Source: Anaeramoeba flamelloides (lineage: Eukaryota > Metamonada > Anaeramoebidae). From it: 64,000 nt of DNA. This document shows, in pieces, positions 1 through 64,000 of this stretch. Numbering within the stretch: the stretch's first letter is position 1; each line of letters begins with the position of its first letter. Location of the stretch: positions 9,920,001 to 9,984,000 of the forward strand of contig JANTQA010000029.1 of the NCBI GenBank assembly GCA_027625915.1, in the 5' to 3' direction. The translations under genes were made by a program, and so were the position numbers. Below the pieces are notes generated by a model. It saw only the letters and a program-made list of their open reading frames with translations, had not been told where the DNA came from and ran no database searches.

Positions 1-1077
1 AATTATTTTATTTTTTGCAAAATTTACAACTTTTGATTTATCTTTGTTCATAAATTAAGAAGTTATGTGAAGATAGTTTGTAAATTATCTGAGTTTTAAA
101 ATCTAACTAGATCCATTTCCTTTTTAAATAATTGTTGTCATTAGGTCTTCCAAAATTTCAAAGAATAGAGTAAAAACAAAGACTTAACTCTAGTTTTTCA
201 AATTCTGGAAAACTACTGTTGCTTTTTTTTAGTTTCTGAAATTAAAAAAAAAAAAAAAACAATTCACTCTACTGCTCTTGAAAGACACTACATTTATATA
301 TTTGAGTATTTTTTTCTCGATTTCAGTTATATTAGATGAGTAAAGCAGTTTTAAAACTATAAGTTATTCTCAATCAGAGTAAATACCTCCAGGTTGAATG
401 AAATTAAAATTTGCTCATCCATTTTTTTTGGTATTTTTTAACAAAACAAAATAAATAAATAGCTTTTTTTTTTTTTCGCAATTAGAGACTTTTAAAAAAG
501 TTTTTTATACGAAAAATATAAAATAAAATCGTCTCATGAATTGAAGTTCTCTAATTTTTATTAAATTGTTAATAAAATTTATTATCAATGATGAAAGTAG
601 TAGTTTTATTTAACTTTTTTTTTTTTATCAATTATATTTTTTCATTCCAGTTCGGAAACTTTAAAAATCGATAAACAAAGTCATTTTTCAACTTTAAAAA
701 ATTCTTTATCATTTTTAAAATTATTTCATTTTGTCCAATCAAATATCAATTGAAAAATATTTTGATTATCTTTTTTTTCTTGAGATTTTTTAAAGATCAA
801 AAATAAGAAAAGAAAATTTTGGAAAATATTTTATTTTTTAAAGAAAATCTCGCTTTTAGTAATTTTCTTCATTGTTTGTATCGATAAATAAAATTTTTAA
901 ATTGTCTCTTATTTTAAAATTAAAGATGTAATAAATCAAATAGTGAATCCAGGAAGATCCATAAAATTATGATCATTAATATTGTTTCCATATTTAATAA
1001 ATTTCTTGAAATTTAACAGATTACCAAATATTCTTTTTTTCAATTATCCAGAGTATAAACAGCGAATTGATAATATA

Positions 1078-1127
1078 CGTATATAATATATATATATATA
1101 TATATAAATGTGTGTGTGTGTGTGTTA
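1078..1127. repeat. TA / TG microsatellite
   Basis: A run of TA dinucleotides passes directly into a run of TG dinucleotides. It is simple-sequence DNA with no sign of function. Confidence 0.85.
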
Positions 1128-1225
1128 AAATAAAAATATTGTAAAAAATAGCTTTTTTACAATTTTCAAGAGAAATATAGAGTTCCTTACATTATCCAAA
1201 TTTTGGTATTAGTAAATATAATATA
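1100..1225 (+). repeat. Dispersed repeat family L, copy 1
   Basis: The core 'GTAAAAAATAG' followed by 'ACAATTTTCAAGAGAAAT' and a downstream 'CCAAATTTTGGTATTAGT' is matched at 7215-7310 in the same orientation and at 7735-7830 in reverse. I read it as an old dispersed repeat; its ends are uncertain. Confidence 0.5.
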
Positions 1226-2099
1226 TTATTATCTAAAAAGACTAAAATATTTTCAAACAAAAAATGATTTGGTAAATAACTAATCTTTTAATTTTTTTAA
1301 AAAGAACACAATTTTCAAAAAAAGTATTTTTATTCAACAAACAAATTTATATGAAAAACCCTTTGTACTTAAAAATAAAAAAGTAACTTTTCTTTTAATT
1401 TTACTGAAATTTTGATATATGTTGTCAACTCTTTATTGGTCTCGATAATTGTCATATATTCTATATTTTACAAAATTTGATATTTACATTTGTGTAACCG
1501 GAATTTTTGTCAATATCAAATTTGGATATTTATAATATTTTTTAAAATGTTGAATAAGAGGTAAAAGAAATTAAATTTAAAATAAGAAACTAATATATCA
1601 GTCAAATTAATATATAAGAATTATTTCTGCTCAATGAAATATATATTTTTAGATTCAAATACAACTTTTAACATTGAAAAATAAAATTTACTCTGAGAAA
1701 GTAAACAATTTTTTTTTTTTTTATCAATAATAAATGTTTATCTATGAGATCGCTAGATTATTTTAAAAGACTAATTCATTAAAGTATAAAAAATTGTTCA
1801 AAAAATGAGCTTTTTTATCAGTATTCAACTTTTTAAAAAACTATATCAATATCAATATTTGATCTATACAGAAATTTCATCGTAGGCTTATAAATGTTGG
1901 AGGGATAAAAGATCCCAAACAATTATAAACTTTTAGTAATAACTCAATTATCTCTCCAAATAATTTCACAACAACTACAATTATATCTGAAACTTTATAG
2001 AAATCCAATTTCATTCTTAGGTGTATTTATATATAATTATTTACTTAAAATTTCTCAAATGAACAGTTTATGTTATTTTAAAAAAATATTTTTAACCCC

Positions 2100-3335
2100 A
2101 TTCCAAAAATTTTTACACACTCAAAATCAAAAATAGGTAAAATAAAACTCAATTTATTATATTTTTACAAACCTAATACAAATCAATATTTAAGTAACAC
2201 AGTATTAATATTTTAATAAGTAATGATTTTAATCCAAATAAAAGAAAAAAATATAAAACTCAAAAATCAAAATGGTGTTTTAAAAATAATGAAATAAACC
2301 GAACAAAAAATGTGTATTGGTAAATTAGTTGAAATTTCACCAACAATTGTTGATCAAACAAATGAGAAGATATCATCTACCAAATGTGTGTGGATTTTTC
2401 GATTTAACAAACTCAACACTAACCTACTATCAACCATTGAAAAAAAATTCACCAGATCTAACCAAACAGATTATGAAACTACTAAAAAGGAAATGAAAAC
2501 AAAACAAAAAAGACAAAAAATGAAATAAACTATTTTTCAGTCAAAGGGGCCCAGTTATAATGGGCGAAGCACATTCGTTTAAAGGGTTTACATGGAAATT
2601 TGTTGAAAAAATAAATATTTTGGAAATTTTCAAAATTGAAATAATTTTTATACAATTTCATATTTTTTTTTCGATTTTTTTTTAAAATGTAATTCAGTTG
2701 CAAAAATTTTTTTTCTTGTAAGATCAATTGTCACTTGTTAAAAATGTGTTATTCTAAGGTTATAAAAACCATGTGAATAATTGTTGAGAAATCATATTGA
2801 TTTCTATTGCAATTCTATTCGATCTTTGATCTTGATATTTGATTAAATAAATGTGAAAATCTTTCACTTCATTTTCATTTCCTTTTTCAAGTCGAGACCA
2901 CAAATCCCAACAAACTTTGTTTGGGGACTTGATTTCTAAAAGAAAAGTATCGAAAATGAATTGAAAATTGTTTCTTATTTATTATTCAAATACCAGTAGA
3001 AGTTCAAAACGAACATTCTTGTTTTTCTCAAGATGGCCCTAAGAATTTGAGTTTTTCAATTTTTAAGAAAATTTATTGATTAATTAGTTTTCATACAGAC
3101 ATATATCAACACTTCTTTAATTTGTATTATTTTGTTTATTTCTTATTTATGTTTTCTTCAAATGGTCAATTATATAAAATAATTGATATTTGAAAAAAAT
3201 GTTTTTTTTTGGATACCTTTTTGACTGAAACAGAGTTTAGTTTGTAAAATCTTTATTCTTTCCAAATTGAATGTAAAATGTAGTATAGTTATTCTTTCAA
3301 CTGTTAAAACCGTGTTCAAATTTTTGGAATATGTC
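2100..3335 (+). repeat. Dispersed repeat family A, copy 1 (split by a transposon)
   Basis: The parts 2100-2527 and 3240-3335 together match 41765-42295 in the same orientation and 40060-40570 in reverse. Shared landmarks include 'CAAAAATAGGTAAAATAAAA', 'CCAACAATTGTTGATCAAAC' and 'CAACACTAACCT'. A 714-bp TIR transposon sits inside this copy. The 72-codon open frame at 2310-2528 is part of the repeat and is not conserved in the other copies, so I do not call a gene. More diverged relatives (family B) lie at 19190-19690 and 40640-41115. Confidence 0.75.
2526..3239 (+). mobile_element. Non-autonomous TIR DNA transposon (family C), complete, TA target
   Basis: The element has imperfect terminal inverted repeats: the left end reads AACTATTTTTCAGTCAAA and the right end, reverse-complemented, AACTCTGTTTCAGTCAAA. 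It is flanked on both sides by TA. The related repeat copy at 41765-42295 shows the uninterrupted site as TGAAATAGTTTGT near 42184-42195, so the insertion and TA duplication can be read directly. The 0.7-kb interior has no coding frame, so it would need a transposase supplied elsewhere. TA duplication is typical of Tc1/mariner-like elements, but the terminal bases are not the usual CAGT, so the superfamily is only suggested. A second complete copy is at 57245-57948. Confidence 0.85.
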
Positions 3336-3399
3336 TATATAATGAGAAAGAATTAGTGTTTTGTTTTTCAATAAAATTTTTAAGTAAGTAAGTATCTTT

Positions 3400-5200
3400 T
3401 ACAAATATTGAGTGCCACATTTTATTTGACGATGAATTTTGTTAATCATTACTTTTACCAAACACATGAATTTTTTAAGATTTATGTGCGAGTTGAGAAA
3501 TATCCTTTGAAGCTATTTCCAAAAAAGTGGGTAAAATTAATTTTAGAATATCTCTATTAAACCCAATCTTCAAAAATGGTGTTTCAATATCGTAAATCAT
3601 TAACCAACATTTATTGATTCTTGATAATATTTCAATTTATTTATTATTATTATTGTCTTACATCAATAAAAGATATTAGATTTTATGTTCTCTATTTTAT
3701 CTGATATTTTTCAGGAGTGAAAATTGGTGTTTATTATTTTCTTTTTAATGGAAAAATTTGTTTTCTGAACTTATTTAATCACAACAAATTTTCAAATAGA
3801 ATTGAAAACATATAAATGCATTTGGTTGTTTAAAAAATCATTTGTATCAATTCTAAATTTCATATTTTTATTCAAATTTGTCGTACATTGTTTTCACCAA
3901 AAAAAGTGCTATTTTGTTTTTTCTCATTTTTGGAAATATTTCAAAAAATATATTTTGAAATAAATACCTCTAGTCATTGATCTAATTGATACTAATATTA
4001 AACTCAATTTAGTATTGTCAATTATTGAAGGCATTTTCTAAATTTGTAGATTATTTATTAAAATGCAAAAGATAATACTACACTTTTTTGTTAGTACTTT
4101 ATAATTTATTTATTGACCAATGAAAAACTGGTAATCAAAAAAATGAAAAGATTAATCAATAAAAAATCCCAAAAAAAAATCATTTATTTCTTGATCTTGT
4201 CTTAAAAATTTGATACAATTACTTCTTTTTCACTTGATTTTATTTTCAATTCTAACTGAAAATACTTTTGTTTGTAAAATTTTTGAGAAACAATTTACTT
4301 TATATTTCTAAAGAATTTCCAAAATGAATTAAAAAATCTCTTTTTCATTTAATTTATCTAATTCTATCTTCTGTTCAAGAAAATATAATATTTTTCAAAT
4401 TTTTCTTCAGAAATTTATATTTATTGGACATGTTTGTTTGTTATTATAATTATTTATTTTCCATTATACTAAAAATAATTCTGAACCCATGATTGAAATT
4501 TTTTCTAAAATTTTCAATTTCTTCCGGTTGAATCTTTTGTAACTGTTTTTTTTTTTTTTTTTTTGATTCCGAGAATTCAATCCCTTTTAATTTTATTTTT
4601 TGAAATAGTATCCTTGATTTTAACTTGGTTTGATAAAAATATTTATATATAAAATTTTGAAAACAAATTTGTCACAAAATATTTTTGTAAAATAATGGAA
4701 AATATTAATGGTGCTAGAAATTCAAGGTAATAAATTGTTGGAGTTGATCCAAATTAAGTCTATAAAAAAGAAGACATCTTTGAAAATAGATTTTGATAGA
4801 TTTTTTTTTTTTTCATTCTTGTTTTAATCAAATTTATTTTGAAAGGTGGCGTTTTCTTGTTTAATTTTGAAAAGAAAAAAATATTTGTTTCAAATTCATA
4901 CCTTCATGGGTTTATTTTTTTTACTGTTTGATTAATTTCAATCCTTCATATCAATACATTTCTCGATTCAAAACTAAATTTAATAAAACTTAAAAATTTA
5001 ATTAAAAAAAAAGTTCAAAAAATCTAAAAATGAAAGATTCAACTCTGAATAAATTTGGATTCACTTCCTTTTCACAAATAGAACAAATGAATGAGATTTT
5101 GGTTTCAAAATTTCAATATCTGGTTGTACATAAAAAAAAATTTTTTAGTTTGGTTGTTGTAATTAACATTATTCAAAATGGTAAAATTTTCATACTTCCT
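3400..5200 (-). repeat. Dispersed repeat family K, copy 1
   Basis: Read on the minus strand, this stretch follows 58060-59290 in order. Shared blocks include 'TGATTAATTTCAATC', 'AAATTTAATAAAAC' and 'AAAGAATTTCCAAAATGAAT'. Further partial copies lie at 27220-28030, 31915-32065 and 32110-32640. The family is more than 1 kb long, and reading frames are not kept between copies. I cannot name a class, and the ends are approximate. Confidence 0.6.
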
Positions 5201-5661
5201 CCTAGAAAACAGGATATTTTTTATGAAATTTATTTCGATAATATATTTTTTTTAATCTTTTATCTGATTCTTAAGTTGTGATTAATTTGTTATTCAATTA
5301 AGCCTCTGCAAAAACAATTTTTGATAAAGTTTCTTTGTATAAAGAAGAAAAAAAAAAACATTACTGAATAGTACACCTAATAACACTTATATTTGAAAAC
5401 CTTTTGTTTTTTTGAAAGAAAGGAATATTATCACAAAATATTTATTTTGAAGTTTTTTTTTTTTTTCATTTTAAGTTCTTTATTTTTAGATATTTTATAT
5501 ATAAAATTATTAAATAAGCTTAATTTCAAAAATAGGGGCAAATTTTTGATTGAAAAAAAATTGTAGTTTCTCATTTAGTGAATACCAAAACTTAACCCAG
5601 AAAAATCAGAACTTAAAACTAAAAAATAACTGTCTAAAACACCCTTTTCTGTTTTAATTAT

Positions 5662-5861
5662 TACAGTCAGTTTCACTTTTAAGGTACAAACTTTCAACGA
5701 AATTTAAGGCACAAAAAAATTTCAAATTAAGGCACAAAATTTGGAATTTTTTTTTTTACAATTTATTTTTACTAGAATTTGAATTTTGTGCCTTAATTTG
5801 AGATTTTTTTGTGCCTTAAATTTAGTTCAAAGTTTGTGTCTTAAAAGTGAAACTTACTGTA
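5662..5861. mobile_element. Palindromic TA-flanked MITE, copy 1
   Basis: A 200-bp near-perfect palindrome starts TA-CAGTCAGTTTCACTTTTAAG and ends with its inverted complement ACTG-TA. Inner blocks 'GGCACAAAAAAAT' and 'AATTAAGGCACAAAATTT' are mirrored around an AT-rich centre. TA at both ends plus CAGT termini is the signature of Tc1/mariner-type non-autonomous elements. There is no coding capacity. Four more copies are in the window (6589, 7950, 27412 and 28037). Confidence 0.88.
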
Positions 5862-5935
5862 TTTCTAATAAAAGAATAGAGAAAAGAAACCCATAAAGAA
5901 AAAAATAAATCTGACCCTATTTTTGAAATGATTTT

Positions 5936-6365
5936 TCATCTTAAAATTATCCATTTAAGATTCACCATTGCTTCCAAGAACCTTTTGAAACAACTTTCCA
6001 TCAGAGTTATCAGATTTTTACTATTTACGCATTTGGTATCAACCCAAACTTTCCTTGATACCTTTTTCAAGATAAAAAGAATCTCAACAAAAGAAAGAAA
6101 AAAAAAAGAAAAAAAAAAGAAAGTGAAAACAAAACCAATTTTTTGAATGTACAACAAAGAACTCAAAGATAAAATGAATACGATCACATTCATCACATTG
6201 TCTCCAAATGAAAGAGAAAAGAAGATCTTTATTTGATCTTGCTATTTCTTCACTTTTCAAGGAACCATTGTAACTCATTAAAGCAAATTTGGTTGATACT
6301 TGTTTTCGAAGCAAACACTTCTTGGGTGTTTTACTTTCTTTGAATTTTACAATCCCTTTCTCCAA
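5936..6365 (-). CDS. Possible small hypothetical gene, two putative exons
   Basis: On the minus strand a mixed-composition frame runs from about 6365 to 6158. After a T-rich stretch with an AG acceptor near 6081, it is followed by a second frame that ends in TGA at 5936. Joining a GTACAT donor near 6157 to that acceptor keeps frame and would give about 119 codons. The residues are less repetitive than in neighbouring spurious frames (for example CDECDR, and KVWVDTKCVNSKNL in the second part). There is no in-frame ATG at the left end, so a 5' exon may be missing or it may be a remnant. I recognise no family. Being flanked by MITEs on both sides (5662-5861 and 6589-6788) also fits a degenerate locus. 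Confidence 0.22.
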
Positions 6366-6588
6366 TGCTAATTAATCTCATCTCTTGAATATTAACGGTT
6401 TTCAAAAATGTTCTTGTTCATTCAACATAAAAATAAAAATATGGAATCATTTTGAAAGAAAAATTGCAAAAAAATGAATTCAACTTTGGGAAATTTTCAT
6501 TAAAAGAAGATTGTTTCTTGATATTAAATATTCAATAATGACTTTTAAAAGATATTGGGTTCAGAATATTTGGTTAACACAACACACA

Positions 6589-6788
6589 TACAGTCAGTTT
6601 CACTTTTAAGGCACAAACTTTCAACGAAATTTAAGGCACAAAAAAATCTCAAATTAAGGCACAAAATTTGTAATATTTTTTTTTACAATTTATTTTTACT
6701 TGAATTTGAATTTTGTGCTTTAATTTGAGATTTTTTTGTGCCTTAAATTTCGTTGATAGTTTGTACCTTAAAAGTGAAACTGACTGTA
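6589..6788. mobile_element. Palindromic TA-flanked MITE, copy 2
   Basis: Same family as 5662-5861, with TA-CAGTCAGTTTCAC at the left, GTGAAACTGACTG-TA at the right, and a 200-bp palindrome. It is the best-preserved copy: both termini match the family consensus and the arms differ at few positions, suggesting a comparatively recent insertion. Confidence 0.9.
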
Positions 6789-7949
6789 CCAATAATTTAG
6801 AAAATATTAATGATGGCCCTATTTTTGAAATTTAGCTTATTTAATTTAAAAAAACATCCAAACAAAAGTCAATTAGGGACTTATTTCATTTCCTGATACT
6901 TTACAATTTCTTTGTTTTATTTTGAGTTGAGTTTATCCAAACCATTTGATCATACAATGCAATAATATTGAATATAACAATTTTTTAACCCTAATAAAAT
7001 TAATTTTCTATCAGCTATATAAGATTTTTATAACAAAATTTTAATTTTTTAGAATTATTTTTTGAATATTTTTTGAAAAAATATTCTTATTATCAGCATA
7101 TAACTTTTTACAATTTTTATACCACATTTAATAATCAACATTCATACTTTAAAAGTTGTTATTAAAAAAAATTATAACATTTTAACCATTTAATCAACTT
7201 TTGCCACACACGTGTAAATATTTTATGTTGTAAAAAATCGAGTTTTGACAATTTTTGAGATAAATGTTAAGTTCTATATATTTATCTAAATTTCGATAAT
7301 AGTCAACAAAACGTAAGTTTTGATTTAAAGGCTTGAATGTATTTTCAATAGAAAATCTTTAACAGAATACATTTATTTGGTTTTAAAGATGATTTTTTTA
7401 AAAAAAATTGAAATATTTTTCTTCACCAAAGGACTTTTTGATAAAAATTATTATTGGGCTATTAAAATAATCGGATATTATATTTATCCCTAATAAAAAA
7501 AGTTTTTTATAACATGTTATAAACGTGTTGTAAAGGTATTAAAAACGTTTAAAATGTTATAAATTATTATAATAAAAACTTCTATAACATAAATGTTTGT
7601 TATAAAATGTGTTATTACAATTGTAACATGTTATAAGAATATTTTTTTTTAAAAATATTGAAAAAATCAACATTTAAAAGGAAATTTTATTATAAAAAGG
7701 TTATAGAGGTGTTTTAAATTTTTTTTTTTTTTTATTAATGTATTATTACCAATTTTTAGATAAATGCATCGAACTTTTTATCTCGAAAATTGTAAAAACT
7801 CTATTTTTTACTACTTTACTTATTTGAACAGAATATTAAGTTTATAGCATGTATTTAAAAAAATATTTATTCGGGTAATTATGCTAATATAAACATGTGA
7901 ATACTTTTTAAATAACCACGATCACAAAATAAAACCCAATTTGTCTTTT
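6789..7949. other. AT-rich spacer with a foldback repeat
   Basis: No gene is seen. The stretch holds inverted copies of family L at 7215-7310 and 7735-7830. Between them is a cluster of short palindromic words built on 'ACATGTTATAA' and 'TTATAACAT' near 7500-7640. Together these make a foldback structure of about 0.6 kb. Confidence 0.5.
7215..7830. repeat. Foldback repeat with inverted family L arms
   Basis: The left arm (7215-7310, 'GTTGTAAAAAATCGAG', 'ACAATTTTTGAGATAAAT') is matched in reverse by the right arm (7735-7830, 'ATTTTTAGATAAATGCATCG', 'TCTCGAAAATTGT'). The interior is rich in TATAAC/GTTATA words. It could be a decayed foldback transposon; no target duplication is visible. Confidence 0.5.
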
Positions 7950-8150
7950 TATAGTCAGTTCTACTTTGAATACACAAACTTTCAAGGAAATTTAAGGTAT
8001 CAAAAAATCTCAAATTAAACCATATTATTAGCAATTTTTTTTTATAAAAAATTTTTCCACGAGAATTTAAATTTTTATACCTTAATTTGAGATTTTTTTC
8101 TACCTTAAATTTCGTTGAAAGTTTGTGTCTAAATAGTGGAACTAACTTTT
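7950..8150. mobile_element. Palindromic TA-flanked MITE, copy 3 (diverged)
   Basis: This is a diverged member of the family at 5662. The left end reads TA-TAGTCAGTTCTACTTT and the right end AGTGGAACTAACTTTT, so the right terminal TA is lost. Arm mismatches are more numerous than in copies 1 and 2, marking it as the oldest of this local trio. Confidence 0.75.
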
Positions 8151-8637
8151 TCTAAAAATTTGAAATTTACCTTGAAAATATTTCTAAATCATAACCTTCA
8201 TATTTCACCTCCTTCCCACTTCATTGTCAAAATATAATCTAATTTTATAAAAAATGAAAAAAATATGTTTATTATTTTTAATTTGGAAACAATCACAGTC
8301 TAATACTAATAAGAATCATTTTAAAAAAAAAATTCAATTTAAAGGTAACAATTACATTATTTGAAAAAAAAGGGAAAATGGAAACAAAACAGAAAAAGAA
8401 AAAAATGATTTGATATAATTCAAAAAAAAAATAAAAATTATTTCAAAAAGCTTTGTATTGTTATTCTTTTAAATTGGTTTAACAAGGTTAAAAAAAAATG
8501 AATTTCTTTTTAGTTATTATATTATTGTATCTGTTATTAAAAACCATTTTTTGAGGAATGTGATAAATATAAATCATTGTTCTCCCCACAAAAATATTCC
8601 TTGTAATTCCAATATCATTTTAATTATCATGATCTTT

Positions 8638-11600
8638 TTAATCATCAATAACAATACCCAATTCATTATCATTATCACTGTCATTAGCATTCTCAAATTG
8701 GTTTCCAATCTTTCTATCATTATCTTTTTCATTCATTAATCTCTTATTTCTATTAATGATTTGTTTACGCATTTTATTAGCATAAAACCCAACAAGTAAA
8801 AACAAAACACCCCCAAGAATTAATGTTAGAGCGACGAAAACTGTTTCTTTAAATGATAATAATATTATTTCAAAATATTTTGTAATAATAGTAAAACAGA
8901 GAAAGAATACCCCAAGGTTGACAATATAATTTTTTAAATAAATATAACCTAAGAAAATAACAAATGTGGAAAACAATATTGTGAATAAAATTAATATTAT
9001 CCAAACAAAAATTAAGAACTCTGTGTTTTGAGATCGGCACGATATAAATAAAAATACGCCAGGGAATGCAATTAGGGATATTATATAAATTATTTCATTT
9101 TTAATTTTTGGGAATTTTTGAGAATAACAATACAAAATATACACAGAAAAAAGAATTATGATTCCTAATATTAATAAAATAGGGACTAATTTTGGTAATT
9201 CGAATTCAGGACTTATTGGAGCATCTATGATGAGAGCCTCATAACTTTGAAGATATAACAGTATATAAATATAATTAATTGTCACTAGAATTGAAATTGT
9301 TTGTAATCTTTTAAGATGAATTCGATAAAATACACTGGCCAAATAATGGATTATTCCAAAAAATAATAAACCTATGAATGATAAACGAATATCCATAAAT
9401 GCAAAAATATTGTATAATATTGTAAAGAAGAAAAATAATAAATAGAAGATCGTTGATTTGGCAAAATACGAAACACATATGAATATAACGGCAAAGAATA
9501 GATAAAATAATGAATTATTTTTCAAAATTCTAGATAAAAGAGCAATTGAGAGGAATAAAAGAATAATTGATGAGCTTACAAATATTACTCTTGTGAATCT
9601 CTTGTGTTTATATTTATATGACTGTAGGAGAAAAATACAAGATAAAATGAGTACAATAGAGAAACACAGAATACCTAAATTGCGTTCTTCAGGAGTATAC
9701 GTCACAATTACAAAGATTGTCCATATCAAGAATTCAACAGCAGACAATAGAAATAATAGGGGGTATTGTTTTAAGAACTGTGAATTATATTTTTTTTCCT
9801 TTTTTTCATACCTGTGGGTGTCACCATGTCTAGTATTTACTTTTACTGTTACCTTTCCTTTTTCTTTTGTTTTTTCTGTTTCTAATTCTGTTCCTGTTTC
9901 TGTTTCGGTTTCTGTTTCTGTTTCTGTTTCTAAATCGATTTTTCTTTCTCTTTCTTTTTCTTTTTCTTTTTCGGTTTCTGCTTTCTCTCTACCACCCAAG
10001 ACATACACTTTACCTTTTTCTATTATTTCTATTTCAATTTTTTTTGTGTTTTTATCTTCATTTTTATTATCAAGAGCTTGATTTCCTTTATTATGATCAA
10101 AATTTAAACAAAATATTTTAATAAAAAATGAACAAAGACTCAAAAATACCCAACAGAAAAATAATACCCAATAAATACTTTCGAAAAGATGACTCGAACC
10201 CTTCTTAAACTTAATAATCATATCTGCAATTAAAAAAATTGATAATGTTGTAAAGCAACCATTTATTAAAAATAAATATTGAGCTATTTTATAATAATTG
10301 TCTGTTTTTGTGACCTTTTGGTAATATATCGCAAGTGCTAATAATAAAAACATCACACTTAATAATATAATTACTCTTGCTGCTACAGGTACTTCATACC
10401 ATTTCAGAATCAAATTAATTGTTTGTAAAATTAACCATACAGATAATTCAACCAAACTTAATATCAAAACAATGATTGAATGATTGGTTATTGTCAGAAA
10501 AGGATTTTCTTTTTTATCAATAAATAGATAAACCAAGCAATATGAGAATAATAATGTAAATAATCCTGAAATTAATATCAAATTACAAACCATTTGTAAA
10601 GACCAGAATTCTTCTTTTTCTTCTTTAAACATATCAGAGATCAGAAAAATTGTCATTATCACAAAAGATGAAAAAATACCTAAACAAACCCTTGGGGCTA
10701 TTGTTTTGTAATTTCCATTTTTTGAAAATAAGTATCCCATAATCTGAAAAATAATTATGACCAATAATAAAATAATTACCCTTGCTGCGACAGGTACTTC
10801 ATACCATTTTCGAATCAAATTAATTGTTTGTAAAATTAACCATACAGATAATTCAACCAAACTTAACATCAAAACAACGAAAGAATGATTGGTTATTGTC
10901 AGGAAAGGATTTTCTTTTTTATCAATAAATAGATAAACCAAGCAATATGAGAGTAATAATGTAAATATTCCAGAAATTAATATCAAATTACAAACCATTT
11001 GTAAAGACCAATCTCGGTTTTTATCTTCTTCAAAGATCATATCAGAGATTAGAAAAATTGACAATAGCACAAATAATGAAGAAATAAATAAACAAACTCT
11101 TGGGATTGTCATGAAATCTCCCTTTTTTGAAACAAAGTCACCAATAATCTGAAAAATAATTATGACCAATAATAAAATAATTACCCTTGCTGCCACAGGT
11201 ACATCATTCCATTCCAGAATCAAATTAATTGTTTGTAACAAAGCCCAACAACAGAACAAAATATAAACTAAAGGAAGAGTTTTTAAATAACTAAAGAAAT
11301 TTGTTTTTGATAGTTCCTTGAAATGGTAATGGTTAAAAAAATGAATAACCACTAAAGATAAAATAACAATACCCACTATTGAAATAAAGATCAAATTAAG
11401 AACACTTTGGAAACCCCATTTAATTGCCAAGATATCTGCAATTAAAAATATTGTCACAATTAAATAACAGGCTTCAAGAAAAATGAAACCCTCTGCAATT
11501 TTAATGTGTTTATATATTTGTGATATAGAGCCTGCCAACATGAACAAAATATTATAAAGAATTATAACTATATATTTCTCAGGATTACCTAAAGTCTTCC

Positions 11601-14600
11601 AATTCACTGTTATATAAATAAATTGGGTAAACATCCAAATTATAAAAATTGTGATACCCAAAAACAAATTAGGTGACAATAATAAAAAATCTTTGATATT
11701 ACGATCTTTTGCTTTCGTTTGAATATCATTTTCAAATTTATTTTGATCGGAATTTCTTTTTGTTGACAATTTTTCGATTTCAAGTATAGTATCTATTTTT
11801 TGGATCTCATTCAATTCTATTTTATTCAACATTCTGTATTTAATTTTTTTTGGTACTTCTATTTTTACATTCTTAACTATCACTTTTCCATTTTGATTTT
11901 CATATACTGATCCCTCCTGCTCAATCATTTCAGATTCAGACAATGGTTTTAGAACAATTATCGATGAGGGTGATTTAGATCCTTTAACTTTCAAATGTGA
12001 TGGTGACAGTGACGGTGATGATGAAGATGAAGACGAAGATGAATCTGACAAAGGTGATGAAGAGAAAATATTCTCTTTTTTAGATTCCACATCAATTTTT
12101 GGATCTGTTTTTTCATATTTTTTTTTCACCAGAGCTTCAAATAGGGCAATTAGAAAAATACCTACTGAAGAAAAGAGTAGATAGAAATTCACGTTTCTAA
12201 ATTCATAATCATTTTTTTTGATTAACATTGGTGGCATCAGAAATATACTGATTATATAAAAGGAAGAGAACAATAAAAAATTCACCTGCGAATATTTTGG
12301 ATGGTTGTGCTTTGCAAAAAGAATTGAAAGAATCATAAAGAGGAGATTTAATGAGATTAAAATGATAAAGTTCATTTCGATAGGGTTCGAATGCCAATTT
12401 TTAATGATTAGTATTGTTTGTATAATTAACCAAGTCAAGAATTCTGGGATTACAATTATTAGAATTGGTATTCTTTTCACTTTTTCCTTCAGGGTCAAAT
12501 TTTTGAGATCAATTTTGGCAATTTTTACAACAATCAGTGTCAGAATGACAAGTCCACAACAGGAGATTAATAGAATGAACATTTCCATTTGTGTATCATA
12601 ATTTGTACTATCACCATCAGCATCACCAAAATTAATATTTTCAGGGATGATAAAGCACGAAATGGAATATAATGCCGAACTTGCAAGTATAAGCAATTTG
12701 GCAATTCTGGGATAATTACTGTTTTTTTTTTCCAAATACAACCCAATGACAAAGCAAATAAGAAATGAACTACATAATAATGAGATTGTAAACTGTTTTT
12801 TAATTGTATCATTTGATAAGAGTATGATCATTTGAATAATAATCCAGATTACAAATTCATTTAACGCTAGCAATAAAATAGGAGAGATTTTGAAAAAATT
12901 CTTATAATTAAGCGAACGTAAGGCAATGTTTGTCAATTTGAAGACTACAAGTGCAATTACTAATGTGCCAATCCAAGACGATAGCAAAAACCAGGCCGAA
13001 TTCTGTAAATCAAAGTCGTCCTTCTCCAAATACATCTGTGGTATTAGGAAATTGATGAGGGTATAAATACAGCCACTTAGAATAAAACAAAATTTGCCCC
13101 AATTTGGCCTTTTATATCTCAAACAGAGACTACCACTTACTAAACTAACCAAAAACGCAAGAACTAATAAAAATATTCTTACACCCTTATTTATTTTTTC
13201 CCAATTATAAATTAGGGATAGGAGTTGAAATATGCTCCAAGCTGCAAGGAGAAGCTTCCCATATAATTTTATGGGCGAATAATAAAAAAATAATTTGATT
13301 TTATTGTCCATGGACCCGTTCAAAGTGTTTTGACAAAATTTTTCAAGAACAATTGAGGCAAGAATTGTCATAGTCCAATTAACCAACAAGATATTAGAAA
13401 TGCTCTGAAGTTGGCCCAAATCTTCTTTCCAAAAAATTTTAGAAAATAAAACGGTACAAAAGCCATATTCAAATGAGGTAAATAAAAAGATGATCTTTGC
13501 AGTAGCATATTTTTGGTTTGTTTGAAATACTGTTCCCAGGGCAATCGGAATGATCAGATAATAGAGAAGTAATAATATTTTTTGGAAATTTTCATACATA
13601 TCCCAATTTATACAATGTAATACGAATTGATAAACAAACCAGATAATTAATTCAACAAGGATTAAACCAAAAATTCGGAACAATTGGATGCTGGTTCGTA
13701 ATTTTAGGAAAAAAAGGTGATTAAAAAATTGATACCCATCTCTAATGGTAAATTGGATCATATTTGAACAGATTTCAATAATCAAGATGAATGAAATGAA
13801 AAGAATTACCCACGTTATTAATAATACCCAGCAAATGGTTTGGCCACTCCAGTTTCCCTTCTTAAACTTTATAATCATATCTGCAATTAAAAAAATTGAT
13901 AATGTTGTAAAGCAACCATTTATTAAAAATAAATATTGAGCTATTTTATAATAATTGTCTGTTTTTGTGACCTTTTGGTAATATATCGCAAGTGCTAATA
14001 ATAAAAACATCACACTTAATAATATAATTACTCTTGCTGCTACAGGTACTTCATACCATTTCAGAATCAAATTAATTGTTTGTAAAATTAACCATACAGA
14101 TAATTCAACCAAACTTAATATCAAAACAATGATTGAATGATTGGTTATTGTCAGAAAAGGATTTTCTTTTTTATCAATAAATAGATAAACCAAGCAATAT
14201 GAGAATAATAATGTAAATAATCCTGAAATTAATATCAAATTACAAACCATTTGCAATTTCCAGAATTTTTTTTTTTCAATGATCATATCAGAGATCAGAA
14301 AAATTGTCATTATCACAAAAGATGAAAAAATACCTAAACAAACCCTTGGGGCTATTGTTTTGTAATTTCCATTTTTTGAAAATAAGTATCCCATAATCTG
14401 AAAAATAATTATGACCAATAATAAAATAATTACCCTTGCTGCTACAGGTACTTCATACCATTTCAGAATCAAATTAATTGTTTGTAAAATTAACCATACA
14501 GATAATTCAACCAAACTAAATATCAAAAGAATGGAAGAATAATTGGTTATTGTCAGGAAAGGATTTTCTTTTTTATCAAAAAATATATAAACCAAGAAAT

Positions 14601-16614
14601 ATGAGAGCAATAAAGTAAATACTCCTGAAATTAATATCAAATTACAAACAATTTGTAAAGACCAATTTAGGTTTTTATCTTCTTCAAAGATCATATCAGA
14701 GATCAGAAAAATTGACAATAGCACAAATACTGAAGAAATACCTAAACAAACCCTTGGGGCTATTATTTCGTAATTTCCCTTTTTTGAAAATAAGTATCCC
14801 ATAATCAGAAAAATAATAATTACAAATAATAAAATAATAACTCTTGCTGCTACAGGTACTTCATACCATTTCAGAATCAAATTAATTGTTTGTAAAATTA
14901 ACCATACAGATAATTCAACCAAACTTAACATCAAAACAACGAAAGAATGATTGGTTATTGTCAGGAAAGGATTTACTTTTTTATCAATAAAGAGATAAAC
15001 CAAGCAAAATGAGAGCAATAAAGTAAATAATCCAGAAATTAATATCAAATTACAAACCATTTGGAAAGACCAGAATTTTTCTTTTTCTTCTTCTTCCTTC
15101 AACATATCAGAGATCAGAAAAATTGTCATTACCACAAAAGATGAAGAAATAAATAAGCAAATCTTTGGGGCTATTATTTTGTAATTTCCCTTTTTTGAAA
15201 ATAAGTACCCCAAAATCAGAAAAATAATAATCATAAATAATAATATAATAACTCTTGCTGCTACAGGCACTTCATGCCATTTCAGAATCAAGTTAATTGT
15301 TTGTATAATTAACCAATCACATAATTCAACCAAACTAAATAAAAAAACAATGATTGAATGATTGGTTATTGTCAGAAAAGGATTTTCTTTTTTATCAATA
15401 AATAGATAAACCAAGCAATATGAGAGCAATAATGTAAATAATCCTGAAATTAATATCAAATTACAAACCATTTGTAAAGACCAGAATTTTTTTTTTTCTT
15501 CTTTAAACATATCAGAGATCAGAAAAATTGTCATTATCACAAATACTGAAGAAATACCTAAACAAACCCTTGGGGCTATAGGTTCGTAATAATCATTTTT
15601 TGAAAATAAGTATCCCAAAATAAGAAAAATAATAATCATAAATAATAATATAATAACTCTTGCTGCTACAGGTACTTCATACCATTTCAGAATCAAATTA
15701 ATTGTTTGTAAAATTAACCATACAGATAATTCAACCAAACTTAACATCAAAACAACGAAAGAATGATTGGTTATTGTCAGGAAAGGATTTTCTTTTTTAT
15801 CAATAAATAGATAAACCAAGCAATATGAGAGTAATAAAGTAAATATTCCAGAAATTAATATCAAATTACAAACCATTTGGAAAGACCAATCTCGGTTTTT
15901 ATCTTCTTCAAAGATCATATCAGAGATCAGAAAAATTGACAATATTACAAATACTGAGGTAATAAATAAACAAACCCTTGTGATTAGTTCATAATTTTCC
16001 TTTCTTGATGAGAAGTATCCCAGAGAGAACAAAAATATAATTATTAATAATAAAATAATAACTCTTACTGCTATAGTTTTTAGGTTCCATGTCAGGGCTA
16101 GTTCCATTGTTTGTGTTAATATAAAGCATAAAAAAATTAATATTAAAAAGATAATTTCAGGCAATTTTTGAACAAGTGCCGCTTTTTCCAAATCATGAAC
16201 CTCAAGATCAAACCTTTTGATCGTAATTTTGATAAGTATTATATATTCAAATAATAAAACAAGACTGATCACTGCAATGAGTTGTAAAACAGTAGTTTTC
16301 TGATTTTCACTGAGTAAACCTGCTTTTTGATCAAGAACAATAATGAGAAGAATGGTTGATACACTGGCAAGAAGAGTACCAAAAAAAAAGATAATTCTTG
16401 ATACAACCATCTTTTGTTTGAGATGAAAGAGATACGAAAGTATATAGAGTGGGCAACAGAAGAACAGTAATATGACAATTTTTAAAATAAAATGGATACT
16501 TTCCCATTCTTCTATTAAAAGCCATACAATCCCAGAATAAATGGATAACCCGCCAAAAAATAATAAAAAATTAACCAAATAAAGACATACATTTTCCTTA
16601 TTTAGTCTCAACAT
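8638..16614 (-). CDS. Giant polytopic membrane protein of tandem DUF2157-like modules
   Basis: A single uninterrupted frame of about 2658 residues runs from the first in-frame ATG (16614) to TAA. The frame stays open upstream to about 16771 without an ATG, so a 5' exon is possible. The protein is almost wholly hydrophobic: about 14 modules of about 135 residues, each with roughly four membrane spans. A typical module contains IFLISDM, a W-S-L-Q-M loop, CLVYLFIDKKENPFLTI, then WLILQTINLILKWYEVP and AARVIILL. Modules 1-5 and 12-13 are nearly identical, while 6-11 have diverged. A Ser-rich charged linker (about residues 1505-1640) and a Glu/Thr/Lys linker (about 2170-2280) split three membrane blocks. 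The acidic Asn/Asp-rich C-tail is probably cytosolic. The pattern 'W-x-x-VP-x-x-x-R, membrane span, then FLI-x-DM', the N-terminal 'G-W-L-W' start and the C-terminal R-x-x-x-NLG...ITKYFE-like end resemble the prokaryotic DUF2157/DUF4401 membrane family. That assignment is by eye. Function is unknown. Confidence 0.8.
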   Translation of the reverse strand: MLRLNKENVCLYLVNFLLFFGGLSIYSGIVWLLIEEWESIHFILKIVILLFFCCPLYILSYLFHLKQKMVVSRIIFFFGTLLASVSTILLIIVLDQKAGLLSENQKTTVLQLIAVISLVLLFEYIILIKITIKRFDLEVHDLEKAALVQKLPEIIFLILIFLCFILTQTMELALTWNLKTIAVRVIILLLIIIFLFSLGYFSSRKENYELITRVCLFITSVFVILSIFLISDMIFEEDKNRDWSFQMVCNLILISGIFTLLLSYCLVYLFIDKKENPFLTITNHSFVVLMLSLVELSVWLILQTINLILKWYEVPVAARVIILLFMIIIFLILGYLFSKNDYYEPIAPRVCLGISSVFVIMTIFLISDMFKEEKKKFWSLQMVCNLILISGLFTLLLSYCLVYLFIDKKENPFLTITNHSIIVFLFSLVELCDWLIIQTINLILKWHEVPVAARVIILLFMIIIFLILGYLFSKKGNYKIIAPKICLFISSSFVVMTIFLISDMLKEEEEKEKFWSFQMVCNLILISGLFTLLLSFCLVYLFIDKKVNPFLTITNHSFVVLMLSLVELSVWLILQTINLILKWYEVPVAARVIILLFVIIIFLIMGYLFSKKGNYEIIAPRVCLGISSVFVLLSIFLISDMIFEEDKNLNWSLQIVCNLILISGVFTLLLSYFLVYIFFDKKENPFLTITNYSSILLIFSLVELSVWLILQTINLILKWYEVPVAARVIILLLVIIIFQIMGYLFSKNGNYKTIAPRVCLGIFSSFVIMTIFLISDMIIEKKKFWKLQMVCNLILISGLFTLLFSYCLVYLFIDKKENPFLTITNHSIIVLILSLVELSVWLILQTINLILKWYEVPVAARVIILLSVMFLLLALAIYYQKVTKTDNYYKIAQYLFLINGCFTTLSIFLIADMIIKFKKGNWSGQTICWVLLITWVILFISFILIIEICSNMIQFTIRDGYQFFNHLFFLKLRTSIQLFRIFGLILVELIIWFVYQFVLHCINWDMYENFQKILLLLYYLIIPIALGTVFQTNQKYATAKIIFLFTSFEYGFCTVLFSKIFWKEDLGQLQSISNILLVNWTMTILASIVLEKFCQNTLNGSMDNKIKLFFYYSPIKLYGKLLLAAWSIFQLLSLIYNWEKINKGVRIFLLVLAFLVSLVSGSLCLRYKRPNWGKFCFILSGCIYTLINFLIPQMYLEKDDFDLQNSAWFLLSSWIGTLVIALVVFKLTNIALRSLNYKNFFKISPILLLALNEFVIWIIIQMIILLSNDTIKKQFTISLLCSSFLICFVIGLYLEKKNSNYPRIAKLLILASSALYSISCFIIPENINFGDADGDSTNYDTQMEMFILLISCCGLVILTLIVVKIAKIDLKNLTLKEKVKRIPILIIVIPEFLTWLIIQTILIIKNWHSNPIEMNFIILISLNLLFMILSILFAKHNHPKYSQVNFLLFSSFYIISIFLMPPMLIKKNDYEFRNVNFYLLFSSVGIFLIALFEALVKKKYEKTDPKIDVESKKENIFSSSPLSDSSSSSSSSSPSLSPSHLKVKGSKSPSSIIVLKPLSESEMIEQEGSVYENQNGKVIVKNVKIEVPKKIKYRMLNKIELNEIQKIDTILEIEKLSTKRNSDQNKFENDIQTKAKDRNIKDFLLLSPNLFLGITIFIIWMFTQFIYITVNWKTLGNPEKYIVIILYNILFMLAGSISQIYKHIKIAEGFIFLEACYLIVTIFLIADILAIKWGFQSVLNLIFISIVGIVILSLVVIHFFNHYHFKELSKTNFFSYLKTLPLVYILFCCWALLQTINLILEWNDVPVAARVIILLLVIIIFQIIGDFVSKKGDFMTIPRVCLFISSLFVLLSIFLISDMIFEEDKNRDWSLQMVCNLILISGIFTLLLSYCLVYLFIDKKENPFLTITNHSFVVLMLSLVELSVWLILQTINLIRKWYEVPVAARVIILLLVIIIFQIMGYLFSKNGNYKTIAPRVCLGIFSSFVIMTIFLISDMFKEEKEEFWSLQMVCNLILISGLFTLLFSYCLVYLFIDKKENPFLTITNHSIIVLILSLVELSVWLILQTINLILKWYEVPVAARVIILLSVMFLLLALAIYYQKVTKTDNYYKIAQYLFLINGCFTTLSIFLIADMIIKFKKGSSHLFESIYWVLFFCWVFLSLCSFFIKIFCLNFDHNKGNQALDNKNEDKNTKKIEIEIIEKGKVYVLGGREKAETEKEKEKERERKIDLETETETETETETGTELETEKTKEKGKVTVKVNTRHGDTHRYEKKEKKYNSQFLKQYPLLFLLSAVEFLIWTIFVIVTYTPEERNLGILCFSIVLILSCIFLLQSYKYKHKRFTRVIFVSSSIILLFLSIALLSRILKNNSLFYLFFAVIFICVSYFAKSTIFYLLFFFFTILYNIFAFMDIRLSFIGLLFFGIIHYLASVFYRIHLKRLQTISILVTINYIYILLYLQSYEALIIDAPISPEFELPKLVPILLILGIIILFSVYILYCYSQKFPKIKNEIIYIISLIAFPGVFLFISCRSQNTEFLIFVWIILILFTILFSTFVIFLGYIYLKNYIVNLGVFFLCFTIITKYFEIILLSFKETVFVALTLILGGVLFLLVGFYANKMRKQIINRNKRLMNEKDNDRKIGNQFENANDSDNDNELGIVIDD
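9840..9990. repeat. Hexanucleotide-like coding repeat (Glu-Thr linker)
   Basis: Within the giant membrane gene, alternating TCTGTT / CTTTTT hexamers (plus strand) encode Glu-Thr and Glu-Lys dipeptide runs in the second cytosolic linker. Replication slippage is the likely source, and the length is probably variable between strains. Confidence 0.75.
10200..10790 (-). repeat. Near-identical internal duplication, copy 1 (modules 13/14)
   Basis: These bases of the membrane gene match 13863-14445 almost base for base, apart from a short variable loop near 10600-10630 (14252-14283). Silent sites match as well as coding ones, so the copies were made or homogenised recently. Confidence 0.85.
13863..14445 (-). 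repeat. Near-identical internal duplication, copy 2 (modules 5/6)
   Basis: Partner of 10200-10790, with the same gene and orientation. The two lie 3.7 kb apart with diverged modules between them, which fits gene conversion or unequal exchange better than simple adjacent duplication. Confidence 0.85.
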
Positions 16615-16823
16615 TAACAAAAAACAAAATTTTTTCTTTGATGAAAAAATGTTTAAGATTACTTGTTCTAAAAGACCAACTTTTTCACTTTTTGAACCAA
16701 CATGCACTTTGAAAGTGTTTGAAAGTGTTTTTATGAAGGGTTGTAAATTGACTGAAAGTTTGAAAAGACTTTAATATAATCAAATTCATGTGATTTTTTA
16801 GAGTGTGTGTCTACTAAAAAGTC

Positions 16824-16843
16824 TTCAAGTCTTTTGACTTGAA
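16824..16843. other. Perfect 8-bp hairpin upstream of the membrane gene
   Basis: TTCAAGTC, a TTTT loop, then GACTTGAA. It lies about 210 bp upstream of the first ATG. Its role is unknown; it could be a protein-binding site or chance. Confidence 0.5.
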
Positions 16844-17918
16844 TTATATTTGAAATTCATTTTAAAAAAATTTTTTTTTTTTTTAGAGAAAAAGAATTTT
16901 TGTTTTTGGAAAAAATTAGTTTATGATTGATCATTTTTTGAATGAGTTTTTGAAAGTCTTTTTCCAAATTAAATTGTTGTATCATCTAAATATTTTTGTC
17001 ATTAATCTTTTTTCGGAAAATATTTTTCAAAAAAACGAATTAAATTATGGGATGTGATAAGGGTGATCTATATCTAATATTCAAGTTCGAAAATATAGTT
17101 CTGATTAAAATGAAAAAATAAATTAATGATCTTTGAATTTTTACTTGATCCTCAAAGAAATAATCACAACTATTCAAATCGCCTCAATGAAATTCCATGA
17201 TGTTTTTCTCTTTTTTTTATTTTTTTAATAAGTAAAAGAGATTATCTTTAAGAAAGTAAAAATCAATTTGACAAATAATATTTGGGATTGTCAAACTCAA
17301 TGTTAATGGTTCTTTCAGAAACTCCTTAGTTTTGTGTTCAAAATTTTTTACATCAATTAGCTTTAAAAATACTATACTTGCGAAAGGTTTTTTGAATTCC
17401 TGTATAAAAATAAAGTATTTTATTAATTTTTCAAACCAAATCATGAGAATACTAATTTTGAAAAAAGAGGGTTACTGTTACTATTAAAATCCTGTTGACG
17501 AAGGGTTAAAAATTTGGATCTTGGATATTTTTGATGAACTGAAAATAAAAATAGAAATCACAAAAATATCTTCCAATAATCGAGAGAAAAATATGAACTG
17601 GGTTCTACTAATCATTGTTCAGGTTTTATTATTTTTAGTTTTTTCTAATCAAAATGAATTATTTTTAGCTACTGTTAAAATCAAACTAAACTACTCAAAA
17701 TTTTATCTAAAAGATCCATAAGGAACTTTGTGTAATCACAAAAACATCATTTCTTCTTTAATTTTGTGAAGATATTTGGGTTTGTTTAACTTACCATATG
17801 TACAAAATTTCCGAACTTGAAATAAAATTTTTCATTTTTTTATTGGTAAATAACAGGATAACTAATCTTAAAGCAAGCAAATAAAAAATTTCAATAAATA
17901 AGTTTTTTGCGGATTTGT
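16844..17918. other. Intergenic spacer, nothing recognised
   Basis: No gene with recognisable similarity is present. Short open frames on both strands (for example 17217-17444 and 17521-17721) have the AT-driven composition expected by chance and no conserved motif. Confidence 0.5.
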
Positions 17919-18679
17919 TTAAGGGATTAGCATCTACAAAGGAGAAGTCTAGGATCAAAGTATGTTGTTATTGGACATAACTACAATAGTATTACATTGT
18001 TCAAATGTCTCTAAAAAATCGATTAGTCAAGTAGTAATATTTTTTAATACTCATCAATTAAAAAATGATCTATGTATTAGTAAAAAAACCCAACAATTTC
18101 AGAATAAAATCTGCATTTTGCCATAAATTTAAAGGTTGAATTATCAATATTCAGACTACAAAGTCACAAAATATCTTTCTTAAATTTGTGGCAAAATGTA
18201 GATTAGTTACTAAAAAATTCTTTTTTTTGATATAAAATTAAATAATTAACGAATAAATTTTTTTTGACAAATTATTTCTGAAATCATGGAAATATATTGA
18301 TGCTACAAATATCTTTATCAATGTAAACAAAACTAATCAGTCTTTGTACTTTTATGTTGATGATTATTGAGTAAATCTTTGAAATTCAAAAATTATTAAA
18401 ATAGTTACTATTGGAAGTTCTAAATCTAAATTAGTAAATACCAGAATATTGTATTTTGGGTTTCTATTTTTAGATTTGGAAAAGGAATTAAAAAAAAAAA
18501 TTCAAAAAATGGAAATTTTTTAATTGTGATCATTAGTAAAAAATGTAATAATTTATTGTAAAATAAGATTTATAATAGATTTTTTAGAGCTATTCGAGCC
18601 ATGGTGCACTAATATCATTTACACCCAATTACAACATACTTTGATTATAGAGAAAGTTATGGTAACGCTAATCCCTTAA
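17919..18679 (+). mobile_element. TTAA-flanked non-autonomous DNA transposon (family E), copy 1
   Basis: The element begins TTAA-GGGATTAGC and ends GCTAATCCC-TTAA. The terminal inverted repeats stretch about 55 bp, sharing 'ATCAAAGTATGTTGT' in both arms. A related 780-bp copy is at 46715-47494. There is no coding frame. TTAA target duplication is the hallmark of piggyBac-type elements, but the terminal GGG differs from the usual piggyBac CCC start, so the superfamily is only suggested. Confidence 0.8.
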
Positions 18680-18789
18680 GGAAGAGAAATCAAAAAAATC
18701 CCAAATTTGTAAAATTGATAGTGAAAATGGTGGAAATTGAATAGATAATTTGGTAGAATTATTTCTTGGATAAATCATAAGTTTTTATG

Positions 18790-19075
18790 AAAATACATAA
18801 AGTTATTTTAAAAAAGTGAAAACTTTTTTTTTTATGATTTTGTAAGAATTAAAACTTTTGTAAAGTTTTTTGTTTTAATATGGTGAAAACTTTTTTTAAA
18901 AAAAGTGCTTTCCTTCACACCCTAACCTCGACACCACATTTCAAGCTTGATCCTAACTTGAATAATTATAAAAAACTTGTAAAAGTTTTAATTCTGAATT
19001 TTTTTTTACTTTTTTAAAATAGAAAACTTGATAATAAGTTATAAAAAAGTAAAAACTTTTTTAAAACGGTTATAT
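18790..19075. repeat. Foldback repeat
   Basis: Blocks 'GAATTAAAACTTTTGTAAAG' (near 18848) and 'ACTTGTAAAAGTTTTAATTC' (near 18975) are inverted complements, and outer AAAAAAGT / ACTTTTTT words are also mirrored. The centre (18915-18960) is unusually GC-rich for this window. It looks like a small foldback element without clear target duplication. Confidence 0.5.
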
Positions 19076-19189
19076 TAGAATAATTACAGTATATTATTGA
19101 TAAAAATTTCAGACCTGAAAATAATACAAGATATGATTTTTATAAAACATGATGAACAAAATTTGAAAGGTATACTAAACAAAAATTCA

Positions 19190-19690
19190 AAATTTTCTAC
19201 ACAACTAAAAGGTTAAAAACATTCACAATAATATAATTTCCTTCAAATTGGAGATAATTTTGATTTTTTGAAAATCCTGAAAACCATTTTTTCATCTTTT
19301 AGTTTTTGTTTTCATTTCTTTTTTTGAATTATGTAACTTGTTTTGTTTAATCAATAATTTTTTTCTCAACAATAGATATTATATTAAAGTTGAGTTATTC
19401 CAAATAAAAGAACACAAAAAAAAAATAGTTGGTAGTATCTAACCATTTGATCGATCAATATTCCTAATAGAATTTAAATAAATTTACCAATGTATTTTTT
19501 TGTTTTACTCTCTCCAAAATTTTTAACACACCCATGATTTATTTGTATTGATAATTATTTATTTATTTTTTGATTTGTGAGTATTGTAATTTTTAAATAA
19601 GTGTTAACATTTCAATTAGCGAATGGTTTTAATTTGGTATTTCTTCGTGAATTGATTAAAATAAGTTTTTTTTTTCACAAATCGAATTTT
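19190..19690 (-). repeat. Dispersed repeat family B, copy 1
   Basis: Matches 40640-41115 in the same orientation. Landmarks are 'CCAAAATTTTTAACACAC', 'AAATAAGTGTTAACATTTCA' and 'AATTTACCAATGTATTTTTT'. It is a diverged relative of family A read on the minus strand. Confidence 0.6.
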
Positions 19691-20116
19691 TGTGAGTTAA
19701 AAATTTTGAATTGGGGTTTATGTATTTTTTAATTCCTAAATTAAGAATTTTCTTTTATTTATAGAGTAAATTTTATAAAAATTTAATATTTATATTGGTG
19801 TACTGGACTAGTATAAAAAAATACATTGAAAATTCCAAGTTAGACAAACCTATTACTATAATTATCATTTCATGCTTGTTAATCAAGTTTATTCACAACA
19901 TAATTAATACCCCAGCACTTAAAAATCTTGAGGCTGTTGAATTTAATGTTGTTTATACTATTAAAATTTTTAAAAGTCTCTAGTCGAGAAATAAGGGATA
20001 TTTTTGAGTTAAAAAATTTTTAATGGATGTGACAATGAATTTTAGTTTCATTCAAGTTGGAGATATTTTTTTTGAATAAATAATAAAAAATAGTTTTGAA
20101 AACACTTTTATCACCA

Positions 20117-20155
20117 AAAAAAAAAAAAAAAACTAAAAAGCTGGGGGGGGGGGGG
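20117..20155. repeat. Poly-A tract followed by poly-G tract
   Basis: Seventeen A residues, a short AT spacer, then thirteen consecutive G residues at 20143-20155. A G13 homopolymer is remarkable in DNA this AT-rich. It could form a G-quadruplex or mark an assembly or sequencing artefact. Confidence 0.8.
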
Positions 20156-20164
20156 ATAGGTGAT

Positions 20165-20725
20165 AATAAATATTGGAAGTGTGCTAGATTTTCTTTGGTT
20201 TTTCGAATAAACGGAAATATTTATTGAATTTTCGATTTATTACAAAAATTTTAAAAAAAACTAACGAAAAGTCTTCCTATAGTTCCGTAGAGTGCATATG
20301 TTTGTTTTTAATTTCAGAAATAAATAGAAAATTTATCAAATTTGCCTTTCATTTATTAAATTAAAAAAAAAACATATAGGCGATTTTCTTGTGGTTTTCT
20401 GTTTTATTTGTTAAGTGTTCTAGGTTTTTTTGATGTTTTCTATTTTATTCCAGAAAATATATTTATTTTCGTTAGGTGTTTTTGAGTTTTTATTTATTTG
20501 TGAAGTGTTCTAGGTTTTTTTACTTTAGAAATAAACCGAAAATTTATTAAAATTTTCTGTTTATTTCGAAAGTAAAAAAAACATAACGAAAATCAATAGA
20601 TTTTCGAAATAAAATAGAAAGCCTCAAAAAAACCTAGAACACTTATCAAATAAATAGAAAACTCAAAAAAACCTAACGAAAATCTATCGTATTTTTCGAA
20701 TAAATAGAAAACTCAAAAAAAAAAA
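20165..20725. repeat. Foldback array of short inverted repeats
   Basis: The words 'GTGTTCTAGGTTTTTTT' and 'TTTTCGTTAGG' in the left half are mirrored by 'CAAAAAAACCTAGAACAC' and 'CCTAACGAAAATC' in the right half (arms about 20390-20520 and 20570-20720). Within each arm a roughly 35-bp motif is repeated. No coding frame. Confidence 0.65.
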
Positions 20726-20889
20726 ATATACGTGAAAGATATTTTTTTATTGTTATTGATAAAAAGAATATTTCTGAAATTTTTCTCTTTATATCGTATT
20801 TTAAAAAATAAAGTCAACATGGTGGTTTTCCAGAATTTAGAAGAATTTGTTAAACTCTTTGGTTTTTATCTATTCTTTGATAATCTTGT

Positions 20890-21030
20890 CAAATTAACAA
20901 AAGTGGATAATTTTTTAATTTGGTCAAGCAAAAGATATTACTAATTTTTATCTTGATATTTTAATTATTTTTCTTCTTCTCTTTTTTTTTATTTCAAAAA
21001 TTTACTTTAATTACTCCTTTCCTGCATTAA
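20890..21030 (+). repeat. Dispersed repeat family I, copy 1 (partial)
   Basis: Shares 'GTGGATAATTTTTAATTTGG'-like sequence, 'TTTTTCTTCTTCTCTTTTTT' and 'TTACTCCTTTC' with 31650-31900 and 42430-42770. Class unknown. Confidence 0.5.
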
Positions 21031-21059
21031 ATAAAAATATTACAATCATTTATACATCA

Positions 21060-22480
21060 TAGTGATGATTTTTAAGAATTGAAAATTTGTTTTTTAATAC
21101 AAACATTCCGAAAAAGTGGAGATATTTTTTTTTATCTCACCCAAATATAAAAAAAAAAAAAAAAAAAAAAAAACCTACTAATATACGGATTATGGCTGTT
21201 GATACACTCTGTAAAATTTTCGAAGACATAAAAATTGATTATTATTATAAACTTTTAACCTGTATGATAAATGGTAAAATGATTATGATAATTTATAATA
21301 AATAGTAAAATTTATTTAATAGAAGAAAAAAAAAATATATTATCTAATTTCTTTTGTTTTGGAAATTGATAAAAAAACTTACATTAACCTGGAGATCCTC
21401 AATTTCCAAAATTGGTAATGCCACAAGTTTCAACAAGGCAAAAAAATGATCGATAAATACTTTCAAGTTTCGGTGATTTTCCTTGATTTTTATTCTTGAC
21501 TTCGAATTTTTGTCTTTTTTTCTTAAAATATAAAAGTTATATCTTAGGATCAAAATTGAAAATTTTATTTCAAAAAACACAATTTTCTAAACGAAAACCA
21601 ATTTCTATGTCTGATAAATTTTCACATTAGGTTTGGAATGGTTGTATGATAGAAATTGAATTTTCTATATCATAAAACATAATTTTATAATAGATAACCA
21701 ATTTCTATTTCTGATACATTTTCTTATTTAAGGTTTGAACAAATGTATTTGAAATTCATAAGAGATAAAATTTTAGCTTATATTCATTTTTTCATTTCTG
21801 AAAATAATTATTTTTATTAAAAATTTTTAGTTTGTCTAGTTTGTACAATAAAAAAGAGTCAATTCCTAAATAAAAAAATACCAAAAAAATGAATAAGCAG
21901 AGATCCCAAATTATAATCTATTTCTTTGAGCAACATTTATTTGGAATAGGGAAAAATTTCTCTTATATAGGAAAAGGAAGTGAAATTTTTTTTCCATTTA
22001 TTCTTGAAACAAACAGTACAGCCATTCCAGCCCTACCGTGAAATCTATGATAAACAGAAAATTGATTTTCTATCTCACACTTTCCTTTTTATGACATAAT
22101 TATATGGTTATGTGGATAGTCTATTTTAAATCTTGAAATTTTATAATAGAACAAAAATTTTCCATAGAGGAAATATTAAAATTTGAATTTTTACTACAAA
22201 CCTACTGAATGATCAACAATTTATAAAAAATTTCAGGATTTTTGTGTGGAACTTAATTTCTAAAGACCTTTAAATCAAATGGCAAGACCATTTCAGAGAA
22301 ATCATTAAATTCTATCTTCGATCTTTGGAAACTTTGTTTTGGATTTTTGAATTTGTTTCAAAAACAACAAGTTTTTTTTCTCAGTCATTCAAATAAGAAA
22401 TTTTTTAAAAAACAGAATGTCAAACCATAAAATGTATATGATAGCGCATAACTAAAGTTTTTTTTTTTTTTTGTATTTAA
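21060..22480. other. Spacer with dispersed repeat family M
   Basis: No gene is recognised. A roughly 105-bp unit ('AATTTCTATGTCTGATAAAT', 'GTTTGGAATGGTTGTATGAT') occurs about twice at 21598-21740, again twice at 22490-22640, and inverted at about 22015-22080. Confidence 0.55.
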
Positions 22481-22489
22481 CAGAGACAA

Positions 22490-22640
22490 AAAGTCAATTT
22501 CTATGTCTTTCAAATTTCACGGTAGGTTTGGAACGGCTGTATGATCGAAATTGAATTTTCTATTTCATAAAAGACAATTTTATAACAGACAATCAATTTC
22601 TATGTCTTATAAATTTTCATGGTAGGATTGGAAAGGCTGT
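22490..22640 (+). repeat. Repeat family M, second cluster
   Basis: Two adjacent units share 'CAATTTCTATGTCTT' and 'GGTAGGTTTGGAACGGCTGT'. They match 21598-21740 in the same orientation and 22015-22080 in reverse. Confidence 0.6.
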
Positions 22641-23270
22641 AGGGTTTGTGGAGACAATGTAACAATTCAAAGTAACTCAATGACCAAAAATCATTGACAA
22701 TACGATCATTTAGCTTTAAAGTTGTTTGTTGAGAGAGTGTATTAATGATTAAAATCAATGAATTATGAATTCAAAAAATTGTTTTTGGATTTATTGAAAA
22801 TTTTAATGTTTATTGTGATTGTTGATTTGTCTAAATATAACTTTTCATTAATTACTTTGAATAATTTATCATAAATTCTTTATAAAACTAATAATTTAAA
22901 ATAATCTAAATCAATTAGAATTAAAGAAATCAAAATGAAGAAGAAGAAGAAGAAAAAAAAAAAAAAAAACAAAAAAAAGAGAAATAGAGTAATTTATTCA
23001 AAAGTTAGACTTTATTCTATTTTTTGTATCTCCCTCAATTAATTGAAAAAGAAGGAGACAAAATTCATTTGAATTATTAAAATGTGCTTACTTTATTTGT
23101 TTTTTTTAATTATTTTGCTCTTGTTTTTTTGTCTGTTTGGGTGGATAAATTGCTTTTTTTTGTTAAAAAAGAAAAACAAATTATGTGTTCTTGTCATAAA
23201 ATGTAATTGATCTCTGGATATTATTTTACCCTTTATTGTTTCTTTGGAAATGAAAAAAGAATAATGTGAT
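22641..23270. other. 3' flank of RPLP1, nothing recognised
   Basis: AT-rich sequence with an AAG microsatellite and a poly-A tract near 22938-22968. No gene or repeat family is recognised. Confidence 0.5.
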
Positions 23271-23820
23271 TTAGTCAAAAAGACCACCACCAAACATGTC
23301 GTCATCTGATTCGGATTCAGATTCTGGCTCTGGTTCTGGCTCTGGTTCTTCTTCTTCTTCTTTGTCAGCTGTGCTTGGTTCTGCAGTTACAGTTCCGACT
23401 TTGAGATTCAAAAGTTATTGTTTGGTTTTTTTGTTTTTTTTTAATTTTCACACAAAAAAAAAAAAAAATAAAAAAGCAAAAAAATAAAAAGAGAAAAAAA
23501 AAAGCAATGAATAAAAAATAAAAAATAAAAAACAAAAAACAAAAAGAAAGTTTGTGAAAGAAAGAAACAGTTTGAAAAAAGGAAAAAGATCCTTTTAAAA
23601 AAACCTTACCTGAACCACCAGAGCTAATTAAGTTTCCAATTTCGTTGTTTTCAAAAAATCTAACATACATGTCAACCATATAGCTTTCGAATGGAATGTT
23701 GGCTGATTTGAGAACGTTTTGGATCTTTTCAGATGTTACTTTGATTTCATCATCATGGAGCATAAGAGCAGAGTAGATGATAGCTTTTTCTGTAATTTGT
23801 TCTTGGCTTAAGTTTTCCAT
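23271..23820 (-). CDS. RPLP1: 60S acidic ribosomal protein P1
   Basis: Two exons, 23610-23820 and 23271-23398, separated by a 211-bp intron (donor GTAAGG, acceptor CAAAG), give 112 residues, the usual P1 length. Exon 1 encodes the helical dimerisation domain, with IYSALMLHDDEIKVTSEKI and an EIGNLISSGGSG hinge start. The P1-type EKAIIYSALMLHDDE separates it from P2. Exon 2 encodes a short hinge, an unusually regular Glu/Pro/Ser tail (EPEPEPEPESES) and the conserved terminus SDDDMFGGGLFD. P1/P2 dimers bind P0 and form the ribosomal stalk that recruits elongation factors. The terminus has GGG inserted relative to the common MGFGLFD ending. Next gene upstream on the same strand is RPS13. Confidence 0.96.
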
Positions 23821-25086
23821 TTATGTTTTCAAAATCTTTTGTATAAAAAAGTTTTTTGTTTTTAAGTTGTTTTGGGTGTAGTAGAGAAAAAAAAAAAGAG
23901 TAGGGGAGAGTTTAGTATTAGGTGTTGGTGTTTTTGGTTAATTCCAGATTGGTCATTGAAATAAAAAATATTTACTATTTGATTGAAATTAAAAAAAAAT
24001 GATAAATTTTTTTTTTGTCGATGACAAGAATAGCACAAAAATTGTCGTCACTTTTTTTCCTTATCAACACTTTGTTTTTTTAAAATTGTTCCAAATTTTG
24101 AAATGAATTACAAGATCACAAGGTAACAACTTTCAATTTAAAAGTTTTTACAAGTCAAACTTTTAAAAACATGTAATTTAAACAACTTTCCAATTTTTGG
24201 TTTTCAGAAAAAGAGTTTCAGGTAAATGAAAGTTAACAAATATTTTTAATTTAGATAACTTTTCAAAAATTTCAATTAAATTCAAAATTTTATCTTTTTA
24301 TAATTATTTTTTTTATCCCTTTTTTTGGCTTACAAAAGTTTGTATCAATTATTTGAAATTTGAAAAATATTAAAAGACTATCATAAACTGAAATCTTTTA
24401 GACTGTCAATCTGAAAGTTGCAAAAAGTTTTGAAAGCATATTATAGATTGGGTTATTCTTGTCTTGTTTTTATTGCTTTGAATAAGACTATTTATGATTC
24501 TAATGAGCCAAAAATAAGAATAACACTTCAACTTAAACTTCATGTAATGATTAATTAAAACATAAATTAAACAAATAGTGATTATATTTTTTCCAATAAT
24601 CAAGTATCTCGTTCATAATTTCTTGCAGAAAATCTTATTTGTTGGAAAAAATTTCAAGTACTGGGAGAATAAAAAATGATCAGTCACAAAAATACCCTTC
24701 CAAAAATGTATTTTATTAATTTATGAAACACTACCAATTGAGATTTTCTTTTTTAAAAGAAACAATTTTATTTGTGTTTCAGTGATTTGGGAAAGGCTGT
24801 GCGAAAAAGACAAAAAAAAAAAAAAAACAAAGGAAAAAGATCGATCAAGGGTGGTAGCGAAGAATAATAAATTCTAAAAAAAACACAACTTTTTGTTTTT
24901 ATTGTTTAACAATTTTGTAAAAAAAGTAAACCATAAGAAGACTTTTTTTTTTTGTTTGTTTCTTTTGTATGTTTCTCTAATTAAATCTAAAAAAAAGAAA
25001 GGTAAAAGTAAATGGATTAAAAAATAAATAAAAAAAAAAAAAAGGAATGTAAATTAAAAGGATATGTGAATTGTCAAAACCATGGC
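23821..25086. other. Spacer between RPS13 and RPLP1
   Basis: This 1.27-kb region is the upstream region of RPLP1 and the 3' flank of RPS13. It contains repeat family J at about 24005-24500. No other gene is recognised. Confidence 0.55.
24005..24500 (-). repeat. Dispersed repeat family J, copy 1, upstream of RPLP1
   Basis: Inverted match to 32640-33110. Shared blocks are 'CAAGAATAGCACAAAAATTG', 'TTACAAGATCA', 'AAACATGTAATTTAAACA' and 'ACTGTCAATCTGAAAGTTG'. The GACAA end faces the RPLP1 start about 185 bp away. The second copy faces the DOCK start in the same relative orientation. Confidence 0.75.
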
Positions 25087-25696
25087 TTATTGTACCAAAG
25101 CACTAGCTGTTGATGAAGAGTATTTCCAATTTGGAGGAAGTTGTCTAGTTTTTTTGTAGTATCTAGAGATTCTATAAATTTTGGATTCGACAAGGATTAA
25201 ATGGAATTTGGCGTCTTTGTCTTTTCGATTCTTTTCTAAGTGTTTGCGGATTGAGACAGCCTTTTTGATTAAATGATATAAATCTTCTGGGATTTTTGGT
25301 GCAAGTCCTAAGATTTCATAGTGTCGAAAATAGAAGAGAAAAAAAGATTACTTTTTAAGTCTTGGCAAAAAGAAAAAAAAAAAAACAAAAAAAAAAAAGA
25401 AAATAAAAAGAAATTACAACAAAAAAAACAAAAAAAAAGAAAAAACAAAAGATTAACAAACCATTAGCTTTAAGAATTCGAAGAATTCTGTTTGACGTAA
25501 CTGATTTAACTTGGCCAACACCGAAAAGATCTCTCAAGTGAATACCAATTTGAGATGGTGTAAGACCCTTTTTAGCCATTTTACATATTTCTTCAATTAC
25601 TTGCTTTGGTGTGATTTTCAACCATGAAGGTGGTGTTTTTTTATAAGGTCTTGCAGAACGCGAGATGCCTTTTCCTGATCCAAACATACGGCCCAT
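25087..25696 (-). CDS. RPS13: 40S ribosomal protein S13 (uS15)
   Basis: Two exons, 25462-25696 and 25087-25307, flank a 154-bp intron (donor GTTTGT, acceptor TCTTAG) and give 151 residues, exactly the length of human RPS13. The protein starts [18 protein letters not shown] and carries the diagnostic [16 protein letters not shown], then after the junction [37 protein letters not shown] and the terminus [17 protein letters not shown]. The intron falls inside the Gly codon of ANG/LAPK, and reading through it gives a poly-Phe frame that is an artefact. It acts in the small subunit body, binding 18S rRNA. Start ATG is unambiguous. Confidence 0.97.
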
Positions 25697-27411
25697 TTTG
25701 AGAAATTATTAAAAAAAAATTGAACAAAAGAATAAAAACTTAAAAAAAATGAAACAAAAAGACTTTTCAAATTTAGCCGGTCTTGTATTGTGAGTGTAGA
25801 ATTATTACAGCACTTTATTAACAACCATAATTTTATTCAGTAAATATGAAAAAACATTATAGAGACTTGATCACTCAATACAATATTTTTTTTTTATAAG
25901 GGTGTTGTATAGATGGTTTTAGAATTTTTCAAACTAACAATTTAGTATAAATAAATTGTTAACCATGACAAAAAAGAAGTTCTAAATAGTTTTTAATATT
26001 TTGGTTTGAAAATCAATTTGATATAGATCAATTTATAGATAAAAGGTTTATTTAAAAAAGTATGATCAAGATATATTGAATTAACAAATTCAAAATAAGA
26101 CTCTTGTGGTTTATTGTCAAACCTAAAAACACTTGGAAATATCAACAACCAGAGAATTCTGTTTTTCTGATCAATTGATGATGTTAGTAAAAATTCAAAA
26201 TTTATTCACATTCTTTACATAAATATCAAAATTCGTGAGGATTTCATGATATTTTTGTTTAGTCATGATATCTTGTTAAGTCACGATAAAGGTATAAAAA
26301 TCAACAATAAAGTTTCAAAAATAGCATAATTCTAAAAATCGGGATATTCTATAGTATCGCCATAATATGTCAAATTGCACAAATTGTTTAAAAATCACAA
26401 TAATGGTCTATAAAGTGGAATAAAGTTCAAAATATAGTGATAAGAAGGTAAATCGCAAAATAAAAGTTGATGGGCTTTTGAACTATTCAATAATTTTTTC
26501 AGAAAGAAAAATTTTGTTTGATCAAAAAACCGATGACTGAAAAAAAAAAAGTTATTCTTTTAAAAAACAATAAAAAAGATATTTTTATCCAATCAAGGAT
26601 CAGATCAAGAGTTTCCATTGTATTTTATTTTGATTTGGTTAATAGATCGATCTATCGTTTAGAACAACAACAATTTCAATAAATAAAAGAAAATTATTAG
26701 TTTCAAAGTTAATAGAGAAGTTAAAAATTTTAGTTGAATAAAAAATCTTCCAAAACAACCCACCCTTTTAGGTTCTTTTAAGTATATATTCTTATTCTAA
26801 AACATTTTTCGACAATTTAGGAAAACTGAAAGGAGTTGGATAAGTTTTTAAAAGCTTTCAAAAGCTTTCACAAGAACCTAGCAACATTATCACCAATTAT
26901 TCAGTTTTTTTTAATACAATTTGTTTTTTTCTTGTCAATCTTCTTCTTCTTATATCTTTACATTGTACAGAAAATACAACTAGAGTTTAAAGAATAATTA
27001 CTCAACCACAATAGAGCAAACTTTATAAATATTTTATTGAAATTATTTTTCTTCAGATAAAATATATTAAAAAAAATATAAAAAATGATGCTATATTTTC
27101 CAGATCTACAACACTTAATACATTTTATATTCTTTACTTATATATTGTGTATATTCCCAGTGCCAAAACATTCTGGCCAACAAAGAAACTCCTCTATGAG
27201 TAAATTTTCTTGATATAGGCAAATTTTAGATAATTTTGAAAATTTTAATTGTAAAAACCTTTTTAAAAAAAGATATTTTTGAGTGTGAAGGGATATTGAA
27301 ACTTTGAATCTAAAAGAGACTTCACTGCCTAATTTAAAAAATGATTACGAATCAAAAGTAAATAAGAATTGGATATTGCTTTTTTCAATTTTTTGGTCAT
27401 TTTTTTCTGTT
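25697..27411. other. Intergenic spacer upstream of RPS13
   Basis: No gene is recognised. From about 27220 the sequence matches repeat family K. The stretch 26220-26470 is rich in short words such as 'CATGATAT', 'CACGATAA' and 'AATCGCAA' without a clear repeat unit. Confidence 0.5.
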
Positions 27412-28030
27412 TACAGTCGGTTCCACTTTTAAAGACATAGAATTTCTACCAAATTTAAGACACAAAAAAATCTCAAATTAAGTAACAAAATTCGTTTTTA
27501 AGTAAAATAATTTGAATTTTAAAAAAATCAAAAAAATCGTCCTTAATTTTAGAATTTTTTTGTGCCTTAAATTTCGTTGGTAGTTTGTACCTTAAAAGTG
27601 GAACTGACTGTAACTTTTTGGTTTAATTAGATTAAGTTTCAATCTAGAAATATTTTTTAGGTAAACATTTGAAATTAATCAAAGAGTAAACTAAAAAAAA
27701 TACGAGGAACGACATCTATTTTTTTAAATTATTTTCGCTTTTCAGACTTAATAAGAAAGATCACCTTTCCAAATAAATTTATTGAAATCAAGAATCAAAA
27801 AAAAAAAATGGATAATTGAAAAAAGTATATTTTCAAATATTTTTTTCTTTACATGCATGAAAGGATTAATAAAATTAATTTATAACCTTGAATTACTCAT
27901 GATTCTTCTTTATTATTATTTTAAAATTCATATTTTTTCGATTTTTTTTTACAAAATTCTTTTTTTATATATGATGTTAAATAAAGTTAAAAAGAAGAAT
28001 ATCGCATCATATAATCAAATACGAAGTATT
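27220..28030 (+). repeat. Dispersed repeat family K, copy 2 (5' half, carries a MITE)
   Basis: Collinear with 58060-58660: shared 'ATTTTTGAGTG', 'GAAATTAATCAAAGAGTAAAC', 'AGAAAGATCACC' and 'AAATAAATTTATTGAAATC'. A palindromic MITE interrupts it at 27412-27612. The matching 3' half of the family appears only at 32110-32640, so about 4 kb of other DNA may have landed between. Confidence 0.6.
27412..27612. mobile_element. Palindromic TA-flanked MITE, copy 4
   Basis: Left end TA-CAGTCGGTTCCACTTTTAA, right end TTAAAAGTGGAACTGACTG-TA, same family as 5662-5861. It sits inside repeat family K: the corresponding place in the 58-kb copy lacks it, so the K copy was there first. Confidence 0.88.
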
Positions 28031-28036
28031 TTCTTC

Positions 28037-28237
28037 TACAGTCAGTTTCACTATTAAGACACAAACTTTCTACGAAATTTAAGGCACAAAAAAAATCTCA
28101 AATTAAGACACAAAATTCAAATTCTAGTAAAATAATTTGTGAAAATTAAAATTCCAAAAAATTGTGCTTTAATTTGAGATTTTTTTGTGCCTTAAATTTC
28201 GTTGAAAGTTTGTACCTTAAAAGTGAAACTGATTGTA
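28037..28237. mobile_element. Palindromic TA-flanked MITE, copy 5
   Basis: Left end TA-CAGTCAGTTTCACTATTAA, right end AAGTGAAACTGATTG-TA, same family as 5662-5861. It marks the junction between repeat K on the left and the LINE relic on the right. Confidence 0.88.
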
Positions 28238-28244
28238 TATAAAA

Positions 28245-29615
28245 AAATTAAATATTACTGGAAATTTATCTCAAAGAAACAATTTGGATTTAATACGGGT
28301 ATCGGAACTAGAATACCAGTTCTTAATTTTTTAAAAAAATTAAAATTAAAAGATTTGAAAAAAAAATAAAATAAAGATTGTTACAATAGATATAGCAAAA
28401 TGTTTTGATTCAATTCATCACAGTCTAATAAGAGAATCAATTAAAACAATTATAAAAAACAAAATTCAAAATAATTTTTTATTAAAATACTATAAAGGTT
28501 AAGGAAGAGGCATTTATCAAGGAGACCCACTATCGCCAAATTTATTTGCTTTTGTTAGTCATTTTTTAATTTTAAAAATTGAAAAATTAGTTAAATATAT
28601 ACAAATGTTTGCCGATGACCTGATAATTATAATAAAATCAAAAAATCACAAAAAAAACTTAAAAAAATATATAAAATAATTGAAAAGTTTGGGTTAAAGG
28701 TCAATACGGACAAAACTGTTGTCACCAACAAACTTAAAAAAATCAAATATTTAGGAATAAAATCTAATAAAAAAAACACATATATTTAACAATAAAATGA
28801 AATGTAATTGTACTCTTTGGAAATATCAATATATATTCAAATCAAACGAATTATCTAATTACCTCAAAATTATCCATATAAAGCTATTTGTTTGAGTCAA
28901 CTGTTATATGGACTAGAATTATTTAGTTTCACAAAAAAAGAATATGAAGAAATTGATATACTAATTAATCTCCATATTACAAAAATATTTAAAATTCAAA
29001 GATCTACTCCAGTCTTAGCGTATCGAAATGAAATCAACTTGTTATCCATTAAAACGATTGTAAACTTGAGAAAATGGAAATTTATCCAAAAAATTAACAA
29101 AATAAAAGAAAAAGAAATATCAAAACTTATTAAATTTGACTATAATCCAAACAAAGAAATAAATATTTAAAAAACAAAAAATATTAATAAACTAAAAATT
29201 AAGATAAAAAAACAATACTTTAATATTTTAAAAAAAAATCAAAGTTGGAAAATTAAATACTATAATAAAATTATTAAAAATGAAAACTTTTACTTTAAAA
29301 TAAAAAACTACCTCAAATTTAAATCCAGTACTACTTTTCTAAAATTTCGCACTTTTACGAACGGACTAAATAGATACTCATATGTCTTAAAAAAGAAATC
29401 AGAAAATGATACATTTTAAAAAAAAAAAGAAAAATGCAAAAAAATCTGATTATTTTACTCAATATTATGAAAATATAAATCACTTTATTTGGTATTGTGA
29501 AAGATATAAATTTATCAGAATCAAATGAAAAAAAAAATACACAAGTATAAATTGAAAAAAAAATTGAATTTATAAATATTGGATCTTTGGGCGAATTACT
29601 CATCGTTCCAAAATA
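28245..29615 (+). mobile_element. Decayed non-LTR retrotransposon (LINE) reverse transcriptase region
   Basis: Conceptual translation on the plus strand, in shifting frames, shows reverse transcriptase signatures in order. These are KQFGF-x-x-GIGT near 28280, VTIDIAKCFDSIHHSLI near 28380, GIYQGDPLSPNLF near 28510, FADDLIIII (the catalytic FADD box) near 28605 and a KYLGIKSN-like block near 28745. Then LLYGLELF...IQRSTPVLAYRNEI follows as an open stretch at 28892-29170, and a late HFIWYCERYKFIR motif lies near 29480. Many stops and frame changes show it is dead. The 5' part (endonuclease, ORF1) is absent, typical of 5' truncation or of loss at the MITE boundary at 28237. The clade was not determined. 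Confidence 0.85.
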
Positions 29616-31640
29616 AAAATAATCTGAATAATTGATTTTTCAAGTTTAGAGCTCTTTATCTCCTCTATTTTAGAAGTTATTCTCAATTTTCGATTTTTTG
29701 TAAAAAAAATTTTTTTTTGAAATTTTGAATTTTTCATTTCTAAAAAAGGTATATTTTCACACAAAAATAATTTTTTTTTTGGTGTTTTAAAGATCATCTT
29801 ACTAGGGTAATTTTCAATCAAAAATATGACTTTGGTGAAAAAATTTGAAAAAATGAAGGTTTTAAAAAAAAAAATTTTTTTTGAAAATTTTTTTACTTCT
29901 CTTTCGATTTTCCCATTTTTGATTTACTCAAATATTATATTTATAATATATTTTAAACTACAATAGTTATAAAATTTTTAATTTTGAAATTTTTTTTTTA
30001 GATTAAAAAAAAAAATTATTTTTTTTTCACTTTATTCAAAGTTATTTATAAAAATACATAAGTTACTGTGAATATTAGTTGATAAAATGAAATATAAAAA
30101 ATAATTTGATATAGAGAAAAATTTTTTTTCAAAAATTTTTTATTTTGATTTTTTTTTGTGAAGTTTTTAAATTTAAACTTTATGAGGGTTAGAGGTTTCG
30201 AAAATATTTAGTATTTAAAATGGGTGTTTTTGACTTTTTTCAAAATTGAAAATTTGAAAAAATCTATATAAAAAATTTTTTTCAAAATATTTTTTAAACT
30301 ACTAAAAATTGGTAACTTTGAAAAAAAAAATTTTTTTTTAAACATCTCTTTAAAATGATTTTTATTTTTATTTTAACTGAAAAACAATGTTTAATAAAAA
30401 AATTTTTTTAATTGGAAAACTCTAGTAAAATTTCATTTTTTTCTAATTTAACAGAAAAAAAATTCACATTTCCAATATTTTGAAAAAAAAATTATTATAC
30501 CTCATCTTATTTTATCTAAATATTCATTTTTTTCAAATTTTTGATAGTGATAACACACTAGAAAAATATAAAACAATGTTAAAAAAATTCAAAAAATTTT
30601 TACTAGAGTTTCCCATTAAAATGATTTTTTTCAAAAAAAAAATTTTTTTATACAAGTTTTTTTCAATTTAATTTTAAATTTGTTAATTTTTTTACAATGA
30701 AAAAAAAAATATATATTCGAAAAATTACTCAATTAAAAATTCAATTTTATTATCTTTAGAATTTTATAATTTTAAAATATCCAATAATTACTCATTAGCT
30801 CAGCGGTAGATCACCGAGATCTCAAAATCTGAAAAGTGTGTAGCTGGAGTTCGATTCCTGATAAGATCAATTAAATTAATAGTTTTTTTTTTTATTTTTT
30901 TAAAATTTATATATATATTTTGATCCATTAAAGTATACATGTTTGCTACCTGAATTTACCTTTAAATCTTTTCAAATTTTTTTTTTTCAAAAATTCAAAT
31001 CCTCTTAAGGTACCAAAATTCGGATAAATACTGGTAACTAAGTATTTTTTTCCGTGTGAGGAGTAGAAGACTTTAAATTATTTATATATAGTAAAACCTA
31101 CAATTAAAAAAAATTTTTTTTTTTTTTCAAAAAAAAAAAAAAAAACTTTAAAATTCATTTTAATCTCTGGGGAACACTATATAAAAAATATAAAAACAAT
31201 CTCAATTTTTCATTTTTTTGGGGCTCTTATATTTTTCGAGTAATTGTCCAAAATAGTTGTGAAAAATCACTATTAAAAAATTTGTATATAAAAATCGATT
31301 TTGGGCAATATCTCGAAAAATAGACGTCCTAGAGACTTCTAAACACCAAAAATCGAAATTTAAGAAAATTTTAAATTTGTTGAGCAATAAAAAAAAAATA
31401 ATTGATCCCAGTTTTATATTTACTCTTATGTAGCAAAAATTTTAGAAAAAAACTTATATAAAAATGTTATCCTTAGAAAAAATACTCAAAAGCTCCTTAA
31501 TCTGGTTAATCAAAATTACGAAATTTATTTTTCTTGTCGAGAATTTTTCATCAAAGCTCTTATGGTTAGAAAACTTAAGGTAATAAAGAAAAAATGAAAA
31601 TAAAAAAATAGAAAATAAAAAATTCCTAAAATAGTAAAAA
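29616..31640. other. Extreme A-tract/T-tract spacer
   Basis: No gene apart from a tRNA-like relic at 30789-30867. The DNA is dominated by alternating runs of 4-10 A and 4-10 T, with almost no G or C over hundreds of bases. It could be LINE-derived 3' sequence, a bent-DNA or scaffold-like region, or simple decay. Confidence 0.5.
30789..30867 (+). pseudogene. tRNA-like relic with intact A and B boxes
   Basis: The stretch 'TAGCTCAGCGGTAGA' matches a tRNA A box/D arm and 'GGAGTTCGATTCC' a B box/T arm, at tRNA-like spacing. The T stem pairs 4 of 5. The acceptor stem pairs only about 4 of 7 and the anticodon stem is poor (AGAT/ATCT around CTCAAA). A CAA (Leu-type) anticodon is conceivable. It is best read as a tRNA pseudogene or the head of a tRNA-derived SINE; a divergent functional tRNA is unlikely. 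Confidence 0.55.
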
Positions 31641-31649
31641 AATATACAA

Positions 31650-31900
31650 ATTCGGGTACATAATGCCCCACTCTTCGGGGTCGTGGAATACCAATTTATT
31701 AATCACAGTTTGTGGAATCTTATTATTAATAATCTTTCTATCGGTTTTTTACTCCTCCTGTTTCAGGACGTGGATAATTTTTAATTTGGTCATGTAAATG
31801 ATATAATATTTTTTACTTTAATGTTTTACTTATTTTTCTTCTTCTCTTTTTTTTTATTTAGTAAATTTACTTTGATTACTCCTTTCTCACAATAAATAAA
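31650..31900 (+). repeat. Dispersed repeat family I, copy 2
   Basis: Shares 'GTGGAATACCAATT', 'TTAATCACAG', 'GTTTTTTACTCC' and 'TTACTCCTTTCTC' with 42430-42770, and its right part with 20890-21030. Class unknown. Confidence 0.65.
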
Positions 31901-31914
31901 TAAAAAAAGGAACA

Positions 31915-32640
31915 ATTTAAGATTCAAATCTGAATTAAATGGTTCATTCAAAAATACTGCAGTGAATGATATTTTGGATTCAAAGTTTCAATATTCATAC
32001 CACTCAAAAAATATTTTTCTATAATGTTCAACACAATTAAAATTTTACAAAATGGTTAAATATAAACGAAATTTCAAAATAAATTGTCTCAATTTTTTTT
32101 ATTTTTTTTTATTCTTTTATTTATTTTTCTACTAAAAATAAATATTTCTCGAGTATAGAACTGAATATTAAAATAGAAAATTTTATACTATAACAGATAA
32201 GTCAATTTATAAATTTATTTATTTTCGAAATTTGAGTTTATATAGTTCTATAAATAATATTTAGAAATTAAAATTTATTTTCATAAATTCAACAGAAATA
32301 TCAAGTAAATATTCCAAACTATTTCCAACCTTAATTCTTTTCAATTCAGATTTAAAAATAAGATATAGTATAAAAGAAGTAATTGTATCAAATATTATAG
32401 ATAAGATGAATAAATAAAAAATTTTATTTTTTCTTTTTCTAGATTTTTTTGATTTTTTTGATTACCATTTTAGAATTGAAATGTATATATATTATACTAG
32501 GATATCCAACACTTTTCTCTATTGATGGAAATATTTAAACTTTTAATTAATTCAAGAAATGATTTGATGATTTTAGTTTTACATATATGGTGGCACTCAG
32601 AATTTGTCTCTTGTGCTTGTCTCCTTTAATTTCAAAAATA
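31915..32640. repeat. Dispersed repeat family K, rearranged pieces
   Basis: 31915-32065 matches the start of the family in reverse orientation ('GAATATTGAAACTTTGAATCC' region when reversed), while 32110-32640 matches its end in the plus orientation ('TATACTAGGATAT', 'TATGGTGGCACTCA'). This looks like a copy broken by insertion and inversion. Confidence 0.55.
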
Positions 32641-33110
32641 TTTTTAATTGAAATATTTAAGAAACGACAAGAATTGCATAATCCATAGTAATACTTTCAA
32701 GACTTTTTCCAACTTTCAGACTGGCAGTATGAAAGATTTCAGTCTCTAATATTCTTTTATATTTTTTCAAATTTTAAATACTTTATACAAAATTTTAACA
32801 GCTAAAAAAGGATAAAAATAATAATTAACAAAAGATAACTTTGAATTTAATTGAAAATTTATCAAGTTATCCCAAAGAAAAATATTAGTAAACTTTCAAA
32901 ACCTAAAACTCTTTTTCTGAAAAACAAAAAAATCAGAAAGCTGTTTAAATTACATGTTTTTAAAAGTTTGAATGGTAAAAACTTTTAAATTTAAAGTTTA
33001 TTGATTTTGATCTTGTAATTCCTTTCAAAATTTAGAACAATTTGAAAAAAACAAAATGTTTTCAAGTAAAAAAAAGTAACGACAATTTTTGTGCTATTCT
33101 TGTTGTGGAT
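32640..33110 (+). repeat. Dispersed repeat family J, copy 2, upstream of DOCK
   Basis: Inverted match to 24005-24500. Its 'ACGACAATTTTTGTGCTATT' end faces the DOCK start codon 540 bp downstream. Diverged enough to be old, or to have been kept in part. Confidence 0.7.
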
Positions 33111-33647
33111 CGTTCTTTTTTTGAACATTGTTTCTTTAAAAATTTCGATTTGGATTTTTTTTTTCTACCTTCATTCGACAAAGGATTAAAATTGATAGAT
33201 TTTGAATTCACTAAAATAAATACTACAATTAAAATGATTGGTATGTTATCTCCCATTTTCATCTTGATCTTGAAAATTTGAATATTTTTCTGTTAATTTA
33301 AAATCTTATTTTAAATTGATCAAAAACCAGTTATTCCCAGTTTTTGTCAATAGTCCTGATTTCGATTTGAAGAATTAATTTTCATTTTCAATTCTCTTAA
33401 AAGATCTTGAGTTTCTCTTTTATTATTTTAACTTCATTTCGAAAAACAGTAATTGGAAAAACAATAAAATTGTCTTAAAAAAATAAGTAAGATGCACTAA
33501 AAAGAAGAATTATTCCAATACAAGGAATATATTTTGTCAATTAATCTCATCCAATCAAATTTCTTTTGATTTTCCATTTTTTTTAAAAAAAAATTTTAAC
33601 AAACAGATTTCGAATTTATTTCATAACCAAGCGAAAACAAAAAAAAA
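33111..33647. other. 5' flank of the DOCK gene
   Basis: AT-rich leader region. An A-rich run immediately precedes the ATG, as at several genes here. No TATA box or other defined promoter motif can be singled out. Confidence 0.4.
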
Positions 33648-36600
33648 ATGACTGAAATGGAAATTGAAATTGAACCAAAGGAAATATGGGAACCGTCTGA
33701 AGGAATATGTTATACAAAGCATCCATTTATTGGTGTTACTCAAGATCATTTGTCGTTACGAACAATAGGCGAGCCCATTGTTATTGAAGAAAAGTATGGT
33801 GACGATTGGCTGAGGGGCCATACGCTGATCACTGAAAGGAAAGGCATCTTTCCAAAAAACTTTGTGAAAAGAGACACAAAGCGAACACTTACAAAGGAAC
33901 ACTTTTTGTCCTCGAATTGTCACCCTGTTCGGGAATTTGATCCTGTGATTTTGGAAAGCGAGCATTCACTTAAACAATATTCGTTACAATTATTGTCCAA
34001 GAAAACTGAAGAATTAAATTTAAAATACTCAGAGTTTCAAGCCATCATGATGTTGATGAACCAAATACTGAAGTACAGATTAGAATTTTTATCAAATATG
34101 ACTGCGAGTGAATCGTTGTTTGCAATTAAACAACGAATTGTCAGCAATCTTGATCAAATGAACGAATTTTTTTCGATCAAGAAACAAATAAGGAGGGCAA
34201 ACGGAGATCCAGTATTGATCGACTACTTAGGCTTTTCGAAAGCCCATGAACTATATCTACAAAACTGCCAACAGAGCATTTCTTCTCAAAGAAGAGATCA
34301 TGAAATAAACAAGAGTGACAAACATTACCAAATATTAATAGATTTCCAAATGCTGATTAGCAAGATGAAGGATCCATATTCCATAATGTTCCAAATTTAC
34401 TCTCATCAAAAAAACCAAATGGTTAGCGAGTCTTTTGTGGTGTACAGCTTTGGAAGAAGAGGAGGAAGTGATCTCGATGTGGATGTGAAAAGTCTTCGTC
34501 AAGAAATGCCATTTACAACAAATAGGTTTGATAACTGCAAAAATAAAACCATTTTTCTGGATTTGAACGAAAAAGATCTTAGTTCCGACTTATTTTTAGT
34601 CTCCCGCATTTATAGGAGGGGTCTATTAAACCCCGAGTTGAAAAAAAATAAAAGTAAAAAAATAGATAATTATCCCGAATATCGTATCCCATTTGGGTGT
34701 TCAGTTCATAAATTAGATCAAAATTTCATAAAGCGATCTACAAATGAGAAACAAAATCTGAACTTACCAATTTTTACAACTCAAAAAGAGAACAAATTTA
34801 ATGTTTTACATGAATTAATAATCAATCAAAATGAAAAGGCAACACAATTGGATGGTCCAATTGGTATTAGCTTTGCAATGAAAATATACAGAGGAGAATA
34901 CAAAGCAATTGTTAACACGTATCCGGATTATGATGGGAATGCATTAAAAGACATACCAACCACAATAAAAACAAGTTTACCAGAAATAATTTTACCCAAT
35001 TACCAAAGAAATGATTTATATATTACCCTAAATAGTTTAAATATTATGAATGCTAAGAAGGCTAAAAATTTTGAATTGAGGATGTGGGTACGAAAAAGAA
35101 TTGAATCCAATCAAAATAATGGTAACCAAAAACAAAAACAAAAACAAAAACAAAGCCAGGAAAGGGATGATAAATTCTTTTATCAAAAAGAAAAGGCAAT
35201 AAGTTATGGTTCCTCTGATGACAAAAAGAAAATGTTTATTAGTTATATATGTGGGTACAGAAGTAACCCAAAATGGAATGAAACAATAAAAATAAATATA
35301 CCCCCAGAAGAATATCCAAATGTCGAATTGTTTCTTGAAATTTATCATTGCAAACCAACAAAGTCATACCTCCATTCCATTGGTGCTGTTAGATTAACAA
35401 ATCGAGATTGTTCAATTATTGCTCAAGGGGAAAAAACAATTGATTTATTTAAATGGGATGCAAAGTTAGCAAAAAAAAACCCCTTCTATTATATGCCCAA
35501 TGAAAAGGAATCAAAGGAAAGGCATTCAAAGGTGCAAATTTTTAAATCAGCATTAACATTCAATATTAATTTATGTTCTACATCATTAACCCAACAAGAA
35601 AAATTAATATCGTTTCTTAATTGGAGATTTAATATTAATAGTTTAGATCAAGTTTTCCAAAAGTTAAAATATGTGAATGGTGAGGAAAAAATCAAATTTA
35701 TAATCAAAATTCTCAATACCCTCTTTGAAATCTTAAATGAACAGGGGGGTCAAAAGCAAGTTCAAGAAAGAATATTTGAAGAAATTTTAAATTTTTATAC
35801 TGATATTATGAAAATTCAAGGATTTCGATCAGTATTAGATCATGTAATTAATGATTATTATAACTTTGAGAATCAAAAGTTATCATTCACAATCAAAAAA
35901 AACTTTTCATTGATTTATTTGCCATTGTTAACAACCTTAACAAATATATTCAAAATTGAAGAAGGTAATAAAATGAGAAAAGTGATCCAAACAATGAAAG
36001 GATTGAACTTTATCTTTAAATTGATTATTCAAAGTTTTCATTTTAATCAAAAATTCAATAGCCAAAATCAGAAAAATAACAATCAAAATAATAAATATAA
36101 TCAAAATAATAATCAAATGGATTTAAATAGTCAACAACAAAAACAACATAAAGAATTACAAAAACAACAAAAGCAAACACAAAAACAACAAAAACAACAA
36201 AAACAATTACAAAAACAACAAAAAGAATTACAAAAACAAAAGAAGCTACAGATTACTCAAAATAGGATAAATTCTGATCACCATTTCATTAGACAGTTTA
36301 ATAAATTAATGAATTTATTTAGTGATTTCATGTCCTTAACAAAACCAAAATGGGTAAAGAGCGCACAAAATGTGGCACTAAAGCATTTTTCAACAATGTT
36401 TACAGATTTATTAAAAATACTAGATAAAAATATCATTACTAATTCGCTGATCAAAATGATCAAAAGTGTTAATGTGGAAGGAAGGGATCTGATGAGAAAA
36501 GATAAATTAATTTGGATCAATTCAATAATTAATGGCCAGTTAATAGAGCAATCAAAATCCAGAGAAATAATTATAAAAATTATTAAAGAGCAAATCAATA

Positions 36601-39335
36601 GTAATATTGTAAAAGGTGAAATGTATTTAGAGATCTGTGCATCAATTATGAATTCATTATTTATCCAAACATTTGAAAAATCGAAAAAAAATGATTTAAA
36701 TCAATGGATCATTCAATTAATACCATTTTTAAAAGAGATCCTTCGAGGACTAGAATATAATGACAAATTAAAACAACAAATTATGAAAAAAAAAAATAAA
36801 TGTATTGAAGAACAACAAAACAACAATCAACAGGAATTCAAAAAGCTCCAAAAATTAAATTTGAAATTCCAAGATTTACAAAAAACACAGAAAGAAACCA
36901 CAATTAACAACCAAGAATCAATTCAGCAGATTAAGTCAAGATATCAAATTGAACTGCAAAAGCAACTGGTTGTTGAAAGCTCATTAATTTCATCATTCAT
37001 TAGTTTATTTCATATGATGAACCATCAGCACATTTCAATATTAATAAATATTTATCCGAAAAATTCAGTTTATCAAATCCTATTTTTAGAACAAATTCTA
37101 AAATTATTTTTATATATTTTAACGAAAAAAAAAAGATTAATATTAAATAACCAAAGTAATCAACTATCAAAAAAGTTTCATTTAGTGAAATCAATGAATT
37201 TATCAATTTCAAAAATTTTAATCATCATTGAGTTTTATAAAAATATTTCACAATTATTAATAGCAAACTTCTTAGATGGAAATTACCAATTTAATATATG
37301 GAGATTATTTATTTTATCATTATTAGAATTTATTAATTTACCAGAATTGAGATTAAAATTCAATACAAATAATATAAATCACAACAATCTGAATATTCAT
37401 AATATTAAGAATAAGAATATTGAAAAGATCACAAATAAGAAGCAGAATAAAAATAAGAATCAGAATAAGAATACTAATAGAATTGCAAGCAAAAGCCTAA
37501 GAAAAAGAACTAGCAATTATAATGATCAAAGATGTAATAATACAAATAATTATCTTTTAAATCCAGAATTCTTCAAAGAACAATACCTTGATCTAAGAGA
37601 AATTGCATTAATCATTTTAGATAATTGCTTTTATCATTTAAACGAAAAAATACTGAATTTTATACCAACTGACATTGAACATTTTTTAACATTATTATTA
37701 TTAGACAATACAGAGCTAGTTAATTTCGGATTTGAGTTTTATTTTAAATTCTTTTTAGAGGAATTCAAATCAACTGGGGATATTAAAGGTATTGAGCAGG
37801 GCACCGTCTCAATGGTTTGCAATATTATTGATACAAGCGAGGAAGAAAAGTTTTTTGAAAATTTCTTTATAAAATTTGAAGAAAAATTACAAGAATGGGA
37901 ATCGTTAAAAGAATATGGAAGGCATTTTTTGAACCAATTAAAACAATTAATTGAAAAAATAACTAAATTAAAGGATTTTAAGGGATCAAATTTTGAAGAG
38001 GAAAAATGCCAAGTTTTAATGGATATTACTGATTATTTATATAAAACAAAAAGATATCAAATGTTTGCCAAATATTGCCAATTGTTATCTAATTTGCATC
38101 TCCAGAATAAGAATTTTACCGAAGCTGGCTTATCATTAGTAAAATTAATCAAAATTTTAGATTGGGATTCTAGTAATCAAAACAAAACCAAATCAAAGAT
38201 CGATGATATTATTTCAAATTTGAATCAATTCAACCAAAGGCAATTTCAAATAGCAAGTAAAGAAAATTTACTTAAGAAAATTATATATTATTTAAATAAA
38301 GGGGAATCTTGGGAATTGGCAATAAAATATTTACAATTATTAAAAGCCTATTATTTAAAAACTTATAACTACTCAAAATTGTCAACATATTTATCTAAAG
38401 AATCCGAATTTTATAAGAATATTGTTACAGTGGAACGGTTTTATTCAACCTATTTTAGAGTTGGTTATTTTGGTAACGGTTTTAATGGTGAACAATATCC
38501 AGGTATTAAAGACCAAACATTTATTTACAAGGGAGAGATATTGGAAAAGCTTCCAGAATTCATGGACAAATTAAAAGAGAAATACACTAATGCCACCATT
38601 GACTCCAAAGATCCAACCAAGGAGCAAATGGGTGGCAATGGGCAATATATACAAGTTTGTGCTGTTTTGCCAAGCTCAGAGGGTCTAATTGTAAGTCAAC
38701 AGAATAAGAAAGCTGTTAATAGTCATTCAATCCCAGAAAAAATATTAAAACATCAAACACAAGAAAAAATTAATGTATTTGTATATTCCCAACCCTTTAG
38801 AAAATCGAAAACAAAATCACAAAATCAATTTGCTAATTTGTGGATTAAAAATCATTATTTTATAACAGCCAAATCTTTCCCCACTACCTGTAGAAGATTA
38901 AAAGTTCATAAAAGAATTATCAACGAAATTTCACCAATACAAAATGGTATTAATTCAATAAAACAAAAAAATATAGATCTCATTTCAATAATCACCAAAT
39001 ATCAAACAGAGACAATATTAAATATTAATCCTTTATCAATGATTCTTAACGGAATAATTGATGCTCCCGTAAATGGTGGAATATACATGTATGTAAATGC
39101 CTTTTTAGAAGTGCAATATTTATTAAATAACCCTAAAAATGAAGATTTAATAATAAAAATGAAAAAAATGTTAGTCAAGCAATTGGAATTTGTCAATATT
39201 GGACTTAATTTGCATAACCGTTTATGTCAAGATAATTTTAGACCATTTCATGACAAAATGAAAAGAAAATTCAAGGAGATGGAAAAAAAGTTAGCCTTTT
39301 ATTTGAGTATAACTCAAAAAGATCAAGATAATTAA
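33648..39335 (+). CDS. DOCK-family Rho guanine nucleotide exchange factor
   Basis: An intronless frame of 1895 residues from an ATG preceded by an A-tract. Residues about 35-75 resemble an SH3 domain (E-x-x-x-DDWLRG...GIFPKNFV). Residues about 453-640 are a DHR-1 (C2-like, phosphoinositide-binding) domain with FISYICGYRSNPKWNETI and LEIYHC, followed by helical/ARM-like sequence. Residues about 1450-1885 are the DHR-2 exchange domain: RFYSTYFRVGYFG, NVFVYSQPFRK, FANLWIKNHYF, RRLKVHKRIINEISPIQNG and the nucleotide-sensor segment LNGIIDAPVNGGIYMY, with the key Val retained. SH3 plus DHR-1 plus DHR-2 places it nearest DOCK-A/B types, which activate Rac. Gln/Lys-rich (about 805-870) and Asn/Lys-rich (about 1240-1295) tracts are insertions. 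Probably cytosolic and membrane-recruited, controlling actin and motility. Confidence 0.95.
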   Translation: MTEMEIEIEPKEIWEPSEGICYTKHPFIGVTQDHLSLRTIGEPIVIEEKYGDDWLRGHTLITERKGIFPKNFVKRDTKRTLTKEHFLSSNCHPVREFDPVILESEHSLKQYSLQLLSKKTEELNLKYSEFQAIMMLMNQILKYRLEFLSNMTASESLFAIKQRIVSNLDQMNEFFSIKKQIRRANGDPVLIDYLGFSKAHELYLQNCQQSISSQRRDHEINKSDKHYQILIDFQMLISKMKDPYSIMFQIYSHQKNQMVSESFVVYSFGRRGGSDLDVDVKSLRQEMPFTTNRFDNCKNKTIFLDLNEKDLSSDLFLVSRIYRRGLLNPELKKNKSKKIDNYPEYRIPFGCSVHKLDQNFIKRSTNEKQNLNLPIFTTQKENKFNVLHELIINQNEKATQLDGPIGISFAMKIYRGEYKAIVNTYPDYDGNALKDIPTTIKTSLPEIILPNYQRNDLYITLNSLNIMNAKKAKNFELRMWVRKRIESNQNNGNQKQKQKQKQSQERDDKFFYQKEKAISYGSSDDKKKMFISYICGYRSNPKWNETIKINIPPEEYPNVELFLEIYHCKPTKSYLHSIGAVRLTNRDCSIIAQGEKTIDLFKWDAKLAKKNPFYYMPNEKESKERHSKVQIFKSALTFNINLCSTSLTQQEKLISFLNWRFNINSLDQVFQKLKYVNGEEKIKFIIKILNTLFEILNEQGGQKQVQERIFEEILNFYTDIMKIQGFRSVLDHVINDYYNFENQKLSFTIKKNFSLIYLPLLTTLTNIFKIEEGNKMRKVIQTMKGLNFIFKLIIQSFHFNQKFNSQNQKNNNQNNKYNQNNNQMDLNSQQQKQHKELQKQQKQTQKQQKQQKQLQKQQKELQKQKKLQITQNRINSDHHFIRQFNKLMNLFSDFMSLTKPKWVKSAQNVALKHFSTMFTDLLKILDKNIITNSLIKMIKSVNVEGRDLMRKDKLIWINSIINGQLIEQSKSREIIIKIIKEQINSNIVKGEMYLEICASIMNSLFIQTFEKSKKNDLNQWIIQLIPFLKEILRGLEYNDKLKQQIMKKKNKCIEEQQNNNQQEFKKLQKLNLKFQDLQKTQKETTINNQESIQQIKSRYQIELQKQLVVESSLISSFISLFHMMNHQHISILINIYPKNSVYQILFLEQILKLFLYILTKKKRLILNNQSNQLSKKFHLVKSMNLSISKILIIIEFYKNISQLLIANFLDGNYQFNIWRLFILSLLEFINLPELRLKFNTNNINHNNLNIHNIKNKNIEKITNKKQNKNKNQNKNTNRIASKSLRKRTSNYNDQRCNNTNNYLLNPEFFKEQYLDLREIALIILDNCFYHLNEKILNFIPTDIEHFLTLLLLDNTELVNFGFEFYFKFFLEEFKSTGDIKGIEQGTVSMVCNIIDTSEEEKFFENFFIKFEEKLQEWESLKEYGRHFLNQLKQLIEKITKLKDFKGSNFEEEKCQVLMDITDYLYKTKRYQMFAKYCQLLSNLHLQNKNFTEAGLSLVKLIKILDWDSSNQNKTKSKIDDIISNLNQFNQRQFQIASKENLLKKIIYYLNKGESWELAIKYLQLLKAYYLKTYNYSKLSTYLSKESEFYKNIVTVERFYSTYFRVGYFGNGFNGEQYPGIKDQTFIYKGEILEKLPEFMDKLKEKYTNATIDSKDPTKEQMGGNGQYIQVCAVLPSSEGLIVSQQNKKAVNSHSIPEKILKHQTQEKINVFVYSQPFRKSKTKSQNQFANLWIKNHYFITAKSFPTTCRRLKVHKRIINEISPIQNGINSIKQKNIDLISIITKYQTETILNINPLSMILNGIIDAPVNGGIYMYVNAFLEVQYLLNNPKNEDLIIKMKKMLVKQLEFVNIGLNLHNRLCQDNFRPFHDKMKRKFKEMEKKLAFYLSITQKDQDN
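36050..36250 (+). repeat. CAA/AAC trinucleotide-type coding repeat in DOCK
   Basis: Runs of CAA and AAT/AAC encode an Asn- then Gln/Lys-rich stretch between the DHR-1 domain and the helical region. It is slippage-prone low-complexity sequence, probably a disordered surface loop. Confidence 0.8.
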
Positions 39336-39396
39336 TTCATTGTTTTTTTCATTTTCTTTATATTTATTTTGATACTTTATTTTTTGATCCTTGATT

Positions 39397-39468
39397 TTAT
39401 TTTTATTTTTCTTTTTCTTTTTCTTTTTATTTTTATTTTTATTTTTATTTTTATTTTTATTTTTATTG
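39397..39468. repeat. Hexanucleotide repeat in the DOCK 3' flank
   Basis: Tandem (TTTTTA/TTTTTC)n hexamers lie about 60 bp after the stop codon. They are simple sequence, perhaps within the 3' UTR. Confidence 0.85.
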
Positions 39469-39469
39469 G

Positions 39470-40059
39470 TTCTTTCTTTTTATTATTCATTTTATTCATT
39501 TTTTTGTTCTGGAACTTTTTTTATTTTATTTTATTTTTATTTTTTTTTTGTTATTGAAACGTATTTTGATCAATTTTATTTTTCTTACTGATAATTATTT
39601 ACCATGTTCTCAATTATTACTTTTTTACTTCATCTAATAAAATGGTACTCAATTTTATACTTTTACTTTTTACATTTTACATTTCTTTATTGTTTTAATC
39701 GACTAATAAATTTATTTTCTGTTTTCATCTTTTGAAAAAAAAAATGTATTTTTGAAGGGGATGAAAGAATTCAGTGAAATTATAGACTAATATCAATTAA
39801 TAGCATATAGTAAAGGTTCGTTATAATGCTGATTGATAAAGGGATAAAAGACCCCTTCAATTTTAGTATCCAATTCTCAATTTGGATTTTTTTTTAAAAA
39901 AAGATAGAAAAAATGTACTTATATATCTGCTTTTTGTGTATAGAGAAAAACTGTAAAATAATTCTAAAAAAAAAAAAATGGAATTTTTTGTTTTTATAAT
40001 TGATATTTTAATTTTTCCCATATGATTAGATACATTTTGGTTTAATATACTCTTGAATA
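39470..40059. other. Spacer, nothing recognised
   Basis: AT-rich 3' flank of the DOCK gene. No gene or repeat family assigned. Confidence 0.5.
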
Positions 40060-40570
40060 TAATATAAAATAAATTCCAAAAAATTGGATACAGTTTAAAT
40101 AGTTGAAAGAATAACAATACCCCATTTTACATTCAATTTAGAACTAATTTTGATTTTACAAAATATTTCTTTTTTTATATTTTTTGTTTTGTTGTCATTT
40201 CCTTTTTTCGAGTTATATAATATATTTGGTTAGATCTGGAATTTTTTTTCTATGGTTGATAAAAGGTTAGTGTTGAGTTTGTTAAATTGGAAAATCACAT
40301 ATATTTTGTTGATAATATCTGATCATTTGTTCGATCAACAATTGTAAGTGAAATTTCAACAAATTTACCAATACATTTTTTTGTTTGGCTTATTTACTTA
40401 TTTTGGACACACTTATTTTGATTTTTGATTTTATATTTTTTTCTATTATTTGGATAAAAATGATTACTTATAAAAATATTAATAATATATTTTTAAATGT
40501 GGTTTTATATTACGTTTATAAAAAAATATAATAAATTGAGTTTTTTTTTTTACTTATTTTTGATTTTGTG
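40060..40570 (-). repeat. Dispersed repeat family A, copy 2
   Basis: Reverse match to 41765-42295 and to 2100-2527 plus 3240-3335. Landmarks when read on the minus strand are 'CCAATTTTTTGGAATTTATT', 'GTTAGATCTGG' (plus strand) and 'CAACAATTG'. Confidence 0.7.
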
Positions 40571-40639
40571 TTTTTTCAAATTTTTTGAATGGGATTTATA
40601 TATATACATATATTACTAAAATTCAAAATTATTCATAAC

Positions 40640-41115
40640 CTTAAAAAGGTTCAAACAATCAAAAGAATATAATTTCATTTAAATTGGAAATAATTTTGTT
40701 TTTTGTAAAAATATGAAAATCATTTTTTCATCTTTTCGTTTTTGTTAGGATTTGATTTTTTGAATTAAGTAACTTGTTTTTATCAATGTATTTTATTTTC
40801 AACAATTTTTCTTCTGTTAAAGTCGAGTTGTCCCAAATAGTAGAACTAAAATAAATTTAGTTGATGGTGTCTACCTATTAAATCGTTTAATATTCATAAT
40901 AGAAATTTGACAAATTTAGCATGGTCTTTTTAATATTTTGTTCACTCCAAAATTTTTAACACACTCTTGATTTAATAGTTTTGATAATTATTATTATTAT
41001 TTTTTTTGAGTATTGTATTTAGAAATAAGTGTTAACATTTCAATTAGTGAGTGGTTCTAATTTTGTGTTTCTTTGAGAATTTATTAAAGAATATTTGATT
41101 TTAAGAAATTGAATT
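40640..41115 (-). repeat. Dispersed repeat family B, copy 2
   Basis: Matches 19190-19690 closely ('GTGTTAACATTTCAATTAG', 'CCAAAATTTTTAACACAC'). It lies head-to-tail with a family A copy and facing another, making an inverted cluster at 40.0-42.3 kb. Confidence 0.65.
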
Positions 41116-41143
41116 GTACTGAGTTTATAATTTTGAATTAGAG

Positions 41144-41174
<31 letters not shown>

Positions 41175-41764
41175 AAATACCCTAGATTTCCCCAAATTTC
41201 ATTAAGTTTAAAGGAAAATATTTAAAATGATATTGATGTGCTAATAAATATATTTTCTTAATCGAAGTTAATCCAGATTTTAATTATTATAAAAAGTTAA
41301 AATAGTTCAAAGATATATTAGTTATTTTTTTTTTATGTTATTCGAAAGAAAAATAATAATTATTCATTTTTATTTTTTTTTAAAAGATTTTTATTTTTTT
41401 TTTTTAATTTTTTAAATAAGAAATTTTATTACAATAAAAGTTATTCAAAACTCAATAAATTGATTCGTTAATAATAAAAATCTAATAATGTTGTTAATTT
41501 TATGATAAAAAAATAAATAAGAAAAATATTACTGAGAAAATTTTTTTTTTCTCCAAAAAAATTAAATAAATATAAAATTAAAAGAAAAAATGAAATTCAT
41601 TTATTTTGTCCAAATTTAAAAGTTTAATAAGAATAATTATATAAAATTTCATTTTAAACAATATAAAACACTTGAAAAAACAAAAAATTCCTCAAAAAAT
41701 TATAAAATAATTTTATTTATTCTATTGAAATTAAATCAATAAAAATTTTTTTAATTAACTACCT
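41116..41764. other. Spacer, nothing recognised
   Basis: AT-rich sequence with a TA microsatellite at about 41146-41170. No gene. Confidence 0.55.
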
Positions 41765-42295
41765 CCCATAAATTTGGAAACATCTAAAATCAAAAATAGG
41801 TAAAATAAAACTCAATTTATTATATTTTTACAAACTTAATATAAAATCACATTAAAGTTATCTTATATAAATATTTTTATAAGTAATGATTTTAATCCAA
41901 ATAATAGAAAAAACTAGAAAACTCAAAAATAAAAACAGTCTGTCCAAAATAATGAAACGAGCTGAACAAAAAATGTATTAGTAAATTTGTTGTAAATTTC
42001 ACCAACAATTGTTGATCAAACAAATGATAAGATAATATCGACCAATTGTATGTGATTTTTCTTATTAAACAAACTCAACACTAACCTTCTATCAACCATT
42101 GATAAAAAAATTCCCAATCTAACCAAATACATTACGTAACTGTCAAAAAAGGAAATGAAAACAAAACAAAAAAGACAAAAAAATGAAATAGTTTGTAAAA
42201 TTAAAATTCTTTCCATAATTGAATTTAAAGTGCAGTAATGATGTTATTTCAACTGTTTAAACTGTGTCCAAATTTTTGGAATTTAGTTTAGTTAA
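41765..42295 (+). repeat. Dispersed repeat family A, copy 3 (uninterrupted)
   Basis: Matches copy 1 (2100-3335) on both sides of its transposon. This copy reads straight through TGAAATAGTTTGT at about 42184-42195 and so preserves the empty target site. Confidence 0.75.
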
Positions 42296-42429
42296 AGTAA
42301 TCCATCCCAAATTTTAAAATATATATATATATAAAAACGAAAGAACGGACTTTTCAATAACGTAATCTAGAAAAAATAATAAAAAGAAAGTGAAAACAAA
42401 AAAAAACTTATATAGTAAAAAAATTTTAA

Positions 42430-42770
42430 ATTCTAACCCCTAGTGTCCCACTCTGAGAGATAGTGCCAAGTTTTTTTTTTAATTTATAAGTATTGAGCAA
42501 AATCAGAGATTTTTTCAAAATTCTTTCAAATTAAAAAAACCTAACAACTGTGGAATACCAATTATTAATCACAGATTGTGGACTTTTTATATGTAATTGA
42601 TAATATTGCTATCGGGTTTTTACCCCTTCCGTTTATTCAGGGCTTGTATATTTTTTATTTGTCATACAAATAATATTATTATGATACATAAATATATATT
42701 AATTAATTCTATTCTTCTCTTTTTTTTTTTAGATAAATTTTCTTTAATTACTCCTTTCTCTAAATAAGGA
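42430..42770 (+). repeat. Dispersed repeat family I, copy 3
   Basis: Matches 31650-31900 ('TGTGGAATACCAATTATTAA', 'TCGGGTTTTTACCCC', 'TTACTCCTTTCTC'). Class unknown. Confidence 0.65.
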
Positions 42771-43739
42771 AAACAGTAAATCTTACAACAAATTTTAAAA
42801 ATTATTCAAAGATTATAAAATATTCTTCAAAACTAAAATTCGTTTTTTTGAATTTAGTTAATAGTAAAAACTTGTATAATATATTTGTAAAAATTTTTTC
42901 AATCTAAATAAATCCAGAGTATTGGAAAATAATTTTTGACCTATGTTCTCTTTGTCAATAATATTGTTTATTTTATGTCTAGATTTTAATAAATGAAAAA
43001 TTAAAAAATAGCAAAAATTAAAATAAAAAAATCAATTATTAATCTGACTCAAACTATTGACAAAATCATTTAAATTTGAAAAAAAATCTCTGTTAAAAAA
43101 ATTTCCAAATTTTACAATGAATCATAAATATTATTTTTTAAAAAAATTTAATTTTTATTTTTTTTTATTTTTAAATCTTCAAGAATCAAATAGATAAATT
43201 CATATTGAATGGCCATTAACAGATGAAACTAATCTTCTATGTGATGTTAAAACATCTTTTGTAATGAATAAATTATTCAATCAAGTATTTTGAGTATTCT
43301 TGAGGTGCAAAGACCTCAAAAAATTCTATTAAAGTTTGATTATTTTAATCAATAAAACAAGAAGTTTTTGATGTTGTAGATAAACTTTTCAAAAAAAATA
43401 AATCCTTTTTTTTTTTGGCAAAATTCTATTGAAAAATAATAAAATCACAATAAATAAGAAAAAAAAATTTTAAATTGTTGAAGAAAAATATTTTTCAAGT
43501 TATTTTTTTATTGTAGATTACTATTCTATTTTTAATTATATAATTTTTCTTTCAAAGATAATTGTTTATAAATTCTATATCCTATGATTCTTTTTTGAAC
43601 AATTCAAATTACAAATTTTATCTCAAAGTCACTTAATCTATTTTGTGTTTCAAGGGATATAATTTTTTTTTTCGCTAATACTAATCTTGTAATATTTTAT
43701 TTAAAAAATTATTAAATAAATTTTTAATTTTAATTTTAA

Positions 43740-44000
43740 ATCAAAATTTACATCCAAATGGCAATTAATAGATAGCTTATTTATCATATCAATTTTGAAT
43801 TTGAAAAATTCACAAATTTAAATTACCTGATGGACGTTTCTCAAAATTTTGTTGATGACTTTCTTGATCATTTAAGAATTGGTAAAAAAAGAAATTCACA
43901 TTATTTTTTCAGAATTAATTGATTGTTATTTTTTTAATCATTTTCAGTTTTTTTGGCTGGAATTTATTCTTTAATATATTTAACATAAACAGTGCACTTT
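43740..44000 (+). repeat. Dispersed repeat family D, copy 1
   Basis: Shares 'TTTCTCAAAATTTTGTT', 'AAGAATTGG' and 'TTTAATATATTTA...' with 48770-49050. Confidence 0.5.
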
Positions 44001-44137
44001 GTAATGTTATTATTTTAAAAATCAAAAGAAAATTAAAAAAAAAAAAATATAATGATCAAAATTTTGAGAAATATAAATTTTTTTTATATAATTATTAATC
44101 AATAATAAAATGAAAAGAATAAAACAAATTTCCATTT

Positions 44138-44142
<5 letters not shown>

Positions 44143-44182
<40 letters not shown>

Positions 44183-44196
44183 TATAGATATATCTG
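44143..44196. repeat. TA / GATA microsatellite
   Basis: About twenty TA units followed by GATATA units. Simple sequence. Confidence 0.9.
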
Positions 44197-44321
44197 TATA
44201 TTGAAAGAGTGTATGTTATTCAATCATATATAAATATGTTTTGAGATTATTCAAAAAACTTGAAAATAATTATTCTGTTTGAAAAAATTTAAAAACAAAG
44301 CAAATGATTAATAAAATTGTT

Positions 44322-45295
44322 TTAAAATTTATATCCACCTTTTGAATTTGTATTCGAGCTAATATCTTTTTCTACCATTTTTTCTTGTATTTCATAATAT
44401 TTTTGAATAATTTTTTCAGAATATTCAGAAGTTATTTTATATTTGGAGTTCTGTGCTTTATCCAATATTTCTAAAACATCTGAATTCTCTATAATGTCAA
44501 GTACTATGTTTGGGAAATTTTTCATTGCTTTTTCAATTGTAATTAAGCATGGCTCCATAAAATCAGGATCTTTATAATAATTTTCAACTAATTTTATGAG
44601 ATAACCAAGCCCGTCAATATTAATTAGTGATTTAATCAGTTCGGCGTTTGTGGAGTAGAAACAATTATGTAATACCCAAGCTGTTTCAATTATTAGTTCC
44701 TTGGGGAACTTTTCTGATTTGGAAATCTCCATAACATGGAAAATAATTTCCGATTCAATGATATTTTCAAGTTGTAAATCATTGCCACAGCACAAATTTG
44801 AAATGATTAATAAAATTTGCATTTTCGTTCTTGTGTGGGTAGAATTTGTATAATTTTCATATAAGTTTTCAAGAATTCCTAAATTTATCAACTCTTGTAA
44901 TTGCGATTCGTCACCACATGCAAAATTGTTTAAAACGAGAAGAGAATAATAAATACCCGATTCTTTATCCTTTGAAAGTAATTTGATAAGTTTTTTAACA
45001 GCGCCAAATTCTGCAAGAACTGGGTGGTTTTCTGGTTTCTTTGAGAGGTAACTTAACCCATTACAAACATTTTTTAAAGTTTTTCGTTCATCGGTATCAA
45101 GAAGTTCGACAAAAATTGGAATTAATTGTTGTGTATAAGAAAAATCTGCTGTTGGTCTTCTTTTGCATAAATTTAATATTACCCATGTTGCTTCGGGTAA
45201 TAAATTTAAAGAATAGAAATTTTCAAATTGATCAAGAATTCTCGGAACATAATCACTTTCTAAAAATTGATCTCTATATTCAATTTTATCAAGAA
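44322..45295 (-). CDS. Importin alpha, C-terminal exon (ARM repeats)
   Basis: One exon of 974 nt, opened by an AG acceptor (AAATAG at 45296) and ended by TAA, encodes 324 residues of armadillo repeats. It includes LPEATWVILNLCKRRP (matching the TWTLSNLCRNKNP region of importin alpha), NGLSYLSKKPE, LLVLNNFACGDESQLQ, ETAWVLHNC and a final DKAQNSKYKI...EKIIQKYYE like the terminal L-x-x-LQNH...LIEKYF. Importin alpha binds nuclear localisation signals and importin beta for nuclear import. Several canonical Trp/Asn positions of the NLS groove are replaced (W-x-x-x-N gives V-x-x-x-N, and W-x-x-S-Y gives C-x-x-L-S-Y), so binding may have drifted. It matches the N-terminal exons at 51079-51894 in order, and a roughly 8-residue W-x-x-GNI piece between them was not found. 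Confidence 0.85.
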
Positions 45296-46714
45296 CTATT
45301 TTTTTATTATTTTTTAAAAAAAAAAGTTTAACAATATTGTTTTGATAATTTATTTAAATCAATTTTTGTTTTTTGTTTTTTTCAGTTATTTTTATCATTT
45401 TTTTTTTTGTTTGTTTTTTTTTTATTTGTTTGTGTTTTTTTTTTTTGTTTGTTTGTTTTTTTTTTTTTGAATTATCAAAAATAATATTCAAAAGATGAAA
45501 AAATATTTTATGAATATAAATTTTATTTTTTTTTGAAAAAAATGTCTGATAATTAAACAATGATCAAAGAGTGACATAGAAAATGTTATTGAAACAGGGT
45601 GATGATAAAGAATTATTGAAATATTATTTTATTTTTTTTTTATTCAAAAAAAAAAATTTTCAAATAAAAAATGAAATTATACTTTTAGGATTTGTTTGAT
45701 ATCCATATATTTCAAAATAAATACCCACATAACAAGAATACTTCAACCTAGTCTCGGATTTGTAATTGATCGGTTGGTATTGAAAAGTCGTGAAAAAGAA
45801 AATTTAAGGTTTATTGATCTATACACAATTTACTTAAGGTTTTTTAATTTGGTTCGGGTTATTAATTTATAATATTTTTTTTTTTTATACATAAAATTTT
45901 CTTTGAATATCTTTCACCAAACCGTACAAAATATTTAATTTTCAAAATTTGTTCAAAAAAATGTGTAATTTTGAGGTAGAAAATTAATGTATGTTATTAA
46001 ATACAAATAAAATAAAAATAAAAAATAATCCTTAAGGGCCGAGTCATTACGGTTAAAAATAATTTTCTGAATTGGATTAAAAAAAATTTGTAATTTTTAT
46101 GAGACCCTAATACAAATCAAAAAATATCCAAAATGTGAAGTGCGATCGAGATCTCCAAAAATCAACAATCTAAATAAGAGTACATTTTTAGAAAAAAGTG
46201 TCAAAGAGAGACACCCAATTTCCCCTTTAGAATGGTTGAGAGTATATAATTTTGAAAACAACTGTGTTGGGTTTGAAGTGTCTCTATTTGAATATTTTTG
46301 AGATATTGAAGATATTTTTTTTTTCATTTGTTTCTATTCTCAAATGAGTTATTTTTTCTCAAGAATCTTAGAAAATCCAAACTTTGTCAAATATAGAGAG
46401 TTATTAAATAACCACAAATCAGATTAAATTGAATTAAATTGATTGCGAACTTTAAGAAAACAATTTGTTTCAAATCAAAGAAATTTAACCCTTTGGTTAT
46501 TTAAAAATAAAAAAAAGTAAAAATTTAATTTTTTGGAATTGAGATTACTTTAAAACTTTTTTTGAATTGAATTTTTTTGACAAAGAATCCTATGAATTTT
46601 TTTTTTTGTTATTTGAATTTTTTCAATCAAAAGAATGGCTATTCCACACTGCCCTTTTTAGTTTTCAAACCACTCCTTGCGTATGGAGTAAATCCATGTT
46701 AAATGACTAGACCC

Positions 46715-47494
46715 TTAAAAAGAATATTGTCCACCAAAGAGAAGTCTAAAAATAAAGTATATTGTTATTGGAGGTAAATCATTTTAGTGTTACATATTTC
46801 AAATGTATCTAAAAAATGCTTTTTGTAAAATAGTAATAATCGTTGATCTTATTAAAAATGATCCTTGTCTTAGTAAAAAAACCCAAGAATTCTAGAATAA
46901 AATCTGAATTTCTAGGCAAATTTAAATTTTGAATCATCAATCTGAAGGCTTGAAAGTTGAAAAATATCTTTCTTAAATCTGTTTCAAAATTTAGATTAGT
47001 TGCTAAAAAATTCGTTTTTTTTTTCAAAGCAATAAATAATGAACCTAGAGATTGTTTTGAAAAATTGTTCCCAAATATTTGAAATTAAATTGAAAATACA
47101 ACTAGTTTTATCAAAATAAAAACCAAAAGTAATCAATATATGTGTTTTTATGTTAATAATTATTGAGTAAATCTTGAAATTAAAAAAATGAAATAATAAT
47201 TACGTTAGGGAGATTTGAAATATTAATTATTAAATACAAGAATATTAGTATTTTGAGTTTCTATTTTCGAATTGGAAAAGGAATTAAAAAAAAAAAATTT
47301 ACAAAATGATAATTTTTAATTGTGATCATTTACTATAAAAATATTGTATTAATTTTTTGTTCAATAATATTTATAATAGATTTTTTAAGAGTCACAGAAA
47401 CTAAATGAACTATATAGATCACTAATATCATTTTATTTCCCAATTACAACATACTTTAATTATAGGCAAATTCATGGTGACGTTAGTCACTTAA
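46715..47494 (+). mobile_element. TTAA-flanked non-autonomous DNA transposon (family E), copy 2
   Basis: Collinear with 17919-18679, including 'AGAGAAGTCTA', 'AGTAAAAAAACCCAA', 'ATCTTTCTTAAAT', 'GGAAAAGGAATTAAAAAA' and 'CCCAATTACAACATACTTT'. TTAA is present at both ends, but the outermost terminal bases have decayed. Internal base differences from copy 1 are numerous, so both are old. Confidence 0.75.
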
Positions 47495-48485
47495 GTGGCA
47501 AACAAATTAACAGTTTAATATCAGAATGGTGTTGATTACAATAATATCAAATGTTTGTTTTCATAATGGGTAAAGATTTGGAATATTGACATTAAATGTA
47601 AGTATATGATAATGAATTAAATAAATAAAAGAAAATTAATACTTACTGATATTTCCAAGACAGATTAAAATCTATTGAATTGTATTTTTTAAAAAAAATA
47701 ATTAATTAGAAATGGTGATAAATAAATAAAAATAAAGGTGTTTAATTAATTTGTTCGATATTAATTTTTATTTTAAATTTAATTTTTATTTTAAAAGCAA
47801 ATTAGAAATGTTATGTTAAATTTAAACATAATTTTAATAAAAAAAAATAAAAAAAAATCAAAAGTCCCCTCGATTATCAAATAATTATTTTCATTGTTGA
47901 TCAAATGTTGATTTTTGGTTCACTTCATTCTCAAAACAACCAAAATTAAATAATTTTGAATGAATTATTTATTGATAGCATTAAATGGAAGGTAAATAAA
48001 GAATTTAAAAAATAAAGCAAGATTTTTATCGATCTTTTGTGATTATTATTGAATTAATCTAAATTAAATTGAAATAAAATTTTATAGATATACAAATCTT
48101 TAATAGATTTTTTTCTTACTATCGAATTGTGTATTTGTTTTTGGAAAATAATATTCAAAATTCATTTCACGAGAAGAAATTTTATCAATTTTTTATAATC
48201 TACTTATTGTTCATATTCTTTTCATAGAAAAAAAAAAACTTGTTATTTATTCTAATAAATTGTATATGTCATTTTGAATAATTGACGTGCTTTTATTTGA
48301 TTAAAATATTTTTAATAATTTAATTTTTAATTAAAATTTGAATTTATTGATTAGGGGGGGATAAGTGAACTTTTGCAGTTTATTAATTAAAGTTTAAAAA
48401 AAAATGATCAGATCTAAAAATTGAAATTTTATTTTGATATGAGAAATAAATTAAACTCATAGAATATGTTCGATTTTTTCAATAA

Positions 48486-48516
48486 AACTGGGCCCCTTTG
48501 ACTGAAAAAGAGTTTA
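48486..48516 (-). mobile_element. Isolated terminus of a family C transposon
   Basis: AACTGGGCCCCTTTGACTG...AGTTTA is the reverse of the family C left end, followed by TA. The body to its left is not recognisable, so only the terminus remains. Confidence 0.6.
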
Positions 48517-48769
48517 TATATTTTTTTCAATTATATATTTCAGGTGAGTCACAATTTGTCAAATTTTCTATGTTTTTGAGAAAAAATAAAATCTTATTTC
48601 ATTCTTTTTTTAAAAAAAAAAAAAATTAGAAAACTAATATGAAATCTTCTCAAGAGTTAAAAATACTTTTGTAACCTAATGATCTTTTAATCTTTTTATA
48701 AATAATTAATAGATATATTTGTTTTTGAAAATTTTCACTTTTTTAAATAATTAAAATATGCCTAAAGAA

Positions 48770-49050
48770 CAATTAAAAACTTCTTTATTAATTATCTCAA
48801 TTTTGGGTTTTAAAAAGGCTCAAATTTAAATTGTTATAATGAGTATTTCTCAAAATTTTGTTTTTTGCTCTCTAGATTATTGAAGAATCGGCAAAGAAAA
48901 TTTGCAATTAAATTTTGTGTTTTATTTTGTTTTTTTCATTTTAAGTTTATTATTTTTTAATTTATATACTTTAATTTGTTCCTTAATATATTTAGAATGG
49001 GAAATATAGTTTAGTAATGTTATTACTGATATTTGAGTGTTAAATGGGGG
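48770..49050 (+). repeat. Dispersed repeat family D, copy 2
   Basis: Matches 43740-44000 ('ATTTCTCAAAATTTTGTT', 'GAAGAATCGGCAAAGAAA', 'CTTAATATATTTAGAAT'). Confidence 0.5.
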
Positions 49051-49079
49051 GGGATTGATTTCAATTTATGTTTTTTTTT

Positions 49080-49287
49080 TTTCAATTGAGGTCAAGGATT
49101 TATTTTTTTCGATTTTTAAGAAAATATTAAGATTTATTGGATTTATTTCATACGTTAATCAACTATTTTTTGATGTTTATTATTTTACTTATTTCTTATT
49201 TATTCTTCAATAGGTCAATTATAAAAAATAATTGATATTTGAAAAAAATGTTTTTTTTGGATACCCCTTTGACAGAAACAAAGTTTA
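49080..49287 (+). mobile_element. Family C transposon, 3' fragment
   Basis: Matches 3035-3239 of the complete copy, ending CCCTTTGACAGAAACAAAGTT-TA. The 5' part is missing. Confidence 0.7.
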
Positions 49288-50063
49288 TATTCATTTTTTT
49301 TTTTTTGATTAGACTTTCTCAATCAGATTTTTGAGAGTTTTTTTTATTATTTCCAAAATAAAGAATACATGATGATTATAATGTAGTGTTTCAATACTTT
49401 ATTCTAGTTTTTATTTTTATTTTTGAAAGGTTGATGTGATTTTGAAATGATTATAAAATAATTATTAATAATTTAATTAAATAAAATTTTTCATTTCAAA
49501 TTCAAATTTATTTCATTTTATTTTCATGTCAAAAAGAATACAAATTGCACCCTGATACTGAACAGTGATTTCCGGAGAAAGCCATTTTATTTTGTTTATT
49601 TTGGCATATAAATTTCATTTTATTTTCATAATAAATTTCTTAAGGGACTAGTCTCTATTATTTTTTTTTTTTTGACCAATTTCTAAATCAGGATTACTTA
49701 TCTAGAATTATGTTTAATATTGAAAATAAACAGGGGTTTTCAAATCTAAATAATTGGCAAAAATGTTCCCAATCTCTATTAAATTTAGTTAAAAATTTTT
49801 TTAATAGAGATAGTCCCTTAAATTGAAAATCATAATCATACGATTTTTGCTAATCTGTAAAGATTTTTTTCATTAAAACTCATAATTTTTGTTAAATTCT
49901 GAGTTTAATAGTCGCTTCTCATCTAATGTGACGGGTTTTTTACTACATCATCTTCTCATGAAAATGGACATTTGAATTTGAGAAAAGTAATTCTCTAACA
50001 AAATTTTAACCCGTTAATTTGTTTGTAAATTTTTTTAAATAACTTTTTTAAAAAAATTATCAT

Positions 50064-50295
50064 TACTGTTAATTGTAAAATAAAAAGATCAAAATTTTCA
50101 TTCAAATTTCCAAAAAAAATCCAATATTTCTCAAGAATTAAAATAAATCATCAAAGTTCCTCAATTCTAAAAGGAAAATTGATGATTTAAGCTTGATTTT
50201 TGGAATTAAAAATTTGAAATGTTACCTGATTTATACAATCTTTTTTTGGAAAGCTCAATTAAAATTTGGTTCCATTTATTTTGATACAAATAGCA
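50064..50295. mobile_element. Palindromic MITE family F, copy 1
   Basis: Begins TACTGTTAATTGTAAAATAA and ends with the imperfect inverse, carrying GGAAAGCTCAATTAAAATTT. Arms of about 45 bp. Two further copies are at 52903-53128 and 60155-60382. Confidence 0.7.
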
Positions 50296-51078
50296 AAATA
50301 TTAAAATCTCAAAAGAGATGACCTTTTTCAATTCAAAACACCTCTAATTTTAACAACAATGATTAACTGTTGAGAGAAAAATGTCGGACACAGAAAAATG
50401 GTTGGACACCATTTTTAATTGGGAACATTAGTAAAATTGAAAATTAAATCCTATTGATAACTAGGTGAATTTTATATAAATCCAGGTTTAAAGGTGTTAC
50501 AAGTTCATTAATCATTGTGTGTGTAGAATAATCATTTGAATGGTTGATAACTAAAAATAGATCATGCTATTTTAACAAAAATCCAAGTTGTAGGAAAGTT
50601 TACTATTAATTTTGAAAATGGTAATTTTTAAACTTGCTTTAGATTATAAGAGAGAAGGTTTTGAAAAAGTAGAATCACATTAATCGTTATTCTAATAAGT
50701 AGATTATTGCTATTTTCTTTAGTTATTTCACAAACGAAAGAAATTAAAAATCATTTTCAGTAAGGTTCAAAATTAAAATTGCTGTCCAACTATTTTTCTC
50801 TATCAATCATTTTTCACTCAATAGAAAAGAATTAATTCCAAAAAAAAATGGATTTTTTTGATTTTTGATTGGTTTGTAATTATCAGAAAAGAGTGTGTTT
50901 TACCTTTACGTTGGAAATATTAAAAATGATTTTATTTAAAAAAGTAGCTCTGAAAAAAACATTTAAAAGTGTTTCAAAAGAAGGAATTTTTTGAAGAATA
51001 TATTCGTTATTTGTTCCAAAAAAAAAAAAAATAAAAAGAAATAAATAAAAAAAATTATTTGATAAAAAAGAAAATTAC

Positions 51079-51894
51079 ATTTTCCAGAAGATCAGAATCT
51101 GTACCCGAAATTTCCAAGTATTTCATTAATATATTCACAAACCCAGCTTTAACAAGGTGACTTGTTTCATCATTGTCTAAAGAACAAAATTTCCCAACCA
51201 ATTTTATTGAGTCAGGCTATTGTGTTGTTGAGATTCGAAGAGAAAATAAATAAGTGTAAAAAGGGATGTTGAAAAAGATGAAGAGAATTTTTATATTTTT
51301 TTTTGTTTCTTGAAATAAGCAAGTACTATTAATTCAGGAATCTTTTGATCGACTAAAATTTCTTTTAGAATATCCAAAATTCCTTGTTCGAACATTAATT
51401 TTGTTGGGCTTTTCTTTTGTGAAAGGAACTCTCCTATTTTTGTTAATGTTTGTTTTTGTTTTTGAAGATCATTTGATTGGAGGTTTGTGATCAGTTGAGG
51501 AACTTGTTGTGTCTATTTTACAGTGACGAATTTTTTTTTTATTTTGAAAAAAGAAAAGAAAAAAAAGTAAATAAAAAAAAAAAAAAAAAAGCTTAGTGTT
51601 GTTTAACTTTAAAAGGATCTACCAAGTTTTTTTTTTTTTTTTTTGTTTTTTTATTGTGATTTGAAATTCAAAAATATGAACCATTTGATCATAGCTGATA
51701 GTTTGTTTTGGTTTACTTTTTTGAAGAGGGCTTTGTAACCCATAAGAGATCCTTCTTTTTGAAAGATTTTCTTGTCTTGTTTTCCTTGAAAGTGAAACAA
51801 TTCTTCTTTCACGCCTTTTGCTTGAGGTGTTTCGATCTGATTTTTTTTTAAAGCCATTCTTTCTTCTCTCCAATTTTTTTTGGAATTTGCTCAT
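51079..51894 (-). CDS. Importin alpha, N-terminal exons (IBB domain and first ARM repeats)
   Basis: Three exons, 51682-51894, 51327-51512 and 51079-51216, are joined in phase 0 through introns of 169 and 110 bp (donors GTTCAT and GTACTT, both acceptors ATAG). They encode 179 residues. Exon 1 is an importin-beta-binding domain: start MSKFQKKLERRKNGFKKK, then the basic RRERRIVSLSRKTRQENLSKRR and SPLQKSKPKQTISYDQM, aligning with the KRR...SPLQ...VDDIV layout of known importin alphas. Exons 2 and 3 encode ARM1-ARM2 (VPQLITNLQSNDLQKQKQTL; CSLDNDETSHLVKAGFVNIL). With the C-terminal exon at 44322-45295 the sum is about 510 residues, the normal family length, so both blocks are very probably one gene. 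Confidence 0.8.
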
Positions 51895-52902
51895 TTGAAT
51901 GTAGTTTTAGTCAAACAAATAGTCAAAAAAATAAAATGCAAATTGTGATTTTTTTATGGTTTTAAAAAAACATGATTAAAGTTTTAAAAACAATTTTAAT
52001 TTAATCAAATTAATTGGTATGTTATATTTAAAGGTGTTGTATTGAAATTACAATTCTCCATTATTCTGTTTTAATAATTTCATAAATCACTTTTAAAAAA
52101 GTCCAAAAATAAGGTTTTAATACCTTCATAAAGTGTGTGAAACATTCAATTAAAGTACATAAGTGAAAACTTTTAAATTAAAGTCATTTTTGAAACTAAT
52201 CCTACTGATATTTAACGTTTAAAAGGGATATGGGTTTGTCACTTTTTTGTTTTACAATTCTTCAGAATTTTTCTTTTTGGATTTTTTTTGCACACAACTA
52301 TAAACCAAAATATTACACAATTTGTGAAACCAGATCTTCCAAAGGTCAACTTATTTTTGAAATTTTCCTAGTTAACCAAAAGGAGAACTAGAATGAAGGA
52401 AAAATTTTGATCCATTTATTCTTCAAATACTACAAGCTAAAAATGTTTATTCTGACAAATGCAACTAATTAACTTTTTTACAATTTAATAATTGGATTAA
52501 TTTGTGCTTTTAATAGAAGGTTAGGTTGTGGAATAACTACAATAACTTTTTCAGAGAAAAAGAAAATTAATTATTTGGTACATATTCCTTTTAACCAATC
52601 CTCAAACTCTTCTTTTAAAAAAAAATTTCGTTTTGATAAGATAAAACACCGAATAAAATGTCAAAAATTTTGAGATTATGAGAAAAGTCTCGAAGAAATC
52701 CAAAACTCAAAAAAAACACAATTCTTGGAAAGAAATTTTTACACAAAAAAAAAAACTAGTATCAATAACACACAAGTAATTCTTGACAGAAAAATAGTAT
52801 TCGTTTTTCAAATATAAAGTCCAAATTAAATCTTTAGTAAAGAAACATTTAGACTTTATAAAAGGTTTTTGTTGGACAAACGAAATCCAGTTTTAGTAAA
52901 AC
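51895..52902. other. Spacer between importin alpha and RABL6-like genes
   Basis: This lies between divergently transcribed genes, so it is the shared upstream region of both. No further gene is seen. Confidence 0.55.
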
Positions 52903-53128
52903 TACTGTTAATTGCAAAATAAAAAGATCCAAATTTTCATTTAGCTTTCCTAAAAACACATCTCTCAATAATTAATATCAAAGATCAAAAGTCCCAATTC
53001 TCAGAGGGAAATTAATGGTTTAGCTGATTTTAAGAAATAAAAGTTCCAAATGTAACATGATTATTAAAATCTTTTTTTTTGGAAAGCTGAATGAAAATTT
53101 TGTTCCATTTATTTTAAAACAAATAGTA
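52903..53128. mobile_element. Palindromic MITE family F, copy 2, upstream of RABL6-like gene
   Basis: 226 bp, beginning TACTGTTAATTGCAAAATAA and ending AAACAAATAGTA, with inner arms 'TTTTCATTTAGCTTTCC' and 'GGAAAGCTGAATGAAAATTT'. It lies about 120 bp before the ATG at 53251. Confidence 0.75.
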
Positions 53129-53250
53129 AGGCCATAAGAAATTAAGTTGGTTTTGAAAAACAACAACAAAAAAAATCAAGGAAAAAGTCTCATTTTTTCT
53201 CATTGTTTCTTCTTTCAATATTTTTTTCTTTTTCTAATTTTTCTTTTTTT

Positions 53251-55335
53251 ATGGGACAACAAGAAAGTAAAACAAACACCAAAATTGGGAAAATTGAACA
53301 AAAAAACGTTTCAATCGAAACTTACAAAATAAATATTTGTGTCAGAGGATCTGAAAAGTCTGGAAAAACCACGCTCTGCAAGCTGTTGTCTGGCACCCAA
53401 TCTCAAAAAGAAACACAAAAAAACACAAAAACCAAGCCCATAGTCAAGCATAAACTGCGATGGATGTCTCCAAACAAAAAAACCATAATCAAATGCCAGG
53501 TATCTGATGTGAATGATACACAAGCCTTACAAAAAGAACGAGAGAAGATTAAAGAAATCAAGGGTAAAAGTGGATTAAAGTTAAACCATGAAGACAAAAC
53601 GCCTGTTGCGGATCTCAGTGAATGGAATAACGAAATTTATTCGAATTGTGATGGATGTGTCTTTATTTTCAATCTTTCCAAACGTGATTCTTGGATTTAT
53701 GTTGATCGTTATTTGTCCAAGGTGCCAAAAGACTTGGAGATTCTGATTGTTGGTAATGCTGTTGACATTAAAGAAAGAATTGTTTCTGAAAACGAAGTTT
53801 TAAAACTAATCGAAGGGATGAGAGAAAAAGGCTTTCAGATCCATTACCTTGAAGCGAGCTTAATGCACAAGTATGGCCTAGACTCAATTTGCTATTGGTT
53901 TTATTTGCCTTTAATCAAAAAGAAACAACACAAGTTTGAAAAACAACAACAAGAGATCCAATCAGAATACCAGATTTCAATAAATGAATTCGATATGATT
54001 AACAAAGAAGAAACTTATGAAAAGCATTTACAAGTTCGTAACTTATTGAAAAAAAGCAAAAAATCAAAGAAAAAATCGGATAAAAATAAAAGGAAAAATA
54101 ATAATACATCAAATATTAATAGTACATCAAATGTTAATAATACTAATAATAATTCCACTATTACCACTACAAACACACCGACTACCACTATGGCTACAAA
54201 TAATACAACTAATAATGAGATAAATTCAACAAAAGAAAAGTGGAAAAATCATCCCATAATAAGAGACGAAGGAGAAATAGAAGGAGAAATTAAAGAAAAA
54301 GAAAAAGGAAAAGAAAAAGGAAAAGGGAAAGGAAAAGGGAAAGAAAAAGGAAAAGGAAAAGGAAAAGAAAAAGAAAAAGAAAAAGAAAAAGAAATACCAA
54401 TTGCTTTAAAAAGTAAGAATGAAGAATTTTTTTCTTCTTCAGATGATCAAAAAGAAGATGAAGAAAATGAGAACGAAGGCAAACATGAATATAAAAATGA
54501 CAAAAATGAGAGTGAAGAACAAGATAGCGAAGAAATAGAAGAAGAATACAACAACACAAAGACTAAAAAAAAACAAAAAAGAAAGAGAGAAAAAAAAATA
54601 AAAAAACAAACAGAATTTGTAGTCCAAGATTATGAAGATTTAAGTAATTCAACCCAAGAAGAAGATGACGAAAACGAGCCCGAAGATAAAAAACAAGAGA
54701 ATAAACAAAGCAATAGTGGGAGTAATAGTGATAATAATTATACAGACGAAGATTCAGAAGGAGAAGAAAAAGAAAAGAAAAAAAACAAGGAATCGTATGA
54801 GAATAAAACCAAAAATAGTTTACAAACAGCATTTGAAATCACGCCAGTAGAAGATATTGATCCAAAAGATGAAAATACCAATTTTTTCGAAGATGAACAA
54901 AAAGAATATAATGACTTTTTTGGAATTGAAAGTAAACCAACAAAAAAAAAACAGACAAAAACAGAACATCAAACAAATAACGATTTTAATTCAAAAAGTT
55001 CAGATCAAAATAATGAGAAATTAGAAACAAAAACACCTTCCCCAAGGCACCATCAAAAAAATCACCATTCCAATTCAAGTCTTCGGAAAACAAATTCACA
55101 TGAAGGAAGTGACAAGAAAAGACACCGCCGAAGACATCACCACCGATCAAGCTCCTCAAGATCAAGCAGTCATAAATCGCATTCAAGTAGAACACCCACA
55201 AGAGAATCTAAAAACAGTGAACATTCGGGTGAAGGAAGTAAACATAAAAGACACCACCGAAGACATCACCACCGATCAAGTTCATCAAGAAAAAAGTCTA
55301 AAAGTCATTCTGGCTTGAAAAAAGAAGAAAAATAA
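53251..55335 (+). CDS. RABL6-like GTPase with long disordered tail
   Basis: 694 residues from the first ATG; the frame is open upstream but has no earlier ATG. Residues about 25-235 are a divergent Ras-like domain. The P-loop GSEKSGKT (33-40) is intact. The switch II D-x-x-G is not canonical (VSDVND), CDGCVFIFNLSKRDSW matches the RABL6 YKNCNGVVMMFDI block, and GNAVDI replaces NKxD, as GNYRDM does in human RABL6. EASLMHKYGL...FYLPLI continues the alignment. The rest is Lys/Glu/Ser-rich, with a KGKGKEK run (about 346-382), a late EYNDFFGIE motif recalling RABL6 DLFGLG, and an Arg/His/Ser C-terminus. The N-terminus MGQQESK fits the N-myristoylation consensus (Gly2, Ser6, Lys7), which human RABL6 lacks. 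Function in protists is unknown. Confidence 0.85.
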   Translation: MGQQESKTNTKIGKIEQKNVSIETYKINICVRGSEKSGKTTLCKLLSGTQSQKETQKNTKTKPIVKHKLRWMSPNKKTIIKCQVSDVNDTQALQKEREKIKEIKGKSGLKLNHEDKTPVADLSEWNNEIYSNCDGCVFIFNLSKRDSWIYVDRYLSKVPKDLEILIVGNAVDIKERIVSENEVLKLIEGMREKGFQIHYLEASLMHKYGLDSICYWFYLPLIKKKQHKFEKQQQEIQSEYQISINEFDMINKEETYEKHLQVRNLLKKSKKSKKKSDKNKRKNNNTSNINSTSNVNNTNNNSTITTTNTPTTTMATNNTTNNEINSTKEKWKNHPIIRDEGEIEGEIKEKEKGKEKGKGKGKGKEKGKGKGKEKEKEKEKEIPIALKSKNEEFFSSSDDQKEDEENENEGKHEYKNDKNESEEQDSEEIEEEYNNTKTKKKQKRKREKKIKKQTEFVVQDYEDLSNSTQEEDDENEPEDKKQENKQSNSGSNSDNNYTDEDSEGEEKEKKKNKESYENKTKNSLQTAFEITPVEDIDPKDENTNFFEDEQKEYNDFFGIESKPTKKKQTKTEHQTNNDFNSKSSDQNNEKLETKTPSPRHHQKNHHSNSSLRKTNSHEGSDKKRHRRRHHHRSSSSRSSSHKSHSSRTPTRESKNSEHSGEGSKHKRHHRRHHHRSSSSRKKSKSHSGLKKEEK
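55100..55320 (+). repeat. Tandem duplication encoding the RABL6-like basic C-terminus
   Basis: Two units of about 150 bp (starting near 55103 and 55232) share 'CGAAGACATCACCACCGATC' and encode HRRHHHRSSSSR-type repeats. Few base differences suggest a recent duplication. Confidence 0.8.
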
Positions 55336-55554
55336 TTTTTTTTTTTTTCATATTTTAATTTTTTTTTATATTGTCTAGAATTCTATTTCTTTTGCTATTA
55401 CAGTTATTGAATTTAATTAAACATACACAAACTACAATTCAAAAGTTTTGACACACCAAAATTCAATTTTTTGAAATAAAAATAAAAATTAAATAAATTC
55501 TATAAGAAATACTAAATTAGAACCATTAACTAATTGAAATTCTTATTTTTCTTC
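55336..55554. other. 3' flank of RABL6-like gene
   Basis: T-rich tail directly after the stop, with no other feature. Confidence 0.4.
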
Positions 55555-56700
55555 TATTTTTTTAACCTGGCTGAATTTTCTTTTCATTGTGAATAAGAGT
55601 TACAAAGGAAAAAGATCAAGGGGTTACTTGCAAATAATGAGATACTGAAACATGAAAGTTTGAGTAACTTGAAAATAAAAAAGATAAAGTAAAGATATAA
55701 AAAAATATAAAAGGGTTTGAATCAAATTAAGATCAAAAAGAAAAAAAAAGACAATACAAAAATTGAACTACGAACTCCCAAATGAAAATTAATGATTAAT
55801 AATTAGATTAAATAAAATTAAACCAAATGTTTTATGGTTGTGATTTTCGGATGTTCTTAATTCAAAGATAGCATTTTTTTTCTTGATTTTTTATCAATTA
55901 CTTCATATAGACTCTTTTTATCTTTCGTTTTTTTTTTTTTTTCTTTTCAAATTTTTGTTTTTAAATTTTAACGATAAAATATAATTTGGGTACATCCTTC
56001 CCACTAATAATTGTAAAATCTCTGATTTAGAACTTAAATTCTCTATTTGAGAAAATTTATGTAAAAGGACATTTAGAGTGTAATTTACGGGTATATTATT
56101 AAATTTCAAATTTGGTCAAATTGAATTTTTTCATATTTTTGAAGAGTTTCTTGATAATTATTATTGTTCTGATGATTTTTAATGGGTTTTTTATAATTGT
56201 GGAAGGAAAAAACAAAAAGATTATTTTGTGATTGGTAGTAAATTATTACTTAAATTGTCGAATATTCAAAATCTTGAAATCATCAATACTCAAATATTTT
56301 CATAAATTTGTTCGAAAATCAATTTTAACCACCAAAGGTAAGTGTAAATTTTTTTTCCCTTAAAACAAGTTGCCAAAGTCTAATTGGTCTCTTAATTATT
56401 TTTTTTCTCAAAATACTTGCCAAAATTTCCTAGTATACCATCCAAACTGCCCAGGCATATTCTAACATACTCTAACATACTCTAACGTACCCAACCTACC
56501 ATTAAAGGGTGTTTAAATACACACAGTCAATATATTTCAATGGAATTGACTATTTTGAAAACAATGGGAATTTGACCAAAATTGAAATTTGACCAAATTT
56601 GAAATTTAATAATTTTCCCGAATTTACACCTCTTCAATAATAAAAATTAAAAAAAATTATATTTTTTTAGTTTAATATAATTACTATTATTTTTTTTTAC
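55555..56700 (+). repeat. Dispersed repeat family G, copy 1 (carries a nested element)
   Basis: 55555-56087 and 56621-56700 match 62670-63280 ('CTGAATTTTCTT', 'AGAGTTACAAAGGAAAAAG', 'GGATGTTCTTAAT', 'GGACATTTAGAG', 'CTTCAATAATAAA'). A 533-bp TIR element interrupts it. Confidence 0.75.
56088..56620. mobile_element. Nested TIR DNA element (family H) with AATTTA target duplication
   Basis: Begins CGGGTATATTATTAAATTTC and ends with its inverse GAAATTTAATAATTTTCCCG. AATTTA flanks both sides (56082-56087 and 56621-56626). The second copy of the host repeat near 63207-63212 shows ATTTAC only once. A short 10-bp tandem (TACTCTAACA) lies inside near 56460-56490. The minus-strand frame here has no coding meaning. 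A 6-7 bp duplication does not fix the superfamily. Confidence 0.82.
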
Positions 56701-57244
56701 AAAGTAAGTATATTAATAAGACAGAATTAGAGCAAAACTTTAGAGTCTTCATATTAAAGAATATTTTTGAACTTTTTATACTTTGACATTAAGATAGATT
56801 TCTTCAAAAAAAATATATTTTTCCCAGTGTTTAAAGAGTTTACAATTTTCAGGATTTTTAAAGGGAAAACCGGCTTTTTATTGTTTTTGTCTTTTCAAAA
56901 TAAAAAATTTAACTATTTTTATGGTTTAAAATGTAAAACGCCCCACTTAACTGGGAAATCGTGAATTCTCATTGCTATCAAATCTTTAAAGTCATATTAA
57001 GCCCGACCCGTATCTAATTATTTTTTTTTCGTCTATTTTAAGTGTTTTTTTTTGCATTTTTTCACATTCCACAAACTTAAAATAATATTTTAAAAGAAAA
57101 AAAGAACTTTTTCAAAAAATAAAAAAATAAAACAACAAATAATTCGAAAAAAATTGGAAAAAAATTAGAAGAAAAGTGATTTTATAAGTCTTTTGTGATT
57201 CGAAAATTTAAAATTGTTCTCCGTTTGATATATATATATATATA
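56701..57244. other. Spacer, nothing recognised
   Basis: AT-rich sequence. A 65-codon plus-strand frame at 56767-56964 has no recognisable similarity. It ends in a TA microsatellite at about 57228-57246 that served as target for the next element. Confidence 0.5.
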
Positions 57245-57948
57245 TAAACTATTTTTCAGTCAAAGTGGCCCAGTTGTAATGGTATAATACACGTGTTTAA
57301 AGGGTTTGCATAGATATTAGAAGAAAAATTTTATTTTGAAAATTTTCAAAATTGAAATCATTTTTTTACATTTCTATACATTTTTGTTTTTTTTTTTCTG
57401 TTTTTTTTAAAAACGTAATTCATTTGCAAAAAAATTTTTTATTGCAAGATCAATAGTCACTTGGTAAAAATGTGTTATTCTAAGGTCATTGAAACCATGT
57501 AAAGATTGTTGAGAAATCTATTGATTTCTATTGCAATTCAATTCGATCTTTGATCTTGATATTTGTTTAATAAATGTGAAAAATTTTCACTTCATTTTCA
57601 TTTCCTTTTTCAAATAGAGACCACAAATACCAACAAACTTTGTTTGGGGGCTTGATTTCTAAATGAAAAGTGTAGAAAATGAAGTGGAAAATGTTTCATA
57701 TTTATTATTCAAATACCAGTAGAAGTTCAAAACGAACATCGTTGTTTTTCTCAATAGGGCCCTAAGAATTTGAGTTTTTCAATTTTTAAGAAAAGCTATT
57801 GATTAATTAGTTTTCTTTCAGACATGTATCAACATTTCTTTGAGGTGTATTATTCTCTTTATTTCTTATTTGTTCTTCAAAGGTCAATTATATAAAACAA
57901 TTGATTTTTGAAAAAAACGTTGGGCCACTTTGACTGAAACAGAGTTTA
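57245..57948 (+). mobile_element. Non-autonomous TIR DNA transposon (family C), complete, second copy
   Basis: Ends TA-AACTATTTTTCAGTCAAAG and the inverse CTTTGACTGAAACAGAGTT-TA. It is inserted into a TA microsatellite, so TATATA continues on both sides. The whole length aligns with 2526-3239, with a similar size and interior (for example 'GAGACCACAAAT', 'CAAATACCAGTAGAAGTTC'). No coding capacity. Confidence 0.85.
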
Positions 57949-58059
57949 TATATATATATAGTTATTTCGATGATATCTATACTTAATTCAAGATAAAGTT
58001 ATAAAAATCATGATTATTTTTATCAAATCACAGTATTTAGATAATTGCGACATTCTATA

Positions 58060-59290
58060 AATATCTCAATAAAGGATGTAAGTACATTTTCCCATTTTGA
58101 AAAATTTTAATTGTGTGAACATTACTGAAAAATTATTTTTTGAGTGCCACCAGGTATTGAAAATTTGAAACCAAAACACCATCCACTGATCTATTCGTGA
58201 AAAGAATTAAAGTAATTCAGAGTTGAATCTTGTATTTTTTCATTTTTTTGAACATTTTTTTTTGATGAAATTTTTGGTTTTATTAAATTTTGTTTTGGAT
58301 CTAGAGATGTGTTTTAAACGAACGATTGAAATTAATCAAAGAGTAAACAATAAAAATAGACCAGAAAAGATGTGTATTTCAAACAAATCTTTTCTTTTAG
58401 AAAACCAAGCAAGAAAGATCACCATTCCAAATAAATTTATTGAAATCAAGAATGAAAAAAAAAAAATCGAAAAAAAGCCTATTTTCAAAGATAGGTTTCC
58501 TTTATCTTCTTAATTTGGATGAATACAAACTATTTTTTTACCTTGAATTTCTTTCCCCATTACTATTTATTATTATTTTTAAAAACCTTTTGTGACAAAT
58601 TTGCTTTCAAAATTCTTTTTTAAAATATTTTTATCAAACAAATCCAAAACAAAGAATACTATTTCAAAAGTTAAAATAAATGGGTTGAATTCTTCGAATC
58701 AAAAAACAGTTACAAAAGATTCAAATCAAAATAATTGAAAAACTCAATAACAAAATTTTATCATATTCAGAATTTTTTTGGGTTCTCATTTTAATGGAAA
58801 ATAAATAATTATAAAATCAAACGAATTTGGGAAATAAACCCCCATTCTCAAGAAGAATTAAAAAAATCTCTGATTTTCTGAACTAAAACTAGAATTAGAT
58901 GACATAAATGAAAATAAGATTTTTAAATTCATTTTGGAAATTCTTTAGAAATAAACAGTAATTTGTTTTTCAAAAATTTTCCAAACATAATTTTTTTCAT
59001 AAAGAATTAAAAATAAAACCAAATAAAGAATAGGCAATTGTGTAAAATTTTATCAATAAGATCAAGTAATAAATGATTTTTATTTAATTTTTTTTGATCA
59101 ATTTTTTCATTTTTTTGATTTATGTTTTTTCATTGGTATGAAAATATCTTCTACTAGGATATATTCCACTCTAGTATTTATTAAAATATCATATGTCTAA
59201 GGAAAGAAATGATTTGAATCATTCAGTTTCAGATAAATGGTGGTACTCAAAAAATGAAAAATGTACTTACCCCCTTAAAAAGTAATCATG
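58060..59290 (+). repeat. Dispersed repeat family K, most complete copy
   Basis: Aligns with 3400-5200 (reverse) and with the split pieces at 27220-28030 and 31915-32640. A 96-codon frame at 58223-58513 ends in a charged, coding-like stretch (ENQARKITIPNKFIEIKN), but the frame is broken in the other copies. Class unknown. Confidence 0.6.
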
Positions 59291-60154
59291 ATTTAATATT
59301 TTATGGGTTTTTGGGCTAATTATGTAATATTTTTTTAAAGAAATATTTTTTTTTGATCAAAAAATAGATTAAAGTAGTGAAAAAAATACTGGACATGAAA
59401 ATAATACCTGGCAAGATCCTTAATTTTGAATCTTATGAAAATTATTGTATAATTTCATTTATTTGAAATCAAATCCTTTTTTTAATAACAAACTTTTAAA
59501 AATTATAACTTGCCCACTTATTAGAATGATGATTAATAAAATTAAACTTGGACAAAGCGATATTCAATCAATAAAAAAATCAAGAATAAAAATTATCATT
59601 GCCCAAACTATAGCCAAGATTTATCAAACTGTATTGTTTTTCATAGACTAATAGATCTAATTATGTTATCTAAGAATTACTTTTGTATTCTATAGACACA
59701 CCACTTAAATGAACTTTAGGTAGGTTTATTAATTAGTTCATAAAATATTTGGTTCTAAAAAAAAAGGATTTGATTGAAAATATTTGCAATTACACATCAA
59801 TTTTCCTAATATTCACAATTAAAAATATTGTCCGCAATTTTTTTAATGTTGGGTCTTTTTTTCACTAGTATACCAAGAGATACCTCATTTTTCTAAAGTT
59901 GAAAAAAATGAGTTATTTTAATCAAGTTTATTGATACCCTAGTAAAATATTTGTATTCTATTACCTTTTTGGAAAAAAACAAACAAATTAGAGTTACGAG
60001 TCCCAAAAGCTATTTATTCCTGTTGAATAAATGGTAAAGGGTAGAAAATAACAAAATCAAACAATCTGAATTTTTTACATAAAAAATTAAACTAAATCTT
60101 GCGAAATAAGATCCAATCTAATCAAACTTAAAAGAAAAGACTTATTTTGAAAAT
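59291..60154. other. Spacer, nothing recognised
   Basis: A 68-codon plus-strand frame at 59445-59651 shows no family similarity. No other feature is supported. Confidence 0.5.
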
Positions 60155-60382
60155 TACTGTGTATTCTAAAAATCTAAAATCAAAATTTTTATACAACTTT
60201 CCAAAATAATCACACAACCAAGAATTAAAGTAAATCATTAAAGTTTCCAATTTCTAAAAGGAAAATTAATAATTTAAAATGTTTTATGGAACTAAAAAAT
60301 TTCAAATTCTATATGTGTTCAAAATTATTGTTTTGGAAAGCTAAATGAAAATATTGTTCAATTTATTTTCCAACAAACAGTA
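60155..60382. mobile_element. Palindromic MITE family F, copy 3, upstream of CSN6
   Basis: Begins TACTGTGTATTC, ends CCAACAAACAGTA, and contains GGAAAGCTAAATGAAAAT. It lies about 270 bp before the CSN6 ATG. Confidence 0.68.
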
Positions 60383-60654
60383 TTTGAACACTTTATATAT
60401 GACCACCCATCCTAATTTCGAATATATAAGTCATTACTGTTTTTAATAATATCATTTGTACCTTCTCTAAAATCTTTAAAATTTTTTAAGTAAATTTTAT
60501 TCAAAAATAATCAATGGAACAAAAATAAAGATTAAAAAATAACCACTATTCAGAAAAAAATCAACAGAGTCATTTTGAAAATCTAACTTGAAATATTTGT
60601 AAATCGAGATGTTTTTCATTTTTTTTATTTTTTTCCACAAAATTTTTATTTTAA

Positions 60655-62246
60655 ATGACAGAAGAAACATCAACTGGTGCACTTGAAATTTTTTTACATC
60701 CTCTTGTTATTCTCAATATTTGTGATCACTTCACAAGAGCAAGAGTAAATTCAAACAAAAAAAACCCTCGTGTCATTGGTGCAATGATTGGTACACAAAA
60801 TGGTAGATCTGTTGAAATCCATAACTCCTTTGAACTTGTATATACTCAAGAAAAATCTGGAGATGATCAGATTATTACAATAAACAAGGAATACCTTGAA
60901 AAGAAAAAAAATAGATGTAAATTCATTGACTTTTTTACTTTTCCATCAAAAACTTTTTTTTTTTAATTATTTTTTCTTTTTGTTTTTTTTCTCATTTTCA
61001 ATTTTTTTTTGTTATTTTTTTCCTTTCAATTATAGTTGTTGAGGTCTATAAAAATTTTGAAATTATGGGTTGGTATTCGACTGGAAATAAAATTTTAAAA
61101 AATGATCTCAAAGTTCATGAAAGCGTAATAATACCTACTTTTTTTTTCTTTGTTTTTTCCTCAGCACATAAAACAAAACAATCCAAAATTTCTTTTTTTT
61201 TTTTTAATTTTTCTTTCTTCATTTTTGTTTTGGTTTCAATCCGACTAACCAAAATCCAACCACAACATTAATAATAAAATTCAAAAACACAAAAAGTTAT
61301 TGGAATTTAATGAATCTCCACTCTACCTCCAACTCGATCCAAATCCAAAAGAAGATCTTAAAGAACTTCCTATTAAAATTTATGAATCTGAACTCCGTAT
61401 TGTTAATAGTAAACCAAAATTAGTCTTTTTACATTCATCTTACAAAACAAAATCTCTTGAACCAGAACGTTTAGCTGTTGATAATATTACCAAATTTGCA
61501 GGAAGTAGTAATGATAAAGCTTCAAAACGTAAACATTTTTTTTTTCTTTTTTTTTTCATTTGATTTTAGATAAATTTTTTTTTAAAAGCTTTTTTTGAGT
61601 CTTGTGAAAGATACCCGAATGACACTCTTAAAAAGCCAATCCATTGATCAAACTAACTTTTATCTTTTCAACATATTCTGATTTGTAAAAAAAAAACACA
61701 CAATATAAAAATCAAACGAACAAACGTGAAAAAATAAACACAAAACAAAACAAAACAACAAACATGACAAAAAAAACAAACAAAACAAAACAAACAAAAC
61801 AAAACAAAACAACCAAAAAAAACAACCAAAAAAAAACAAACACAAAACAACAAATAAAAAATCCCAATTTACAAAAATAATTTCCATTTTGCATTTTTGT
61901 AGTTACTACACATGTGGATCCATTACACAGCGCCATTGAAATGCTTCGTGATCGACTTGTGATCATTCTCAAATACCTCAGAATGGTTGCTGGTGGTCAA
62001 ATTGAAGGGGATCAAGCAATTTTACGTTTATGCTATTCTCTTGCAAACAAATTGCCAGCACTTAATACAGAAAAATTTTTAAAAGAATACCAAAGTGAAT
62101 ATAATGATACCTTGTTGACAACATATCTGGTTGCAATCACAAAGGGAACGGATATGATCAGTGAAGTTATTGATAAATTTGACATTGCCTTCCAAAAGAG
62201 AAAAGAAAGAAGAAGATTTAATAGACCATATTTCATGTTCCATTAA
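60655..62246 (+). CDS. CSN6: COP9 signalosome complex subunit 6
   Basis: Four exons (60655-60916, 61036-61124, 61297-61528, 61903-62246) with introns of 119, 172 and 374 bp give 308 residues, against 327 in human CSN6. The MPN domain opens with EIFLHPLVILNICDHFTRAR, then IGAMIGTQNGRSVEIHNSFEL and, in exon 2, FEIMGWYSTG. The HSHP-type zinc ligands of active JAMM proteases are absent, as in all CSN6. Exon 3 has NESPLYLQLDPNP and YESELRIVN. Exon 4 has DPLHSAIEMLRDRL, LANKLPAL and the terminal RKERRRFNRPYFMFH. CSN6 pairs with CSN5 in the deneddylase that removes NEDD8 from cullins. Splice phases join cleanly (1, 0, 1). The donor of intron 2 (GTAATA) and its AAAAG acceptor, with a CTAAC branch-like site, are the least certain. 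Confidence 0.93.
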
Positions 62247-62261
62247 AAGGAATTATAATTT

Positions 62262-62325
62262 TTTTTTATTTTCTTTTTCAATTTCCTTTTCAATTTCCTT
62301 TTCTTTTTCTTTTTCTTTTTCATAA
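62262..62325. repeat. Pyrimidine hexamer repeat in the CSN6 3' flank
   Basis: Tandem CTTTTT/CAATTTC words just after the stop codon, similar in position and type to the hexamer repeat behind the DOCK gene. Confidence 0.7.
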
Positions 62326-62669
62326 ATTTAATTAAAGATCATCATTTATTCTTTTTATTATTATTATAATTATTCTCCATATAATATCAAGATGAAAAAT
62401 AAAATATTTCGTTTTCTAATCAAGAATGCAAAAGAAAATTATCAAATCAAAATAATTAGATTTATGAATCTTTTCTATAACACCCTTTTATCGCAAAACT
62501 TTTTTTTTGTTTGGACTTGTCAAAAACAGAAAAAAGAGTTAACTAATAAAAATAAAAATATTACACTTTGATAAACCCAAAAACAATTTTTTTTTATTTA
62601 TTTTGATTTTTTTCTTCTGATCTTTAATTAAAGTAATTTTGACAGACAATAATTCATTTTTTTATTTTT

Positions 62670-63280
62670 TTCCATTTTTTACCTGACTGAATTTTCTTGG
62701 TATTAAAAAGAAGAGTTACAAAGGAAAAAGATCAAGTGGTTACTTGCCAATACTGGAGATACTGAAAGACAAAAGTTTGGTAACTTTAAAATAAAAAAGA
62801 AAAAGTAAAAGTCTAAAAATTTCAAAGGTTAAAAAAAATTATAATAAAACGAAAATTGAAATTACAACAATTAAATAATGATCCCGAAATGATCATTCCT
62901 GATCAATAATCAAATTCAATTAAATCAACCTAAAAGTATTCTGACTGTGATTGTGGGATGTTCTTAATAAAAGATAGGATTTTTTTTATTTTTTGATTTT
63001 TTACTAATTGATTTTTATTAAACCCTTTTTAAATTTCTTTTTTTTTATTTTTTATTTTTTTTATTTTTAAGTTTTTTATTTGAACTTTTTAATAAAGAAA
63101 ATTGAATTGGGAGATTTCTTCCTCTTTTAAAATGGTGAAAATTTATGATTTGATAAATAAATTTTCATTGGGGAAAATCAATCAATAGGACATTTAGAGC
63201 ATGATTTACACTTCTTCAATAATAAATACCAAAATACGTTTTTTGATTAATACAACAAATTTTTTTATTCAATTCAGTAA
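62670..63280 (+). repeat. Dispersed repeat family G, copy 2 (uninterrupted)
   Basis: Matches 55555-56087 plus 56621-56700 and preserves the site (GATTTACACTTCTTC near 63206) into which family H inserted in copy 1. Confidence 0.72.
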
Positions 63281-63469
63281 AAATAACTAAAAAAACAATA
63301 AAAAATTTATTATAAATAAAATTGTAAATAATTTTTTTATTAAAATATTACCAAACAGAAGAACTTGGTAATATTTTAAATGAGATCACTAATTAATTAT
63401 TTTACTTTATTCTTATTTTGGATTTTATTTTATTAAAAATTGTATCATTAAAAGTTCATTGTTAACAGT

Positions 63470-64000
63470 TTTCAAATGATTTAATTTTAAATCTATTAAC
63501 AAATAAAAGTCAATTAAACAGAATGTAATTTCAATAACTCAAATTATTAATTAGATTTGGATTGAATCCTAAATAAAAAAAAAACATAAAAAAATTCACA
63601 ATATTTATCAAAGATTAAATATTTAGGTATTTATTTAGATAAAATTAGTATTTGATTTCATAAGGATGAAAAAAATATAATTTGAAAAATATAAAAATTG
63701 TAAACAATTATTTAATAATAATTCTCTAAACAATAGTTTAATAATTAGAATATTAAAATCATTGATAATAAGCCAATTAAAATAAGAATTAGAAATTTTT
63801 AATTCTGAAATAAAAACTTTAAATTATTCAAATTCTTGGATTAATACATTTATTACTGGAATCTACAAAATAAACAGAAAGAAACAAATCCTTATTTACA
63901 AAACAGAATTCAAAATTGAAAATATAGTAATTTCCATAAATAAAAACAAATTTAAATTCAAAAATAAATTAGGAAATTTATCTCTTCCTAATTTTGAAAA
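63470..64000 (+). mobile_element. Second decayed LINE relic, running off the window
   Basis: Broken plus-strand translation shows SKIKYLGIYLDKI near 63610, IIRILKSLIISQLK near 63740 and WINTFITGIYKINRKKQIL near 63840. It then continues as IYKTEFKIENI, paralleling the thumb/C-terminal block of the LINE at 28745-29100 (KYLGI, LLYGLELF, ITKIFKIQRST). Stops and frame changes show it is dead. It is diverged from the first relic and is probably a different family or an old copy. Confidence 0.7.

Follow-up and report, generated by a model that had tools for sequence, protein, structure and literature searches.

DUF2157 (PF09925) is a family of membrane proteins of bacteria and archaea for which we know of no demonstrated function. 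Its unit has four spans, with a Trp ending the first (TM1) in a segment of the W-x-x-x-P-x-x-x-R/K type and a FLI/LIxQIY-like segment closing the third (TM3). Of the 375 bacterial genomes surveyed, 185 belong to the same class as Zhongshania (Gammaproteobacteria) and 190 to that of a MAG from the Hyphomicrobiales (Alphaproteobacteria), the two seed genomes counted; a DUF2157 match at E ≤ 0.001 is present in 39 and 37 of them, respectively. The listed matches fall one per open frame in both classes (49/49 and 41/41), a count that may overlook additional, weaker copies in the same frame, and 74 of the 90 matched frames have 300–550 codons, the longest having 1008. As far as surveyed, the building unit is single-copy in the bacterial members. 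Longer proteins exist in Pantoea (L006:1438-3384; 736 amino acids according to the annotated coordinates, roughly twice as long as usual) and in Paenibacillus (L008:1501-3363, within a 773-codon frame), each with one listed PF09925 match. In the cases checked, a GDYXXLXY gene follows the DUF2157 gene, as identified by Pfam in L001 and L002, by annotation in L007, and by eye in L003, L004, and L009.

Three other systems invite comparison. PIEZO mechanosensitive channels are very long eukaryotic proteins made of many four-span units. DUF2339 (PF10101), a family of long bacterial membrane proteins with a profile of 659 positions, is matched weakly by a composed DUF2157-like consensus (E = 6e-4, below the cut-off), which hints at a possible relationship between the two families, both uncharacterised. 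The third system is the four-span membrane domain of the Lia/PSP envelope-stress proteins: in the available text of PMC11237479, the DUF2157 helices at the N-terminus of LiaF are unified with LiaI as the "LiaI-LiaF-TM sensory domain," and a tandem array is not among the arrangements described there.

The window (the whole 64,000-nucleotide stretch analysed, from the metamonad genus Anaeramoeba) contains a frame of a different design, in which one gene is predicted to encode one polypeptide with 15 tandem four-span modules and a long C-terminal membrane part. Whereas each of the 90 bacterial matches is listed alone in its frame, 15 units here share 2658 amino acids. The unit itself is familiar, but for a tandem DUF2157 protein no description was found in the literature searched. 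The features are as follows, all on the minus strand.

8638..16614, minus: giant intronless ORF of 2658 amino acids, with an ATG start and a frame open to 16770
16174..16590, minus: m1, N-terminal DUF2157-like module (Pfam E = 5.4e-4; 11.3 bits with the bacterial profile), the longest branch of the module tree
13747..16176, minus: array A, modules m2–m7, of which m3–m6 are near-identical and m7 has a divergent second half (TRF, HMM, and Pfam per module)
12106..13746, minus: old diverged modules m8–m11 (20.7–54.0 bits with the internal HMM), m9 being the best single Pfam match
11731..12105, minus: Ser-rich hydrophilic linker of 125 amino acids, predicted to be cytosolic from its position between modules and the charge rule
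11317..11730, minus: old diverged module m12 (internal HMM, Pfam)
10087..11313, minus: array B, modules m13–m15, for the most part a later copy of the m5–m7 stretch (TRF array at 10360-11238)
9871..10086, minus: Lys/Glu-rich hydrophilic linker of 72 amino acids, predicted from sequence to be cytosolic
8641..9870, minus: C-terminal membrane part with about 12 predicted spans (Kyte-Doolittle) and no Pfam family above cut-off

The initial annotation had announced a single intronless frame of 2658 codons without naming a strand; the frame is there, running from an ATG at 16614 to a stop at 8638. Upstream of this ATG it stays open without a further in-frame ATG, so that the gene may have an additional 5′ exon. 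The other five frames of the interval contain 92–298 stops each, and the GC3 of the giant frame (0.245) resembles that of the DOCK gene in the same window (0.252). Kyte-Doolittle windows give 70 candidate spans, nearer 70 than the 60 or so that had been proposed. To our knowledge, few membrane proteins have this many spans, and a count of about 70 exceeds that of every characterised one known to us.

Compared with Pfam as a whole, the protein matches DUF2157 first (E = 9.5e-29; 100.4 bits summed over 14 stretches), the next family standing at E = 0.014, with four families in all at E ≤ 10. When the modules are cut singly, 15 of 15 match DUF2157 in one common register (E from 4.1e-7 to 0.28), and the family is first-listed in 12. 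The best is m9 (E = 4.1e-7, 30.2 bits; 28.7 bits in the genome search), and the weakest are m8 (E = 0.28) and m15 (E = 0.032). The curated cut-off of PF09925 is 32.4 bits: the whole-protein score lies above it and none of the 15 single modules does, which is why the protein is called a divergent relative of DUF2157 and not a plain member. Nine of the 15 modules were also reversed; none of the nine matches DUF2157 at E ≤ 10, and they do match other membrane families, with E down to 3.7e-4. Lone weak hits therefore mean little here, and it is the agreement between modules that constitutes the evidence. Two candidate families were set aside because reversed modules reach like strength with other families, namely YlaC (6.9e-4, at the start of the C-terminal part) and Acyl_transf_3 (0.0011, in m10). 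PIEZO (which has models in Pfam), DUF2339, DUF4401, and transporter families are not among the four whole-protein matches at E ≤ 10. A search of NCBIfam with the protein gave nothing, and PHROGs and PADLOC gave weak matches only (E = 0.0072 and 0.18).

A second test used ten bacterial DUF2157 members (L001–L010) gathered apart from Pfam by means of a composed consensus, L001–L008 being Pfam-checked. The profile was built from nine of them, as L010 is a near-copy of L009. Its best single stretches are m9 (15.1 bits) and m1 (11.3 bits); no stretch of the reversed protein scores above 5.7 bits, and none of 20 block shuffles above 3.6 bits. Once composition bias is corrected for (by 175.6), however, the whole protein scores −50.0 bits, and it is single stretches alone that stand out; in a six-frame scan of the window with this profile, the matches listed do not include the giant frame. 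In a profile–profile comparison with hhalign, the module profile aligns with the nine-member bacterial profile at 93.6% probability (E = 2e-7, for one comparison) along 63 columns that begin at the Trp segment and finish where TM3 ends, whereas the controls give 0.1% (reversed), 0.0% (later part of the bacterial proteins), and 0.2% (their C-end). The value is 86.1% without m1 and m9, 92.4% with the divergent modules only, and 7.0% with the array modules only; hence, the homology signal rests on the old modules. The earlier suggestion of a DUF2157-like module is borne out by these results, DUF2157 coming first for the whole protein with no clear match to another family, and the giant protein very probably consists of divergent DUF2157 repeats.

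An internal HMM built from seven near-identical copies recovers 14 copies above 20 bits (m2–m15), with a period of about 135 amino acids. It misses m1 (−0.6 bits), which the Pfam profile matches. The modules had been put at about 14 of about 135 residues: the period stands, and the count becomes 15 once m1 is included. At the DNA level, TRF finds an array at 14017-16073 within array A, with a period of 405–408. Array B is largely a copy of m5–m7 (1043 aligned columns at 94% DNA identity, with an exact block of 383 nucleotides). Judged by these sequences, the modules sort into an old diverged set (m1 and m8–m12) and a recent array (m2–m7), part of which was re-copied near the C-terminus as m13–m15. 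The copies are not exact: among the 36 pairs of nine array modules, DNA identity ranges from 51% to 95% and dN/dS from 0.37 to 1.01. As dN/dS is below 1 in 35 of the 36 pairs, the array modules diverged under mild purifying selection. In a tree with nine bacterial domains, all 15 modules lie on one side of the branch separating them from the bacterial ones, with long branches and weak support (73/92).

Two motifs had been assigned to every module, and both proved less general. W-x-x-VP-x-x-x-R is found in 8 of 15 modules (m3–m7 and m13–m15) and is absent as such elsewhere, and FLI-x-D/Q-M is found in 10 of 15. In the older modules, it is chiefly the Trp, the Gln of TM1, and the TM3 end that persist. 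Weighted conservation reaches 0.83–0.89 for Trp 21, Trp 33, Gln 25, and Gln 103, and 0.54 for Glu 17, and no residue is invariant across the module alignment. The gene can be regarded as a natural concatemer, whose modules, from fresh to very old, would show which residues the fold needs.

The charge distribution suggests how the modules sit in the membrane. Lys and Arg outnumber Asp and Glu in the TM2–TM3 loops (44 versus 10) and in the links between modules (40 versus 23), as compared with 45 versus 53 in the other two loops. By the positive-inside rule, this excess indicates that modules start and end in the cytosol. All modules would then share one orientation, entering and leaving the membrane on the cytosolic side; both hydrophilic linkers would be cytosolic, and the conserved Trp, which ends TM1, would face the outer or luminal side, as would the end of TM3. 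A weak AlphaFold2 model of m3 and m4 (pLDDT 62.7, pTM 0.45) has four helices per module, and Foldseek with this model returns 221 matches at E ≤ 10, none of them at E ≤ 0.001. By sequence, no relative was found in the PDB, the best match (E = 0.025) being an unrelated enzyme.

Both ends of the protein had been described as resembling the ends of DUF2157 proteins. This is supported for the N-terminus, where m1 aligns with DUF2157 from profile position 35 onward. For the C-terminus the evidence is suggestive only. The start of the C-terminal part is a possible 16th unit (DUF2157 at E = 0.3, seventh in the list) and was left out of the module count. DUF4401 (PF14351), named in the same proposal, matches neither the whole protein at E ≤ 10 nor the C-terminal pieces at E ≤ 1 in Pfam. 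In the bacterial proteins, the four-span domain precedes a C-terminal membrane region that has a characteristic end, as seen in L002, L003, and L005. A profile of this end, made from eight of the ten proteins (without L010 and without L006, which is truncated where its locus ends), finds its best match at residues 2602–2650, with 3.9 bits versus 3.3 for the best of 20 shuffles. Compared with single bacterial C-ends, the tail is equalled by fewer than 5% of 1000 shuffles for three of eight (L003, L005, and L007) and by more than 5% for the other five. For the C-ends of L002, L003, L005, and L007, none of 247 other stretches of the giant protein is as good as the tail, and for those of L001, L004, L008, and L009, 6 to 176 of the 247 are. 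The likeness of the last 50 or so residues to a bacterial DUF2157 C-end is thus weak and no more than suggestive.

The DNA comes from a protist, as had been assumed: the DOCK gene (33648-39335) encodes a protein that shares 98% identity, along its full length, with "dedicator of cytokinesis [Anaeramoeba flamelloides]," which assigns the window to A. flamelloides or a closely similar strain, and further genes of the window are eukaryotic. Two module queries (m3–m4 and m8–m11) were compared with the 254-Mb, 76-contig assembly, and among the best candidates, which were the ones scored, 17 of 17 matches fall in the giant frame (7/7 and 10/10). The bacterial partner was not found: no GDYXXLXY gene was detected in the window with a custom profile (best E = 4), nor in the assembly by a Pfam search that gave control matches in 1 of 14 genomes. 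The Anaeramoeba gene differs in this from the bacterial ones checked. Relatives were also sought elsewhere. The whole protein has none at E ≤ 0.001 among the 6826 candidates of similar length in a protein collection from which records of the window's own genome were possibly left out, and paired modules have none at E ≤ 10 among the 7993 proteins sharing most words with them. Two peptide patterns from array modules retrieved 79 stretches and no relative from a collection of genomes of 84,980 species. No relatives came from viral contigs scanned with pieces of the giant protein and with two bacterial members, nor from tblastn of modules against plasmids and of a bacterial member against phages. 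The composed consensus had no match in plasmids either, probably an effect of low-complexity filtering. According to the available text of PMC11550330, Anaeramoeba genomes are A+T-rich, and 4.1–4.7% of their genes are transferred. The paper also mentions, as possible symbiont-to-host transfers, a small number of long repetitive proteins (up to 4100 amino acids) whose discernible homologues are confined to the symbionts. Judging by the distribution of the family, the gene probably originated by transfer from a prokaryote; a DUF2157 gene would have been acquired and then enlarged by tandem duplication within the gene.

As to function, the giant protein could be a single-chain version of an assembly that DUF2157 four-helix units may form, that is, a large intramembrane platform that would respond to the state of the bilayer (its tension, thickness, or lipid make-up) and would relay this state to cytosolic partners, or hold such partners, through its linkers. 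The most likely role, proposed tentatively, is that of a single-chain scaffold or platform in the membrane with a part in sensing or organising the bilayer. The sensor part of this reading derives from the architecture of the protein and from the LiaI-LiaF-TM unification made in one paper (PMC11237479, in its available text). The analogy has limits, as neither Toastrack nor PspC was found in the giant protein, Pfam gives no other signalling domain above cut-off, and the neighbours are eukaryotic genes and not a stress operon. Taken as a whole, the account that combines a 15-module DUF2157 protein, a prokaryotic origin, and a bilayer-responsive platform is the best explanation available, held with somewhat less than even confidence. 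A stronger version, in which a lattice of some 70 spans in a single chain, built from a prokaryotic four-span domain, would be a new sensor or organiser of membrane state, perhaps in the symbiosome or plasma membrane, is speculative and rather unlikely. Whatever its role, the gene makes DUF2157 accessible to study in a protist whose bacterial symbionts are housed in a membrane network.

The same architecture could serve a transporter or channel, each four-span module or pair of modules being a pore or carrier half, and fusion fixing a stoichiometry that bacteria may build from separate chains. Such a protein might use the conserved aromatic and polar residues in or beside the spans (Trp 21 and 33, Gln 25 and 103, Glu 17), and the common orientation of the modules would let them pack as a ring or a row; but none of these residues is invariant, the four whole-protein Pfam matches at E ≤ 10 include no transporter or channel family, and the weak single-module matches (MFS_1 at 0.036 in m4) are no stronger than those of reversed modules, so that we consider a transport role distinctly unlikely. 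Alternatively, the array could be a coding minisatellite that grows and shrinks by unequal exchange, most modules being merely tolerated while the ancestral N-terminal module and the C-terminal part do the work. The dN/dS values of the 36 pairs are high for a membrane protein and speak for this, as do the recent 94% and exact copies. The missing relative points the same way, given that DOCK proteins of A. flamelloides are in the protein collection searched; it is ambiguous, since that collection may lack records of the same genome, and a gene model that is split or shorter would not fall within the length range. Mere tolerance fits poorly with a frame kept over 8 kb, with dN/dS below 1 in all pairs except one, and with m8–m12, in which the span pattern and, for the most part, the Trp and Gln persist although these modules are hardly alike. 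The minisatellite is accordingly judged unlikely.

Two further explanations carry much less weight. The protein might be a spacer of the symbiosome membrane, or an adhesion or recognition protein, and as such one of the "long repetitive proteins" of PMC11550330, whose available text reports both a high load of transferred genes and long repetitive proteins with symbiont-only homologues. The terms "DUF2157," "transmembrane," and "membrane protein" are absent from that text, and the array-module patterns found no relative in the genomes of the 84,980 species, which leaves this reading improbable. An artefact of assembly or annotation, or a pseudogene, would be suggested by an array of near-identical units. 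It is very improbable, because the window lies at 9.92-9.98 Mb of a long contig (C29), the units differ from one another, no stop interrupts the 2658 codons, and third codon positions resemble those of the DOCK gene.

The other genes of the window are of several kinds. The DOCK gene (plus strand) is intronless and has DOCK_N, C2, TPR, and DHR-2 domains above cut-off and an SH3 domain below it. A 103-codon frame (28859-29167, plus), by eye the tail of a reverse transcriptase, has no Pfam match at E ≤ 0.01. The gene at 53203-55335 (plus) is GTPase-like by eye, its product opening with a P-loop-like segment and closing with a very long tail of low complexity, rich in Lys, Glu, Ser, and His; its one Pfam match is below cut-off and lies within the low-complexity part. 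Four genes are apparently split by introns: one for ribosomal protein S13/S15 by Pfam (25183-25705, minus), one for an acidic P1-like ribosomal protein recognised by eye and ending in DDDMFGGG (23283-23820, minus), one with Arm repeats, importin-like by eye (44325-45353, minus), and one with JAB and MitMem_reg pieces, eIF3f-like by eye (60655-62243, plus).
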